The position numbers were made by a program, and so were the translations under genes. Under the pieces are notes generated by a model. The model was not told where the DNA came from. It saw nothing but the letters and a program-made list of their open reading frames with translations, and did no database searches. This document shows, one piece after another, positions 1 to 55,097 of a stretch of DNA of 55,097 bases (positions are counted from its first letter, which is position 1; each line of letters starts with the position of its first letter). The DNA is from Verrucomicrobiales bacterium (GTDB lineage: Bacteria > Verrucomicrobiota > Verrucomicrobiia > Verrucomicrobiales > DEV007). The stretch lies in NCBI GenBank assembly GCA_028047635.1, contig JAOFXR010000016.1:1-55097 (forward strand), written 5' to 3'.

Positions 1-316
1 CATCGAGAATTTTCATCATCGATGCCATCCCGAGGCATCCAGCAGGGCAATCGGTATACTGGTAACCGGTGACGTAAACATGGTGACGAAGCATTCCGAG
101 CGAAACTTCTTTTCCGTCCCGGTTGATGACGTTTAAATCGGTCTCGAGTTTGGCAACGTGTGGAGGTCGCCAGTTTTTTTCTTCATAGCCGCGGCGAATC
201 AAATACGCACGGGTCACAAAAATCGACCCAAAGGCGATGATGAGACAAATCCCGATAATAGTTCCCCACCAGGCGATTAACTTGTTTCTGGTGATGTCAG
301 ATTCTTCAGAGTCCAT
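1..316 (-). CDS. SCO1/SenC-like copper chaperone, N-terminal part (runs off window)
   Basis: The reading frame starts at the ATG at 314-316 and is open to the left edge, giving the first 105 residues. Residues about 12-35 form a membrane anchor, followed by a periplasmic part. The segment YTDCPAGC (Cys90 and Cys94) matches the CxxxC copper-binding motif of the SCO1/SenC/PrrC thioredoxin-fold family, which delivers copper to the CuA site of oxidase subunit II. The distal conserved histidine would lie outside the window. It is 22 bases downstream of ctaB in the oxidase assembly group, which fits a copper-delivery role for CoxB. The family call rests on the motif, anchor and context, because the C-terminal half is missing. 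Confidence 0.75.
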   Translation of the reverse strand, partial: MDSEESDITRNKLIAWWGTIIGICLIIAFGSIFVTRAYLIRRGYEEKNWRPPHVAKLETDLNVINRDGKEVSLGMLRHHVYVTGYQYTDCPAGCLGMASMMKILD

Positions 317-338
317 CGAACTTTATTTTCTAGAGGGG

Positions 339-1256
339 TTATGCCCAGGCGAGATAGGAAGCTACCATCATCAACGGCAAATGTAAGAGAGTGTAAAAGA
401 AGAGAGTTCTCGCGTCACTTCGCTCTCCACTCTTGAGGAATTTAATCGCAAAGTAGACCATCACTGCTCCGAGCGCTCCACCGGCAAAGCATCCCCACCA
501 GAAGAAGGAGTCACTCACAAGAGGATAGATTACGCCAAACAGGAACGTCAGCACTGCAAAGAACAGGGCAATCTTTGCCGTTTTCGCACCGGTCTCATCA
601 TCATTCGACCACATTTTGAAACCACCGCGAGCATACTCTTCCCGATACATCCAGTTGATGGCAGCGAAATGAGGCATCTGCCAAAGAAACAGAAGTAAGA
701 AAAGAAACAGGGCTCCATCGCTGAAGAAGGCACCGCCCCCTCCGGTCCACCCAATCAAAGGAGGAATCGCCCCAGAAACCGCGCCAACCACGGTATTAAA
801 AGTCGAAACCCGCTTCATCGGCGTGTAGATAAACAGGTAGGTGAGCAAGGTGATCCCTGCCATCGCCGAAGCCATCACATTCACTTTTACACCAAGGTGC
901 ATGATGCCAAAGGCACAGAAGAGCCAGCCAAGCACAAACGCGACTGCCCGTGGCATGCGATTTGCCGGGAGCGGGCGATCAGACGTGCGCTTCATGCGGG
1001 CATCGACATCCACTTCCATGAGTTGATTGAAGACCGCTGCGCCAAAAGCCGCGAGGATTGATCCGAGAAACACGTGAAACAAGAGCGAGGGCGAAAACTC
1101 GCCGCCTTTGGTCGCGATCAGAAACCCGAAGATCGAAGTGATCACGACGAGAATGCTCAGCCGTGCCTTCGTGAGCGTCATGACATCACGCCGCAATTCT
1201 CTCGCCACACTGCGCGAAGAAGTGGGTGATTCCTGATTTGTTTCGACCTCTGCCAT
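339..1256 (-). CDS. ctaB: Protohaem IX farnesyltransferase (haem O synthase)
   Basis: This membrane prenyltransferase adds a farnesyl group to protohaem to make haem O, the precursor of haem A for the A-type oxidase encoded upstream. The 305-residue product is the usual size for CtaB/CyoE. It has about nine membrane segments and the polyprenyltransferase signature around NQLMEVDVDARMKRTSDRPL, with paired aspartates and the following RPLP. A 20-residue upstream extension (to 1316) is possible but would overlap ctaA and is not needed. The ATG at 1254-1256 lies 22 bases after the ctaA stop with a GGAG-like site upstream. ctaA, ctaB and the SCO-like gene form an assembly unit after the oxidase terminator. 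Confidence 0.93.
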   Translation of the reverse strand: MAEVETNQESPTSSRSVARELRRDVMTLTKARLSILVVITSIFGFLIATKGGEFSPSLLFHVFLGSILAAFGAAVFNQLMEVDVDARMKRTSDRPLPANRMPRAVAFVLGWLFCAFGIMHLGVKVNVMASAMAGITLLTYLFIYTPMKRVSTFNTVVGAVSGAIPPLIGWTGGGGAFFSDGALFLFLLLFLWQMPHFAAINWMYREEYARGGFKMWSNDDETGAKTAKIALFFAVLTFLFGVIYPLVSDSFFWWGCFAGGALGAVMVYFAIKFLKSGERSDARTLFFYTLLHLPLMMVASYLAWA

Positions 1257-1278
1257 TCCTAATAAATTCTCCGGCACG

Positions 1279-2397
1279 CTACCCCGCTTTCTCAGTCCGC
1301 GCGAGTGCGGCCTCACCTGAATTCCCTTTGATCGCTTTCACCACAAAAACGAAGGCCATCGCAAGTATCGCCAGTCCATTAATGACGTGAAAATTGGTGA
1401 TCCAAAAGTGTTTTCCTGTCGCAATAACGGTGAGCCCGAGAGCGATCTGAGCCGACAGAAGGACCAGTAAAAGAGTAAGGTGCTTTCCAATTCGAACTTC
1501 TTTTCTAAGCTTCAGCCACAGTGCGAGAACGAGTCCAAAAATACAAAAAGCCGTCCATTTATGAAGGAACAAGACGAGAATAATCGGCTCGTCAAATGCA
1601 GGAATCCATACGCCCGCGGTTTTAAGAAGATCGGTATCAGCCAAACCAACCCGATGAAAATGTCGCATTGATGCGCCACAAACCAGCTGAATTGAAGTAA
1701 GCGCTAAGAGCGATACCCCACCAATACGAATCAGCTTCAGAACGACTCGCGAAGCGGCGAATCCGCACTGCCCCCACCCAGTCCCCGACGCCATGACAAT
1801 AAGAACGAGGAGGCAGAAAAACGCTTGAGCAAGACAACCATGCAACACGGCGAACCCGTTCGAAATCTCGGTAACTCGAAGCCCTCCGAAAATCGCCTGA
1901 GTCGTTACCATAAGAAGGGCAAGAGCCGATAGTTTTTGGACGAGCGTCCAGGAACGCTTTATCCAGCTCCGGATTAACCAGACAAAAGGGATCACTCCCA
2001 GGCCGAGCCCGAGACCGAGAAGATTTGATTTCCTGCCCGGATCGCTTCGCTCCGCGCCAGCCATGATGAATACCGCAAAGATCACGGCCAGGCCAATGAC
2101 CACGATCAACATTTCGAAAAAGCTTTTTCCGCCGCGGATATAAGACCATGAGAACATTCCTAAAACGAGGATGCCTACGAGAGTCGCCAGCAACCGATGA
2201 CTGTGCTCCAAAAACGGCACCATATAACTGAGCCAGCCCGGTGGGTTGAGGGACCCAAGACTGAGCGGCCAATCGGCAAAGGCCATGCCGGCCAACTTGG
2301 TTGTCGTGGCAGCGCCCCACCAGATGAGGAGGACAGCGAAGAAGGCGACGAGCTTCGAGTATTTATTGAAGGCTGGCTGAGAAATTTGATTGCTCAT
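1279..2397 (-). CDS. ctaA: Haem A synthase
   Basis: CtaA/COX15-type haem A synthase oxidises the C8 methyl of haem O to the formyl group of haem A. The 372-residue protein has about eight membrane segments in two similar halves. Likely haem-ligand histidines are visible in EHSHRLLAT, LHGCLAQ, LHKWTA and FHVINGL, which fit the paired histidines of the family. It starts at the ATG at 2395-2397, 63 bases beyond the terminator that closes the oxidase operon, so it may have its own promoter. A TATAAT hexamer lies only four bases upstream of the start codon, too close for an ordinary leader. Haem A demand comes from the CoxA protein at 5702-7630. Confidence 0.92.
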   Translation of the reverse strand: MSNQISQPAFNKYSKLVAFFAVLLIWWGAATTTKLAGMAFADWPLSLGSLNPPGWLSYMVPFLEHSHRLLATLVGILVLGMFSWSYIRGGKSFFEMLIVVIGLAVIFAVFIMAGAERSDPGRKSNLLGLGLGLGVIPFVWLIRSWIKRSWTLVQKLSALALLMVTTQAIFGGLRVTEISNGFAVLHGCLAQAFFCLLVLIVMASGTGWGQCGFAASRVVLKLIRIGGVSLLALTSIQLVCGASMRHFHRVGLADTDLLKTAGVWIPAFDEPIILVLFLHKWTAFCIFGLVLALWLKLRKEVRIGKHLTLLLVLLSAQIALGLTVIATGKHFWITNFHVINGLAILAMAFVFVVKAIKGNSGEAALARTEKAG

Positions 2398-2459
2398 TTC
2401 TATTATATATTACGCCCTGAATGAATACCGGAGACCTTATTTCCCCCAAATCACTTCAC

Positions 2460-2490
2460 AAAAATGGCGGAGTGCCAACACGCTCCGCCA
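2460..2490 (-). terminator. Rho-independent terminator after coxB
   Basis: On the minus strand an 8-bp stem, TGGCGGAG paired with CTCCGCCA around a 10-base loop, is followed directly by five T residues. It begins 28 bases beyond the coxB stop and ends 62 bases before the ctaA start. It should close the long ACIII-oxidase transcription unit and separate it from ctaA-ctaB-SCO. Confidence 0.75.
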
Positions 2491-2518
2491 CTTCTAAAAA
2501 CTCACTTAAAGAGCAGAT

Positions 2519-3283
2519 CTAGTTCTTTGGCAGAAGCGGGTTTTGAGCGGCATACCACTCGTCGAACTCCTCACTGCTAACCGCCTCTACATAAGCGACC
2601 ATCTGAGCGTGACCTGCGCCACAAAGCTGGGCACAGACAATATTCCACTCGCCTTCCTTCTCGGGAACGAACCACATCGGAATTTCCGAACCGGGAATTG
2701 CATCCTGCTGTGAGAACATTGGGACGATCGCAAGACCGTGGATCACGTCCTTCGATGTCACCTGAATCACAACCGGTCTTCCGACAGGCACTTTCAACTC
2801 GTTCACTGAAACAAAATCATCTGCCGCGTTCGGATCCTCTGCGACAAGGCCTACCGGGTTTGCCCCGGAAATCCGCTCGTGAGAAGTCAGTCCGACGTTT
2901 TTGTCAGCACCGGCGTAGTGGAAGGTCCAACGATATTGCTCGCCAACGGCGCGGAGGTTCACGACCTCATCTCCAACCGGACGGGCGTTTTTGTCAGCGC
3001 GCTTCGCCCAAAGTGGGAATGCGAAACCGAGGAGCAAAACTACTTCCACGATGACCACCCCAACCTCAATATGAGTGGAGAAATGCGAAGTAATACCGTG
3101 GTAACTGGCGCGAGGCGCCTTTTTACGGCGAAATTTCCAGAGGATAACCCCAAGAAATCCTGTCCATCCTACAAAGAGAAATAGCATGAACCAATGAATG
3201 AGCGCCAGCATGTGATTGCCCACGTGACCGTGTCGAGAGGCTATCTCATGCATGCCGGAGATGTCGTTAATCCATTCAATCAT
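2519..3283 (-). CDS. coxB: Cytochrome c oxidase subunit II (CuA)
   Basis: Subunit II accepts electrons from cytochrome c at its CuA centre and passes them to haem a in subunit I. The 254-residue protein has two N-terminal membrane helices (about 24-50 and 72-93) and a periplasmic cupredoxin domain. The CuA ligands are visible: His182 and then CAQLCGAGHAQM (Cys217, Cys221, His225, Met228). The position that is usually Glu and binds through its backbone is Gln219. There is no fused C-terminal cytochrome c domain, so this is not a caa3-type subunit II. Electrons must come from separate cytochromes, and the cluster encodes several. It is the last gene before the terminator. Confidence 0.95.
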   Translation of the reverse strand: MIEWINDISGMHEIASRHGHVGNHMLALIHWFMLFLFVGWTGFLGVILWKFRRKKAPRASYHGITSHFSTHIEVGVVIVEVVLLLGFAFPLWAKRADKNARPVGDEVVNLRAVGEQYRWTFHYAGADKNVGLTSHERISGANPVGLVAEDPNAADDFVSVNELKVPVGRPVVIQVTSKDVIHGLAIVPMFSQQDAIPGSEIPMWFVPEKEGEWNIVCAQLCGAGHAQMVAYVEAVSSEEFDEWYAAQNPLLPKN

Positions 3284-3332
3284 ATCAAAATTTGGTAATA
3301 AAAAATCAGTTAGCCGAATGCTCTATTCCGCT

Positions 3333-3539
3333 TTAGTTGCTCTCACCAGGAAGTTCCTCGGCAAATTTCCGGGAACGCCGTGCGAGGAAAATAATAAAAG
3401 TAAAAAAGCTTCCCAGCATCGCGAAAAGGAAGACCAACATGACCGCAATGGCACTGTTGGCGGCGAGCAGAGACTTTCCCTCGGCACCACTCATGCACAT
3501 AGGACAAGCGAGAATGTTTTCGAAAATGAGAGTATTCAT
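3333..3539 (-). CDS. Small membrane protein with CPMCMSG motif
   Basis: This 68-residue protein has a Cys-containing N-terminus (ILACPMCMSGAEG), one membrane helix at about 28-54 and a charged tail. Its place between subunits IV and II, with nine bases to the next small gene, and its ATG start support a real gene. I know of no assigned function. The paired cysteines could bind copper or form a disulphide, and with the membrane anchor this could mean a role in metallation or a small structural subunit; that is inference only. Confidence 0.6.
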   Translation of the reverse strand: MNTLIFENILACPMCMSGAEGKSLLAANSAIAVMLVFLFAMLGSFFTFIIFLARRSRKFAEELPGESN

Positions 3540-3548
3540 AGCTGTGAT

Positions 3549-3749
3549 TTACTCAGTGATTACGTTACGAATTTTCTTAAGGAAACGAATTCCGTAAACA
3601 AGAAGACCAAAACCGCCGATTAAACTCGCCCACCCCATCACGATAAACATCTCAGGAAGTCCACGGCTCAAGAGGCACCAGGCGGCGAATAGCCACGCAG
3701 ACAAAACAACGATGGTGATGAAGGCGATGTGAAAATGCTTAAGAGACAT
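3549..3749 (-). CDS. Small two-helix membrane protein in oxidase operon
   Basis: A 66-residue protein with two hydrophobic helices (about 8-27 and 33-54) and a basic end (RFLKKIR). It has an ATG start and lies between the subunit IV gene (17 bases downstream of its stop) and the CPMC protein (nine bases away). The spacing on both sides fits an operon member. No family was recognised. It may be a small accessory subunit of the oxidase or an assembly factor; nothing in the sequence decides between these. Confidence 0.55.
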   Translation of the reverse strand: MSLKHFHIAFITIVVLSAWLFAAWCLLSRGLPEMFIVMGWASLIGGFGLLVYGIRFLKKIRNVITE

Positions 3750-3766
3750 GGCGAGAAGTTAGAGGT

Positions 3767-4135
3767 TTAGAGTTCTTCGGTAAGTTTTCCGTTGGTCGTT
3801 TCGTAAGTATCGTACTGCTCGCGAATCGGATCAGCACCGGCGAAAAGGGTCAACGCCATGAGACTAAGAAAAAACAGGAACGTGAATACCAGCATCTTGT
3901 AAACAAGGCCCTTCTCGTGATTCAAGTGCATGAAAATAAGAGCAACCAAGCTCGACTTAACACCTGCAATAGCGAGGCCAACCACAAAATCGGCAGGAGT
4001 TGGTCCCGGAGGCCCAAAGTCCAACCAGGGAACAAGACCAAGAGCGAGGGTGATACAGGTAAATACGCACAGAGCAATAAAGACAGCCAAGTAAGACTTC
4101 TTATGCTTTGCCCAGTCGTGAGTTGATTCAGCCAT
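3767..4135 (-). CDS. Cytochrome c oxidase subunit IV-like protein
   Basis: The 122-residue product starts MAESTHDWAKHKKSYL and has three membrane helices, as in prokaryotic subunit IV (CoxD/CyoD-like, Cox4 pro family), which stabilises the subunit I-III core. The ATG at 4133-4135 is preferred over a longer frame to 4213 that would run into coxC. Helices lie near 15-37, 45-68 and 76-97. The segment GVKSSLVALIFMHLNHEKG is typical of these small subunits, including the internal FMHL. It follows coxC by 20 bases. Confidence 0.85.
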   Translation of the reverse strand: MAESTHDWAKHKKSYLAVFIALCVFTCITLALGLVPWLDFGPPGPTPADFVVGLAIAGVKSSLVALIFMHLNHEKGLVYKMLVFTFLFFLSLMALTLFAGADPIREQYDTYETTNGKLTEEL

Positions 4136-4155
4136 GATGAGTGTTGAACGTAAAA

Positions 4156-5646
4156 TTAGAGAAGATACATGATCGGGAACAGGAAGATCCAGATCAGGTC
4201 GACGAAGTGCCAAAAGAGACCACCAACCTCAACCCGATTAGCAAGATGCTCCGGATTTTTGAGATAAAGCTTTTTGCCAAATACGGTGAAGAACAAGAGA
4301 ACGAGCGCACCACCGATAACGTGCAAACCGTGAAGTGCCGTCATCGTGAAATAGATCGCGTAATAGTTCCCGTAACGAGGTCCATGGTTACCCATGAACT
4401 TAATATCTTCGCGGGGGACCTTGATCGAGTGCTCACCACCGTGACCATGATCTCCATGTAAAGCTTCTTCGCGCTCGTGACCTGCTTCTTCAGCTCCCTC
4501 AGCCGATGGCTTAGGCTCGCTCTTGTGAACAGCATCGTGGTGATCATCTCCATGATCATCTCCATGGTGGCCACCGAGGTGAACATCGTGAAGGTTTAAG
4601 ATGTGACCGCGAAGCATCTTCTCGGGAATAACCTCTCCACGAGGCTCGTAATACTCACGCAGATGACGATACTCGGTGTCCTGTTGTTCGAAAAACTGCT
4701 GCTTAGCACCATCGTCATTGATGACATTCCAAACCATGGACTCACGCTGCTTCTGCGGAAGAACGAGTTGGAGGTCTACCTCATGCACGATGAATTCGAC
4801 ATCATCACTGATTAGTTTGCCTTCCACCTTTGAACCATCCTTAAAATTCACCACGCTATCACTGTGAAGAACCACTTTACGAGGATTTGCGTTGAGAACA
4901 AACGGCTCGCTTGACGTCAACTTTGCCGAGCTACTCACTGAAACCGGAGTAGGATTGGCGACACCGGATGCCAACTCTGAGCGGTAACGTTTACGCTCCT
5001 CAGTAAGTTTCCCGGAAATCGCTCTCCGCTCCTTGTGGAACCATGCTTTCAATTCGGAGTCAGAATGGAGCTCAACGCCCTCTTCCGAACCAGGCCCTTC
5101 AACTACTTTGAAAGTAGGAAACTCACCTTTGGGAATGCTCTTGATAAAAACAGGAACCGCTCCCTGAAGACTGACCGAGGCCGAAGTTCCCTCAAAGCGG
5201 ATCCGGTCGGTATTGTTAACCAAAGCACCCTCCATCACGGAGTTATCTTTCAACTTGATACCAAAGTGATGGTTGAGCTTACTGTTATACTCAATCCCCT
5301 TCAGGCACATGAAGACGACAGCACAACCAACCACCGCATACATATAGCGCTGATAAAGCTTCCAGTTTCTTTCCTTCAAGGCGACCCAGGCAAAAACCAC
5401 TCCCACTGAGGAAGCGATCAATACAAGGGTGTTGATAAATCCAAGCCAGACAAAGTCTTTATGAACATTGAGTCCCCAGGGCCAGGGATTATCGACTCCG
5501 TCTTGAATTCCGACTCGCAAAAACACGTAGGCGGAAAAGAGACCTCCAAACAGCATGACCTCGGAGGCGAGGAACAGCCAGATACCAAGCTTGGCGTTGT
5601 ACAACCCGGTGTCGCGTCTCGGCGTTACTTCGTGTGGAATTTCCAT
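4156..5646 (-). CDS. coxC: Cytochrome c oxidase subunit III with large extramembrane insertion
   Basis: Subunit III surrounds the catalytic subunit and stabilises the proton entry side. Residues 1-124 give the N-terminal helices, ending in KGIEYNSK. Residues about 425-496 give the last helices, with YFTMTALHGLHVIGG and FWHFVDLIWIFLFPIMYLL. Between them lie about 300 extra residues, so the protein has 496 residues instead of the usual 200-280. The insertion has a beta-rich, polar part (about 130-345) and then a stretch at 353-406 with 13 histidines among Asp, Glu and Gly. The frame is unbroken and both ends match the family, so it is an insertion and not an assembly join. The function of the added part is unknown; metal binding or partner docking are possible. 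Confidence 0.9.
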   Translation of the reverse strand: MEIPHEVTPRRDTGLYNAKLGIWLFLASEVMLFGGLFSAYVFLRVGIQDGVDNPWPWGLNVHKDFVWLGFINTLVLIASSVGVVFAWVALKERNWKLYQRYMYAVVGCAVVFMCLKGIEYNSKLNHHFGIKLKDNSVMEGALVNNTDRIRFEGTSASVSLQGAVPVFIKSIPKGEFPTFKVVEGPGSEEGVELHSDSELKAWFHKERRAISGKLTEERKRYRSELASGVANPTPVSVSSSAKLTSSEPFVLNANPRKVVLHSDSVVNFKDGSKVEGKLISDDVEFIVHEVDLQLVLPQKQRESMVWNVINDDGAKQQFFEQQDTEYRHLREYYEPRGEVIPEKMLRGHILNLHDVHLGGHHGDDHGDDHHDAVHKSEPKPSAEGAEEAGHEREEALHGDHGHGGEHSIKVPREDIKFMGNHGPRYGNYYAIYFTMTALHGLHVIGGALVLLFFTVFGKKLYLKNPEHLANRVEVGGLFWHFVDLIWIFLFPIMYLL

Positions 5647-5701
5647 ATGGCAATTTTCTTGCTAAAATCTGTTAAATCGTTCGAGAAATGAAGAATGGAA
5701 A

Positions 5702-7630
5702 TTAAACCGAGGACTCCTCACTCTCTTTATCCTTCTTGTCTTCCGAAGGGATCGTGGAGGGATCGTCTTCGAACTGCGGCGAGAAGTCACGTGCCTCACC
5801 CGGAACGCTGTATTCGTAAGGCCCGCGATAAGCAACTGGCTCTGTAAGAAAGTTTCCATGTGGTGGTGGCGTGGGTGTCGCCCACTCGAGTGTGGTCGCA
5901 TCCCATGGATTGTCACTGTTCACTTTTTTGCCAATAAATTTGCTGATGAAAAGATTGATGATGAACGGCACCTGGAAAACAGCCAACAGCCAGGCAGAAC
6001 CGGAGGTCACGATGTTCAAATCGATCATCCGAACCGCCGCGTCGGGCTCAATGACATTGAGCATTTCGCAAGCATTGGCGATGAACGTGTTAGGCTCAGC
6101 GAAAATCTGTGTGCTGATCTGCTCGTAAGCCTTACCTCCATCGAATGCGCGACGGTGGAAACCTGCCATGCCCTGAAAGAACATCGGAGCGAAAATTCCA
6201 TTCATGAAGATCAAAGAAGGCCAGAAGTGCAAGTGCCCAAGGCGTGTGCCCATCATCCGTCCGGTGATTTTGGGATACCAATGGTAAATCCCCGCAAAGA
6301 GTCCAAAAATTGTTCCCGGAGCAACCACATAGTGGAAGTGAGCAATCACGTAGTAAGTATCGTGAAGGTGCAAGTCAGGAAGACTGAATGCCAGCGGGAG
6401 CCCCGTCAGACCGCCGATACCGAACATTGGAATGAAGGCTGTTGCAAAAAGCATGGGGACATTAAACCGGATCGAACCACCCCACATGGAAATGAGGAGC
6501 GATGTGATCAATATCACCGAGGGCACCGAAATCAGGACTGTTGTTGTCTGGAAGAACGTGGAGATCGCCGGCCCCATACCCGTAATATACATGTGGTGGG
6601 CCCAAACAATAAAGGCTAGAAATCCAAGCACCATGACGGCATACACCATCGTTTTATACCCCCAGAGTGGTTTTCGCGTATTACACGGTATAATCTCGGC
6701 CACGATTGCGATCGCCGGCAAAATTAGAACGTAAACCTCAGGGTGAGCAAGGAACCAGAACAGGTGCTGATACAGTAGCGGACTACCACCCCCGGCAGCA
6801 TCAAACGCCATCCCACTGACATTGAGTCCGGTTGGAACGAAGAAACTCGTTCCTGCAAGACGATCCATCAGCTGCATGATCGCAGCAACCTCAAGAGGAG
6901 GGAACGCGAGGAGGAGAAGGAAACCCGTGACAAGCATCGCCCACACAAAGAAAGGAAGACGCATCCAACTCATCCCGCGGCATCGCAAATTGATAATGGT
7001 GCAGATAAAGTTGACCGCTCCTAGAAGAGAAGAGGTAATCAGCAGAGCCATCGCTACGAGCCACTGAGTCTGGCCCGTCCAAAAGAGATCGCCGTAGTGA
7101 ATATCGGTCGTCGTTGCAAGAGGAGAATAGTTCGTCCACCCCGCCTTTGCTGCGCCGGAAGGAAGAAAGAAGCTCACGAACATGAGAACGCCACCAAGGA
7201 GGTAGAGCCAGTAACTCGCCATGTTGAGACGTGGAAACGCCATATCGGGAGCACCGATCTGCAATGGAGTCACATAGTTACCAAAAGCACCAAACGCGAG
7301 CGGCACAATCCCGAGGAAAACCATGATGGTACCGTGCATGGCACCGAACATATTATAGAGGTCACCAGTCACCTTGCCACCGTCATCGAGCCACGCCTGG
7401 AACCAAGGCCAGTCAGCGAGCATTGGAACGGCACGATCCGGATAAGCAATGCTCCAACGCATCACCATCATAAGGAAAAAGCCAAACGCGAGAAATACTA
7501 ACGCAGTGAAGCCGTACTGAAGTCCGATGGTTTTGTGATCGGTGGAGAAAATGTATTTCTTCCAGAAAGGCTCAACATGATGATGTTCCTCGTGAGCCTG
7601 ATCGTTTGTTTCTGCTGTTGCTGCGCTCAT
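5702..7630 (-). CDS. coxA: Cytochrome c oxidase subunit I, A-type
   Basis: This is the catalytic haem a/haem a3-CuB subunit, which reduces oxygen and pumps protons. The 642-residue protein keeps the complete ligand set: His99 in GAMHGTIM (haem a), HPEVY with His296 and Tyr300 (the crosslinked pair), His345-His346 in WAHHMY (CuB), and the HDTYYVIAHFHYV segment with the haem a3 and haem a ligands. Glu in HPEVY and Asp in GAPDMAFPRLN indicate the A1 subfamily with D- and K-channels. It has a His-rich N-terminus (EEHHHVE) and a charged tail. It lies between the cytochrome c gene and coxC and is clearly functional, unlike the CcoN-like gene upstream. Confidence 0.97.
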   Translation of the reverse strand: MSAATAETNDQAHEEHHHVEPFWKKYIFSTDHKTIGLQYGFTALVFLAFGFFLMMVMRWSIAYPDRAVPMLADWPWFQAWLDDGGKVTGDLYNMFGAMHGTIMVFLGIVPLAFGAFGNYVTPLQIGAPDMAFPRLNMASYWLYLLGGVLMFVSFFLPSGAAKAGWTNYSPLATTTDIHYGDLFWTGQTQWLVAMALLITSSLLGAVNFICTIINLRCRGMSWMRLPFFVWAMLVTGFLLLLAFPPLEVAAIMQLMDRLAGTSFFVPTGLNVSGMAFDAAGGGSPLLYQHLFWFLAHPEVYVLILPAIAIVAEIIPCNTRKPLWGYKTMVYAVMVLGFLAFIVWAHHMYITGMGPAISTFFQTTTVLISVPSVILITSLLISMWGGSIRFNVPMLFATAFIPMFGIGGLTGLPLAFSLPDLHLHDTYYVIAHFHYVVAPGTIFGLFAGIYHWYPKITGRMMGTRLGHLHFWPSLIFMNGIFAPMFFQGMAGFHRRAFDGGKAYEQISTQIFAEPNTFIANACEMLNVIEPDAAVRMIDLNIVTSGSAWLLAVFQVPFIINLFISKFIGKKVNSDNPWDATTLEWATPTPPPHGNFLTEPVAYRGPYEYSVPGEARDFSPQFEDDPSTIPSEDKKDKESEESSV

Positions 7631-7706
7631 TGAAAGTCTGATTTACGTTGGTAAGGGGAAGAGATAAACCTTCGTCTTTAAATGTTATCGAGTTGAAGCC
7701 TGGTTA

Positions 7707-8444
7707 TTAGCCTTCAAGCGGCTCGCCCGTCTGCAGGTCTACTTTTGCCCCTGGAAGCATTTCACCCTCAGGAATCGCTAACAATTCGGATTCCAGATAG
7801 GGAACTGTCTGGCCGCTGAATTGCTCGCGTGCCGCCTTAATCATTTCAGTAGTGACTACGCCGTCTTCACCCTCGGGGAGACTGCCGAATTCACGTCGAA
7901 CATAAGAAATGACCTGAGCGATTTTCTCGTCGGGAAGCGTGTTCCATGCCGGCATCAAACCATTATAGGTCTGACCGCCCACTTTGAATGCTCCGCTGGC
8001 TCCGTGAAGAAGGATGGCACCAAGCCGAGTCGTTCCGCCGTCGACCCATTCGGATCCCACCAATGGCGGGAATTGACCGGGGATGCCCAGACCGGAAGCC
8101 TGGTGACACGCGATACAGTTGCCGTAAACTTTTTTACCGTCCTTGGCCCATGAATCAATCCAGGCCACTTCGGCGGCTTCACCAATGTCGCCGCCAAGAG
8201 AAGGACGGGGGGCTGCCTCGTAGTAATCAGACACATAAATGCTATCGCTAAACCCATTGGCGCCGCTAAACAACTGTCCCCCACCAAAGATAAGGACCAA
8301 TGCGCTGATCGCGATGATTGAGATACCCACAGTGCCGCTTCCTTCGCGAGGAAGGGCGTTCTCACGGCGAACGGAATCATGCAACTGAACCGTGCTCACG
8401 GTTCCCTGATCGTAATCGATGTTTTTGTTCTCGTTGCTCCCCAT
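7707..8444 (-). CDS. Membrane-anchored monohaem cytochrome c
   Basis: The 245-residue protein has a cytoplasmic N-terminus, one membrane helix (about 38-58) and a periplasmic class I cytochrome c domain with one CxxCH (Cys110, Cys113, His114) and a probable Met164 ligand in YNGLMPAW. A polar C-terminal extension of about 60 residues follows. Its position after the CcoN- and CcoO-like genes is that of CcoP, but CcoP normally has two haems and this protein has one. It lies directly upstream of coxA. Because CoxB has no fused cytochrome domain, this protein is a good candidate for the electron donor to CuA. That role is inferred from context. Confidence 0.85.
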   Translation of the reverse strand: MGSNENKNIDYDQGTVSTVQLHDSVRRENALPREGSGTVGISIIAISALVLIFGGGQLFSGANGFSDSIYVSDYYEAAPRPSLGGDIGEAAEVAWIDSWAKDGKKVYGNCIACHQASGLGIPGQFPPLVGSEWVDGGTTRLGAILLHGASGAFKVGGQTYNGLMPAWNTLPDEKIAQVISYVRREFGSLPEGEDGVVTTEMIKAAREQFSGQTVPYLESELLAIPEGEMLPGAKVDLQTGEPLEG

Positions 8445-8481
8445 TTGGATAGCTGATTAAAATTAATTTGAGTTTCGCAAG

Positions 8482-9102
8482 TTAGCTTCCGCTGACGACC
8501 GCACTTGGTATTTTCTGATCTTTCTTCAAAGACATCAGATAATCGACCAAAGCTTCGGCTTTTCCTGTCGGAACATAACCATCATCAATGGATGACTTTT
8601 TGTATAAATGTTTGTAAGCAGGCATTCCAGAATCAGGATCGAGTCCCCTTGGATCAGCCAAATGCTGATGCATCACTTCACGTGATTTAATACGATGCCC
8701 AACGTTAGATAGATCCTGTCCGATGCGCTGATAGCCTAACATCGCGACTTTTTCTGTCGCATAATCGCCGGGATGTGTTTCACGGGCGAGTCCCTCCTCT
8801 TCGCGGCCGCCCCATCCAGGCCTCCACATATCAGGCCCGGCATAAGTGGGTCGAACGACTTGCGTGTGGCAATAGGCGCAACCTTCAGCTGCGTAAATCT
8901 GACGACCGTAGTCGCTGGAGCCATGACGCTGCAAAGCCTTATCAGGATAAGCCGCAATGCCTTCCACTCCGTCAGCCTCTGTGTAGGGCACAGGCTTTGC
9001 ATTCGACATCTTGATGAAAGGAATAACGATGAGGAATAGCCAAGGAAGTGCGAATACCACGCCTAAAGCGCCGAGTAACTTCCAAAATTTGTTTGAACTC
9101 AT
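8482..9102 (-). CDS. CcoO-like monohaem cytochrome c subunit
   Basis: The 206-residue protein resembles CcoO (FixO), the cytochrome c subunit II of cbb3 oxidases. It has one N-terminal helix (about 10-31) and a single haem motif GCAYCHTQVVRP (Cys75, Cys78, His79), where the QVVRP tail matches the CcoO signature (usually CHSQMIRP). Further matches are the GREEEGLARETHPGDY region, LGYQRIGQDLSNVG and a likely Met ligand in SGMPAYKHLY. It lies 32 bases downstream of the CcoN-like gene. The family is clear and the haem site intact. Because its CcoN partner is inactive, it probably passes electrons to another acceptor and does not feed a cbb3 active site. Confidence 0.85.
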   Translation of the reverse strand: MSSNKFWKLLGALGVVFALPWLFLIVIPFIKMSNAKPVPYTEADGVEGIAAYPDKALQRHGSSDYGRQIYAAEGCAYCHTQVVRPTYAGPDMWRPGWGGREEEGLARETHPGDYATEKVAMLGYQRIGQDLSNVGHRIKSREVMHQHLADPRGLDPDSGMPAYKHLYKKSSIDDGYVPTGKAEALVDYLMSLKKDQKIPSAVVSGS

Positions 9103-9134
9103 ATGAATGATTTTTCTCCGCGATTCAAAGATTC

Positions 9135-10595
9135 CTAGTTAAGACCAGCAGCAGCCTTGGCACTTTCAACCTTGCCCGGTTCAGCATGAATCAAAGTTGG
9201 ACCACTGGTCTTACGCCCTTTCCCGATAAACATGAGAGCAAGCTGGTAAAGGAACAGAAAATTCGAGAACGAAATGAGAGCCCAGGCAATGCAACGTCCG
9301 GCGACATAGGCCGAAGAAGTGACGAATGAGGTAGAAAACGCCTGATTCCACTGGGAGAGACTCCCACCCTGGGCAATACCTCCAATCAGCATACAGACTA
9401 CCAAGGTAATGATGCCGTAGGTGCTGAACCAGAAGTGAGTTCGGATACGCTTGCCGGAAGGCCACTCGTTGCCGGTGATACGCGGCACGATAAAATAGAT
9501 CGCCCCGAACACTGTCATCGAGAAAAAGCCGTAGAAAGCGAGGGTATCGAGTCCTACCACGAAGTGACTGAACTGAAGGCTCTTGCCGAAAATATACGTC
9601 GAGCTCATCGCCGAAAGAAGACCGTAAACGGCGAGCATCAGCATTCCGAAAACCGTAAACCGAAGTGAGGGACTGAACTCCCAGATTTTAGTAGCCCCCT
9701 TCAAGGTCATGAGCAAATTCACAACGGTCACAATGATCGCAAGCAGAATGAAAATAGAAGCCGTACCGCTGACAGCTGACATCCAGGCAGGGAAAGGACC
9801 TCCCATGTACCGAGCAAACCCTGTCCAACCCGAGAGCGCAGCGAGAATCCAGAAGCTTACCTGAGCCAGCGGGTAACTGAAAATCGCCCGTCCGGTGATC
9901 TTCGGGATAATGTAATAGGCGATCGCGAGAGCAATCGGCGCCATCCAGAAGTAGGAGAGATTAGTGATAAACCAAGCACTCGCTCCAGCTGCCATGACCG
10001 GGGCAGTTCCTTTATTGATAAGGAGATTTGCTGTAATGAAGATCCAGGGAAACCAAACAACAGCCCCCAGGACAAACATCTCGGAGACGTAGATGAGCGA
10101 CTCACCGCGCGAGCGGAACATCGGCAAAATCCAAACGACGACTAATGCATAGGCAATCGCCATGATAGGCCAGACCCAGGCAGGAAAATCAAGAAGTGGA
10201 ACCGAGTTACCGAAACCGAACCATACAGTCACCACCGAAAGAGTAACCCCTGCATTCCAAAGCGCTCCGGCAACAATAAGAGCCACGGGATGCTCAATCT
10301 TATTGCGACTCAGGCGAGCCATTAGCCACAGAACGACTCCGAGCCCGGCTTGCATTGCCCATCCGTAAACGAGAGCGTTCATGTGCGCCGGAAAGAGGCG
10401 ACCATAACCCATGAACTGGCAGTTATCCCAAAGTCCGGGAACACACAATTTCAATGAGCTGAAAAAGCCCAGCAGCGTTGCAACCAGGAGCCATGCAGCT
10501 GCACTCGTAAAGAAAAACAGCACGGGAAAGCGGGCGGAGCGATCGATCGCTGCTCTCTCGCTCATTTCCTCAGGCGTTGGTTGTTCAGATGTCAT
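9135..10595 (-). CDS. CcoN-like subunit I homologue lacking catalytic metal ligands
   Basis: The 486-residue protein has the 12-helix layout and many conserved positions of cbb3 subunit I (CcoN): GRLFPAHMNALVYG near residue 65, YYIIPKITGRAIFSYPLAQVSFW near 227-249, and the FYGFFS and YFIVPRITG segments. Only five histidines are present. Against a remembered P. stutzeri CcoN, His71 (a low-spin haem ligand) is kept. The CuB ligands map to Thr211, Ala261 and Arg262, the crosslinked Tyr to Ser256, the haem b3 ligand to Leu352 and the second low-spin ligand to Phe354. It therefore cannot reduce oxygen. A structural, quinone-binding or electron-transfer role is likely. It sits between ACIII and the intact A-type oxidase. 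Confidence 0.85.
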   Translation of the reverse strand: MTSEQPTPEEMSERAAIDRSARFPVLFFFTSAAAWLLVATLLGFFSSLKLCVPGLWDNCQFMGYGRLFPAHMNALVYGWAMQAGLGVVLWLMARLSRNKIEHPVALIVAGALWNAGVTLSVVTVWFGFGNSVPLLDFPAWVWPIMAIAYALVVVWILPMFRSRGESLIYVSEMFVLGAVVWFPWIFITANLLINKGTAPVMAAGASAWFITNLSYFWMAPIALAIAYYIIPKITGRAIFSYPLAQVSFWILAALSGWTGFARYMGGPFPAWMSAVSGTASIFILLAIIVTVVNLLMTLKGATKIWEFSPSLRFTVFGMLMLAVYGLLSAMSSTYIFGKSLQFSHFVVGLDTLAFYGFFSMTVFGAIYFIVPRITGNEWPSGKRIRTHFWFSTYGIITLVVCMLIGGIAQGGSLSQWNQAFSTSFVTSSAYVAGRCIAWALISFSNFLFLYQLALMFIGKGRKTSGPTLIHAEPGKVESAKAAAGLN

Positions 10596-10629
10596 GAGAA
10601 CTAAATTTTTCGTAGAATACCAGGACCCC

Positions 10630-11046
10630 TTACTTCTTGGCTTCGGGTTCCGCTTTGGCAGCAGGTTTAGCCGGAGCGGATTTCGCTTCAGCAGCAGGCT
10701 TGGCCTCAGGTTTAGCCGCAGCCTCCATCTGCTTCAAAAACGTGGGAGAACCAGGCACCACAATGTCGGTCTTGGCTGGTTTTGCAGCAACTTTCGCCAC
10801 TGTCTTCATCGCCGCAGCGATTTTATCTTGATCAACTGCCTGAGCCTCGGTCACCGATTTCAAGTTATCCCAGCGTGCCTGAGTTGTCGCTTCGTCGAAA
10901 TCACCGCGAGCAGCGCGATCTTCGAGGGAATCGCTTCCCGCATACTGAAAAAGAATCAGCGCTAAAAAACCAAAAAACACAAAGATGCCAAGCGTTCCGA
11001 AGAAGCGCTTCACTTTTGACTCTGAAATGGGAGATGAATCACTCAT
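10630..11046 (-). CDS. Single-helix protein with Ala/Lys/Pro-rich tail
   Basis: The 138-residue protein has one membrane helix at about 16-35, then a soluble part (EDRAARGDFDEATTQARWDN) and a low-complexity tail from about residue 100 rich in Ala, Lys, Pro and Glu. It has an ATG start, lies 29 bases downstream of actF and 34 bases upstream of the CcoN-like gene, and is in the same orientation, so it is part of the operon. No family was recognised. The join between the ACIII and cbb3-like blocks suggests a linking or assembly subunit; this is inference. Confidence 0.6.
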   Translation of the reverse strand: MSDSSPISESKVKRFFGTLGIFVFFGFLALILFQYAGSDSLEDRAARGDFDEATTQARWDNLKSVTEAQAVDQDKIAAAMKTVAKVAAKPAKTDIVVPGSPTFLKQMEAAAKPEAKPAAEAKSAPAKPAAKAEPEAKK

Positions 11047-11075
11047 ATAAAGCTATTTCAAAAACTCGAAAGCAA

Positions 11076-12593
11076 TCAGTTCACGACGTTAAGGGACTCA
11101 TCGAGACGAGGGTCACGACACGGAAAGAGACTTGCTGATCCAAGACGCCAGAGCAGGAAGAAAACAAAGATACCGGCAACTGAAACAAAGGCTAGAATAT
11201 CGAATAAGAACGCCCAGGGCATCACCATCAGCATTTCACTCGGGGGACCACCTGCGGTAAGCGAAGGCCCACGCTCAGGAATGATGATCCAGTAAATGTC
11301 GAGAACGTGCATACAGAGGTTCCAAACCGCCACCGCCGAAAGCACGAGAGGTAGTTTCTTCACTTTCTGAATCAATAGAATCGAGAACGGGACGAAGAAG
11401 TGCCCCACGACGAGGAAAGTAATCGTGTAGGTGTTCCAAAACTCGGTATTACGAGTGAGGTAGAACTTCGTCTCCTCAGTAATGTTCGCATACCAGATCA
11501 GAAAGAACTGAGAGAAAGCGATGTATGCCCAGAAAATCACGAAAGCGAGCATCAGCTTACCCATGAGATGATAATGCTCAACCGTCACGATATTTTTGAG
11601 ATAGCCAAAACGGCGGAGAATCGTAATTAGAATCACGAGCAAACCCATTGAGTTGAGCGCCGCTCCAGCAAAAAGGTACACGCCCCACATGGTCGAGAAC
11701 CATGTGTAGTCGAGGGCCATGAGCCAATCGAATACAAGAAAGGTCCAGGCAGTTGCAAAGAAAGGAAGAAATCCGCAGCTCGAACGACGCAACCAGAGAA
11801 ACTGATTCGGATCCCCGGTCTTGTCCATACCCACAGACCAGCGGCGCAGCATGAGAGAAATACCAGAGAGCGCGATGAAGTAAAAGATGAAGCGACCATA
11901 CCAGGCTCCTTCGTTGAGATAACCCTTTTTGACGTAAAGCAAGGCCTCCTCTTTCTGGAAACTCCTGTTTAAGAGTGTTTCGTGCACCGCATCCTCAGAA
12001 AGGTCCTGCTCGATCAGCTTCGAGGCTTTCGTTTTGAGAGAATCGATTTTGCGCTCAAAGTGAGCCCTATGGCCGGCACTGGGTGCCTCAACCGCCGCAA
12101 GCTCAGCTTCTGCCGCCGCAACCGCAGCTTCAGCACCCGCAATCTCAGACTGCCTTTCAACTACATACTGCGCCGCGCCCTCTTCAGCAGCGGCTTCTGA
12201 TTTCTCAAGGGCCGCCTCACGCTTTGGAAACCACTCCCAGAGGGAGTCTTGGTATCCGTTGGGAATCAGAAACGGTAGCGCCAACAGAAGCAGGAACGGA
12301 ATCAGACTGCCCAGATTCTCCATCAGACGGCGAATCACCGTTCCCCACCCTGAGTTAGTCGCATGGTGCAGCAGTGTCCAGAAAACTCCCCCAACCGAAA
12401 GGGAAAGAAAGAAAACTACTGCAAAGAGCCAACTGTATGACATCTCACCCCGCTTCTCCGGAAGAAACAAGTTGAGCAACAAGAAAACCAGTAGCCCACC
12501 AAAACCGACGAGGCCAACCCCTACCTTGAGGATAAAGGGATTCTTGAAGAATTCCCCATCCTTAAAATCGTCGCCATCTTTTAATCCCGCCAT
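11076..12593 (-). CDS. actF: Alternative complex III subunit ActF
   Basis: ActF is the second large membrane subunit of alternative complex III, an NrfD-related helix bundle that packs against ActC and oxidises quinol. The 505-residue protein has about ten helices and ends with the family tail DPRLDESLNVVN. Between helices at about 92-111 and 232-250 there is an Ala/Glu-rich stretch (about 124-225) with heptad-like spacing, including AAVAAAEAELAAVEA, which predicts a helical or coiled-coil loop longer than I expect for ActF. It lies 29 bases downstream of actE. The assignment rests on order within a complete actA-F set together with the tail and helix pattern. Confidence 0.85.
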   Translation of the reverse strand: MAGLKDGDDFKDGEFFKNPFILKVGVGLVGFGGLLVFLLLNLFLPEKRGEMSYSWLFAVVFFLSLSVGGVFWTLLHHATNSGWGTVIRRLMENLGSLIPFLLLLALPFLIPNGYQDSLWEWFPKREAALEKSEAAAEEGAAQYVVERQSEIAGAEAAVAAAEAELAAVEAPSAGHRAHFERKIDSLKTKASKLIEQDLSEDAVHETLLNRSFQKEEALLYVKKGYLNEGAWYGRFIFYFIALSGISLMLRRWSVGMDKTGDPNQFLWLRRSSCGFLPFFATAWTFLVFDWLMALDYTWFSTMWGVYLFAGAALNSMGLLVILITILRRFGYLKNIVTVEHYHLMGKLMLAFVIFWAYIAFSQFFLIWYANITEETKFYLTRNTEFWNTYTITFLVVGHFFVPFSILLIQKVKKLPLVLSAVAVWNLCMHVLDIYWIIIPERGPSLTAGGPPSEMLMVMPWAFLFDILAFVSVAGIFVFFLLWRLGSASLFPCRDPRLDESLNVVN

Positions 12594-12622
12594 AAGTCTT
12601 AGGAAAAATTAGTAATACAAAA

Positions 12623-13246
12623 TTAGTTACCGGAAGCCGCTTGCAGAGACTTCACGTATGAAACAATAGCCCACCTGTCCTTGACCGGAATCACACCGTT
12701 GTAAGGTCCCATGAGCCCTTTGCCATGAGTAATCGTGGAAAAAATTTGACCCTCAGGCATCGCTGAAACGCGAGCATCAAGCATATTGGCGGTGGGAGGA
12801 ATCGCCCAATATTTGGAAACGATGCCCTGCCCGTTCCCCGAATCACCGTGGCACGGCGTGCAGAAAACCTGGTAACGCTCCTGACCACGCTTAACCAGAG
12901 CTGGTGTAAGCTCCACTTCCTTGGGGTATCCTTCCCCATAGTTGTCACCAAACTGACCTGTGCTGGCATAACCATCGCCACTGGAATATTCAAGATCACT
13001 GCCTGTATTCCCGTCATTCCCTGCATGAGGAAGGGAATAACCGAGAGGAACTGTCCCGGAGACCGGCTTCTGCGCCGCTTGTCCGTCTGCGAAAAACTCA
13101 CTCGGCTCCTGAGGACGAAGCTTGTACTGATGGTCCATATCAGGGAACAGCTCAAACGGAGGGTCCGAGAACTTCTCACCACGTGGCCCGATCGCATAAA
13201 TCGTCGCGACCATCGCAATTGCTAAAACTAGAAAAAACCAACGCAT
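12623..13246 (-). CDS. actE: Alternative complex III subunit ActE, monohaem cytochrome c
   Basis: ActE is the monohaem cytochrome c of alternative complex III, taking electrons from the ActA/ActB side to the soluble or oxidase-bound acceptor. The 207-residue product starts MRWFFLVLAIAMV at the ATG at 13244-13246, with AAGG eight bases upstream. A longer frame to 13312 would overlap actD by more than 50 bases. After the anchor there is a 100-residue linker and then YQVFCTPCHGDSGNGQG, the single CxxCH, with a probable Met ligand in KGLMGPYNG. Typical c-type features such as VKDRWAIVSYVKSLQ close the domain. Confidence 0.88.
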   Translation of the reverse strand: MRWFFLVLAIAMVATIYAIGPRGEKFSDPPFELFPDMDHQYKLRPQEPSEFFADGQAAQKPVSGTVPLGYSLPHAGNDGNTGSDLEYSSGDGYASTGQFGDNYGEGYPKEVELTPALVKRGQERYQVFCTPCHGDSGNGQGIVSKYWAIPPTANMLDARVSAMPEGQIFSTITHGKGLMGPYNGVIPVKDRWAIVSYVKSLQAASGN

Positions 13247-13259
13247 TGTGAAAACCTTG

Positions 13260-13817
13260 TTAGTAAGCAACCTCCTCGATTTTCGAAGCACCGATCTCTT
13301 CGAGGAACTCACGGGTTCTTTCCCGCTTGAACTTCGGATCGCGCGCTTCGATTACCATGATGAACCCATCATCGGAAAACTTCTGGAAGAGACTTGAGTT
13401 AAAGAGAGGGTGATTCCAGCGCGGCAGCATCATGAGGCCAAGGAGACCGAACAAAGTCGCAAAACCGGAAAGGAGAATCGTAAGTTCGAATGTGACCGGG
13501 AAAAACGCCGGCATCGTAAAGAGATTCGTCGGCTTATCCTGAACAATCGTTGGGTAGAGCGAAATCTGGGTAAACAACTGCATAAACAGAGCAATTGAGA
13601 AACCAGCAACACCTCCACAGAGGACAAAAGCCGACAACCAGCTTTTCCCTAATCCCATCGCATGGTCCATGCCGTGAACGGGATAAGGCGTATGGACGTC
13701 CCAACGGTTAAATCCCCCATCGCGCACTTTTTCGGCGGCATGATAGAGATCCGTCGCATTGGCAAATTCTGCGACATACCCGAAAAGGTTTTTTGAACTG
13801 ACTGATGAATCACTCAC
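13260..13817 (-). CDS. actD: Alternative complex III subunit ActD (DUF3341)
   Basis: ActD is a two-helix membrane subunit of alternative complex III from the DUF3341 family. Residues 8-45 (LFGYVAEFANATDLYHAAEK and DVHTPYPVHGMDHAMG) give the typical soluble N-terminal part; the helices lie near 54-78 and 100-130, with PRWNHPLF after the second. The 185-residue length is normal. It starts with GTG at 13815-13817, 27 bases after the actC stop, with GGGA nearby, and no ATG gives a better fit. No cofactor motif is present, as expected. Confidence 0.9.
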   Translation of the reverse strand: MSDSSVSSKNLFGYVAEFANATDLYHAAEKVRDGGFNRWDVHTPYPVHGMDHAMGLGKSWLSAFVLCGGVAGFSIALFMQLFTQISLYPTIVQDKPTNLFTMPAFFPVTFELTILLSGFATLFGLLGLMMLPRWNHPLFNSSLFQKFSDDGFIMVIEARDPKFKRERTREFLEEIGASKIEEVAY

Positions 13818-13844
13818 GGTTCCCGTATTTTTAAAATTGATAGA

Positions 13845-15287
<1,443 letters not shown>

Positions 15288-15322
15288 GGTTGATCAAATA
15301 GTCAAAATTCCGGATCCTCGGA

Positions 15323-18300
15323 TCAGTGCATTTTCGATGTCACTGTGCCGATTTGGTCAGCACCCGGCATCTTTGGATTCGGGTTCTTAATACGAGCAAG
15401 ATAACTCGTCCTCGGACGGGTGCCGATATACTTCAAAAGGTCGTAGTTGCGAGGATTTTTCTTCGCATCATTGATTTTATCGCCCTTCGCTTTCAGGTTA
15501 CCAAACGAAATCGCTTCAGCTCCACAGGCATCCTGACACGCTACTGTAAACGAGTTCGCCTTCACCTGAACATCATCAGAGTCGCGGGCTGCCGCTTTCG
15601 CCGCAATTTTCGCAGCACTAATCCGCTGAACGCAATAGGTACACTTCTCGATAACACCGCGCATACGAACCGTAACATTCGGGTTCTTCTGCAACTGCTG
15701 AGTGGTCGTCGCATTCCCTTCAGCAGGAGCAAGGGGTCCCAACTCAATCTTATCGATCGGGCGCTTGTTGTAATCGTAATAATTGAAACGACGCGCCTTG
15801 TAAGGGCAGTTATTCGCGCAGTAACGTGTCCCGATACAGCGATTGTAAGTCATCGCGTTCAAACCATCAGAGGTGTGAACCGTAGCATTTACCGGACAAA
15901 CCGTTTCACAGGGAGCGCTCTCACACTGCTGACAAGCAACAGGCTGCGAGATCATCTCAATTTGATCATCATCGACCGTTCGCTTGCCGGGAGTGTCTTT
16001 CGTAGATTCAGCACCAACAAGATAATCAAGAGGCCCACCTCGCTCAGAAATCACCTCATTGTCCTTCGGACTGGTGAAGTAGCGATCCATCCGAATCCAA
16101 TGCATCTCACGACCCGCAAGCACCTGATCTTTACCAACAATCGGGATATTGTTCTCAGACTGACAGGCAATGACGCAAGCGTTACAACCAATACACGAAT
16201 TGAGATCGACGGTCATCGCCCACTGATGAAGTGGATCGACACGGAATTCATGCCCCGGAAGCTGCTTGATAAACCGATTTTCGGGCTGAGTTCCGCCGTT
16301 TTCGTAATCAGCGCCCTCGTAAAGAGACATATTTTCAGGGATATGATGATCCATTCCCTGATGGCCAGCGAAATCGCTGTGCTCCTTATACATCTCAACC
16401 GTGCCTTCACGGGCGATGGCACGACCTTCCATGCTGTAGTGCTCAGCCGTCAATGCCAACTGGTTGGTGCCGCCCGCCTTGCGAACCGTCACACCACCTA
16501 CCACATAAGACTGATTAGAGGTCATCAATGGATACGCATTGTAGCCCACACCTTTGCTAACCGTTCCTTCAGCAAGATTCCCGTAATATCCGAGTGCAAT
16601 CGTAATCGCAAAATCAGCATGACCGGGAGCAGTCAATACCGGAGCAATCACCTTGCGGTCACCTGAAACAATCTCGATGAGATCCTCGTTCTCAAGCCCC
16701 AAAGCCTTCGCCGTAAAAACACTGACGAGCGCCGCATTATCCCAAGTCAATTTTGTGATGGGATCAGGCGCCTCTTGAAGCCACCCATTGTTGGCAAAAC
16801 GGCCATCATAGGTGGCGCTGCCAGAGACGAGAGATACTTCGAGACCCCCCTCATGAGGAAGATCAGAGATTTCAGCCCCCTCAACCAATGGAGCCGCAGC
16901 GGCCACGTTCACCGCCGCAACCGTAGGAGCCATCTCAACCTCAGCCGCAAAACCATCACGGAGGGCATCATTCCACTTCTTACCACCTGCGGATGCGAAA
17001 GACTTTTTGACTCGCCCGAGAAGCGCTTCCTGTGAAGCATCATCAGCGAGGAGAGAAAGAAGAAAGGCATCATCAGAAACACCACCCCACATCGGATTGA
17101 TCATGGGCTGCTGAACCGAGTAAACCCCGGAAAGACTGAGGCAATCACCCCAGGTCTCGAGGTAATGCGTTTTCGGAACGTGCCAGTCAGCGAGCTTCGT
17201 CGTTTGATTCTTCGAAAATCCCAGTTGAACCAGCGTCGGCACCTTGGAAAGAAGCTTCTTCAGCTCCAGATCAGAAGGAGCATCAAAAGCGAGATCCCCC
17301 TCATTCATCACCACCAAAGTTTCGACGGCGCCGGACTTCAGATCAGACGCCAAAGCAGCCACATCAGCAAGCCCAGGAAGCACGTGCTTACGCACCGAAA
17401 TAATCCCACCAAACGCTCCGAGCGCATTATTGATGGCAGCAACCAGAGCATGGACCGCAGCGGACTGGCGACCGCCGGCCACTACTACTGAAGCTCCTTT
17501 GGAAGCGAACAAATCAGCCGCGCACTCCTTAATCCAATCAAGGCGATAAACAGACGGGACTGCCTTCTTGAGCGCCTTTTTTGCCAGCACCCCAAGAGCC
17601 ACATCACCTGAAAGCGTAGCCACCTCGGCCGCAATCAGAGCTGATATCGGGAAGATTTGTGAAGCAGGAGTGCGATAGCGATGATCCGCCATTCCTCCCG
17701 TTAGAGTAAACGCCGACTCAGCCACGTAAAGACGGCTAATGTCAGGATTTTTCTCAACATTCCTAGTCGAAGCAAATTCACGCAGGGGATCTTCGCCAAT
17801 CACCTCATCACCGAGAAAATCGCAATCGAGCGACAAGACGCGCTTCGCCGTCGAAAAATTAACCACTGGCACAGCCCCTTTGCCGTGAACCAAATCCGCA
17901 GCCTCACGACTACCAACCTCGTCCAGCGCACCATACCCATAGAAGCGCACCCCTGGAAATGCCGCCTGAACCTCTTTGATCAGCGCGTGGCGCGTGGGAG
18001 ACGTCGACTGCGACAAGACCAACCCCAACTTTTCACCTGTAGCCGCTGCCCTCAGAGGAGCCAAAACAGCTGTATTGAAGGCTTCCGCGGTTGAAGGCTT
18101 ACCACCCTCGAAATAGCCACGCGAGCGATCCTGGTCATACATATCAAGCACTGAAGCTTGAGTAATCGCAGATGAACCACCGGTGACAGCAGGATGAAGA
18201 CGATTTCCATCGACCTTGGTAGGGCGACCCTCAAAAGTAGTGACGACAAGAGGGTCACAACCGATACCGCTCAAGCGGGGTTTCGCCGTAGAGTAGTAAA

Positions 18301-18583
18301 GCGCTTTACCCGGAATCACCCACTCGACGTGCTCGTTGTAGGGGACCAAGTGCTGCAGAGGACGCTTACAGGCAACACCAAAACCAGCGAGAGCCGTCGA
18401 AGCTCCCATTAACTTCACAAAGCTGCGTCGCGAAGTCTCATCAAGCTCAAGCTCTTGAGCCCCCTGAGGAAATTCACGCTCGAGCCAACCTTCAAATTCT
18501 TTCGAACCCTCAAGCTCCCCAAGGCTTCTCCAGTGAGCCCGTGAGCTCTCAGTTTCTGCAGGATGATTCCACTTTCGCTTCAT
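15323..18583 (-). CDS. actB: Alternative complex III subunit ActB, iron-sulphur protein
   Basis: ActB is the large periplasmic subunit of ACIII. The 1086-residue protein starts with a variant TAT signal (SRRSFVKLMGAS near 51-62) preceded by WRSLGELEGSKEFEGWLEREFP, as in TAT-variant-translocated molybdopterin oxidoreductases. Residues about 70-750 form the molybdopterin oxidoreductase-like part, which in ACIII has no molybdenum cofactor. Residues about 797-1020 form the ferredoxin part with four clusters: CIGCNACVIAC, CQQCESAPCETVC, CIGTRYCANNC (one Cys fewer, so a likely [3Fe-4S]) and CTYC with CQDAC. Electrons from quinol pass through it to ActA and ActE. All four clusters look intact. Confidence 0.95.
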   Translation of the reverse strand: MKRKWNHPAETESSRAHWRSLGELEGSKEFEGWLEREFPQGAQELELDETSRRSFVKLMGASTALAGFGVACKRPLQHLVPYNEHVEWVIPGKALYYSTAKPRLSGIGCDPLVVTTFEGRPTKVDGNRLHPAVTGGSSAITQASVLDMYDQDRSRGYFEGGKPSTAEAFNTAVLAPLRAAATGEKLGLVLSQSTSPTRHALIKEVQAAFPGVRFYGYGALDEVGSREAADLVHGKGAVPVVNFSTAKRVLSLDCDFLGDEVIGEDPLREFASTRNVEKNPDISRLYVAESAFTLTGGMADHRYRTPASQIFPISALIAAEVATLSGDVALGVLAKKALKKAVPSVYRLDWIKECAADLFASKGASVVVAGGRQSAAVHALVAAINNALGAFGGIISVRKHVLPGLADVAALASDLKSGAVETLVVMNEGDLAFDAPSDLELKKLLSKVPTLVQLGFSKNQTTKLADWHVPKTHYLETWGDCLSLSGVYSVQQPMINPMWGGVSDDAFLLSLLADDASQEALLGRVKKSFASAGGKKWNDALRDGFAAEVEMAPTVAAVNVAAAAPLVEGAEISDLPHEGGLEVSLVSGSATYDGRFANNGWLQEAPDPITKLTWDNAALVSVFTAKALGLENEDLIEIVSGDRKVIAPVLTAPGHADFAITIALGYYGNLAEGTVSKGVGYNAYPLMTSNQSYVVGGVTVRKAGGTNQLALTAEHYSMEGRAIAREGTVEMYKEHSDFAGHQGMDHHIPENMSLYEGADYENGGTQPENRFIKQLPGHEFRVDPLHQWAMTVDLNSCIGCNACVIACQSENNIPIVGKDQVLAGREMHWIRMDRYFTSPKDNEVISERGGPLDYLVGAESTKDTPGKRTVDDDQIEMISQPVACQQCESAPCETVCPVNATVHTSDGLNAMTYNRCIGTRYCANNCPYKARRFNYYDYNKRPIDKIELGPLAPAEGNATTTQQLQKNPNVTVRMRGVIEKCTYCVQRISAAKIAAKAAARDSDDVQVKANSFTVACQDACGAEAISFGNLKAKGDKINDAKKNPRNYDLLKYIGTRPRTSYLARIKNPNPKMPGADQIGTVTSKMH

Positions 18584-18622
18584 TCAAATAAGTATAAATC
18601 GTTCCGAATTGCTCCCTTCACC

Positions 18623-19384
18623 CTATCGGTGACATGCTGAACAATCCTGTGGGGGATGAATCTGCCAAGCCTCTTTAAGGTGAGCCCCAATCAATTCACG
18701 GCTCCACTCTTTTCCTTCATCGGCCGCCTTAAGCTCTTCCGCCTTAGCTCCGGTCTTACCGGCGAGCTCTGCGTAAAATTGGTCCTTATCCAAATCCTCC
18801 GCTACCCAGTCCAAATTCGTGATCTGGTCAAGTGGCCGCAGGTTCTCGGCCGGATTGCGGTGACAGTCGAGACACCAAGACATACTAAGAGGCTCCGCAT
18901 GATACACTACGGCCATCTCGTCGACGCGCCCATGGCACTCAACACAGCTCACTCCGCGATTCACATGCACCGAGTGATTGAAGTAGGCGTAGTCAGGGGT
19001 TTTGTGAATCTGAACCCACTTGATTGGTTCACCGGTGTAATTCTCGTAATTTTCATCCATCGCCTGTCGCAAAGGCTCAAGCTTCGGAGAATCGGACTTC
19101 ACCTTACCCGTGCCGTGGCAATTCCAACAGACCTGAGCAGCCGGGATATTCGAGTGAAGCGAATTTTCAACGTGTGTGTGGCAGTAGCGACAGTCCATCC
19201 CCAACTGGCCAGAGTGAAGACTGTGATCAAAAGGAATCGGCTGCTGCGGCATGTAGCCTACGCGGGTGTATTTCGGTGTCCATGAATACCATGCCACAGC
19301 GATAACGCACGTGCCAAGAGCTCCCAGACATACGAGGAGTTTGACCGCAATTAGGTTTGTCCAACGTGGAAAAATGTTGCCCAT
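18623..19384 (-). CDS. actA: Alternative complex III subunit ActA, pentahaem cytochrome c
   Basis: ActA is the multihaem cytochrome c of alternative complex III. The 253-residue protein has an N-terminal helix (about 10-33) and five CxxCH motifs: CRYCH, CWNCH, CVECH, CLDCH and CSACH, the last at the extreme C-terminus. Five haems are the usual number. It starts at the ATG at 19382-19384 and is first in a long minus-strand operon that continues through actF, the cbb3-like module and the A-type oxidase. A perfect TGTGA-N6-TCACA dyad lies 27-52 bases upstream of the start, so a CRP/FNR-family regulator may control the whole respiratory unit. Confidence 0.93.
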   Translation of the reverse strand: MGNIFPRWTNLIAVKLLVCLGALGTCVIAVAWYSWTPKYTRVGYMPQQPIPFDHSLHSGQLGMDCRYCHTHVENSLHSNIPAAQVCWNCHGTGKVKSDSPKLEPLRQAMDENYENYTGEPIKWVQIHKTPDYAYFNHSVHVNRGVSCVECHGRVDEMAVVYHAEPLSMSWCLDCHRNPAENLRPLDQITNLDWVAEDLDKDQFYAELAGKTGAKAEELKAADEGKEWSRELIGAHLKEAWQIHPPQDCSACHR

Positions 19385-19410
19385 CTCGAAGTAAAGATGG
19401 CTCTATTTAA

Positions 19411-19436
19411 TCGCTTGTGAAAAATTTCACAAGCGA
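19411..19436 (-). promoter_or_regulatory. CRP/FNR-type palindrome upstream of actA
   Basis: Two perfect 12-bp arms (TCGCTTGTGAAA and TTTCACAAGCGA) flank a two-base centre. The core reads TGTGA-AAAATT-TCACA (19416-19431), exactly the CRP-type consensus TGTGA-N6-TCACA. It is centred about 40 bases upstream of the actA ATG in the only good promoter space for the ACIII-oxidase operon. A weak candidate promoter (TTGATC, 18 bases, TACAAA) lies just upstream, which would place the dyad downstream of its start site and favour repression; other promoters are possible. A hairpin in the leader RNA is the main alternative. Confidence 0.55.
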
Positions 19437-19547
19437 TTTTTAGGAGAATTTTGTAGATGACACAAAACTTTCCGATCAAGTGCAAAAAAATGAGAAAAGC
19501 GGGGAGGCGCGTCCAAAATCCGGCTCACCGCGAGAGCAATGACCGGG

Positions 19548-19574
19548 GCGACAATTAGCCCCGATGATTGTCGC
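19548..19574 (-). other. Small inverted repeat between vccD and actA
   Basis: GCGACAAT and ATTGTCGC form an 8-bp stem around an 11-base loop, 46-72 bases past the stop of the Verru_Chthon D gene. No T tract follows on the minus strand, so it is at best a weak or Rho-assisted terminator. The rest of 19385-19619 holds the palindrome at 19411-19436 and no gene that I can see. Confidence 0.3.
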
Positions 19575-19619
19575 TCAAATGGCGTTCACCCCGATTCATG
19601 ATCGCGAGAGATCTCCGGA

Positions 19620-20306
19620 CTAATTGCCGGACGCCTGAGGCCTGAACTCCGTTACCTGACCGTTGTATGAGTTCACCTGAAGACACACGAAGTTCGCCGG
19701 GTCACTTTCTGCCAATGCACCCTCTCCCTGAACAAGTGTCAAATACCACGTGTCGTCCTGAGAGGTTCTAAAGGGGAGATCGGTTGATCCATCTGGACGA
19801 AAGCGAAACGCAACGTACGGACAGGGAACCATCGCCCCACCGAGTCCAACAGGCGCATCAGCAACCGATTCGTAAGGAGCGATAAAACCGTATTTACGAT
19901 CGTTCTGATTCCCCGAACTGGCTCCCGTATTGAGAATGGTAGTCCTATCCTCATGAACAGCCACAGGGGTCTTGATCCGAAAGAAAGTACTGACAGGGAC
20001 CATGTCGCCCTCGCGATTGAATTGAAAAAGCTGGTAAGCGCGAAAGCGCTCATCCAACTGAGCCGCTGACTCATCAGCATACCTGAAAAATCGAACTTCA
20101 ACATCAGCACTCTTAGAAACTGCTATTTGCTGAGCATACGTGAACTGATTTCGCAGCACAGTCCCCTCACCTGACAAGGTGCTCGAGGTGAGCAAACTGA
20201 AAAGATTAGGTGCGGCAAAGGCGAGAAGCAAACCTACCACCCCAAGCACGACCATCATTTCGATAAGCGAAAACGCCTTCCGCCCGATATATCTGTCAAT
20301 ATTCAT
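19620..20306 (-). CDS. Verru_Chthon cassette protein D (pseudopilin-like)
   Basis: The 228-residue protein has a type IV prepilin leader: a short basic segment and then the cleavage/methylation site before the hydrophobic helix FSLIEMMVVLGVVGLLLAFA (residues about 12-31), with the Glu5 equivalent present. The C-terminal domain resembles GspH/FimT minor pseudopilins. It is last in a four-gene set with the order, sizes and leaders of the Verru_Chthon A-B-C-D cassette, known from Verrucomicrobium and Chthoniobacter. The prepilin-type leader implies processing by a prepilin peptidase and assembly into a pseudopilus or secretion filament encoded elsewhere. The role of the cassette is not established. 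Confidence 0.85.
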   Translation of the reverse strand: MNIDRYIGRKAFSLIEMMVVLGVVGLLLAFAAPNLFSLLTSSTLSGEGTVLRNQFTYAQQIAVSKSADVEVRFFRYADESAAQLDERFRAYQLFQFNREGDMVPVSTFFRIKTPVAVHEDRTTILNTGASSGNQNDRKYGFIAPYESVADAPVGLGGAMVPCPYVAFRFRPDGSTDLPFRTSQDDTWYLTLVQGEGALAESDPANFVCLQVNSYNGQVTEFRPQASGN

Positions 20307-20324
20307 TCTAGTAAAAGTAAAAGT

Positions 20325-21377
20325 CTAGCTGCCCCATTTTGAGCTTCTCAACATCACAAGAGAACTAAACACCTTATGATTTATCTTTTGATCGTTCAAC
20401 GTCTGCGTGAGCGCTCTAATATCGTCATTATACTGTCTAGTGCTCTTGAAGAGCCCTTGCGTTGCGTCACGGAACTCATTCGGCATAGTCGTCCCATTCT
20501 CAAATCTCACTGCCGAAGCTTCATCAATAGCAATCATGGTAATGCGCAAAAGCGGCGGCACTTGCTGAGAATAGCCCTCGAAAGAAGGATCGGTGCTATT
20601 CGAATCGAATACGTAACTAGGCGCAATATTGCTATAAGTAGCATCCCTTGAGCCCACCGCTGACTCGAGTGCGTCCCGCGGGGAAATCACCAAGGCAATA
20701 ATATTATCTGCCAGAGGGTTTAAATGGGATTCAAAACTTCCCTGCCCAATCGAAAGGCTCTGCTTATACCACTCCGTAAATTCTTGAGGAGAATTGTTGA
20801 TGCGCTCCTCCTTACCGTCCTCAAAAACCTGATTCGATTCCGCGGGAGGCCGGAACTCCATGATCCGAAAACGATAGCGGGGCGGTGAGTTGATAAACGA
20901 AGGGCGATAGAGACGATCACTACCAAAAGAGGCAAAGTAACCACGCCCATTGAAGAGATTGTTGAGATTTCGGTAATCAGTCGAAAACCCTAAGGGAGCC
21001 TGGAAAAAGACAGCATGCCCGACCCCTTGCTGCTCCCCCGTACCATTCATCGTAGCCGCATCAAGGGTAATGAAGTGGAGCTCCGAAGTTTTGAAATAAC
21101 CATCCACAAGTCCGTCATTATCGTCATCGTTCAAATCCCAATAAGTATTCAAACTGGCCTGACCGATGTTTTTGGTGATCAGGTCAAATGCCACCCTGGC
21201 CTCGCGAAACTGGCTGATACGACTCTCCGAATAACGCCAACTCCTTTGGACCTGATCCAGGAGAGCTGTCATCATTAGCATCAAAACCGACAAAATCCCC
21301 ATCGACACCATCAACTCAATCAATGAGAAACCTCTCGATCTGGAGCCCGCCTTCTTTCTTCTGTGTGATAAATTCAT
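20325..21377 (-). CDS. Verru_Chthon cassette protein C (pseudopilin-like)
   Basis: The 350-residue protein has a basic leader (MNLSHRRKKAGSRSRG) before FSLIELMVSMGILSVLMLMM, a class III prepilin signal with cleavage after Gly16 and Glu at +5. The following segment AFDLITKNIGQASLNTYWD is typical of protein C, and DLNDDDNDGLVDGYF is an Asp-rich loop that may bind calcium. It resembles GspJ-type minor pseudopilins in size and layout. It lies five bases after vccB and 18 bases before vccD, in the same operon. It is probably a minor filament component; its substrate or target is unknown. Confidence 0.85.
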   Translation of the reverse strand: MNLSHRRKKAGSRSRGFSLIELMVSMGILSVLMLMMTALLDQVQRSWRYSESRISQFREARVAFDLITKNIGQASLNTYWDLNDDDNDGLVDGYFKTSELHFITLDAATMNGTGEQQGVGHAVFFQAPLGFSTDYRNLNNLFNGRGYFASFGSDRLYRPSFINSPPRYRFRIMEFRPPAESNQVFEDGKEERINNSPQEFTEWYKQSLSIGQGSFESHLNPLADNIIALVISPRDALESAVGSRDATYSNIAPSYVFDSNSTDPSFEGYSQQVPPLLRITMIAIDEASAVRFENGTTMPNEFRDATQGLFKSTRQYNDDIRALTQTLNDQKINHKVFSSLVMLRSSKWGS

Positions 21378-21382
21378 TTTTT

Positions 21383-21994
21383 CTAATTAGAGGTCGCACT
21401 CAGATCCCTGCCCATTTTGACAACTACACTCTGATAGGAGTGTATCACTCTTGCATTTTCATCGGCATCCCAATCGAAGTTAGGATCACTCCCCGCAGCA
21501 GAGGTAATTTCCACGATTACAGGTCGAATGTTACCATTCACATCCATACCGCCAAAAGAGTAGCCCGAGTAATTACTACCACCAACTGATTCAGGCATCT
21601 TCCCGCCTGACAGCCTGGGCACCGAAACCCGGGCAGTGTAGATGTGAGCGAAGCTTCCTCGCCGCCTGTCCTCCATTGCGCCCGCTTGATTCCTACTATC
21701 ACTCATCTCTTCCCCCTGGGAATCATAATAAATCTCCAAGCCGTCATAATAGGTATCAAGAAGGGAATTTCCGGCCGAATCATCAAACGGAGTCAACTGC
21801 AGCTCGTTCAAAACCTGCTGGTGAATACGCGCCTCGATCGCCGTGTCACCAGCCTCGCGCATCGTGTCCATTCCTTGCGGAATCAACCCCATCAATGTTA
21901 CTAGAGCGACCGAGGCAATAGCCATCGCAATGGTCACCTCCACCAGGCTAAACCCCCTGTGACGCTTGCTGCGCGTTGAATAGATATTTTTCAT
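21383..21994 (-). CDS. Verru_Chthon cassette protein B (pseudopilin-like)
   Basis: The 203-residue protein starts at the ATG at 21992-21994; a TTG three codons upstream is possible. The basic leader MKNIYSTRSKRHRG precedes FSLVEVTIAMAIASVALVTL, with Glu5 of the mature prepilin present. The segment GLIPQGMDTMREAGDTAIEA is characteristic of cassette protein B. It resembles GspI-type minor pseudopilins. It starts 22 bases after the vccA stop and ends five bases before vccC. Confidence 0.85.
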   Translation of the reverse strand: MKNIYSTRSKRHRGFSLVEVTIAMAIASVALVTLMGLIPQGMDTMREAGDTAIEARIHQQVLNELQLTPFDDSAGNSLLDTYYDGLEIYYDSQGEEMSDSRNQAGAMEDRRRGSFAHIYTARVSVPRLSGGKMPESVGGSNYSGYSFGGMDVNGNIRPVIVEITSAAGSDPNFDWDADENARVIHSYQSVVVKMGRDLSATSN

Positions 21995-22016
21995 ACGAGT
22001 CAATTTTAATGTCAGA

Positions 22017-25000
22017 TTACGGCGCGAAGCGTCTCGGGTTTACCACCCTGAACTGGTAGAAGCTATCAAGCGATTCTCCCCGGTTATTGACGAAATCAAT
22101 AATCTCATCTGAGTTCGGATCCACAAAGCGCTCCACAATGGAAGAGCCTCGGTATTCGGCCTCGACCGAATCCAACTCCGGCCGCCAATCGCCATATTCA
22201 GCAGCCGTTTCCCGACGAGCCTGCTTAAGCACCTGCGCTCGGAAGTGAACCTTGAACGTGTTGGATTTCGTTGTGACGCGATTTTGAATATTAGTGTAAG
22301 GCCTCTCGCGAGAGTTATCACCAACCAAAGAATGGTCCTGCCAATACTTGCCACTCTCCATCTGCGCAACAGAAGGAGTGTAAGTGCCGATACCGCCACG
22401 GCTTCTGCCACCGCCTCCGTCACCGCTTCCGTCATCGAGGCGAGACGACAAGTCTTCTGGAATCAAATGAATCTCGCAAATCTCCGATGAAGACTTGAAT
22501 GCTTTCTGCCCGTTGTTAAAACGAGTATAGAACTGATCAAGTGTTGGATCGTCCACAATAGTAGCCCGAAGACGCTTGCTCTGCAGTTTTCCGTCATAAG
22601 GAGCATCTCTCCAATGATAGCCACGTCCCCGCCCATGATTATGCTTGTAATCAACGTGCCAAATGTTCGGTACACATAAGAGGAACTCGGAGCGAAAGAC
22701 CCCACGCAAAGCCGTATTTCGCTCGATATGAAGGAATGGAACCAGCTCACAGTTGAGATTTACTTTTCCTCCGGTCGACAGTGGCTCACTGATAGCATAA
22801 GGCTCAACCACTGGCATCCAGAACATATCCATGATCAAATGGTCAGGTGGATTACGCGCTCCGGGGTGGCTGGCAAAACCAGCAGGACCAGTCGTATTGG
22901 GACGGAACAACAAGGTTCTCCACGGAATGTCATTAACGACTCCCGTAGGCAAAGAACCAAACATACCAGGACCCGAAACGATTCGGTTCGGCGAGAAATA
23001 AGCGGGACCGCCACTTTCATGCAACCAATCCCGGTTAAAATAGGGAAACTCGCCGTAATTCCTTCGCTCTTCCCAATGCCCTTGCAGTTCACGCGCATAT
23101 TTAGTTTTTAACGAGTGAGTATTGCCCTCATCAGGCTTGTTGATATAAGGACCATCGATCATCAGGCCTGACCCATTATCATAATCGCCATACAACTGAA
23201 CCTCGCTTGAAAGCTCTACCCCGAAAGGAAGGGGCGCCCTGTTGTTGTAGGGAGCCCTACCCTGGACCTTAGGCAAGTTCGGCAAAATCAAGTATTCGCT
23301 CTCAATAGTAGCACCATCATAGTCATTTCCGACCGCGTTGGTGACAGAGTGCGCCATCGGCTGGTCCCCATAGAGCCGATGACGAGCAAAGACCTCGTCC
23401 GCGCCTACCGTCTTACGAGCTGCCACGATTCGGGCATCGCCATGCTTTAATTCTACTGACTGAACCAAATCAGATCTTGAGAAAGGGCTCGGCCTTGCAT
23501 GGACGCTGATATGCGCAAATCTGCCATTGGCCGCCACGTTGGTCATGCCCTCCTCCTGAATAGAAACCCGTGTTTTCGCTGTGGTTACAGGATTTCCCGG
23601 ATCCATGCCTAGACTGTTCCGCTCAAGGAAAGAGAAAGAATCCTTCGAAAGAATATCAAACTCGTTGTAATACCCCCCGTTCGACCTCGTGTAGTAGTTT
23701 TCACTGCCGTTCCATACCACGGGTGCTTTCTGAGGACCTGTCAAATCGGTAAAGTCAAAGTTCGGCACATTCACCGTTACGGTCTGAACCAACTCGCCTC
23801 CGTCTTCGCCTACATCGCTGTTTTGCGCTTGTGATCCTTCGGAAGCGTCCCCTCCGTGAAAAAACTCAAAGGTGAGGTCCCCCCCCGTAAAGTTTACAGC
23901 CCCTGGATTAAATGCCCCAATTGTTGAACCCGGAGGGCCGGAGGCACCATTAATTTTAAAAGGCACTGTCACGAGATCATACCGATAAGCATTGGCGACG
24001 CGATCTGGATCCCCAACGTTAGCGCGATCCCTATATTTTGAATCAGCAAGGGCCTGGGGAATGCGCTCATACCCCCGATCAAGGTAAGTAAATCGCCCAC
24101 GGCCACCATGGCGACTCGGATTAGATGCCCCCAATCCCAAATAATCGTTCAAAATGGTTCTAGTTACACCCCACGGAGCGTTCAATAAAAACTCATAAGG
24201 CATCAAGCCCCCATAGCGCCTTCCACCCCACGCTGTATCGGTCGCATTAGTTGAAAACACCCAAGAATTCGGAGAAGCGCTCTGAGCAAACCCAATAAAA
24301 GGAACACTAGCACCAAACCCACCGCTTCCACTCGAGGTAAAACGGAAACCTCCATCGATAGAGAGTCTAATTTCCATGTCCGGATTAATCGACCCCCATC
24401 CAATGCTAGGTGTGAACAAATTGAAAAGCAACACAGCTTGAATTAGCTGCTCATTCTGATTCAACCGAGTGTTGCCAGCCATATAGCTAGCAATACTCAA
24501 CGAGCTTCGCCGGAATTTAACTGCACCGGGATCATTAGTCCGCGCCCCGATCGTCCCGCCGCTCAGCGGAACAATGCTCTGAAAGTACTGAGGATCTAGG
24601 TAGGCGAGCTGCCAATTCCAATTCGCGGGTTCAAAAGCAGCCGCATAGCGAACAGGGTCCTGCATTTTCAATTGAGTAAGCCAAGCCGGGTCATTCGCAT
24701 CAGTGTGCCCCGGCTCACCTAAAAGCGGCACACCCGCTGGAATCGGAGGGAAATTCATATAGATAGGCTGGCTCGACGGTTGGACGTCATTCCGCCCACG
24801 ATAACTGCGAGCACCCATGTGCGAAGGCAAAGCGGCATCCCCTGGCTCAGCACAGGAAATCACCTGAACCTGCACTCCCCCGAGACTGTAGAAACGACCA
24901 AATCCTTTCGAGTCTCCGATTTCAATGGGAACTACCTGCCCGTGGCCCTTCATTCCGACTTGCTTGTTCTTCTTATTCCGAGGATTCGTGTAAGTGATGT

Positions 25001-26708
25001 GATCGGCAGTGTTTTCTTCCTGATAAGCCCTTCCAAAATCAGCGCCGTATATCGAGTCATCGTGCAGATTGGTGCAGCGAATGTAGTCAAAAATCTGAGT
25101 CAGAATCTGACGGGACTCATCAGCCCCATATCTGCTACTAAAAGAACCTCCGTATCCGGGAATGTTATCTCCCATCAACCCTTCGAGATAAGCGTAAAGC
25201 TCTCGGTTTCTTGGAATGTTCGCATAATCGGCGGAATTACTATCTGCATCCTTACGCTTAAAAATATACTCATGCCGTGGATACTGTGAGCCCGTTGCCT
25301 GCCCCATCGATGCACAGTAATGAATGAGTCGATCAAATGGAGTCAGGTGAGTTTTGTAATCGCCACTGGTGTATGCCGCATCGTAAATAGGCCAAATAGC
25401 CACCTTGGGAAGATTGAACATATTAGTCTCGGGAGCCCGACTGTTCACCGTAACAAAGAATTTAGCTCGCTCGAGATATTCACTCAACTTATCCGCAGGA
25501 ACCGGATTACCCTCTGCGTCTGGATACTCATGAGGCTCACGATCAGACCGCATCACGACATCATCAAGAGAAGGAAATAGGGGCTCATTATCAGGAACCA
25601 GCCCATTCGCCTCCGACTCAAGCCGTGTATCAATGTAGCGAGTCCCTGACTGCGAACCACCGCCAACAACACGGGGGACGACTCGATAGAGCATTTCCAT
25701 CGCATCCCGATCGTTCACAATATCAAGAATCCCCGGTGCCAGGGCCGGACCGAGGTGAACTGACGCAGGGTGACCCGGATATCGCTGCCATTCTTTTTGA
25801 GCAGGTTGGAATCTACCCATGTCCATATCGATCGCTCCCCCCGCTTTCGGCACATCCCAGGCCAAACCGCCCGCATGGGTATTGATATTTAACTTGGAAG
25901 TCTCATCATCCGCCCAGTATGCAAAGCGTGCCACAATACGATTGGACTCATTTGCGACACCTGAGCCTGAGATCGGGGTAAAAGTGTAGGCCGCTTGACT
26001 GCCACCACTACCGGCCATGACACCGAGCGTCCCATCTTCAAGTTGGTAGATCCACTTGACAGGCATTGCGACGTGTCCGTTGGCGCCCGCTACCGCGGCC
26101 GCCTTATTGCCAAACTCCCCACCATCACTTAGCGTCTTGCCTGAACGCCTGTTGTAACTGAATCCCTCGACTCCCGCGTCATCTTCCCCGATCGCCTTAG
26201 GCCAGGCAGGCTCATCCGCAGCAAGGGGATGCACGATAGGGTAGTAAACTTTCTGCCCCCGGATGATAGGCTCATTTAAATCAACATAATGAGCGGGCAT
26301 CGTAGACCAGTTCCGCGCGTCCGTGAAATCCTCTTGGAATGTATTCCAGTCCTGAGTCTTCATCTCCTCATCGGAATATAATTTAAAAGCAAACTCCTCG
26401 TTATCTCCGGAACCGTTAGTCCATCTCCGAATCGCTCCGGGTTGAGAAGCCCACGCGATTGTCGTTCCTGCGGTAGTAGCCTCACGAATCTGAGCAATCA
26501 CCATATTTACCGCCTGCTCACCAATCTGCTGTGCCTGAACACCATGCGAATAAGTGTTAGATGCCTTATGCTCGCTGGTAGCCAACGAGAAAAATGTCAT
26601 AACAAGAATCGTCGTAAGAGACATCACGGTGAGCACTGTCACCAGCGCGACACCTTTGCGACTCTTCGGCAAAAATCTTCCTGACTTGAGATGTTTAGGG
26701 ATTTTCAT
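22017..26708 (-). CDS. Verru_Chthon cassette protein A
   Basis: The 1563-residue protein starts at the ATG at 26706-26708; a TTG ten codons upstream (26738) is possible. After a basic start (MKIPKHLKSGRFLPKSRKG) comes a single hydrophobic helix (about 20-43) followed by TSEHKASNTYSHGVQAQQIGEQA, the pattern of PilX/GspK-like proteins and of cassette protein A. The long extracytoplasmic part is rich in Asn, Gly and Tyr and has many N-P and R-P turns; a Gly-rich run (DGSGDGGGGRSRGG) lies near residue 1435. It has no catalytic motif that I recognise. It heads the operon with B, C and D. It is probably a large tip or shaft component of a pseudopilus-like structure. Confidence 0.85.
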   Translation of the reverse strand: MKIPKHLKSGRFLPKSRKGVALVTVLTVMSLTTILVMTFFSLATSEHKASNTYSHGVQAQQIGEQAVNMVIAQIREATTAGTTIAWASQPGAIRRWTNGSGDNEEFAFKLYSDEEMKTQDWNTFQEDFTDARNWSTMPAHYVDLNEPIIRGQKVYYPIVHPLAADEPAWPKAIGEDDAGVEGFSYNRRSGKTLSDGGEFGNKAAAVAGANGHVAMPVKWIYQLEDGTLGVMAGSGGSQAAYTFTPISGSGVANESNRIVARFAYWADDETSKLNINTHAGGLAWDVPKAGGAIDMDMGRFQPAQKEWQRYPGHPASVHLGPALAPGILDIVNDRDAMEMLYRVVPRVVGGGSQSGTRYIDTRLESEANGLVPDNEPLFPSLDDVVMRSDREPHEYPDAEGNPVPADKLSEYLERAKFFVTVNSRAPETNMFNLPKVAIWPIYDAAYTSGDYKTHLTPFDRLIHYCASMGQATGSQYPRHEYIFKRKDADSNSADYANIPRNRELYAYLEGLMGDNIPGYGGSFSSRYGADESRQILTQIFDYIRCTNLHDDSIYGADFGRAYQEENTADHITYTNPRNKKNKQVGMKGHGQVVPIEIGDSKGFGRFYSLGGVQVQVISCAEPGDAALPSHMGARSYRGRNDVQPSSQPIYMNFPPIPAGVPLLGEPGHTDANDPAWLTQLKMQDPVRYAAAFEPANWNWQLAYLDPQYFQSIVPLSGGTIGARTNDPGAVKFRRSSLSIASYMAGNTRLNQNEQLIQAVLLFNLFTPSIGWGSINPDMEIRLSIDGGFRFTSSGSGGFGASVPFIGFAQSASPNSWVFSTNATDTAWGGRRYGGLMPYEFLLNAPWGVTRTILNDYLGLGASNPSRHGGRGRFTYLDRGYERIPQALADSKYRDRANVGDPDRVANAYRYDLVTVPFKINGASGPPGSTIGAFNPGAVNFTGGDLTFEFFHGGDASEGSQAQNSDVGEDGGELVQTVTVNVPNFDFTDLTGPQKAPVVWNGSENYYTRSNGGYYNEFDILSKDSFSFLERNSLGMDPGNPVTTAKTRVSIQEEGMTNVAANGRFAHISVHARPSPFSRSDLVQSVELKHGDARIVAARKTVGADEVFARHRLYGDQPMAHSVTNAVGNDYDGATIESEYLILPNLPKVQGRAPYNNRAPLPFGVELSSEVQLYGDYDNGSGLMIDGPYINKPDEGNTHSLKTKYARELQGHWEERRNYGEFPYFNRDWLHESGGPAYFSPNRIVSGPGMFGSLPTGVVNDIPWRTLLFRPNTTGPAGFASHPGARNPPDHLIMDMFWMPVVEPYAISEPLSTGGKVNLNCELVPFLHIERNTALRGVFRSEFLLCVPNIWHVDYKHNHGRGRGYHWRDAPYDGKLQSKRLRATIVDDPTLDQFYTRFNNGQKAFKSSSEICEIHLIPEDLSSRLDDGSGDGGGGRSRGGIGTYTPSVAQMESGKYWQDHSLVGDNSRERPYTNIQNRVTTKSNTFKVHFRAQVLKQARRETAAEYGDWRPELDSVEAEYRGSSIVERFVDPNSDEIIDFVNNRGESLDSFYQFRVVNPRRFAP

Positions 26709-26777
26709 TGGGATGGAGAATTGTAATTTAAAAGACAACCGAAACCCTTAGCCTTCCAAAGCCGGTCGATTTCATGT

Positions 26778-26877
26778 TTTACAATGTAAATCCTAAAGAA
26801 ATACAAAAGCTTTACAAGCCTATTTTGCATTTTTGGCCAATTATTTGACCATACTATGTATTTACACCGTATTTACA
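26778..26877 (-). promoter_or_regulatory. Cluster of TTTACA boxes upstream of the Verru_Chthon operon
   Basis: The 281-base gap 26709-26989 holds no gene. It contains TTTACAATGTAAA, an inverted pair at 26778-26790, a single TTTACA at 26811, and two direct copies of GTATTTACA at 26858-26866 and 26869-26877. The two direct copies are 11 bases apart, about one helical turn. This lies 70-170 bases upstream of the vccA ATG, and the AT-rich sequence suits a promoter with repeated operator sites. No regulator can be named, and chance is not excluded in AT-rich DNA. Confidence 0.35.
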
Positions 26878-26952
26878 GGGCTCTGAGCAACTCTGTAGCG
26901 CGAAAGGAAACCAAGTTTTTGGATTTCCGACAAGAAAAAAGCGATAATTCGA

Positions 26953-26971
26953 GCAAATCTTAAAGATTTGC
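26953..26971 (-). terminator. Stem-loop downstream of aroA
   Basis: A 19-base near-perfect inverted repeat (GCAAATCTT and AAGATTTGC around one base) lies 19 bases beyond the aroA stop on the minus strand. Six T residues follow about 12 bases later. The spacing is longer than in a textbook terminator, so it may be a weak or bipartite one. Confidence 0.35.
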
Positions 26972-26989
26972 AGCTCTTTCCTAAAAAAA

Positions 26990-28291
26990 TTACCGACTCA
27001 TGGCTTGAAGCTGTTTCAGCTCGCGAATAAAACCGGGATACGAGGTTTCGATGCACTCGACCCCCTTAATCACCGTTTCGCCTTCAGCAAACAGTCCGGC
27101 AATCGCAAACGCCATGGCAATACGATGATCACCAAGAGAGTTAATTTCAGCGCCTTTCAGCTTTTGGCCGCCGGTAATCTCCATGCCGTCAGCAAACTCA
27201 TCAACAGGAACCCCCATACGGCGAAGACTCTCCGCCACCGCTGAGATACGGTCACTCTCTTTCACGCGAAGCTCTTTCGCATCCTTGATCACAGTCTTCC
27301 CCTCCGCTAACGCCGCAGCGACAGCAAGGATAGGAATTTCATCAATCAGAGTGGGAATTTCACTCCCGCCAATTTCTGTTCCCTTGAGCCCATCGCCCAC
27401 GACCTCAATCGAGCCCATTGGCTCACAACCGGATTCATCGATTCTCTCGATAATCTTAGCGCCCATCCGAATCATGACGCTGAGAACGCCAATTCGAGTG
27501 GGATTCAATCCGACATTATCGATCAAAAGGCGCGCGCCCTTTCTCGCTGCAGCAGCAACAATCCAAAAAGCAGCGCTCGAAATATCTCCGGGAACGACGA
27601 TGTCGCGTGACTCCGGAATTTGGCCACCCCAGATCGACACGGTGTCACCTTCCCGGATATTCTTTACAAGAAGGTAATTCATCATCCTCTCGGTGTGGTC
27701 TCGAGACGGATGAGGCTCTGTGATTGTTGTTTTCCCGTCAGCCTTCAGAGCCGCGAGCATAATCGCACTCTTAATCTGAGCACTGGCAACCGGTGACTCA
27801 TACTGAATCGGTGTCAGCTTTTCGCGGCCCGTAATCACGAGAGGCGCCATGACACGATCTCCGCGCCCTTTGATCCGTGCCCCCATTCTCTCGAGGGGGA
27901 TTGCGACACGATTCATCGGCCTTTTCGAAAGCGACTCATCTCCGGTAAGTGTTGACTCAAAAGGCTGGCCGGCAAGAATTCCCGCAAGCAGGCGCATCGT
28001 TGTCCCGCTGTTTCCGCAGTCGATCGGTTTTTCAGGCTTCTGAAACTCCCCCCGACAGCCATGAATCCGAATGTGAGTTCCGTTGTCTCCAAGTCGCTCG
28101 ATTTTCACGCCCATGGAGGTAAGAGCAGACATCGTCGCAAGACAATCTTCGCTCGCGAGGAATCCTGTGATTTCGCAAGGCCCGTTCGAGAGCGCACCAA
28201 ACATGAGTGAGCGATGCGAAATGCTCTTATCGCCGGGCACTTTCAGCTCAGCTGAGAAATCTTTAACTTTTTTGACCCGAAGTTCGGCCAT
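26990..28291 (-). CDS. aroA: 3-phosphoshikimate 1-carboxyvinyltransferase (EPSP synthase)
   Basis: AroA joins phosphoenolpyruvate to shikimate 3-phosphate in the sixth step of aromatic amino acid synthesis. The 433-residue protein has the family start VPGDKSISHRSLMFGAL with the substrate-binding Lys and Ser, CGNSGTTMRLLAG near residues 92-104, the SRDHTERM segment and the ending RESDR and GDHRIAMAFAIAG. All expected motifs are present and the length is normal. It lies 30 bases downstream of tyrA, so an aroA-tyrA unit with the upstream lipoprotein gene is likely. The ATG is at 28289-28291. Confidence 0.96.
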   Translation of the reverse strand: MAELRVKKVKDFSAELKVPGDKSISHRSLMFGALSNGPCEITGFLASEDCLATMSALTSMGVKIERLGDNGTHIRIHGCRGEFQKPEKPIDCGNSGTTMRLLAGILAGQPFESTLTGDESLSKRPMNRVAIPLERMGARIKGRGDRVMAPLVITGREKLTPIQYESPVASAQIKSAIMLAALKADGKTTITEPHPSRDHTERMMNYLLVKNIREGDTVSIWGGQIPESRDIVVPGDISSAAFWIVAAAARKGARLLIDNVGLNPTRIGVLSVMIRMGAKIIERIDESGCEPMGSIEVVGDGLKGTEIGGSEIPTLIDEIPILAVAAALAEGKTVIKDAKELRVKESDRISAVAESLRRMGVPVDEFADGMEITGGQKLKGAEINSLGDHRIAMAFAIAGLFAEGETVIKGVECIETSYPGFIRELKQLQAMSR

Positions 28292-28321
28292 AATAGATGA
28301 GTGATTAAAAAAGGATGAAAA

Positions 28322-29191
28322 TTACAGGGTTTCCCGAAGTGAGCGAGCTTCGGACAAGAAGCGTTGTAGCTGCTCCCTGTCAAGGGTATCGAGCGCCACT
28401 TTCCACGATTCCAGCTCGGAAATCAATGTGCTAAGCTGGCCTGACACCGCTTCCTGATTGTCCGCGAGAATACCGGTCCACATTGACTCAAGCCCGCCAG
28501 CGAGACGGGTGGTATCACGAAACCCGCCTCCCGAGAACTTCGCCGCCTCCGGATCATCTCTCAGCATAGACCTTACGAGGGCCGCAGCAACGAGATGCGG
28601 AAGGTGACTGATTCGTGCGACCAGCTCATCATGGGCCGTGGGCGTCAACCGCGACACCACCGCCCCCAATCCTTCCCAAAACCGCTGCAACCTCGAGATT
28701 AATGCCTCAGAATGCACCGCCTCTGGTGTCATGATCACCGCCGCGGATTCAAAAAGATCTCCATCCGCATGATCGAGCCCACTTTTTTCAGAACCCGCCA
28801 TAGGGTGGCTACCCACAAAATCAGCTCCCAAAGCGGTGATCATTGACCCAATCTCCTGCTGCACAGGGCCTTTAACACTTCCCACATCGGTCACGATAAC
28901 CTCGTGAGAATCTGGAAAGGGTTTCATTTGAGCCACGACATCGGCCATGGCTCCAGTTGGCATAGCAAGAATGACGCATTCAGCCCCTTCGACCACCTCA
29001 GCTACAGAAGTGGAAGACAACAATGCATTACCAAAGCGCTGACGAAGAGAGACAACAGCCTCTTCGCGCCGTGCCCAGCACCTCAGTTCGCAATCGGGCC
29101 AGCGCGAACGAATCGCCAGGATCAGTGACCCTCCGATCAGCCCCGGCCCAAGCACTGCGACACTGCGAAAAGGCAACCCGCTTTCCGACAT
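28322..29191 (-). CDS. tyrA: Prephenate dehydrogenase
   Basis: TyrA oxidatively decarboxylates prephenate to 4-hydroxyphenylpyruvate in tyrosine synthesis (arogenate use is also possible). The 289-residue protein has the NAD(P)-binding loop VLGPGLIGGSLILA near residues 13-26, and GSHPMAGSEKSGLDHAD near 130-146 with the catalytic-type His. FRDTTRLAGG lies in the C-terminal dimerisation part. There is no ACT or chorismate mutase domain. Its ATG shares one base with the stop of the upstream lipoprotein gene (TGATG), so translation is probably coupled. Together with aroA it forms an aromatic amino acid unit. Confidence 0.93.
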   Translation of the reverse strand: MSESGLPFRSVAVLGPGLIGGSLILAIRSRWPDCELRCWARREEAVVSLRQRFGNALLSSTSVAEVVEGAECVILAMPTGAMADVVAQMKPFPDSHEVIVTDVGSVKGPVQQEIGSMITALGADFVGSHPMAGSEKSGLDHADGDLFESAAVIMTPEAVHSEALISRLQRFWEGLGAVVSRLTPTAHDELVARISHLPHLVAAALVRSMLRDDPEAAKFSGGGFRDTTRLAGGLESMWTGILADNQEAVSGQLSTLISELESWKVALDTLDREQLQRFLSEARSLRETL

Positions 29192-29763
29192 CAGGGAACT
29201 TTAAAGAAAATCTTCTTTCCGGGGTTGTTCGGATCAGGAATCTGGACCTGCGTTCCCCGCTTGAGAGGCTCGCCGGTTGGATTCATTGATGAGTCATACT
29301 TTTCGATCGAAATTTTTCCCAGAGAGGAATTCCCTCCGGGCAACGTCACAGCAAGCGGATTACCGGGAACTGGATTGGCGTAAGGCATTTCCGAAGAACT
29401 GGGAGCCTTCTTTTTGCTGGTTGAAGTATCCGGCTTTGGCTCGGGGGGCTTCGGAGCAGACGAATCTGCCGTATTCATGTCCCGGACATCCCTAACACCG
29501 GGCTTCGATGGATCAGCTGGCTTGGGAGGCGCTGGTGGAGCGGGAGAAGTCCCGGCATCACTGCCAGTGTATCCAAAACGCCCACCCTGTTGCTCTGGAG
29601 GAAGAGGAATCCCGTCAGCTCCAGGTGCAAGCTCTCCATACCCGGCAGGCGGGACAGGAACCGGTTCTTGGACAACTGGCGGAGCATTCTGGGTCTTACA
29701 GCCTGTGAATAGTAACGACAGGCTGCTCAGAAGCAGAACGGAACGGAAGATCTTCGGGTTCAT
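29191..29763 (-). CDS. Proline-rich lipoprotein, function unknown
   Basis: The 190-residue protein starts at the ATG at 29761-29763 with GAG close upstream, and has a lipoprotein signal ending LSLLFTGC. A low-complexity region follows, rich in Pro, Gly and Ser (for example PPAPPKPADPSKPG near residue 75), and a short folded-looking end (ISIEKYDSSMNPTGEPLKRG). It is first in the unit with tyrA and aroA. I recognise no family. The proline-rich part suggests a periplasmic spacer or wall-associated surface protein; its link to tyrA is only by position. Confidence 0.6.
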   Translation of the reverse strand: MNPKIFRSVLLLSSLSLLFTGCKTQNAPPVVQEPVPVPPAGYGELAPGADGIPLPPEQQGGRFGYTGSDAGTSPAPPAPPKPADPSKPGVRDVRDMNTADSSAPKPPEPKPDTSTSKKKAPSSSEMPYANPVPGNPLAVTLPGGNSSLGKISIEKYDSSMNPTGEPLKRGTQVQIPDPNNPGKKIFFKVP

Positions 29764-29856
29764 AACACTCAAAAAAAAATTACGGAAAAATTAGAGTTAA
29801 GAAAAAGCTTTTGACTCTACAAAGGCAAAAATACCGCGTTTTTGCAATTGTGCGAC

Positions 29857-29891
29857 AAAAAAACAGGGCCTTCGGTTAGCCGAAGGCCCTG
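29857..29891 (-). terminator. Rho-independent terminator after the TM-helix-repeat channel gene
   Basis: Twelve-base perfect arms (CAGGGCCTTCGG and CCGAAGGCCCTG) enclose a four-base loop, and seven T residues follow on the minus strand. It starts 31 bases after the stop of the gene at 29922. The symmetrical, G+C-rich stem with the T run is the clearest terminator in the window. Confidence 0.92.
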
Positions 29892-29921
29892 AATTAGTTA
29901 ATATTTCTAAAATATTTGAGG

Positions 29922-31109
29922 TTAACCCTTCAATTTATCGAGAAGACTCTTGGCACGATCACGACCGCCAAGTCCAAGAGCAATCGCTCCGCCCACACCA
30001 GTAGCAAAAGCAGCAGCGATGATTGTCGCGGTAATAGCAAACTGGAAAGTCTCGTTAGTGAGGCTTGAGATGTCAGCTTTCTGAAGCGCAGCAGCACCGA
30101 GGAAAACGAGAATCGCAACTCGAGTTACTTTGGCCCAGAACGCGCTCTTAGGCTCGATCATCTGACCAACGATATTCGCAAGGTATACCCCGGCGAAGAT
30201 GATAATCACCGCAACGAGAATATTAAAATACCCCGCTACAAATCCACTGGAGAGGCTGGAGATAAAGTCCAACTGAAGCGCTTCGATTGCTTGAGCACTT
30301 CCCGTAACGAGGATAGTAGCCATCGCGAGATAGCTGAGAATCAATGAAAGAGGCTTGCCAGCGACAAGATCGCCGCCGCTATAGCCCAACTTCTGAAGAA
30401 TTCCATCGACTCCGATTGAACCGAGGATGTTAGCGAGAACCTTCTGCACGATGGTAGCGATGAGATATGTAATCGCAAAAATGATCAAACCGCTGAAGAG
30501 AAACGGAATATAAGCAAAGATGTCCTCGATCATATTGCCGATCGGCTCAGAGATCTCATTCATCTTCAGCGCATCCAGAGCAGGTGGAAGCATGAGAAGA
30601 ATGATGCCAAAGAAGGCAACAAGACCGACGCTATTAGTGATAGGCTTATTTTCGCCAAGCCCGAGACGCTCGTCTACTTTAGAAGCAGTGAGAACCCCCT
30701 CGAGAATATTCTTGGCAAGAGTGGCAATAATCCAACCAACAAATCCAATCACAGCAGCAGCAATAACGCCCGGAATGAATCCAAGAATCTGATCAAGAAT
30801 GTTCTGCAACGGCTTCACTGCGTCGCCCTTACCTGCCGAATTCAGAGCAAACACGACCACAAAAAGCATCAGTAGATAGAAGACAAACTTAGAGACACCT
30901 TTTTCGCATCCGTCGCAGTCCTGCCCGAGCAGCTTAGCGAGACGGTCATCGATGCTGGTTTTGGTAAGAAGTTTGCGGACGAGACCTGCGATTAGCTTGG
31001 CAAAGAAGTAACCGAGGATGATGATAATCAACGCGAGGACCCAAGGACCAGCAGCGCCCAGCAAGCCGGAGAGAGAGTCGTTCAGGGTTAACATTATTTT
31101 GTCTTTCAT
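29922..31109 (-). CDS. TM-helix-repeat (mechanosensitive channel-like) protein
   Basis: The 395-residue protein has repeated hydrophobic segments of the conserved TM-helix family, often annotated as mechanosensitive ion channel: LGYFFAKLIAGLVRKLL, GWIIATLAKNILEGVL, TYLIATIVQKVLANIL and VYLANIVGQMIEP. Each has the amphipathic lining helix seen in MscS-related proteins. It lacks an obvious MscS beta domain. A Cys-containing loop (GQDCDGCEKG) lies near residue 62 and is unusual. ATG codons at 31107-31109 and 31092-31094 are both possible; the longer frame to 31199 is not needed. It is monocistronic and ends at a strong terminator. Confidence 0.75.
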   Translation of the reverse strand: MKDKIMLTLNDSLSGLLGAAGPWVLALIIIILGYFFAKLIAGLVRKLLTKTSIDDRLAKLLGQDCDGCEKGVSKFVFYLLMLFVVVFALNSAGKGDAVKPLQNILDQILGFIPGVIAAAVIGFVGWIIATLAKNILEGVLTASKVDERLGLGENKPITNSVGLVAFFGIILLMLPPALDALKMNEISEPIGNMIEDIFAYIPFLFSGLIIFAITYLIATIVQKVLANILGSIGVDGILQKLGYSGGDLVAGKPLSLILSYLAMATILVTGSAQAIEALQLDFISSLSSGFVAGYFNILVAVIIIFAGVYLANIVGQMIEPKSAFWAKVTRVAILVFLGAAALQKADISSLTNETFQFAITATIIAAAFATGVGGAIALGLGGRDRAKSLLDKLKG

Positions 31110-31238
31110 AGTATTGAGGAGATGTGGTTCAGAGCTGTCTATATTTCGCCGTCTACAAGAGGGCGTCAGTCCAGACAACCGCCGACGAGATAAAGTCACT
31201 CAATAAGCAACATTTCGCAGGTACCAAAGAAAGATTTA

Positions 31239-32342
31239 CTACTTTTCCTTGAGTTCCTTGAACTCACCGCCCGTCTTGCGGATGATCCGGCTGAGTTCTT
31301 TGGCGTCTTCATCACGAGGCTGGAAAGCGAAAAGATGGATCGGAATTCCACCTCGTGACTCCTCCTCAATTTTCTTAACCACCTTCTTGAACTCATCATA
31401 TGGCACGGCGGGATATCCGTTGCCACCGTCCGGGCGCCAGTTAAAGCTCGCATCGGAAATGATAAAAATCACATCAGGCCGCATCTCGAGGCCACGCTCG
31501 AGAACCCCAATGACTCCGCGGAAATTCTGGGTCACACCAGCCGCGGCAGAACTGAGCCCGCCAGCGGTGGTCCACTTATCCTCAACCCATTGCTTCGCCA
31601 GCTTTTTATTCCCGGGAGTCGCCGCAATAAGCTCGTCGGTGAATTGCATATAATTGCCAGTGAACTGAATCAGCGAGAACTGCGAACTGATCGGAAGGGA
31701 GTCCACAAATTTTACTGTTTCCTCTTTCACTTTATCGAAAGGAATCCCGGATGCCTCCGCCTTGTTCACCACACTAATAGCGACATCGAACAGCAGAAGA
31801 ATTCGCTCACCGTTAGCCGGAACGCCGAAAAGGCTCATCCCCTTTCCAGTGCCACCGCCACCGCCGAGGCCGGTCCCCATGCCCGAACCAAGTGCAGCAC
31901 TACCAACGAGACTGCTCACCTGATACGAGATCAGCTCCGAAGGATCGAGAGGCAGCATTTGATCCATGTCCACCTGAGGCAGATCGGGCAACGCAAAATC
32001 AATCGGCCGGGTGCTGATAAGCTTATCATTGAAAGTCGGCTTGGGCGTCATCGCCTCATGTTTGGCGACATTCATTTTATGCTCCGGCGTCTTCGGGGGA
32101 ATCTTGACGACCTTCTTCATCTCGAATCGCGCCTCCGGTCGGGTAAAGTGCTTTGCTACCGTCCAAAGCCCGAACAGCACCAAAGCAATCACGTGAACAA
32201 CAACACTGCCAATGATGATCGAGCTGATTAGCGCACGCCGATGACTCTTTTCCTGATCGCTCGCGCTCGGTTTCTTCCGCTTCTTTTTAGGCGGCTTCGG
32301 CGGAGAGGTTTCCGGATTGAGAGAAAGAGATACTTCACTCAT
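31239..32342 (-). CDS. TonB-like N-terminus fused to a von Willebrand factor A domain
   Basis: The 367-residue protein begins with a Pro/Lys-rich cytoplasmic segment (PPKPPKKKRKKP), one membrane helix (about 39-62), and a periplasmic stalk with Lys/Pro content (KKVVKIPPKTPEHKM) as in TonB. A Gly-rich linker (about 147-172) leads to a VWA domain from about 178 to the end. Its MIDAS loop is DVAIS (Asp186, Ala188, Ser190), one position off the DxSxS consensus, and IISDASF lies further on. It overlaps the second exbD by four bases. It could be the energised partner of the ExbB/ExbD motor, gripping a periplasmic ligand through the VWA domain. No TonB C-terminal domain is visible. Confidence 0.75.
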   Translation of the reverse strand: MSEVSLSLNPETSPPKPPKKKRKKPSASDQEKSHRRALISSIIIGSVVVHVIALVLFGLWTVAKHFTRPEARFEMKKVVKIPPKTPEHKMNVAKHEAMTPKPTFNDKLISTRPIDFALPDLPQVDMDQMLPLDPSELISYQVSSLVGSAALGSGMGTGLGGGGGTGKGMSLFGVPANGERILLLFDVAISVVNKAEASGIPFDKVKEETVKFVDSLPISSQFSLIQFTGNYMQFTDELIAATPGNKKLAKQWVEDKWTTAGGLSSAAAGVTQNFRGVIGVLERGLEMRPDVIFIISDASFNWRPDGGNGYPAVPYDEFKKVVKKIEEESRGGIPIHLFAFQPRDEDAKELSRIIRKTGGEFKELKEK

Positions 32343-32785
32343 GATTCGTCAGTTGCTCCGGCTAAAGTAACCCCTGTGATACCCGCTTCGGCACAGGCAT
32401 TAAGCACATCCACGAGCCGCTGATGCGGAACGGTGTCGTAAGGGGCAAGTGTGACAAGAGCATCGCTCCCTGCATTTTCTGCCGAAACACGAAATCGCCC
32501 CAGAACTGCCCGCAGCTCTGGGAGAGACGTTCCGCCCGGAGTATCAAGCTGCTGCTCATTGAGAACGATCTGCCCGTTTGGCTCGATGATGACTCTCGCC
32601 TCATCAGGAATATCGACCACCTCCTCTTGAGAAACCTGACCGGGAAGGCCCATCGGAATATCGCTCTCTGGAATGATCGGTTTCGCCGAGACCATGAAAA
32701 AGACGAGCAGGAGGAAGACCATATCGATCATGGGCCCCATCTGCATCTCCACCGTCTGGTGGTTTCTTTTTCTCACTCGTCTCAT
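32339..32785 (-). CDS. ExbD/TolR-family biopolymer transport protein (second copy)
   Basis: The 148-residue protein has the ExbD layout: a short basic N-terminus, the helix MGPMIDMVFLLLVFFMVSA (about 16-34) with the conserved Asp that takes part in proton flow, and a periplasmic domain. It overlaps the following VWA gene by four bases (ATGA) and lies 57 bases after the first exbD. Two ExbD copies in one operon are common in Planctomycetes and Verrucomicrobiota, where they may form a heteromeric motor with ExbB. Confidence 0.9.
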   Translation of the reverse strand: MRRVRKRNHQTVEMQMGPMIDMVFLLLVFFMVSAKPIIPESDIPMGLPGQVSQEEVVDIPDEARVIIEPNGQIVLNEQQLDTPGGTSLPELRAVLGRFRVSAENAGSDALVTLAPYDTVPHQRLVDVLNACAEAGITGVTLAGATDES

Positions 32786-32842
32786 TTCAAATTCTTGATC
32801 TAACCCTGCTGAGTCAGCGACCTAACCCTGTCAACCCCTTGG

Positions 32843-33253
32843 TTACTGTTTTCCATAAACGCCAAAAATTAAGTCAATCGCCCCGACTTCAGTCGCCATC
32901 TCAACAAACTCCCGAATCTTTTTCGCAGGAGTGTTCTGATCGGCTCTGAGATAAATCTGAAGCGGCGGAAAATCTTTGAACTTCACTTTGAGATGGGCAA
33001 GCACCTCCTCTTTTGAGGCCATTCGATCGCCGATGTAATAATTCCCCTCTCCATCAATGTTAATAATATCCCGCTCAACTTTCTGAGGCGGAGCCGCGCT
33101 AAGCGCGACCGGCAGTTTCACCGGCACATTTAATTCCTGTTCGGTGATTTTCTGAGTCACCATGAAAAAGATCAGGAGAAGGAAAGTCATATCGATCATC
33201 GGAGTGATCTGAAAACTTACCTCGTCCAAAGGTCTCTTTCGTCGGCGCACCAT
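32843..33253 (-). CDS. ExbD/TolR-family biopolymer transport protein (first copy)
   Basis: The 136-residue protein has ITPMIDMTFLLLIFFMVTQ (about 16-34) with the membrane Asp, followed by the typical ExbD periplasmic domain (NIDGEGNYYIGDRMASKEEVLAHL). It starts three bases after the exbB stop. It is about as similar to ExbD as the second copy and the two probably pair. The channel formed with ExbB uses proton motive force to drive a partner in the periplasm. Confidence 0.92.
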   Translation of the reverse strand: MVRRRKRPLDEVSFQITPMIDMTFLLLIFFMVTQKITEQELNVPVKLPVALSAAPPQKVERDIINIDGEGNYYIGDRMASKEEVLAHLKVKFKDFPPLQIYLRADQNTPAKKIREFVEMATEVGAIDLIFGVYGKQ

Positions 33254-33256
33254 GAA

Positions 33257-34078
33257 TTAACTTTCTACTGAATCTTCTGATGCCTCCGGAGCGGCCTCTG
33301 CTGCCGCTCCCTGCTGAACCACACCTTCGAGCCGGATCTCGCCGGAGAGGATATCAATCGCAAAACTCGCGTGTTTTTGCACTGTCGTCATTACCCCCTG
33401 CAATTTATCACGAAAGAAGAAGTAGAAGAACATCGCCGGAATACCAACAATGAGACCACCAGCGGTCGTCACCATCGCGATCTTAATCCCTCCGGCGAGC
33501 TGCTTCGCGTCGCCACTCGTTGTCGCGAGTTTGTCGAACGCTTCAATCATTCCCCAAACCGTCCCTAACAAACCGACCATTGGAGCAAGCGTCGCAAAGA
33601 TGTTCAAATAATTCACCCAGACCATCTGGCGATGCTCTTCTTCATCGAGCCCCTCTGCTGCCGCGTCCATCATGCTGGCCTTGTTGGCGAGGTCCCGCTC
33701 AAAATTCACTTTCAGCAATGCACCAGACATCACCTTGGCGTAACTACTGGAATTTCCCTGACACGAGCTATAAGCAGTCCCCACATCTTTAGCCGCCATC
33801 GCCCGATTGACTTGTTCGACCATTTCAGGGGGAGCCATCTTCTTTCGATTGATTTGCACAAAACAATAAACCGCGACGGCAATCGTCCCGATCGAACACA
33901 CAAGGAGGATGTGCATGAAACTTCCTCCCTGATTATAGAGATCGAGTGCGGAAACGCTTTGTTCAGTGACACCGGCATCAGCCGCATCCTCGGCAAAGGC
34001 TGAACTGATCGCAGTGCAAAAGGCGATCAGGAAAAATCCGATTCCCGCGAATCGGCGTGAAGGGTAAAATGAGTTCAT
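33257..34078 (-). CDS. MotA/TolQ/ExbB-family proton channel protein
   Basis: The 273-residue protein has a signal peptide (FFLIAFCTAISSAFA), a periplasmic segment, a first helix near 53-74 and the paired helices of the family (VNYLNIFATLAPMVGLLGTVWGMIEAF and KIAMVTTAGGLIVGIPAMFFYFFF). The added N-terminal periplasmic part is normal for the longer ExbB proteins of this phylum. It overlaps the upstream gene by four bases and is followed by two exbD genes. With them it forms the proton-driven motor. Confidence 0.93.
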   Translation of the reverse strand: MNSFYPSRRFAGIGFFLIAFCTAISSAFAEDAADAGVTEQSVSALDLYNQGGSFMHILLVCSIGTIAVAVYCFVQINRKKMAPPEMVEQVNRAMAAKDVGTAYSSCQGNSSSYAKVMSGALLKVNFERDLANKASMMDAAAEGLDEEEHRQMVWVNYLNIFATLAPMVGLLGTVWGMIEAFDKLATTSGDAKQLAGGIKIAMVTTAGGLIVGIPAMFFYFFFRDKLQGVMTTVQKHASFAIDILSGEIRLEGVVQQGAAAEAAPEASEDSVES

Positions 34079-35004
34079 GGTTTTTCTTTTTCCGGAGTGT
34101 CAGGCACAGTTTGAGATTTTATTTTTTCGGCAAGAGCCACGGCCCTCGATGTAAATTCGGTCCGGGGATAGAGTTGAATGAGATCTTCACAAGCGGCCAA
34201 CGCGAGGCCATCTTCGTCCGAAAAACGATAAACTCCAGCAACGCCAAAAAGCCCCCGTGCCGCTTCGTTCTCCCTGGGAGCATGAAAGAGATGAGACCAA
34301 AGCAACTGATCAACAACGATGTGGTAAAGACGGTTTCGCTCAGGTCGCACCTCATCGTCCTCTTCCCATTTGGGGTTCTCTTCAACGAGCAACTTCAGCG
34401 TTTCGAAGTCTGCCTGAGCAAGCAGATACTTCACCTCGATAAGGAGACCGGGATCTTCCGTTTCTCCCGCAAGCAACTGAGCTTCGTGGGTCGCCGTTTC
34501 GAGATCGCCCATCGCCATGAGAGCGCGTAACCGGCCCTGCTTTGCCGCGGCAAAATCGTCTTCAGACCAGGCGCGTTCCATGATTCGATCGAAGAGAGCG
34601 AGAGCCCGCTGTGCATTGCTATCAGGATCCTCACGAAGCAGAGCATGACCAAAAGCATTTCCAAAAGCAGCGGTTCGAGAACGTCGGCGACTCAAATGAG
34701 CAAACCAGGTATTCCACCATTTTTCCAGCACTTCCGAATTTTCCTTTCTGCGATTTTTGAAGACCTCTTCTTCACCCGGCTTAAAACCAAACACGAAGTA
34801 TTCCACTCGATCCGTAGCGACAGTCCTGCGTGCCGATCCCTTAGCCGGCCCGGGGTCCGTTAGCAGGGTAAAGTTAGTTATCTTCGGAGTGATCGCATCG
34901 ATCCGACAAATCGCTGACTCACCCGTCTTCAAATAGATCACGTCTTCTCCGGTCGCGATGGATGCAACGGAGAAAGAAAGCAGAATGATCGGGGAGAGCC
35001 TCAT
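34075..35004 (-). CDS. Secreted helical protein of the ExbB operon
   Basis: The 309-residue protein has a signal peptide (MRLSPIILLSFSVASIATG) and a short beta-rich part (EDVIYLKTGESAICRIDAI). Its remaining part is rich in Ala, Leu and Glu in TPR-like helical pairs (for example ALFDRIMERAWSEDDFAAAKQGRLRAL), ending near AVALAEKIK. It overlaps exbB and the large TPR gene by four bases each, so it is translationally coupled to both. The exact function is unknown; a periplasmic adaptor for the motor is the likely role, from the location. Confidence 0.65.
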   Translation of the reverse strand: MRLSPIILLSFSVASIATGEDVIYLKTGESAICRIDAITPKITNFTLLTDPGPAKGSARRTVATDRVEYFVFGFKPGEEEVFKNRRKENSEVLEKWWNTWFAHLSRRRSRTAAFGNAFGHALLREDPDSNAQRALALFDRIMERAWSEDDFAAAKQGRLRALMAMGDLETATHEAQLLAGETEDPGLLIEVKYLLAQADFETLKLLVEENPKWEEDDEVRPERNRLYHIVVDQLLWSHLFHAPRENEAARGLFGVAGVYRFSDEDGLALAACEDLIQLYPRTEFTSRAVALAEKIKSQTVPDTPEKEKP

Positions 35005-37874
35005 AAATCAACCTCCTCCTTTTCCATTACAGGCTCAACAAGCGGTGGCACCAGCGTTTTCAATCGAGCAATTTTCTCGCCGGCCTTCTTCGTTTCTTCA
35101 AATCGGGCCAGATCTGCGCGCGACACCAATTCTTCGTAAGTTTCGAGGGCCTCGCGATTCAGGTCGAGGTTCTCCAGTGCATTGGCACGCTCCCAGTAGG
35201 CTTTGGCATTGAGCTCGCTGAATTTTCCGTAAGCAACGTAGAGCCGCTCAAAATAAACAATCGCCCGCTTCAAGTCACCTCCTTCCACACAAGTCTGTCC
35301 CAGATCAAAAAGCGCTTCAGCTTTCGTCTGTGCCGTGACGCCACCCGTCTCGAGAACCGACTCCAGCGTTTCAAGCGCCTCCCGTGTCTTCCCCATCTCA
35401 CGGAGAATCCCCGCCTTCTCGATCCGCACCGCACCCAACTGAGCTGACGCGATCGCCTCACGCTCAAACTTCTCGTAGAACTCAATCGCCTTTTCGGTAT
35501 CCCCTTCTGTTGCCGCAATCTCTCCAAGGGCACGGAAGATGCGATCTTTTTGAACTGCCCGCGGATGCCATCGGCGAATTTCAGTAAAGAGATTTTTGGC
35601 GGTTGTCAGGTTACCGGCGGCGAGCTGTGCCTCGGCAATCGCTACGGATATCGCAGGATTCTGATTTTGCGGGTCGACCCATTTGAATATATCAAGAAGC
35701 TCCGAACGAACCGCGACATTAGAACCCACGACCGTCTCCGTCTTCCCTACAATAAGTGACTTCCCATATCCGGCCCGAACCGCGCGAGTCGCTTCCTTCG
35801 CGAGAGAAGCACGTGTCTTCATGACTTGAAGTTTCGTGAGAACCTCTTCTTTGCCCTCCTCTCCCTCATCCTTGTATACCTTTGGCAGGGCAGCAATGAC
35901 ATCAAGAACTCCGTAACGCTCCGGATCATCGCCATATTTCTCAATTACATCCCAGTAGATCTCCCGGGCCTTTTCAGGCTGATCCGCGTTCACGTGCGTC
36001 CAACCAACCCAGTAAACAGCCTCCGGCATTCGATTGCTGTCAGGATAGTCCGCAACGAATTTCTCGAAATGCCCCCGCATCGTATCATACTCTTCGAGCA
36101 ACTTGTAGGCGTTGCCTTTTTTGAACCATGCTTCCTCGAAAAAGCGAACCGCTGAAGGCCTGACACGCTCATAACAGGCAAACCCTGCGTCCGTGTCGCC
36201 CTGACCAAAATAAGCATCACCCAGCAGCAAGTTGGCCTCATCGGTAAGGGGATCGCCTGTGTAGTCCTCGACAAATCCTTCAAGCAACCGAATCGCATCC
36301 TCATACTCGGCGAGCGAAAAAGTACAAACGGCGATACGAAAAATGGCTTCCTTCAGGTATTTCGCGGTGGTGTGCCGTTTGAGGTATCCCTCGAGATGTT
36401 CACGGGCCTCCACGTACATCCCCGAAAACGAATAGGCCTGCCCCGTCCAATAATCGGCATCCTGCGACATGCCTGACTTCGGATAGTTTCGCTGAACTTG
36501 GTCGAACTGATAGAGTGCTCCCTCGTTGTCATCCTGCTGGAGATAGAGGAAGCCCTGCATAAACAGAGCCTTCGGAGCGAAATCATCCCCCGAAAAGCGT
36601 TCCACGAGATCACCGTAGGCGAGTTGAGCGGTTCCATATTGCTGATCTTCCCGCAATGCTTCCGCCTTCAAGAACAACACCGTCGTAAGATACTGAGCCT
36701 CTGCACCGAAGACTTTCTCATACTGTTCCGCAGCCGCAACCGCCTTGGGCCAGCGCTTGATTTCCATCCAGCATTGCAACTGAGCAAGGGTCGCACTCTC
36801 GACAACCGAATCCGGCGGCATCACTTTCAGCATTTCCTCCATGATGAGTGCGGCCTCCCGATAACGGCCCAACCCCTTGTATGCCAAAGCGAGCCTGAGC
36901 TGGAGCGCTGAGTCGAAATTTTCCATCTTCTGAAAGTTCGCTAACTCCCGCTCAACCCGCTTCAAAATTGCCTTGAGCTGGAAGACGACTCCCTGCGTAT
37001 TCTCCTGCTTTTCAAGCAGCGCAATTCGCTCCTCAATTTCCCTGACTCGATTCCCCTGAGCTTCAATCAGCTTCGCGGACGGCCAAATTCGCTGCAGGCA
37101 AGTGATCGCATCATACCAGTTTTCATTCTCGATGAAGGTCGAGCCAAGCTGCAAAGCGAGGCTTTGAAAACTGATCACCTGGGTCATGGATTCCATCGAA
37201 TCATATTCCCGCCGAATCACCGCAAGCGCTTTGTCAGGCTGATCGGCCTGAAGCCTCGCATACAATTCAAGAACGACAGCCCTGCTGGCCGCTTCCGGGG
37301 CAGGCTTGCGGATTTTCGATTGCTGATCTTCGAGGAAATCGGCCGCCTCCACCGTGAATTCCTGCTGAATATACAAGGTTGCAAAGAGTAGCAAAGCCTC
37401 ATAGCGCTTGAATGCCTGATGCGACTCATCTGCCCAATAAGCGCCAAAGGCATGCTGAGCATCCACCAGTTCTCCCCCGGTCATAAGACAAATCCCCCGC
37501 CAGAACTTCAGCTCATCGCTGAGTCGCCGATCAAGTTTCGGATCCGCGAGAGAAAGATCAATCCATTCGAGCGCTTCAGCGAATTTCTTCAGCCCCACCT
37601 TGCTGATTGCCAACATAGGACGATGCACACGAACCGCTTCTTTCGCCTCTTCCGCTTCCCCGTAGTCCGTAATAAATTTCTCCAGCGCCTCCTCAGCCAC
37701 CGCAAAATCATTCGCGGCAAAGGCAACCCGCCCGCGATCTAAAAGTTGTGCAGGGCCCTCCGTTTCAACGACTCCTGCTGCAGGGTCGACGGGGTTCGCT
37801 TCGTCTTGAGCATGCAGACTCCACGAGAACAGCGCCCATATCGCCATGCTGCAGCCTGGAAGGTGAAGTTTCAA
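35001..37874 (-). CDS. Large secreted TPR protein of the ExbB operon
   Basis: The 957-residue protein consists almost entirely of helical TPR-type repeats (for example QAYSFSGMYVEAREHLEGYL and VYWVGWTHVNADQPEKAREI), similar in layout to YbgF/BamD-type repeat proteins. A TTG start at 37872-37874 gives a proper signal peptide with a basic residue (MKLHLPGCSMAIWALFSWS). The ATG at 37845-37847 has an AGG-like site but would lose the charge, so the TTG is preferred. It heads the six-gene unit with the secreted helical protein, ExbB, two ExbDs and the VWA protein. Its ligand is unknown, and protein-protein scaffolding is likely. Confidence 0.8.
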   Translation of the reverse strand: MKLHLPGCSMAIWALFSWSLHAQDEANPVDPAAGVVETEGPAQLLDRGRVAFAANDFAVAEEALEKFITDYGEAEEAKEAVRVHRPMLAISKVGLKKFAEALEWIDLSLADPKLDRRLSDELKFWRGICLMTGGELVDAQHAFGAYWADESHQAFKRYEALLLFATLYIQQEFTVEAADFLEDQQSKIRKPAPEAASRAVVLELYARLQADQPDKALAVIRREYDSMESMTQVISFQSLALQLGSTFIENENWYDAITCLQRIWPSAKLIEAQGNRVREIEERIALLEKQENTQGVVFQLKAILKRVERELANFQKMENFDSALQLRLALAYKGLGRYREAALIMEEMLKVMPPDSVVESATLAQLQCWMEIKRWPKAVAAAEQYEKVFGAEAQYLTTVLFLKAEALREDQQYGTAQLAYGDLVERFSGDDFAPKALFMQGFLYLQQDDNEGALYQFDQVQRNYPKSGMSQDADYWTGQAYSFSGMYVEAREHLEGYLKRHTTAKYLKEAIFRIAVCTFSLAEYEDAIRLLEGFVEDYTGDPLTDEANLLLGDAYFGQGDTDAGFACYERVRPSAVRFFEEAWFKKGNAYKLLEEYDTMRGHFEKFVADYPDSNRMPEAVYWVGWTHVNADQPEKAREIYWDVIEKYGDDPERYGVLDVIAALPKVYKDEGEEGKEEVLTKLQVMKTRASLAKEATRAVRAGYGKSLIVGKTETVVGSNVAVRSELLDIFKWVDPQNQNPAISVAIAEAQLAAGNLTTAKNLFTEIRRWHPRAVQKDRIFRALGEIAATEGDTEKAIEFYEKFEREAIASAQLGAVRIEKAGILREMGKTREALETLESVLETGGVTAQTKAEALFDLGQTCVEGGDLKRAIVYFERLYVAYGKFSELNAKAYWERANALENLDLNREALETYEELVSRADLARFEETKKAGEKIARLKTLVPPLVEPVMEKEEVDL

Positions 37875-37994
37875 AAGATTCGGAAGAGATTAGTGGCCCT
37901 ACAGGAGACAAAATGGGCATCCCTTCGTCAATATCGAAACGCGCTTTTCATCAGATAGTTTCTATAGCCTCACCAATAAGAACAAGCCCTTGGA

Positions 37995-39584
37995 CTAATC
38001 ACCGGCTAACTCCATCCGCTTTCTCCATTTCTGCCAACGTGAGACCATGCTTTTCACCAGATCTGGATGTTGGTGAGCGAGATTCTCCATTTCGGTACGG
38101 TCCGTCTTCAGATTATATAGCTCCCATTTTCTTTCCTCAAGCGGTGGACTGACATTCCAAATAATTTTCCAGTCCCCTTCGCGATAGGCGTGATTTTTGA
38201 GAAATGACCAGGCGAAGCTTTCCGGAGGTGTTCTCTCTTTTCCCTTAAAAACAGGGACGAGCGTGTGACCTTCCATAGGAGGAATCGCCAGTCCACCTCG
38301 TTGCTCAGGATATTCGGTTTCTGCCAATTCCAGAAGTGTCGGCATTAAGTCGACGAGATGTCCCGGCTGATGAGTAATTCCCCCTCCGGTAATACCGGCG
38401 GGCCACTTGACTATCATCGGAGTAGCAATGCCACCTTCGTAAGGCCAAACTTTATGTTTCCGGAAGGGCGAATTCTGAGCCCAGCCCCACGCTTTGCCCA
38501 CAAACTCATAACCACGTGGATCCCCAACGGGAATCCCCTTGTTGTATTCGAAAAAGCCCGGCTCCTTTGCCGGCGTCGGCCAGCTCGCACATCCTCCATT
38601 GTCTGAAAAGAAAATGACGAGCGTATTCTTCTCGCATCCCGTTTCCGCCAGAGAAACGAGCACTTTACCTATCCCCTGATCCATTCGGTCAACCATCGCC
38701 GCGTAAACTTCCATTCGAGCCTCTTCTCGAAGCCGCGTCGGCACGTCGAGATCTACCCATGGCACGATTTCGTTATCATAACGAAAAGAACCGCTGGGCG
38801 AGTCAGACGGAGACAGCCGTGTCGTTGGCGCTATTACTCCCAGCTCAATCAGTCTCTCATACCGACGCTTTCGCAGATGCTCATAACCATCGGCATATTT
38901 GCCACGGTATTTAGCGATGTCTTCCGGCAGGGCATGAAGTGGAAAATGCGGAGCTGTGTAATTGAGATTAATGAAGAAAGGCTTTTCCTCACCGGCGAGA
39001 GTCTTAATCGTATTTACCGCATGATCCGTAAAGGCGTCTGTCGCATAATAGTCGTCGGGGAAATCAGTGATCTGAACTTTCTGGTTATGAGCAAAAGTCC
39101 GCACCTTGCCCCCATTATAAAAATCGGGATCAGGCTTGGCCGGATTGAAAAAACTGCTGCACCCATCCAATAGCCCATAAAATTCGTCGAAGCCCCGATT
39201 GATGGGTTGCCTTTCAGGGTCGCTCCCTAGATGCCATTTTCCTGTCATCGAAGTGGCATATCCAGCCTCCCGCATCACTTCACCTAGAGTCGCCATCTGA
39301 GGCCGCAGCAATCCCCCTTTGCCCTGCCTCGGATAGAGCCCCGTGTAGAGAGCCGCCCTCGTCATGATGCAGACAGCCGCGTTATAGAACTGGCTGAATC
39401 GAAGCCCCTCCGAAGCGAGCTGGTCGAGATTCGGTGTCTCGATTTCGCCCCCGTAACACCCAATGTCTGAATACCCTAAATCATCGCAGACGATAAGGAC
39501 CACGTTAGGACGATCTGCGGCAGTGCCCGCACCGGAAAGAAGCAGAAGCAAGAGGAGTAACCACCTTTGAAAATTGAGTCTCAT
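37995..39584 (-). CDS. Sulfatase (arylsulfatase family)
   Basis: This periplasmic enzyme hydrolyses a sulphate ester, probably of a polysaccharide. The 529-residue protein has a signal peptide (LLLLLLLLSGAGTA) and the family pattern: NVVLIVCDDLGYSDIG with the metal-binding Asp pair, the formylglycine site CIMTR (Cys72, Arg76), GKWHLG, and FFSDNGGC with the second metal site. The site has Met where Pro, Ala or Thr is more usual at +2, but Cys and Arg are kept, so formylglycine formation is likely if a maturase exists elsewhere. The following isomerase-like gene and galE support a carbohydrate role. Confidence 0.9.
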   Translation of the reverse strand: MRLNFQRWLLLLLLLLSGAGTAADRPNVVLIVCDDLGYSDIGCYGGEIETPNLDQLASEGLRFSQFYNAAVCIMTRAALYTGLYPRQGKGGLLRPQMATLGEVMREAGYATSMTGKWHLGSDPERQPINRGFDEFYGLLDGCSSFFNPAKPDPDFYNGGKVRTFAHNQKVQITDFPDDYYATDAFTDHAVNTIKTLAGEEKPFFINLNYTAPHFPLHALPEDIAKYRGKYADGYEHLRKRRYERLIELGVIAPTTRLSPSDSPSGSFRYDNEIVPWVDLDVPTRLREEARMEVYAAMVDRMDQGIGKVLVSLAETGCEKNTLVIFFSDNGGCASWPTPAKEPGFFEYNKGIPVGDPRGYEFVGKAWGWAQNSPFRKHKVWPYEGGIATPMIVKWPAGITGGGITHQPGHLVDLMPTLLELAETEYPEQRGGLAIPPMEGHTLVPVFKGKERTPPESFAWSFLKNHAYREGDWKIIWNVSPPLEERKWELYNLKTDRTEMENLAHQHPDLVKSMVSRWQKWRKRMELAGD

Positions 39585-39611
39585 TTCTCCTCAAATTCCA
39601 ACAAGGCTGCC

Positions 39612-40535
39612 TCACTGACAAAGCTTCTGCAGCTTCTCCAAAATGGGAGGAATGTGCTCGAAAGGATCCTTGTCCTCTTCATACTCAAGGACGGCGTAAC
39701 CTGCGTATCCTGAGTCCTTGAGAATATTGATGACCCGCTCCATATCGACCGGCTCTTTCTTACCTCCGGCAAGTTTGATCTCCGTTTTGAGCTGCACATT
39801 AATCGCATACGGCGCCGAAGCTTCCATCTCAGCGTAAACATCATCCGCGATGAAATTACCGCTATCGAGATTGACGCCGACCCATGGACTATCGACGGCT
39901 TTCACGATACGCAGCAACCGGGCTGCTGTCGAAATGCTGTCGTGATTCTCGATCCCGAGCATGACACCTCTTTCACTGGCGTACTCAGCGGCCTCGCTCA
40001 ACGCATCGATCGCATTTGCTTCGGCGTCTTCTCCACTCACGCCTTTGGGATGTTTCCCTGCGAAAACGCGAATATGCGGCGCGCCCATCACCATTGAGTA
40101 ATCAATCCATCGCTTTACATAATCCATTTGCTCGGCACGCTCCGGCGCTGAACGGGGATAAGAGAAATTATTTCCCACCGCAGTCCCGGAAATATCCACC
40201 CCGTTGACGTGCCCGACACGACGACACTCGGCCAGGTAAGAAGGCTCCACATCGTCGGCGAAAAAGTAACTCGTCAGCTCAGCTCCGGCAACGCCCTGAG
40301 ACGCGCACCATTCGATGAAAGAAATCATATCAATCGGCTCCGCGCCTTCTGTGAGACTCTTGTTAGGCTTGCCCTTCATGAATTCAAAGCGACTGCGAAA
40401 AGAGTAGGCAGCCAAACCCACCTTCAATGCTGAACCACTGCGCGGGTAGGCTTCCGCTACCGCCAAAGCATCATTCAACGGAATTGCTCCCGCCCCCAGC
40501 GCACCCGCCATCCAAGCTCTACGTGAAATCTTCAT
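39612..40535 (-). CDS. Sugar phosphate isomerase/epimerase-like TIM-barrel protein
   Basis: The 307-residue protein belongs to the xylose isomerase-like TIM-barrel group. The TAT-type signal MKISRRAWMAGALGAGA indicates export. Segments typical of the family are ELTSYFFADD, GIENHDSIS, VGVNLDSGNF and YAVLEYEED, which carry the acidic and His residues that bind the metal. The substrate cannot be read from sequence. It is in the same orientation as the sulfatase gene, 27 bases upstream of it, so a sugar-processing unit is likely. Confidence 0.82.
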   Translation of the reverse strand: MKISRRAWMAGALGAGAIPLNDALAVAEAYPRSGSALKVGLAAYSFRSRFEFMKGKPNKSLTEGAEPIDMISFIEWCASQGVAGAELTSYFFADDVEPSYLAECRRVGHVNGVDISGTAVGNNFSYPRSAPERAEQMDYVKRWIDYSMVMGAPHIRVFAGKHPKGVSGEDAEANAIDALSEAAEYASERGVMLGIENHDSISTAARLLRIVKAVDSPWVGVNLDSGNFIADDVYAEMEASAPYAINVQLKTEIKLAGGKKEPVDMERVINILKDSGYAGYAVLEYEEDKDPFEHIPPILEKLQKLCQ

Positions 40536-40592
40536 AAGACCAACCCTAGCAAGTGCTCATCGACTGGGAAATCAAAAAAGGGTCCCTATTCC

Positions 40593-40611
40593 AGCCGGAA
40601 CTTTTCCGGCT
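40593..40611 (-). terminator. Short stem-loop at the end of galE
   Basis: AGCCGGAA and TTCCGGCT form an 8-bp stem around a three-base loop, overlapping the last base of the galE stop on the minus strand. A six-T run follows about 13 bases later. It may end transcription of galE or act as a processing signal. Confidence 0.35.
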
Positions 40612-41585
40612 CAATAGCCGTCCGGATGCGACTGATGCCAGTCCCAGGCCGATTGAACAATGGATTTCAAATCGGGATATTGAGGATCCCAACCTAGTTC
40701 TTTCCGCACTTTTCGACTATCAGCAATCAACATCGCAGGGTCCCCCGCCCGGCGCGGCGTCGTCTCCGCAGGAATGGGATGCCCCGTCACTTCGCGAACC
40801 GTCTCGACGACTTCCTTCACGCTGAACCCGTTTCCATTACCAAGATTATAATGAAGCGTTTCATGCTCCACGAGTGCCTCGAGCGCGAGAATATGAGCCT
40901 GTGCAAGGTCGGACACGTGAATGTAATCACGGATGCAAGTGCCATCAGGCGTGTCGTAGTCATCACCGAAAATTTTGATATTCTCACGCTGTCCCAATGC
41001 CACCTGGATAATTAGAGGTATCAGGTGCGTCTCAGGATCGTGATCTTCACCTCTCGTTTCGGTGCAACCCGCGGCATTAAAATAGCGAAGCGCTGCATAG
41101 CGAAGGCCTTTTGTCTGATTCGCCCAGTGGAGAATCCGCTCAAGAAAGAATTTTGATTCCCCGTAGGGACTGCCGGGAACAAGCCTCTCTGTCTCTGAAA
41201 TGGGAATCGTCTCAGGCTCGTCAAAAAGGTTCGCGGTGGAAGAAAGAATGAAACGCTCCACGCCATGTTCGATCGCCGAATCAATCAGGTTGATTCCATT
41301 CATGACATTATCGCCCAGATACTTGAATGGCTTTTCGACTGACTCCCCCACCAGCGAATAGGCAGCGAAGTGCATGATGGAATCAGGAGCAAAAGAGGCA
41401 AGTGCCTCATCGACTGCCTTCCGGTCTGCGAGATCAGCTTCGAAAAAAGTAAGCTCCGGGTCGACCGCTTCCCGATGTCCCATGTAGAGATTGTCAAAAA
41501 CAGCCACATCGTGCCCTGCAGCCCGAAGAGATTCAACCGCAACGCTTCCAATGTAGCCGGCTCCACCGGTGACGAGAACTTTCAT
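40611..41585 (-). CDS. galE: UDP-glucose 4-epimerase
   Basis: GalE interconverts UDP-glucose and UDP-galactose with bound NAD. The 324-residue protein has TGGAGYIGS at residues 6-14, [10 protein letters not shown] with the catalytic Ser/Thr and YGESKFFLE with the YxxxK pair, all features of the extended short-chain dehydrogenase family; NYHL-like substrate segments ([13 protein letters not shown]) lie nearer the end. The length is normal. The start ATG is at 41583-41585. It is separated by 64 bases from the broken genes upstream, and the product may feed exopolysaccharide or cell-wall sugars. Confidence 0.93.
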
Positions 41586-41649
41586 GATACTTAAATTCTC
41601 CTAATGTTCTCTATAACACCCCTAACTGCAAACGAATCGTGGGAGATGT

Positions 41650-42618
41650 TCACGGCGCTTCTTTGCTCCGATAAGCAGGAATCTGCTCCTCGAGCACTTC
41701 TCTCAACACTTCCAACTTCTGCTTTAACACAAAGGGAGTGTAGACGTAATCCATCTCACTTTCGTATCCGAGCCGGGAATCAAGTTTAGCCGTTTCAAGC
41801 GAAGCCTCCGTTCGCTCGATCTCAGCGCGAAGAATTTCAATCATGCGGTCAAGCCGCGCATCAGACTGATCCGGCGCGTCACCTGACATGAGCCGAAAAC
41901 GCAGGTCTTCGAATTCAAGAATGGCATGAAGACTCCGCAGCATCCGCTGCATTTGCTCGGCAACGAGGACTTCGTAAAATGCGATCGTCTGTTGCATCTC
42001 GGGCGCATCCAACGCCGCCTGTCGGTATATGACGAGCCCTTTCTCCAATTCATCAGCGGCAAGATTCACGTATTTATTAAAAACCGGAAGCACCTCGACA
42101 TCTTTCAATTCTTCAGCCGTATTGATCGAGCCAATGCCTGAACGCGCTCTCGCATAGCTCTCCGCCTGATTCCTTCGATTACTAAATTCCGGTTGAAACA
42201 CCATGATGCGATGAGCGTAAGGCCAATAGTCTACTACGCGGTGCCTCCAGTGAAATTTCTCTTTCTCCTCCCACCAGGAGTTATTCAAGGTCATGATTCG
42301 CGCAGGAGGTTTATCGAAAAAGAGAGGATGCGAGACCGCACTGTTCGTTCCCATCGACGGCCCCGTATCGGGAACCAACTGAATTGCCTTGCTGAAATGA
42401 TTCCACGCTTTCACGACTTCGTTTTCTGATCCGGAACCAAACTGGCGCCGTGCCATCGAACTGAGTAGTGAGTCAAAATCAAGCAGTTCGCTCCAACAAG
42501 ACCATCCTCTAAGGTCAGCGACAAAATTCGGCTTGTAGCCATTGCTCCACGTTTCCAGTGTTCCGTCGATTCTGTATTCGGCGAGCTTGTCGTAGCGTTT
42601 CTGCCATTGCTGCGGCAC
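41650..42618 (-). pseudogene. C-terminal remnant fused to a broken Gfo/Idh gene
   Basis: From about residue 111 of the open frame the sequence no longer looks like a Gfo/Idh protein. The segment ETWSNGYKPNFVADLRGW, followed by FDSLLSSMARRQFGSGSENEVVKAWNHFSKAI, reminds me of the helical C-terminal region of glycosidase-like proteins in this phylum and in Planctomycetes, but I cannot name a family. The end (about residues 250-430) is helical and rich in Glu, Leu and Arg. It is in frame with the Gfo/Idh part, so a deletion between two genes, with both fragments kept in one frame, is the simplest reading. No start of its own is visible. It ends at 41650, 64 bases before galE. Confidence 0.5.
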
Positions 42619-43123
42619 AGGACGATGGCGGACGCAATCAATGAACTCGATTCCGTCACGTTGCGCCACTTCCTTGCTCAGCTGCCTGAATTCTGTGTTG
42701 AACAGCACAACATGGCCCATCATCAAGTTGGACGAGTCCTCTGAAACCAGCGGCCGAAGCGCTTCCGCAGATACCGCATCAAGATGCGATGGACTTTTCC
42801 ACGAGGATTGTCTTTCCCGCAGCGAGAAGTATCTTCGCCACAGCGACATGAGAAGCCGTCGATGTCGCCACAATCCAGGCCTCTGCCTCGCTCCCGGCGA
42901 TCCCCTTTTCCAAGTCATCCCATACCGAAACTTCAGGAGATGTGGCACTCACCGCACCCAACGCCTCGCGATTTGAATCCACCACAGCAACCAGCTTAGC
43001 TTCAGCAATCCCGTTAATCGTATCAACATGGACCATGCCGAAGCTCCCTGCCCCAACCAATCCGATTTTCACGGGAGAATAGGAATTAGTCTCGTTCAGT
43101 TCAGTTTGCGAAGGAGCAGTCAA
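42619..43123 (-). pseudogene. Gfo/Idh/MocA dehydrogenase N-terminal remnant with frameshift
   Basis: The first frame (43123 to 42779) reads VKIGLVGAGSFGMVHVDTI, then VAVVDSNREALG and TILVEKSIAS, the NAD-binding half of a Gfo/Idh/MocA oxidoreductase, and stops with TGA at 42779-42781. The family sequence continues in another frame: DAVSAEALRPLVSE, then NLMMGHVVLFNTEFRQL. Removing one T at TCTTGAT restores IASDAVSAEAL, so a one-base insertion explains the break. After residues CVRHRP (about 42619) the protein changes to another family. A start is uncertain: the frame opens with TTG (43123), and GTG at 43072 fits the usual N-terminus better. The gene cannot give a working dehydrogenase. Confidence 0.7.
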
Positions 43124-43210
43124 AGCAAGCCGATCCTAGTAATCCGCTGCGAACACGACAAGGCCATATTCACGGAAGATAGCCCACCAGCATATCAACA
43201 AAACACTTCC

Positions 43211-44620
43211 TCAAGCAATCAAATCATCAATCACGCTTCCCCCGAACTGGGAAAGCTGCTTGTGACGTCCGGCGTGATAATAACTGAGCCGGTTATCATC
43301 TAATCCTAACAGGTGCAAAAGCGTTACATGTACATCTCTGATGTGATGCACATTTTCAACTGCCTCTCCGCCAATTTCATCGGTCGCACCAATCGTGTGC
43401 CCCGCGTTGACACCGCCGCCCGCAAACCACATACCCATCGCTTTGGCGTTGTGATCGCGACCGTAAGATTGCCCGCCACCGCGAAGTCCGTTGTCCGGAG
43501 TTCGTCCGAACTCGCCGCACCAAACAACGAGGGTATCATCCAACATTCCCCGCTCTTTCAGATCTTTCAATAATCCGGCGATCGGCTTATCCACCGCTTT
43601 AATTAAAGAACCATGAGCCCGCTGAATGTAATCATGCGAATCCCAGTTTCCCGCGTAGGCCTGCACAAAACGGACACCCTTTTCAACGAGACGACGAGCG
43701 AGAAGGCATTTGCGCCCGAAGGCATCGGTTTTCGTATCACCGATGCCGTAGGACTCCAGCGTCTTCTTGTCTTCACCATCGAGATCCAGAACGCCGGGAA
43801 CTTCCATTTGCATGCGATAAGCAAGCTCGTAACTGGACATCCTGGCATTCAGCTCGCCTCGTCCCTCGCGGGCAGCAAGATGATCCTGATTGAGCTTGCC
43901 TAACAGGTCCAAATTTTTTCGCTGACGATCACGGCTCACTCCAACTGGAGGTGAAAGATCAAGAATCGGACTCCCTTCGGGTCGAAGCGGTGTTCCCTGA
44001 AACTCCGCCGGGAGGTAACCGTTCGACCAATTCGCAGCCCCGCCTTGTGGATAGCTCGCTCGCGGAAGGACCACAAATCCGGGAAGATTCTCATTTCCCG
44101 TTCCCAATCCATAGGTGACCCAGGAACCAATGCCGGGATCCCCACCAAAACGATTCCCGGTATTCAGCTGATAACAGGCCGTCGGATGATTGACCGACTC
44201 AACCTGCGCCCCCCGAAAGAAACAAATGTCATCGACCTGATTTTTCAAATGCTCCCATTCCGTGCAAATATCCGCCCCCGATTTTCCCGCCTTGATGAAA
44301 TCAAAAGGACTTTTCACAAAATACCGATCTCCTGACGACATCGCACTCTCCGCTTCTCCGCTTCGCTTGAATCGCTGCAAGTGACGCTTCGTGAGTTCAG
44401 GCTTCGGATCAAAGGTATCAATGTGAGAAGGTCCCCCTTCCATCATCAGGAAGATACAACGCTTGGCTTTGGCAGGATGATGAACCGTTTTTAAAGTTCC
44501 GCCGAAAGCCGTGTCTTTGAGCATCGAAGTCAGCGCTACCGACCCGAGGCCGGCACCCATACCGTAAAGAAAATCCCTACGCGCTGGCGTCGCAAACAAA
44601 TGTGATGAGTGTGATTTCAT
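43211..44620 (-). CDS. DUF1501 protein (TAT-exported)
   Basis: The 469-residue protein has a TAT-like signal (ARRDFLYGMGAGLGSVAL) and the DUF1501 pattern: IFLMMEGGPSHIDTFDPKP, GDRYFVKSPF, WCGEFGRTPDN and GRDHNAKAMGMWFAGGGV. The family shares the alkaline phosphatase/sulfatase-type fold and lies next to PSD1 proteins in Planctomycetes and Verrucomicrobiota. It starts two bases after the upstream PSD1 stop, so the pair is co-translated. Its substrate is not established. The pairing suggests a joint role in carbohydrate use or in the outer layers of the cell. Confidence 0.9.
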   Translation of the reverse strand: MKSHSSHLFATPARRDFLYGMGAGLGSVALTSMLKDTAFGGTLKTVHHPAKAKRCIFLMMEGGPSHIDTFDPKPELTKRHLQRFKRSGEAESAMSSGDRYFVKSPFDFIKAGKSGADICTEWEHLKNQVDDICFFRGAQVESVNHPTACYQLNTGNRFGGDPGIGSWVTYGLGTGNENLPGFVVLPRASYPQGGAANWSNGYLPAEFQGTPLRPEGSPILDLSPPVGVSRDRQRKNLDLLGKLNQDHLAAREGRGELNARMSSYELAYRMQMEVPGVLDLDGEDKKTLESYGIGDTKTDAFGRKCLLARRLVEKGVRFVQAYAGNWDSHDYIQRAHGSLIKAVDKPIAGLLKDLKERGMLDDTLVVWCGEFGRTPDNGLRGGGQSYGRDHNAKAMGMWFAGGGVNAGHTIGATDEIGGEAVENVHHIRDVHVTLLHLLGLDDNRLSYYHAGRHKQLSQFGGSVIDDLIA

Positions 44621-44622
44621 AG

Positions 44623-47319
44623 TTAGTCCAGGTAGGCGAATTCGTTGAGATTAAAGAGAACGAGGCAAAGGTGTGCGAGGCCTCTCGTTTCCGCGTCCAC
44701 TTTTCCCGGAGTCAAATCCGGTTGATAGATTTCAAAGGCGGGCATGATCTCGATGAAGTCGTAAGGCTCGCCTGTCTTCTCCGCCATTACGGTTCGCTTG
44801 ATCTCCGTCTGGAAAACTTTCTCCACGTATTCCTTTCCCGACTCCTCATCTATCGCCTCTTTCCAATGCGCAAGAGAGGCGGCCAATTCACCTTCCGTCG
44901 CCCTCCTTCCAAGGCTCAGATGAAAAGCGCGATGAATGGCTTTTTCCTGATTGTTGGTCTCCTTGAGAACGCGATTGGCAAGGGCGGTGGCGCGCTCAAG
45001 TATTTCTTCCGAATTGAACAATGTCAGGGCCTGAGGAGCGACCGTAGACGTCTCTCTGAGTTCACAGGAATTATCCGGCCCGGGCTGATTGAACGTTTCG
45101 TAAAAAGGATCTCTTAATCCCCGCATTTTCTCCGCGTAGATACTGCGCCGATTCCTTTGTTGAGGCAGCGGATCCGGCTCATACACAGAAGCAGTTCCGC
45201 CCATAATTTGACGGGGCTGAAACGCCACCTCGACATTCACATCAGGACGAGCCGGAATACCACCCACCTGATAACTGAGCTCGCCACTCGTCGCGAGCAT
45301 CGCATCCCGAAATTCCTCTGCGGTGAGGCGCCTCGGAAGAAAGGCCGCATAGAGAGCCTGCTTCGGATCCTTCTCAGCCAACGCCTCCGGTTGCGGATGC
45401 TTCGAGCTTCGACGGTAGGCGTCAGAAGTAACGATCATTTCATTCAACCGCTTGATCGACCAATCATTCTCCATGAACCAATTGGCAAGATAGTCGAGCA
45501 GCTCGGGATGAGTTGGCGGCGCTCCGGTTCCTCCAAAATTATTCGGATTCCCTGCGATTCCTTTTCCAAAATGCCAGGCCCAGATGCGGTTCACGAGGAC
45601 TCTCGCGGTGAGGGGATTTTTTTCACTGACAATCCACTCGGCAAGAGCAAGGCGTCGCTTCCCTTTTCCATCGGGAAAAGAGAGTTCATCCATTGCTCCC
45701 AACGAATCAGCCGCACTGAGTGCTCCAGGCGAAACGGGATCCGTCGGCGAAAAGGCATTGCCACCCGCAAGAATCGCCGCCTGTTCCAGCTCCCCTTTTT
45801 TCCAGATACCTTCACCGGGATGATTGATCCGGTTGCTCACGTTCTTAATTTCGATCGTGTTTCCCGTGTAGACCGAAAAGGCGATTGGCCTGGTGCGATC
45901 CAGCTCCCACTGATGCCGTGAAATATTTTTCTTCATCCGGCCGAGGGACGCTTCATCTCCGGGATCAAGACCGTTATCACCGACCTTCGCATCGCCGGAC
46001 TCTTTCTTTTTCTGATTATTAACCTTCGCCTGAAGCGCTTTGTGCTGTTGCTGATAGGATGCCAGCTTTGCTTTGACCCACTGATCCGACTCGTTGAACC
46101 ACCCCTTGTTCTCCTTTTCCAGAAAGGGAGCTTCCCGGTCCGCAAACTGGGTCGTCGAAAAGACCGCCATCATGCTGTAGTAATCACGAGTCGGCAGCGG
46201 ATCGAACTTGTGATCGTGGCACTTGGCACATTGCATCGCATGAGCCAGAAAAACCTGCCCCGTCGCGTCAGTGACATCATCGAGCCACTGCTGCCGGGTC
46301 TCGCGAAAGACGCTCATTCCTGTCTGTTCCCACGGGCCCATTCGCAGAAACCCCGTCGCTACCAATTTTTCAGGATCGCTCTCATCCATTTCATCGCCGG
46401 CGATCTGCTCTTTTACGAACGCGTTGTAGGGTTTGTCTTCATTAAAGGACCGAACCACGTAGTCCCGATAACGCCACGCGTTCGGTCTCGTGTAATCGTT
46501 CGCAAAACCCGCCGTATCGGCATAACGAGTCACGTCGAGCCACTGTCTTCCGAAGTGTTCCCCGTATTGGGGTGTCGCCATCAATGCTGCAGCCAATTCT
46601 TTCACGGCCTGATTTTGATCAGCAGAATACGCTGCCTTGAAATCTTCCACCTGCTTCGGTTTCGGAGGCAATCCGGTAAGGCCAAAGCTAATACGCCGCG
46701 CCAATTCGAGGGCATTCGCAGCAGGAGCGGCTTCGAGGCCTGCCTCTTTCAGTTTCCTGCTGATAAAATAGTCGACGGGATTTTCGCCTTCAGGAACCTC
46801 GGCCACTTTCAGCGGTCGATACGCCCAGAGTTTTTCTGTTTCGTAACGTCGGTTCTGCCAATCGTCTGAGAGAGCCTTCGAGGTCACGACTTGCTCCCCC
46901 TCGGCATACTGCTCCTGAATGAGAGCGACCCGCTCATCATCCACCCAGGGAGCGCCTTCATTGATCCAGTCCCGGATCGACCAGCGCTGCGCCTCTGTCA
47001 GTTGATCTGCCTCTTTCGGTGGCATTTCGTAATCCTCTTCCGTTCGAGTCGTGAGAACGTAAAGAAAACTCTCTTCCCCTTTTCCAGCAATGAGCACGTC
47101 CTCCGCGAAATAATCACCGCCTTTTAGAATTGCCTCGCGAGTCCGCATATCAAACTCCCCCTTAATCTTGTCAGGTTCATCGCCATGACAGGCATTGCAC
47201 TTTTCAGCAAAGAGAGGCTTCACCTCCAGAGCGAAAAGCTTTTCTCCCTCGCTCGGTTCTTCCGCGCATAAAGAACCAACTAACAAAACAAGAATTAATA
47301 AAGTGAAAGTGATCTTCAT
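44623..47319 (-). CDS. PSD1 protein (planctomycete cytochrome c, DUF1549, DUF1553)
   Basis: The 898-residue protein has a signal peptide (LLILVLLVGSLCA), a planctomycete cytochrome c domain with CNACHGDE (Cys41, Cys44, His45), then DUF1549 with LARRISFGLTGLPP and CAKCHDHKFDPL (a second CxxCH), and DUF1553 with RVLVNRIWAWHFGKGI and APTHPELLDYLA-like text. It overlaps the FecR/LamG gene by four bases and lies two bases upstream of the DUF1501 gene, forming a cassette. The role is not established. A redox or carbohydrate-related function is suggested by haem motifs and by genomic company. Confidence 0.93.
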   Translation of the reverse strand: MKITFTLLILVLLVGSLCAEEPSEGEKLFALEVKPLFAEKCNACHGDEPDKIKGEFDMRTREAILKGGDYFAEDVLIAGKGEESFLYVLTTRTEEDYEMPPKEADQLTEAQRWSIRDWINEGAPWVDDERVALIQEQYAEGEQVVTSKALSDDWQNRRYETEKLWAYRPLKVAEVPEGENPVDYFISRKLKEAGLEAAPAANALELARRISFGLTGLPPKPKQVEDFKAAYSADQNQAVKELAAALMATPQYGEHFGRQWLDVTRYADTAGFANDYTRPNAWRYRDYVVRSFNEDKPYNAFVKEQIAGDEMDESDPEKLVATGFLRMGPWEQTGMSVFRETRQQWLDDVTDATGQVFLAHAMQCAKCHDHKFDPLPTRDYYSMMAVFSTTQFADREAPFLEKENKGWFNESDQWVKAKLASYQQQHKALQAKVNNQKKKESGDAKVGDNGLDPGDEASLGRMKKNISRHQWELDRTRPIAFSVYTGNTIEIKNVSNRINHPGEGIWKKGELEQAAILAGGNAFSPTDPVSPGALSAADSLGAMDELSFPDGKGKRRLALAEWIVSEKNPLTARVLVNRIWAWHFGKGIAGNPNNFGGTGAPPTHPELLDYLANWFMENDWSIKRLNEMIVTSDAYRRSSKHPQPEALAEKDPKQALYAAFLPRRLTAEEFRDAMLATSGELSYQVGGIPARPDVNVEVAFQPRQIMGGTASVYEPDPLPQQRNRRSIYAEKMRGLRDPFYETFNQPGPDNSCELRETSTVAPQALTLFNSEEILERATALANRVLKETNNQEKAIHRAFHLSLGRRATEGELAASLAHWKEAIDEESGKEYVEKVFQTEIKRTVMAEKTGEPYDFIEIMPAFEIYQPDLTPGKVDAETRGLAHLCLVLFNLNEFAYLD

Positions 47320-48863
47320 TGGGGATTTCCAATTGTGTACATTTCTAAAATCTCGGCAGGATCTAAAGCATCGGCAAAAATCGCAAATTCGTCGATACGC
47401 CCATTCAGGTTACGAATCGCGAACCATTCGTTATCCGGGGTATTGGGAAAACCCCAGTTCCCGAGTTCTCCGGAACCAAACCGGGTTGTATCAATCCGAT
47501 ATTTCGCTCCGATGGGGTGATCAAAAATCATTTCACCGTTCGCATAGTGAACCACCTTCTGTTTTTCCAAATCAAGCGTCACCGCGAGGTGCAGCCATTG
47601 ACCACTTTTTGAAATATCCCAAACCACGGGAGAGAGAGATTTAAAATTCACTTTCGGACTATGAAGAAAAGAGAAGAGCACCCGCCCGTCTTTCTGTAAC
47701 TGCCAGTGGCACTCCCCGGGCTGATAACTATCAGCGAGATATAGGCCGTTATACTGGCGATCCAAAGAATCGATTCGCACCCAGCAGGCAAAGGTGAGTG
47801 ATTCATATTCACCCGGTATCGCAAGACGGACCCGGCTCCCTGTCGGGGTGAATTCCACCGCACCTTTTCCGACGCCAGTCCATCGCCCTTCGACACGATT
47901 CGCGCCCACAATGGCCCCATCCATCTCGGATCCCGTCGGTGCTTCATTGAACAAACGGCGTCGTGAGAGATCCGGATTCTCCATCGGAAAATAAGCGATT
48001 AGCCGTTCATTCCGGCTCAACTGGCGACTGAATCGCTGCCACACCGCAAACTTCGATTCAACAGACTCTATGACTTCCTCATTGAGATCTGACGTGCTGA
48101 GAAACGATTCCACATCGGCCGGGAATCGGGCATCACTTTTACCTGCCTCTCCTCCGTAAAATGTCTGAACCGCTCCGCCTGAGTCGTGAACCTCAACCTC
48201 GCCCTCAAAAACATGCACCTCAGGAAAGCCAGCATCACCGACCTCCAATCCAAACTCCGTTCCCAAATCAACCACCTTTCCGTTCGGTGTATCAATAACA
48301 AATCCTCTCGCTGCGGGGGGAACGCTCGCTCGCAACTTCCCACTATGACAAAACGCCTCAGAGGCTGAGAGAATCTCAAGCTTCCCCGGCCCTTCCATCA
48401 CCAAGGTAGCTCCACCAAAAAATTCAACCTGCAGTGATCCGCTTTCGAGTTGAAGACTCCCTTTCGGAACAATACTGCCGACCTCAAAGCCTTCGTTCGC
48501 CCAGACCGGATCAACCGTTCGCGTGAGAACGGCAAATCCATGCGCCATCGGTTCAGTATTTTCACGAAGGGTGAGAGCAAAAAAGCTGAGCGCACTGATC
48601 GCCACGGCAGCAGCCACTGCGAGCCACGGAACAATCGAGGGCAGGTTGCGCCGCCCAACCATAGCACTCACTGTATTCAGCGCGTCTGCCACGAGAACGT
48701 TTCCCTCCTCCATCAAACCAGCATCCAGCTGGCTATAGCGAATCAATTCGCTGCGTCTCTCCGCGGACGACTTCAATGCTTCCTGAAAAACCGCGAACTC
48801 CTTCTTGCTCAGCATCTCATTCAGATACTTGTCTAACAGTGTCAAAAAATCGGAATCGTTCAT
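47316..48863 (-). CDS. FecR-domain, LamG-domain membrane protein
   Basis: The 515-residue protein has a cytoplasmic N-terminal part (FLTLLDKYLNEMLSKKEFAVF) that resembles anti-sigma regions, one membrane helix (about 77-99), a FecR-type domain (VPKGSLQLESGSLQVEFFGG and DTPNGKVVDLGTEFGLEV) and a C-terminal concanavalin A-like LamG domain from about 310. It overlaps the sigma factor gene by four bases and the PSD1 gene by four bases. Such a layout suggests a trans-envelope anti-sigma factor, where LamG binds a glycan and controls the sigma factor. That is the usual inference, but a signal has not been identified here. Confidence 0.88.
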   Translation of the reverse strand: MNDSDFLTLLDKYLNEMLSKKEFAVFQEALKSSAERRSELIRYSQLDAGLMEEGNVLVADALNTVSAMVGRRNLPSIVPWLAVAAAVAISALSFFALTLRENTEPMAHGFAVLTRTVDPVWANEGFEVGSIVPKGSLQLESGSLQVEFFGGATLVMEGPGKLEILSASEAFCHSGKLRASVPPAARGFVIDTPNGKVVDLGTEFGLEVGDAGFPEVHVFEGEVEVHDSGGAVQTFYGGEAGKSDARFPADVESFLSTSDLNEEVIESVESKFAVWQRFSRQLSRNERLIAYFPMENPDLSRRRLFNEAPTGSEMDGAIVGANRVEGRWTGVGKGAVEFTPTGSRVRLAIPGEYESLTFACWVRIDSLDRQYNGLYLADSYQPGECHWQLQKDGRVLFSFLHSPKVNFKSLSPVVWDISKSGQWLHLAVTLDLEKQKVVHYANGEMIFDHPIGAKYRIDTTRFGSGELGNWGFPNTPDNEWFAIRNLNGRIDEFAIFADALDPAEILEMYTIGNPQ

Positions 48864-49402
48864 TGCACGCTCCCTTCCTGACTCGCCACTTCCGCTTCAA
48901 TGCACACCATAAGGCTCTCTCTCGTTCTTCGGAGCTTTTTATAAAAACCAGTCGCGGAACTCCCAATCCTTTCAGCGACCTCATTCAGCTTCACGCCGGG
49001 TTCGTAAGCGGCAACCACAACCCGTCGAAGATCATCCGGAAGCTTCTTAAGACATTGATCAAGCGCGCGGCGATGGAGGATCAACTTCTCGCACTCAGCA
49101 TCCGTTTCATCAGCCAACATCGAAATGAGATCATCATCAAAGACATGCCGGTCGCGGGCGCGGTCCCGCTTCCAGGTCAGAACTTCAAACCGTGCAACAA
49201 CACTCGCCCAACTCATGAAATTCGTCTTGGGATCAAAGTCAGAAAACTTTCGCCACAACACGAGCCCTGTATTCTGCATCACATCATCCACATCATCCCA
49301 GGAATAGACGAGGGAACGCACAAATCGCCGGAGCCCCGGTTCGTGCTTGCTGAACAGCTTCACAAACTGCTCATAGTGGTTATTCTCTGACTCCAGACTC
49401 AT
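48860..49402 (-). CDS. RNA polymerase sigma-70 factor, Rhodopirellula/Verrucomicrobium type (ECF)
   Basis: The 180-residue protein has an ECF sigma layout: region 2 with HEPGLRRFVRSLVYSWDDVDDVMQNTGLVLWRKF (residues about 18-55) and region 4 with KLNEVAERIGSSATGFYKKLRRTRESL near the end. The SWDDVDDVMQNT segment is typical of the Rhodopirellula/Verrucomicrobium sigma family. It starts at the ATG at 49400-49402; the longer frame begins with GTG at 49444 and is less likely. It overlaps the FecR/LamG gene by four bases. This sigma factor probably controls its own cassette and is held back by the membrane FecR/LamG protein. Confidence 0.9.
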   Translation of the reverse strand: MSLESENNHYEQFVKLFSKHEPGLRRFVRSLVYSWDDVDDVMQNTGLVLWRKFSDFDPKTNFMSWASVVARFEVLTWKRDRARDRHVFDDDLISMLADETDAECEKLILHRRALDQCLKKLPDDLRRVVVAAYEPGVKLNEVAERIGSSATGFYKKLRRTRESLMVCIEAEVASQEGSVQ

Positions 49403-49463
49403 CTTTCTAACAATAGAACTCCACCAGTATGAAAAATTGCCCACTTTTTTCGAGATTTTTCAC

Positions 49464-49889
49464 ATGAATGCTTCCCGCAAACTAATTCTCGCTGTCGCCG
49501 AGCTCCACCGTCGTGGATTTGAAAAGCTTCGCATCGAAGCGGGCCTTTCCCCCAGCGGCTGCCATTGGCGCTATCGACTTGTCACAAAAGACGGCCAAAC
49601 AAAGGGACCTTCCGGCTCACTCACCAACCAACTGCATATGAGCTGGGAGGACACTCCGGACTCAAGCCCCGAACAACTTGCTGATATCATCACCTCGAAA
49701 TTTCCCGATCTTGTTGACGCAGCGAAAGGCACAGACCAAGCCTACAAGAACTGGCTTTCAGAAATTATCGAAGAAAGCACGCCTGATGGACTCTTTATTG
49801 AACTGTGGGACTCTTACGATGGGCCGTGCAAAGACGTACGCCTGATCAGCTGCCAATCAGAACGCCGATTTCCGCAGGCACCGTTGTAA
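49464..49889 (+). CDS. Conserved-looking small protein of unknown function
   Basis: The 141-residue protein starts at the ATG at 49464-49466; an upstream TTG frame is less likely. It has no signal peptide or membrane segment. The opening helix LILAVAELHRRGFEKLRIEAG is followed by strand-like segments (HWRYRLVT) and the SWEDTPDSSPEQLADIITSKFPDL region, and the end WDSYDGPCKDVRLISC. I recognise no family. It is transcribed away from the sigma factor gene, with 61 bases between the starts. A cytoplasmic, single-domain protein is all that can be said. Confidence 0.6.
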   Translation: MNASRKLILAVAELHRRGFEKLRIEAGLSPSGCHWRYRLVTKDGQTKGPSGSLTNQLHMSWEDTPDSSPEQLADIITSKFPDLVDAAKGTDQAYKNWLSEIIEESTPDGLFIELWDSYDGPCKDVRLISCQSERRFPQAPL

Positions 49890-49931
49890 CGCCGAGGGAA
49901 TTACTTGCTAAAGCACGAAAAGAGCGACTCA

Positions 49932-50387
49932 ATGAGAAACGCTTTGAAATCAATCTTTCCCATTCTCGCTGGAATTTCACTCATCGTTCTGCCTTCCTGC
50001 AAAACGACGGAAGTGGCGCAACTCGTGCCATTTCAGTCAGATGGCTGCACCAGTTTTCCGGATGGCCCCAAAGAGGATCCCAAACGTTGGTGCTTTGCCT
50101 GCGATCATCACGATTTCACTTACTGGCAGGGAGGCTCCTTCGCAGATCGCCTCGCCGCTGACAAAAAGTTGAAGGCGGAGATCAGCGAGACAGGTCATCC
50201 TATTGCTGCCGCGGTCGCCTTTGCAGGGATTCGCGTCGGTGGCTCCCCTCTTCTACCGACTCCGTGGCGTTGGGGATACGGCTGGAAGCAATTCCCGCGC
50301 ACCTACGGGACACTCACGGAAGAAGAGTCAGGGCTCGTCAGTAAAGCAAGGCCTGCGGCACTTGAAAGCATCAGGCGACAACCCTGA
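49932..50387 (+). CDS. Phospholipase A2-like lipoprotein
   Basis: The 151-residue protein starts at the ATG at 49932-49934 and has a lipoprotein signal (ILAGISLIVLPSC, lipid Cys23). The segment CFACDHHDFTYWQGG (Cys57, His60, Asp61, Tyr64) matches the C-x2-HD-x2-Y core of phospholipase A2-type active sites. The segment with RLAADKKL after it also fits bacterial relatives. It follows the other small gene by 42 bases, so the pair is probably co-transcribed. Its end overlaps the convergent DUF2207-like remnant by 17 bases. The activity is suggested by the motif only. Confidence 0.65.
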   Translation: MRNALKSIFPILAGISLIVLPSCKTTEVAQLVPFQSDGCTSFPDGPKEDPKRWCFACDHHDFTYWQGGSFADRLAADKKLKAEISETGHPIAAAVAFAGIRVGGSPLLPTPWRWGYGWKQFPRTYGTLTEEESGLVSKARPAALESIRRQP

Positions 50388-51206
50388 TCGCTCGCCTTTT
50401 TCCAAAAATCCTCACGACGACGAAACTGAGGAGACCGCAAAGGAGAACGGCAGCGAACAACGTCATAGGCAACCGCGGATGCTGAATGATTACCTGGCTC
50501 CATTGACTCCGCGAGGCAAAAGAGTCAGCCGGCCAGACCGCATTGATAAAAAAAGAGCGGTCGTTTTTCATGACTCCGAGAGTCTCAACTCGCAAGCCGC
50601 CGTTTACCTGCTTTGTCTCATACCCTGCCTGAGAACTCTCAATTCCCGTCACCGAAGAAGAATATCGCTCGAGAGACATCCCTTCCGGAAACTTTAGATG
50701 AGCGACTGCCTTTTCGATGGTAATCCCCTGAAGGCGACGACCATGTCGAAAGCCCCCATGAAGTGATTCCCGGCTTTTTTCCAATCCCCCTGCATCGAAT
50801 ACTTAACTCGGTAACGGTGATTACCCGGATCGAGGAGTCGATCCTTTCCTCCCAGAAAAAGATTCGTCTCAAACTCTCCCTCTTTTTGAAGATAGCTCTC
50901 CGGCTGACCATTTCGCCATACCCCGGTTACTTCCATCCCTTTGTGAAGGACCAGACCAAGCGGTCCACGATACACCTGAAGAAAATTCAGACATGGCCCC
51001 CGCTTTACCGAAATCCCCTCTGAGACGAGGTCAAATTCGATATCCACATCGACTTTGCCATCACGTTTGATGGTGTGAGTTGACTCAAGAGAGAGAATCC
51101 GCTCTCCATTTGGGGCAAGGACCACAGGATCGTGGGACTCATGTGCAATCAATGCCGGAGAAATCAAAATAAGGCCGAGGCTCAGCCATGTCGTAGTTAG
51201 TCTCAC
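50371..51206 (-). pseudogene. DUF2207-like membrane protein, frameshifted and short
   Basis: The first frame (51206 to 50694) has a GTG start, a signal peptide (SLGLILISPALIA) and a segment like the DUF2207 N-terminal domain: VTGVWRNGQPESYL, LGGKDRLLDPGNHRYRVKYS. Before its stop, homology passes to a second frame (50784 to 50371): GITIEKAVAHLKFPEGMS, AVWPADSFA, then one helix (LPMTLFAAVLLCGLLSFVVV). A one- or two-base change between about 50700 and 50780, perhaps in the GGGGG tract, would join them. Full DUF2207 proteins are about twice this length. The family call is from pattern memory. Confidence 0.5.
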
Positions 51207-51279
51207 AGAGTGAAGATAAAGGTGAACTGGTATCTCGCGACTCTTTTGTTATAATAATTACGACTATTATTAGCTCTGA

Positions 51280-51969
51280 TTAACGAATTCGATAGCCCAC
51301 CCCTCGCACTGTTTCCACGATTTCAGGATTGGCAGGGTCGAGTTCGAGTCGCTTCCTTAGTCGAACCATATGCTGATCGAGCGTTCGCGACTCAGGGTAA
51401 TAATCGATTCCCCAACAATGATCGAAAATCTGATCCCGCTGAACCGCCTCTCCGACGTGCTCGTGGAGAAAACCCAAAATGGAAATCTCACGGGGAGACA
51501 GCTCAATCTCTTCGCCTGACGACTCGCGCACCGCACAAAGCCGCGAAGGGTAAACCGTGACCAGATCACGAATCCGGAAACTCTGAATTTCCGAATCACC
51601 GCCCCCTTTATCAGAACGCCGCAACACCGAACGAATCCGGGCGATGAGCTCGTGCTTCCCGAAAGGCTTCCGAATGAAGTCATCGGCACCGAGTTCCAAA
51701 CCGACGACCACATCAATCTCTTCGTTTTTGGCTGAAAGGAATAAAATCGGAAGCGACTTATCTGATTCGCGAATGTGCCGACAGACTTCAAAGCCATCCT
51801 TTTCCGGCATCATAATATCGAGACAAACCAAATCCGGTTTTTCAGCCTCCCACATTTGAATCGCCTCGTTCCCATTCTTGGCAAGGAGCGTCGAAAACCC
51901 TTCACCGGACAAACAGGCCTCGATCGAATCGAGCGAAACAGGATCGTCTTCTGCGATGAGAATTTTCAT
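51280..51969 (-). CDS. Two-component response regulator, OmpR/PhoB type
   Basis: The 229-residue protein has a receiver domain with the acidic pair Asp8-Asp9, phosphoacceptor Asp51 in LVCLDIMMPEKDG, Ser79 and Lys101, and a winged-helix DNA-binding domain (ELSPREISILGFLHEHVGEAV, RTLDQHMVRLRKRLE, IVETVRGVGYRI). All key residues are present. It starts one base after the histidine kinase stop, so the two are co-translated. Its target genes are unknown; the secretin-like genes lie upstream of the kinase and may be related. Confidence 0.95.
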   Translation of the reverse strand: MKILIAEDDPVSLDSIEACLSGEGFSTLLAKNGNEAIQMWEAEKPDLVCLDIMMPEKDGFEVCRHIRESDKSLPILFLSAKNEEIDVVVGLELGADDFIRKPFGKHELIARIRSVLRRSDKGGGDSEIQSFRIRDLVTVYPSRLCAVRESSGEEIELSPREISILGFLHEHVGEAVQRDQIFDHCWGIDYYPESRTLDQHMVRLRKRLELDPANPEIVETVRGVGYRIR

Positions 51970-51970
51970 T

Positions 51971-53176
51971 TTACGATGCGATGCTTACGATGTTTTTCGC
52001 CGTTTTTGGCAATGTCAGAACGAAGCAAGCGCCCTCGCCCCGTCGCTCAAAATCGATCTCGAGCGAGCCATTCATGCTTTCAGCGAGATCCCTCGCAATT
52101 GCCAATCCCAGCCCTGTCCCCGAAACGCCTTCTTTCGTCGCTTCACTGAGGCGTTCAAAAGGGCGAAAAACCTTTGCCGCATCTGATCGCGGAATACCGG
52201 GGCCACTATCGATCACCGACAGAACCGCGGCGTCATTCATCTCCGAAACGCCCATGACAAACTCCAATGAACCTCCGGCCGCCGCATATTTTTCCACGTT
52301 GGAAATGAGATTGCTAATGATTTGCATCAAGGCATCCCGATCAGCTACCACCAAATCCGAACCACTGAGATCTCCTCTCACCACCCTGATATGCTTGCGA
52401 CTCAAAGTCGGACCAAACTGATCAAGAACCGCATCAATCATCTCAACCATCGAACAGGGCACCGCTCGCAAGGTCTGCCCGGGCTCATCCTGAGTGTCCT
52501 TGAGCTTATCTCGACGCGAGAAACAGAGAACATTTTCGAGAAGACGACTGAGACGTCCCGCCTCCTCCCTCACGAGGCCCAACCTCTTTGCTGCGATCCT
52601 GTTGCTCTCCTCTACTGAATCTTCTAACAAATCAACATTCAGGAGAATATTCGTCATCGGAGTTCTCAATTCATGCGAGACACGATTCACGAAAGAAACC
52701 CTCTGTTCAGCCAGTCGAACCGCTTGTAATTGTTGAGTAAATCCAAATACCCCCGCAAGCACGAGAACGACCGCGAGAGCCGATGCTCCGATCATCACAG
52801 GAAGATTGTAATTCGTCACCACTTCGGTCTGCGGATGGGAAACGACGCGCCATTCACCAAAGACCGAAGACACGGGAAGGATCAAATTAGGCGAAGAATC
52901 CTCCTCTACCGATCCCGCCGAGGCAATGAGTTGCTTCAACGGGCTTTCCACCGATGCGGTAATACCCGATGCTTGAACCGGGCCAAACACCTCCGGCGCC
53001 CAGGAAGCGAGCCAGTCATCAGCCGCATGAATCGCTGCCGCTTTCTCGATTCGCAAAACGAAAGCCGTGTCATCGTCCAACATCATCGCAAAATGAAGTT
53101 CGTAGCCGGGCCGATCCAACCACTGAAAGCCCGAGACAAAACAGCCCCTCTCCAAATCATCGAAATCAAGGATCAT
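51971..53176 (-). CDS. Sensor histidine kinase, C-terminal 401 residues (split frame)
   Basis: The frame holds the C-terminal part of a periplasmic sensor (1-126), a membrane helix (127-147), the dimerisation/phosphoacceptor region FVNRVSHELRTPMTN with His168, and the ATP-binding domain (LISNVEKYA, VIDSGPGIPRSD, GTGLGLAIARDLAES). It has no signal or first helix. Those are in the preceding frame (53166-53576), which ends in a run of nine G residues. With eight G, the two frames form one 534-residue two-helix sensor kinase. As sequenced, the ATG at 53174-53176 would start a kinase with no export signal for its sensor part. It is coupled to the response regulator gene by one base. Confidence 0.88.
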   Translation of the reverse strand: MILDFDDLERGCFVSGFQWLDRPGYELHFAMMLDDDTAFVLRIEKAAAIHAADDWLASWAPEVFGPVQASGITASVESPLKQLIASAGSVEEDSSPNLILPVSSVFGEWRVVSHPQTEVVTNYNLPVMIGASALAVVLVLAGVFGFTQQLQAVRLAEQRVSFVNRVSHELRTPMTNILLNVDLLEDSVEESNRIAAKRLGLVREEAGRLSRLLENVLCFSRRDKLKDTQDEPGQTLRAVPCSMVEMIDAVLDQFGPTLSRKHIRVVRGDLSGSDLVVADRDALMQIISNLISNVEKYAAAGGSLEFVMGVSEMNDAAVLSVIDSGPGIPRSDAAKVFRPFERLSEATKEGVSGTGLGLAIARDLAESMNGSLEIDFERRGEGACFVLTLPKTAKNIVSIAS

Positions 53177-53576
53177 GCCCCCCCCCTACGCCTTCATCAC
53201 CTTTTTTGACGGGGCGGGGTAAAGACACCGAGCGATCGGCACCTCTCAAGTCTAACAAAACAAAATCGCCCTCCCGCGGAACAATGATTGCCTGTTCCGC
53301 TCCCACGATCTCCCGACATTCCGAAGAAACCAATAGCGTGTTTCCACCCGAAGCGATTCGGGCACGAACCGCGAGGAGACGACTCTCGTAAAGGTCGTCA
53401 AGAGATCTCACTTCCTTCAACAGCTCACTCGTAAATCGAGAGAGCGGGGCACGATCCTGTTCGATCGTAACGACCTGGGATTCCCTCGCAAAGAGAAAAC
53501 CAAGCACCAGCACCGCCCCGGCCGAGATCAAAATCAGGGCTAAAATCCAAACAGGAGAGTGTCTCGCAGAGAACAT
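53166..53576 (-). CDS. N-terminal sensor part of the split histidine kinase
   Basis: The 136-residue frame starts at the ATG at 53574-53576. It has a membrane helix (about 9-30, WILALILISAGAVLVLGFLF) and a periplasmic segment (FTSELLKEVRSLDDLYESRL). It ends VKKGDEGVGGGHDP at a G tract, and it overlaps the kinase frame by 11 bases. The helix and sensor lack a partner in this frame, while the kinase frame lacks an N-terminus. This fits one gene broken by a one-base change in the tract. It could be real phase variation, a pseudogene or an assembly error. Confidence 0.75.
   Translation of the reverse strand: MFSARHSPVWILALILISAGAVLVLGFLFARESQVVTIEQDRAPLSRFTSELLKEVRSLDDLYESRLLAVRARIASGGNTLLVSSECREIVGAEQAIIVPREGDFVLLDLRGADRSVSLPRPVKKGDEGVGGGHDP
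53178..53186 (-). repeat. Nine-base G homopolymer at the kinase frame break
   Basis: The minus strand reads GTA then nine G residues and CATGATCC. Nine G sends the sensor frame to a stop nine bases later. Eight G keeps the frame open through VGGG and then Met-Ile-Leu-Asp of the kinase. The tract lies exactly where the two halves must join. Homopolymers of eight or more bases slip often in bacteria and are also error-prone in some sequencing chemistries. Confidence 0.8.
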
Positions 53577-53598
53577 TCCGTTCAGTGTATCACCTCGT

Positions 53599-54435
53599 CT
53601 AATCGAAGGAAATTAAATCCGCACGCAGAAGCACTAAGACTCTTTTCGTAGGGTCATCATGAGGCGTGTGTAGCCCGAGAAGGTGATATTTACCCGGTGC
53701 CACCATGATCTGCGTAGAATCCTTCATCGTATAGAACACCGGCATCCACATGTGCTCAATCCCCCTCGAAGTGTGCTCAAATCCCTCACGCGTGAAGTAA
53801 TCCGCCCCAATTTTTTCAACGATCTCCGGTGCCAATGAAAGGTCGATGACGGTGCGATCAGCCGAGATCACGGGATCCATTTCGAGCGTGGTTCCGACAT
53901 TCCGACATTCAAAAGCAGTAGGATTTCCGGAAGTCATATAGTTGCGGGCGAGTCCCCCCTCTTCGTCCGTTCCCCCATTCGAACCGAGTCCAACACTCCC
54001 GACAACATTGGGAACCTCAGCCGGATCAAACTCAGTTGGGTAGATCGATTCGATCACTGACTCGGTCTTAGCCCGATCACCGCTGGTACTGCGCAGCCAT
54101 ACGGTTTCTTTCAACTCCGCAGTCTCCTCATCGAGCATCGTCTCGAGAATATCCCGAATGGCTTCGGCCCCCCCGGACTTCGCTGCATGCTCAGAAAGAA
54201 GCTGATTCGCCGTGGAATGATCGACAGAGATGTATTCGACCATCACCCCAATCTCAGGAGAAATATCCTGCATCGGATCATTCGCGATCATCTCTTTGGT
54301 GAACACGTTTTTCTTTTCTTTGGCCAATGGCTTCTCCGCAGCCGTCTTCTTGTTTGGAGTAGGTTCCTGCCCTGCCGCAAAATGGAAGGCAAGGAAAACG
54401 AAGAGAAATGGAATTAAAAATCGATAATTTTTCAT
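53599..54435 (-). CDS. Secretin-like secreted protein (paralogue 1)
   Basis: The 278-residue protein has a signal peptide (FLIPFLFVFLAFHFAAG). Its body resembles the C-terminal part of secretin-type proteins of this phylum: YISVDHSTANQLLSEH near the start, SIYPTEFDPAEVPN, and the tract NVGTTLEMDPVISADRTV with LSLAPEIVE. It ends MKDSTQIMVAPGKYHLLGL. It is shorter than a true secretin and has no clear transmembrane barrel of full length. It is 23 bases downstream of a paralogue with the same blocks. Its role is unknown; the position next to the kinase suggests a shared signal or envelope theme. Confidence 0.65.
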   Translation of the reverse strand: MKNYRFLIPFLFVFLAFHFAAGQEPTPNKKTAAEKPLAKEKKNVFTKEMIANDPMQDISPEIGVMVEYISVDHSTANQLLSEHAAKSGGAEAIRDILETMLDEETAELKETVWLRSTSGDRAKTESVIESIYPTEFDPAEVPNVVGSVGLGSNGGTDEEGGLARNYMTSGNPTAFECRNVGTTLEMDPVISADRTVIDLSLAPEIVEKIGADYFTREGFEHTSRGIEHMWMPVFYTMKDSTQIMVAPGKYHLLGLHTPHDDPTKRVLVLLRADLISFD

Positions 54436-54458
54436 GGTTATAATTGGGTTAGCGAGTT

Positions 54459-55097
54459 TCAGTTTGCGAAGATCACGTCCATCTTTAGGAGACCGATGAT
54501 TTTCCTTTTCGGTTTATTAGGAGGGGTAAACAGCCCAAACAAATTGTAATTCCCGGGTTGAGCTTTCAGCTGAAGGCTTGTTTTCATCGCGTAGAAGCGA
54601 GCCATCGCAATGTGATCCGTGCCCCACGCCACATTCTTCGATTCCGGCTTTATGTAGAAATCCAGACCTTCAAAAGAGATCATCTCCGGAGCCATGCTAA
54701 TCGTCGCCAGTTTGCCTCCCTCTTCGAGAACTGGATCCACCTCCACGGTCGTCCCGACGTTGCGAGTCTCGAAAGCGGTGGGAGTTGCCGAGGTCATTAG
54801 GATTTCAGGGTTCCCTGAAGATCCCGCAACCGAAAGAGGAGGCACAACCGGCTGGGCGTTAGCTTTCTCCCCTGCCTTCACTTTCATGGGATTGGGAATC
54901 ACTCCCAACGTATTTGGAATCTCAGGAGGATCATACTCTGTCGGATAAATCGTTTCCCTGATCGATTCTGACTTTGCCCTCTGACCGCTCCTTGAGCGCA
55001 GCCACACGGTTTCAGCGAGTGTCGCCTCGCCACCTTGAACCATTGCGGCAAGCTTATCTCTCAATCCCTTCGCGTTTGCCGCCTTAGGGGAATATTC
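54459..55097 (-). CDS. Secretin-like protein (paralogue 2), N-terminus outside window
   Basis: The frame is open to the right edge and starts in the window with EYSPKAANAKGLRDKLAAM, so the true start is outside. It shares with paralogue 1 the blocks ETVWLRSRSGQRAKSES (compare ETVWLRSTSGDRAKTES), ETIYPTEYDPPEIPN and TRNVGTTVEVDPVLEEGG, followed by ISMAPEMISFEG and an ending with QPGNYNLFGLFTPP. An insert rich in Pro, Lys and Ala (about 54836-54892) is absent from paralogue 1. The pair is a tandem duplication. A family name beyond secretin-like cannot be given safely. Confidence 0.6.
   Translation of the reverse strand, partial: EYSPKAANAKGLRDKLAAMVQGGEATLAETVWLRSRSGQRAKSESIRETIYPTEYDPPEIPNTLGVIPNPMKVKAGEKANAQPVVPPLSVAGSSGNPEILMTSATPTAFETRNVGTTVEVDPVLEEGGKLATISMAPEMISFEGLDFYIKPESKNVAWGTDHIAMARFYAMKTSLQLKAQPGNYNLFGLFTPPNKPKRKIIGLLKMDVIFAN

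Follow-up and report, generated by a model that had tools for sequence, protein, structure and literature searches.

A CcoN-like protein stripped of its catalytic ligands is encoded beside ACIII in Verrucomicrobia

Results

An oxidase fold without its ligands

The gene at 9135..10595 (minus strand) of the window, by which we mean the whole 55,097-nucleotide stretch of DNA analyzed here, encodes a full-length protein that has the fold of subunit I (CcoN) of cbb3-type oxidases and is stripped of its catalytic ligands. The COX1 Pfam model, phmmer, Foldseek, and a ligand read-out together define it as a CcoN-like protein without CuB, b3, and one low-spin haem ligand. Its open frame specifies 486 amino acids, among them five histidines (71, 102, 344, 387, and 470). 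The protein belongs to the haem-copper oxidase superfamily according to the Pfam COX1 model (147 bits, above the gathering score of 34.8), and it scores below the cut-off of the NCBIfam ccoN equivalog (104 bits; cut-off, 583). Its best PDB matches in phmmer were the CcoN chains 9g6b_A (8.4e-22) and 3mk7_A (E about 1e-21). When an AlphaFold model (28 input sequences; pLDDT 82.9, pTM 0.88) was compared by Foldseek, chains of the cbb3 structure 3mk7 matched best, with TM 0.84-0.88 over ~450 columns. The first-pass annotation had described a CcoN homolog over most of its length with five histidines and had proposed the modeling; Pfam, phmmer, Foldseek, and the alignments confirm the homology, and the model returns the cbb3 fold.

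The ligand positions were read with three MAFFT strategies from the window protein and 10 relatives, seven of these intact. All three strategies agree on H71, T211, S255, A261, R262, L349, and T351, which correspond, in the same order, to H60, H207, Y251, H257, H258, H347, and H349 of Pseudomonas stutzeri CcoN. We take H60, Y251, H347, and H349 to be the haem and Tyr positions; the numbers of the CuB histidines are those given in PMC3578206. On the minus strand, the alignment places Thr211 at the first CuB His position (codon 9963..9965), Ser255 at the cross-linked Tyr position (9831..9833), Ala261 and Arg262 at the CuB His-His pair (9810..9815), Leu349 at the haem b3 His position (9549..9551), and Thr351 at the second low-spin haem His position (9543..9545). 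The sole ligand kept is His71 at the low-spin haem position in TM2 (10383..10385), so that one of the six histidines of the haem-copper oxidase sextet is present. The CuB residues had been mapped exactly in the first-pass annotation. Its calls of loss at the Tyr, b3, and second low-spin positions also stand, but its residue numbers there were one to three off (Ser256, Leu352, and Phe354 for S255, L349, and T351). Judged by these residues, its description of a catalytically silent oxidase fold is supported.

Gene order in the window

The minus-strand order is actA-B-C-D-E-F, a small protein, ccoN-like, ccoO-like, cytochrome c, coxA, coxC, coxD, coxB, probable ctaA, and ctaB, with intergenic gaps below 80 bases except around coxB (124 and 486). 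The ACIII genes encode ActA, assigned by position and haem count (18623..19384; five CXXCH motifs); ActB, with a molybdopterin-oxidoreductase-like and an Fe-S domain by NCBIfam (15323..18583); ActC of the NrfD family (13845..15287; PF03916); ActD (13260..13817; PF11821, 193 bits); ActE, a mono-haem cytochrome c recognized by position and motif (12623..13312); and ActF, placed by position and without a Pfam match (11076..12593). The act genes lie directly upstream of the ccoN-like gene: 29 bases separate ActF from the small gene (10630..11046), and another 34 bases lead to the ccoN-like gene. The small protein has one hydrophobic stretch, an Ala/Lys/Pro-rich tail, and no Pfam match; it has relatives at least at L020, L093, L096, and L155.

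Downstream, the CcoO-like partner (8482..9102) is a mono-haem cytochrome c with a hydrophobic N-terminal stretch and its CAYCH motif kept; it matches the FixO Pfam model (56 bits) and scores below the cut-off of the NCBIfam ccoO equivalog (66 bits; cut-off, 201). The next gene (7707..8444) encodes a CcoP-like mono-haem cytochrome c with CIACH kept (Pfam Cytochrom_C, 39.7 bits; ccoP model, 30 bits, below its cut-off). Subunit I of an A-type oxidase (CoxA, 5702..7630) is intact: it matches Pfam COX1 with 430 bits, falls below the cut-off of NCBIfam CtaD_CoxA (546 bits; cut-off, 671), and carries AMHGT, HPEVY, HHM, and HFHY, which we take to be the ligand motifs of this subunit. Both the gene order and these motifs bear out the earlier placement of the ccoN-like gene between ACIII and an intact A-type oxidase. 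Subunit III (4156..5646) has 496 amino acids, with a long His-rich insertion that divides its COX3 Pfam match into two stretches. It is followed by subunit IV (3767..4213; NCBIfam caa3_sub_IV) and by subunit II (CoxB, 2519..3283; NCBIfam CoxB, 135 bits; cut-off, 148), which has no CXXCH and carries a motif that is presumably of the CuA type. A membrane protein at 1279..2397, without an NCBIfam match, is by its position probably the haem A synthase CtaA, and 339..1316 encodes the haem o synthase CtaB/CyoE (TIGR01473, above cut-off).

Elsewhere in the window, a 1573-amino-acid frame (22017-26738) has no Pfam match at E 1e-4 and adjoins two proteins with pilin-type N-methylation motifs (19620-20306 and 20325-21377). 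A PSCyt1-PSCyt2-PSD1 protein, a planctomycete-type cytochrome c domain architecture, is encoded at 44623-47319.

Intact and lost relatives

A first scan of genome contigs returned 28 relatives, one of them a fragment, all verrucomicrobial. None of the 28 loci had a stop in the matched frame, and each of the 27 readable ones kept one or two of the seven ligand residues. The same positions are therefore lost in the orthologs of ACIII-cox clusters, the comparison that the first-pass annotation had proposed, and a recent mutation of this one copy is ruled out because all 27 share the loss.

A wider search applied the ccoN model to 288 genomes of the phylum and the family alignment to 384 of the class; 100 regions were fetched, and 28 further genomes were read at the matched loci. 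With frames under 250 amino acids excluded, stand-alone CcoNO and other C-type groups left out, and one copy (L128) set aside, the comparison set comprised 115 copies. All seven residues (HHYHHHH) were present in 41 of these, and zero to three in the other 74 (none in 12, one in 52, two in 7, and three in 3). Among the lost copies, the b3 His and the Tyr were each gone from 73, and all three CuB histidines from 61. The replacements read HTSARLT in the window, HSAQKFI in Akkermansiaceae-type copies, AHSSRRW and QQGRHQQ in other lost groups, and HHGQHFI in a further genus. Both low-spin ligands were retained in five lost copies (L088, L090, L136, L148, and L159), and one family reads HNSQRYH, with both kept. 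The copy set aside, L128, has one ligand changed (a CuB His to Arg, WWFARN) and the other six kept; this could represent either an early stage of loss or an error.

His71 is indeed the only ligand kept in the window, as first annotated. It is no firm remnant, however, because a congener from the window's own genus (L155) has Phe in its place (FSASRMV) and, of the 74 lost copies, 47 retain the TM2 His and 27 do not, which weakens the case for a conserved haem site there. His344, considered as a substitute ligand, was ruled out, since it is missing from the Akkermansiaceae-type relatives.

An act gene was found within the stretch read at 38 of the 41 intact loci and at 70 of the 74 lost loci; the other four lost loci begin near a contig end, and three intact copies (L126, L127, and L130) lie away from ACIII. 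The operon actABCDEF-ccoN-ccoO-cytC, with or without coxACDB, is widespread in the class. The window protein groups with the ACIII-linked copies, apart from stand-alone CcoNO, with 100% SH-aLRT in trees of 95 and 105 rows. In the 28 further genomes, all 28 copies beside actF were lost; these had been picked among lower-scoring matches, and the count gives no frequency estimate because low score and loss go together. The same search also returned two stand-alone intact CcoNO (L188 and L189). Downstream coxA was missing within the stretch read, which for some copies ends with the contig, in 25 of the 74 lost copies. Raw counts for adjacent coxA (31 of 51 lost rows and 5 of 35 intact rows) suggest a link between loss and an adjacent aa3 oxidase; a test on independent pairs (four pairs) gave it no support.

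Three further arrangements were seen. One genome (G568) carries two copies (loci L147 and L148): one is lost and adjoins ACIII, and the other is intact, has a ccoO of its own, and shows no act gene within the 12 kb read. Family f82 has CcoN-like copies in three genomes without an ActD match (G330, G423, and G481), and the one read (L130, G481) is intact, apparently an oxidase of this clade that operates free of ACIII; the ancestral or intact protein therefore need not work with ACIII. Four MAGs labeled Akkermansia muciniphila, a seemingly doubtful label (L023, L024, L026, and L029), carry the ACIII-oxidase operon, with 41% identity to the window protein.

Selection and conserved columns

All dN/dS values (Nei-Gojobori) are rough, as several dS exceed 1. 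Between the window and its nearest relative (L002), dN/dS was 0.022 for the CcoN-like gene and 0.020 for both CoxA and ActC. Of 16 lost pairs, one had saturated dS and the other 15 ranged from 0.016 to 0.242; five intact pairs gave 0.029 to 0.179. All lost frames read were 461 amino acids or longer. By these measures, the CcoN-like gene is retained under strong purifying selection. The reading of the first-pass annotation, an intact frame that is retained and not decaying, is borne out by the L002 comparison and the stop-free loci of the first scan.

Intact copies share 154 conserved columns. In lost copies, 52 of these are still at least 90% conserved, and conservation is given up at 38. The latter include every ligand position but that of H71, as well as 68 (Arg), 207 (Trp), and 341 (His). 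Also among the 38 are five glycines of intact relatives that are larger residues in the window (G39A, G215Y, G328S, G353A, and G438W), which we take as a filling of the haem sites. The wider clade of the window (rows win, akk, and f3; n = 41) has newly conserved Gln341, Trp438, and Asn445 in place of the His, Gly, and His of intact copies, and has Arg or Lys at position 262 in 39 of 41 rows. Gln341, Trp438, and Asn445 possibly form a new site.

Repeated loss

Trees were built without the ligand columns. Grouping all lost copies into one clade was rejected by the AU test (p = 5.5e-6; 42 rows, 17 lost), which rules out a single loss event; lost copies are interspersed with intact ones, so loss occurred more than once. 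In four trees, one lost copy (L089) is nested with support within an intact group. In genus g31, L135 is intact and L095, L153, and L154 are lost, a mixture that either loss within the genus or gene exchange would explain. Parsimony gave five changes on the 105-row tree (L128 scored as lost), four on the 42-row tree (without L128), and four on a 100-row tree under a simpler model (with L128). The number of losses is uncertain because the 100-row tree draws many fast-evolving lost copies together; in it, the lost g31 copies are no longer near their intact congener. Our best estimate from these trees is four losses, with two as a safe minimum.

Partner cytochromes and other oxidases

The cytochromes next to lost copies keep their haem motifs. 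CXXCH is present in all 73 CcoO-like proteins found by position, and the 74th (L105), which was mis-bounded, has CASCH. The adjacent cytC has CXXCH in 73 of 74 cases, the exception (L020) being masked by a run of N. At the 49 lost loci with downstream coxA, none of the 44 CoxB found contains CXXCH, and all 29 complete ActA at lost loci with coxA have five. Since CoxB has no CXXCH and ActA has five only, neither known ACIII-oxidase bridge is present, which makes the CcoO-like/cytC pair the natural bridge candidate. At eight loci (L101, L104, L106, L107, L109, L111, L112, and L119), an extra mono-haem cytochrome c gene lies between actF and the ccoN-like gene; its product is a second candidate bridge cytochrome.

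A census of other oxidases included 71 genomes with a read, lost copy. Another COX1-family match, a class that can include NO reductases, occurred in 70 of them, and the 71st (G311) has a bd oxidase. Among 30 censused genomes with a read intact copy, that copy is the only COX1 match in two (G001 and G289). No bd oxidase was found in G001, and G289 has weak bd-like matches. Because the intact form is the sole COX1 match in G001 and no bd oxidase accompanies it, it is probably a working oxidase there. One further genome (G146) has a single COX1 match; it was left out of the ligand counts together with G099 and G187. In G265 (contig 1, 1393761-1394304), two short adjoining matches to part of cytochrome bd subunit I lie in different open frames, possibly a broken gene.

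Methanotroph-like genomes

PF02461, the AMO/pMMO subunit family, was found in all 10 tested genomes of family f5, which for this reason is probably the family of verrucomicrobial methanotrophs. The CcoN-like proteins of the five f5 genomes read (G042, G054, G265, G323, and G329) have SESSHFV or ADAAHQT at the seven positions; that is, they are ligand-less. At the two long loci read from these pmoA-bearing genomes (L194 and L195), the order is actF, the CcoN-like gene, ccoO, cytC, and coxA-C-D-B. Five genomes (G042, G054, G072, G152, and G265) are outside the 86 that match the ccoN model in the 288-genome set.

In the parts consulted, a review places a cbb3-type oxidase immediately next to ACIII in verrucomicrobial methanotrophs (PMC8498564), a genome paper links the cbb3 gene of methanotrophic Verrucomicrobia to high O2 affinity (PMC6688271), and another source has both aa3 and cbb3 genes next to ACIII (PMC11102522). 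Should f5 indeed be the methanotroph family, the gene that these publications treat as an ACIII-linked "cbb3 oxidase" is apparently the ligand-less one. The intact ACIII-adjacent form is already in print, as a gene order, under the name of a C-type oxidase (PMC8498564, in part). We found no report of ligand loss in ACIII-linked CcoN in the portions of the open-access literature covered.

Discussion

Ligand loss, purifying selection, and retention of the c-haem motifs are demonstrated at the level of sequence; from gene order alone, we infer contact of the CcoN-like protein with ACIII or CoxA. On balance, we favor the view that a former oxidase persists as a membrane platform, itself devoid of cofactors, for c-type cytochromes, which would pass electrons from ACIII to another oxidase. 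The ancestor would have been subunit I of a cbb3-like oxidase whose genes shared an operon with those of ACIII, and this oxidase would have become redundant for O2 reduction where another oxidase was present. With the catalytic core lost, the CcoN-like protein is predicted from its sequence to bind neither haem b nor Cu, and it may stay on as a membrane seat that docks the CcoO-like protein and cytochrome c on ACIII, as the gene order suggests. Electrons would then pass from quinol through the Fe-S/haem wire of ACIII (ActB, ActA, and ActE) and the c-haems of CcoO-like/cytC to CuA of the adjacent aa3 oxidase. An adjacent aa3 oxidase cannot be the end point in every case, because 25 lost copies have no downstream coxA in the stretch read; in such cases, the electrons would go to another oxidase of the cell. 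The CcoO-like/cytC module would thus replace the cytochrome bridges reported for other ACIII-oxidase pairs.

Taken as history, our somewhat preferred account is that ACIII captured a whole oxygen reductase, that several verrucomicrobial lineages independently turned it into a cofactor-less, cytochrome-carrying subunit, and that the ACIII-adjacent "cbb3" of methanotrophs is no oxidase. Among the roles that the first-pass annotation had offered (structural, quinone binding, or electron relay), c-haem retention in two partners points to a cytochrome anchor or relay; a quinone role has no direct support. The newly conserved Gln341, Trp438, and Asn445 are not predicted by a passive platform and count against a purely passive scaffold.

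A purely structural or assembly subunit of ACIII, its c-haem partners being kept for other reasons, is an unlikely alternative that nevertheless has some claim. It fits the act gene read at 70 of the 74 lost loci, with the other four beginning near a contig end, and the window-L002 dN/dS, which is as low as that of the neighboring genes; the CcoO-like subunit, too, could be retained for assembly alone. A structural role leaves the persistence of both c-haem motifs beside lost copies unexplained, and the f82 copies without an ActD match, the one read being intact, indicate that the ancestor could live without ACIII. It is less probable still that the old oxidase core took on a new quinone-binding or ion-translocating role. 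The conserved residues of the window's wider clade, including Arg/Lys262, would allow a new polar site there, but the replacements at the ligand columns differ between lost groups, leaving no shared new site family-wide, and the putative quinol site of ACIII is assigned to ActC in the consulted part of PMC5928083.

We consider it very improbable that haem is still bound, for example on H71, or that unusual ligands make the protein a divergent oxidase or a sensor. The TM2 His does persist in many lost copies, low-spin haem may persist in the five with both low-spin ligands, and NO dismutases, in which Asn takes the place of one His, are held to be functional (PMC3413370, in part). The window protein, however, is without five of the six haem/Cu histidines and the Tyr, its congener has Phe at the H71 position, and nearly every censused genome with a lost copy has another COX1-family match. 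Ligand loss alone would be expected of a decaying gene, but a pseudogene is ruled out by dN/dS (rough as the values are, with several dS above 1) and by the length of the lost frames, and a sequencing or assembly artefact is contradicted by the occurrence of lost copies both in MAGs and on a contig of 2.48 Mb (L195), so that this last reading can be dismissed.

If the platform reading is true, the "high-affinity cbb3 oxidase" annotated beside ACIII in verrucomicrobial methanotrophs is no oxidase. Homology-based "cbb3 oxidase" calls beside ACIII, on which arguments for a high O2 affinity of methanotrophic Verrucomicrobia have been built, need a ligand check. An oxidase fold has here outlived nearly all its chemistry, more than once. 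Intact and dead copies occur in the same kind of operon, and both states occur in one genus; they form a natural series in which to study the functions of the oxidase fold beyond O2 reduction and the way ACIII hands electrons on.

Comparison with known systems

The window protein resembles CcoN of cbb3-type (C-family) oxidases (PDB 3mk7) in fold, at the TM values given above, and in its mono-haem CcoO-like partner next door. It differs from CcoN in having 23% identity, no CuB, b3, or Tyr ligand, and one of the two low-spin histidines, and the window has a mono-haem cytochrome where cbb3-type oxidases have CcoP. CcoP of cbb3 oxidases is a di-haem protein. Closer still is the ACIII-linked C-type oxidase of verrucomicrobial methanotrophs and Opitutaceae, with the order actABCDEF-ccoN-ccoO-cytC (PMC8498564, in the part citing Refojo 2010), and 38 of the 41 intact loci read are of this kind. 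Unlike that printed oxidase, the window copy and those of five pmoA-bearing genomes are without catalytic ligands.

As in the ACIII-caa3 and ACIII-aa3 supercomplexes of Rhodothermus marinus and Flavobacterium johnsoniae, ACIII is paired with an A-type oxidase, a pairing known here from genes alone. In the available part of PMC5928083, electrons enter the R. marinus oxidase through a cytochrome c domain of subunit IIc, a domain whose place appears to be taken in F. johnsoniae by an additional cytochrome c domain on ActA; in contrast, neither the subunit II nor the ActA cytochrome bridge was seen at the lost loci. The name CcoN does not occur in this ACIII supercomplex paper. Domain B1 of ActB, described there as a molybdoenzyme fold with no prosthetic group, is a precedent inside ACIII itself for a former enzyme fold without cofactor, although it derives from a molybdoenzyme and not from an oxidase.

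Among haem-copper oxidases, whose six histidines are called the superfamily signature in the relevant section of PMC3413370, NO dismutase (an unusual qNOR) is likewise a member with a replaced ligand. Unlike the window protein, it loses one of the six histidines and is held, in the same section, to stay catalytic. CcoN4 of Pseudomonas aeruginosa is similar in being an extra CcoN outside a full cco operon; unlike the window protein, it is described in part of PMC5697931 as an orphan catalytic subunit.
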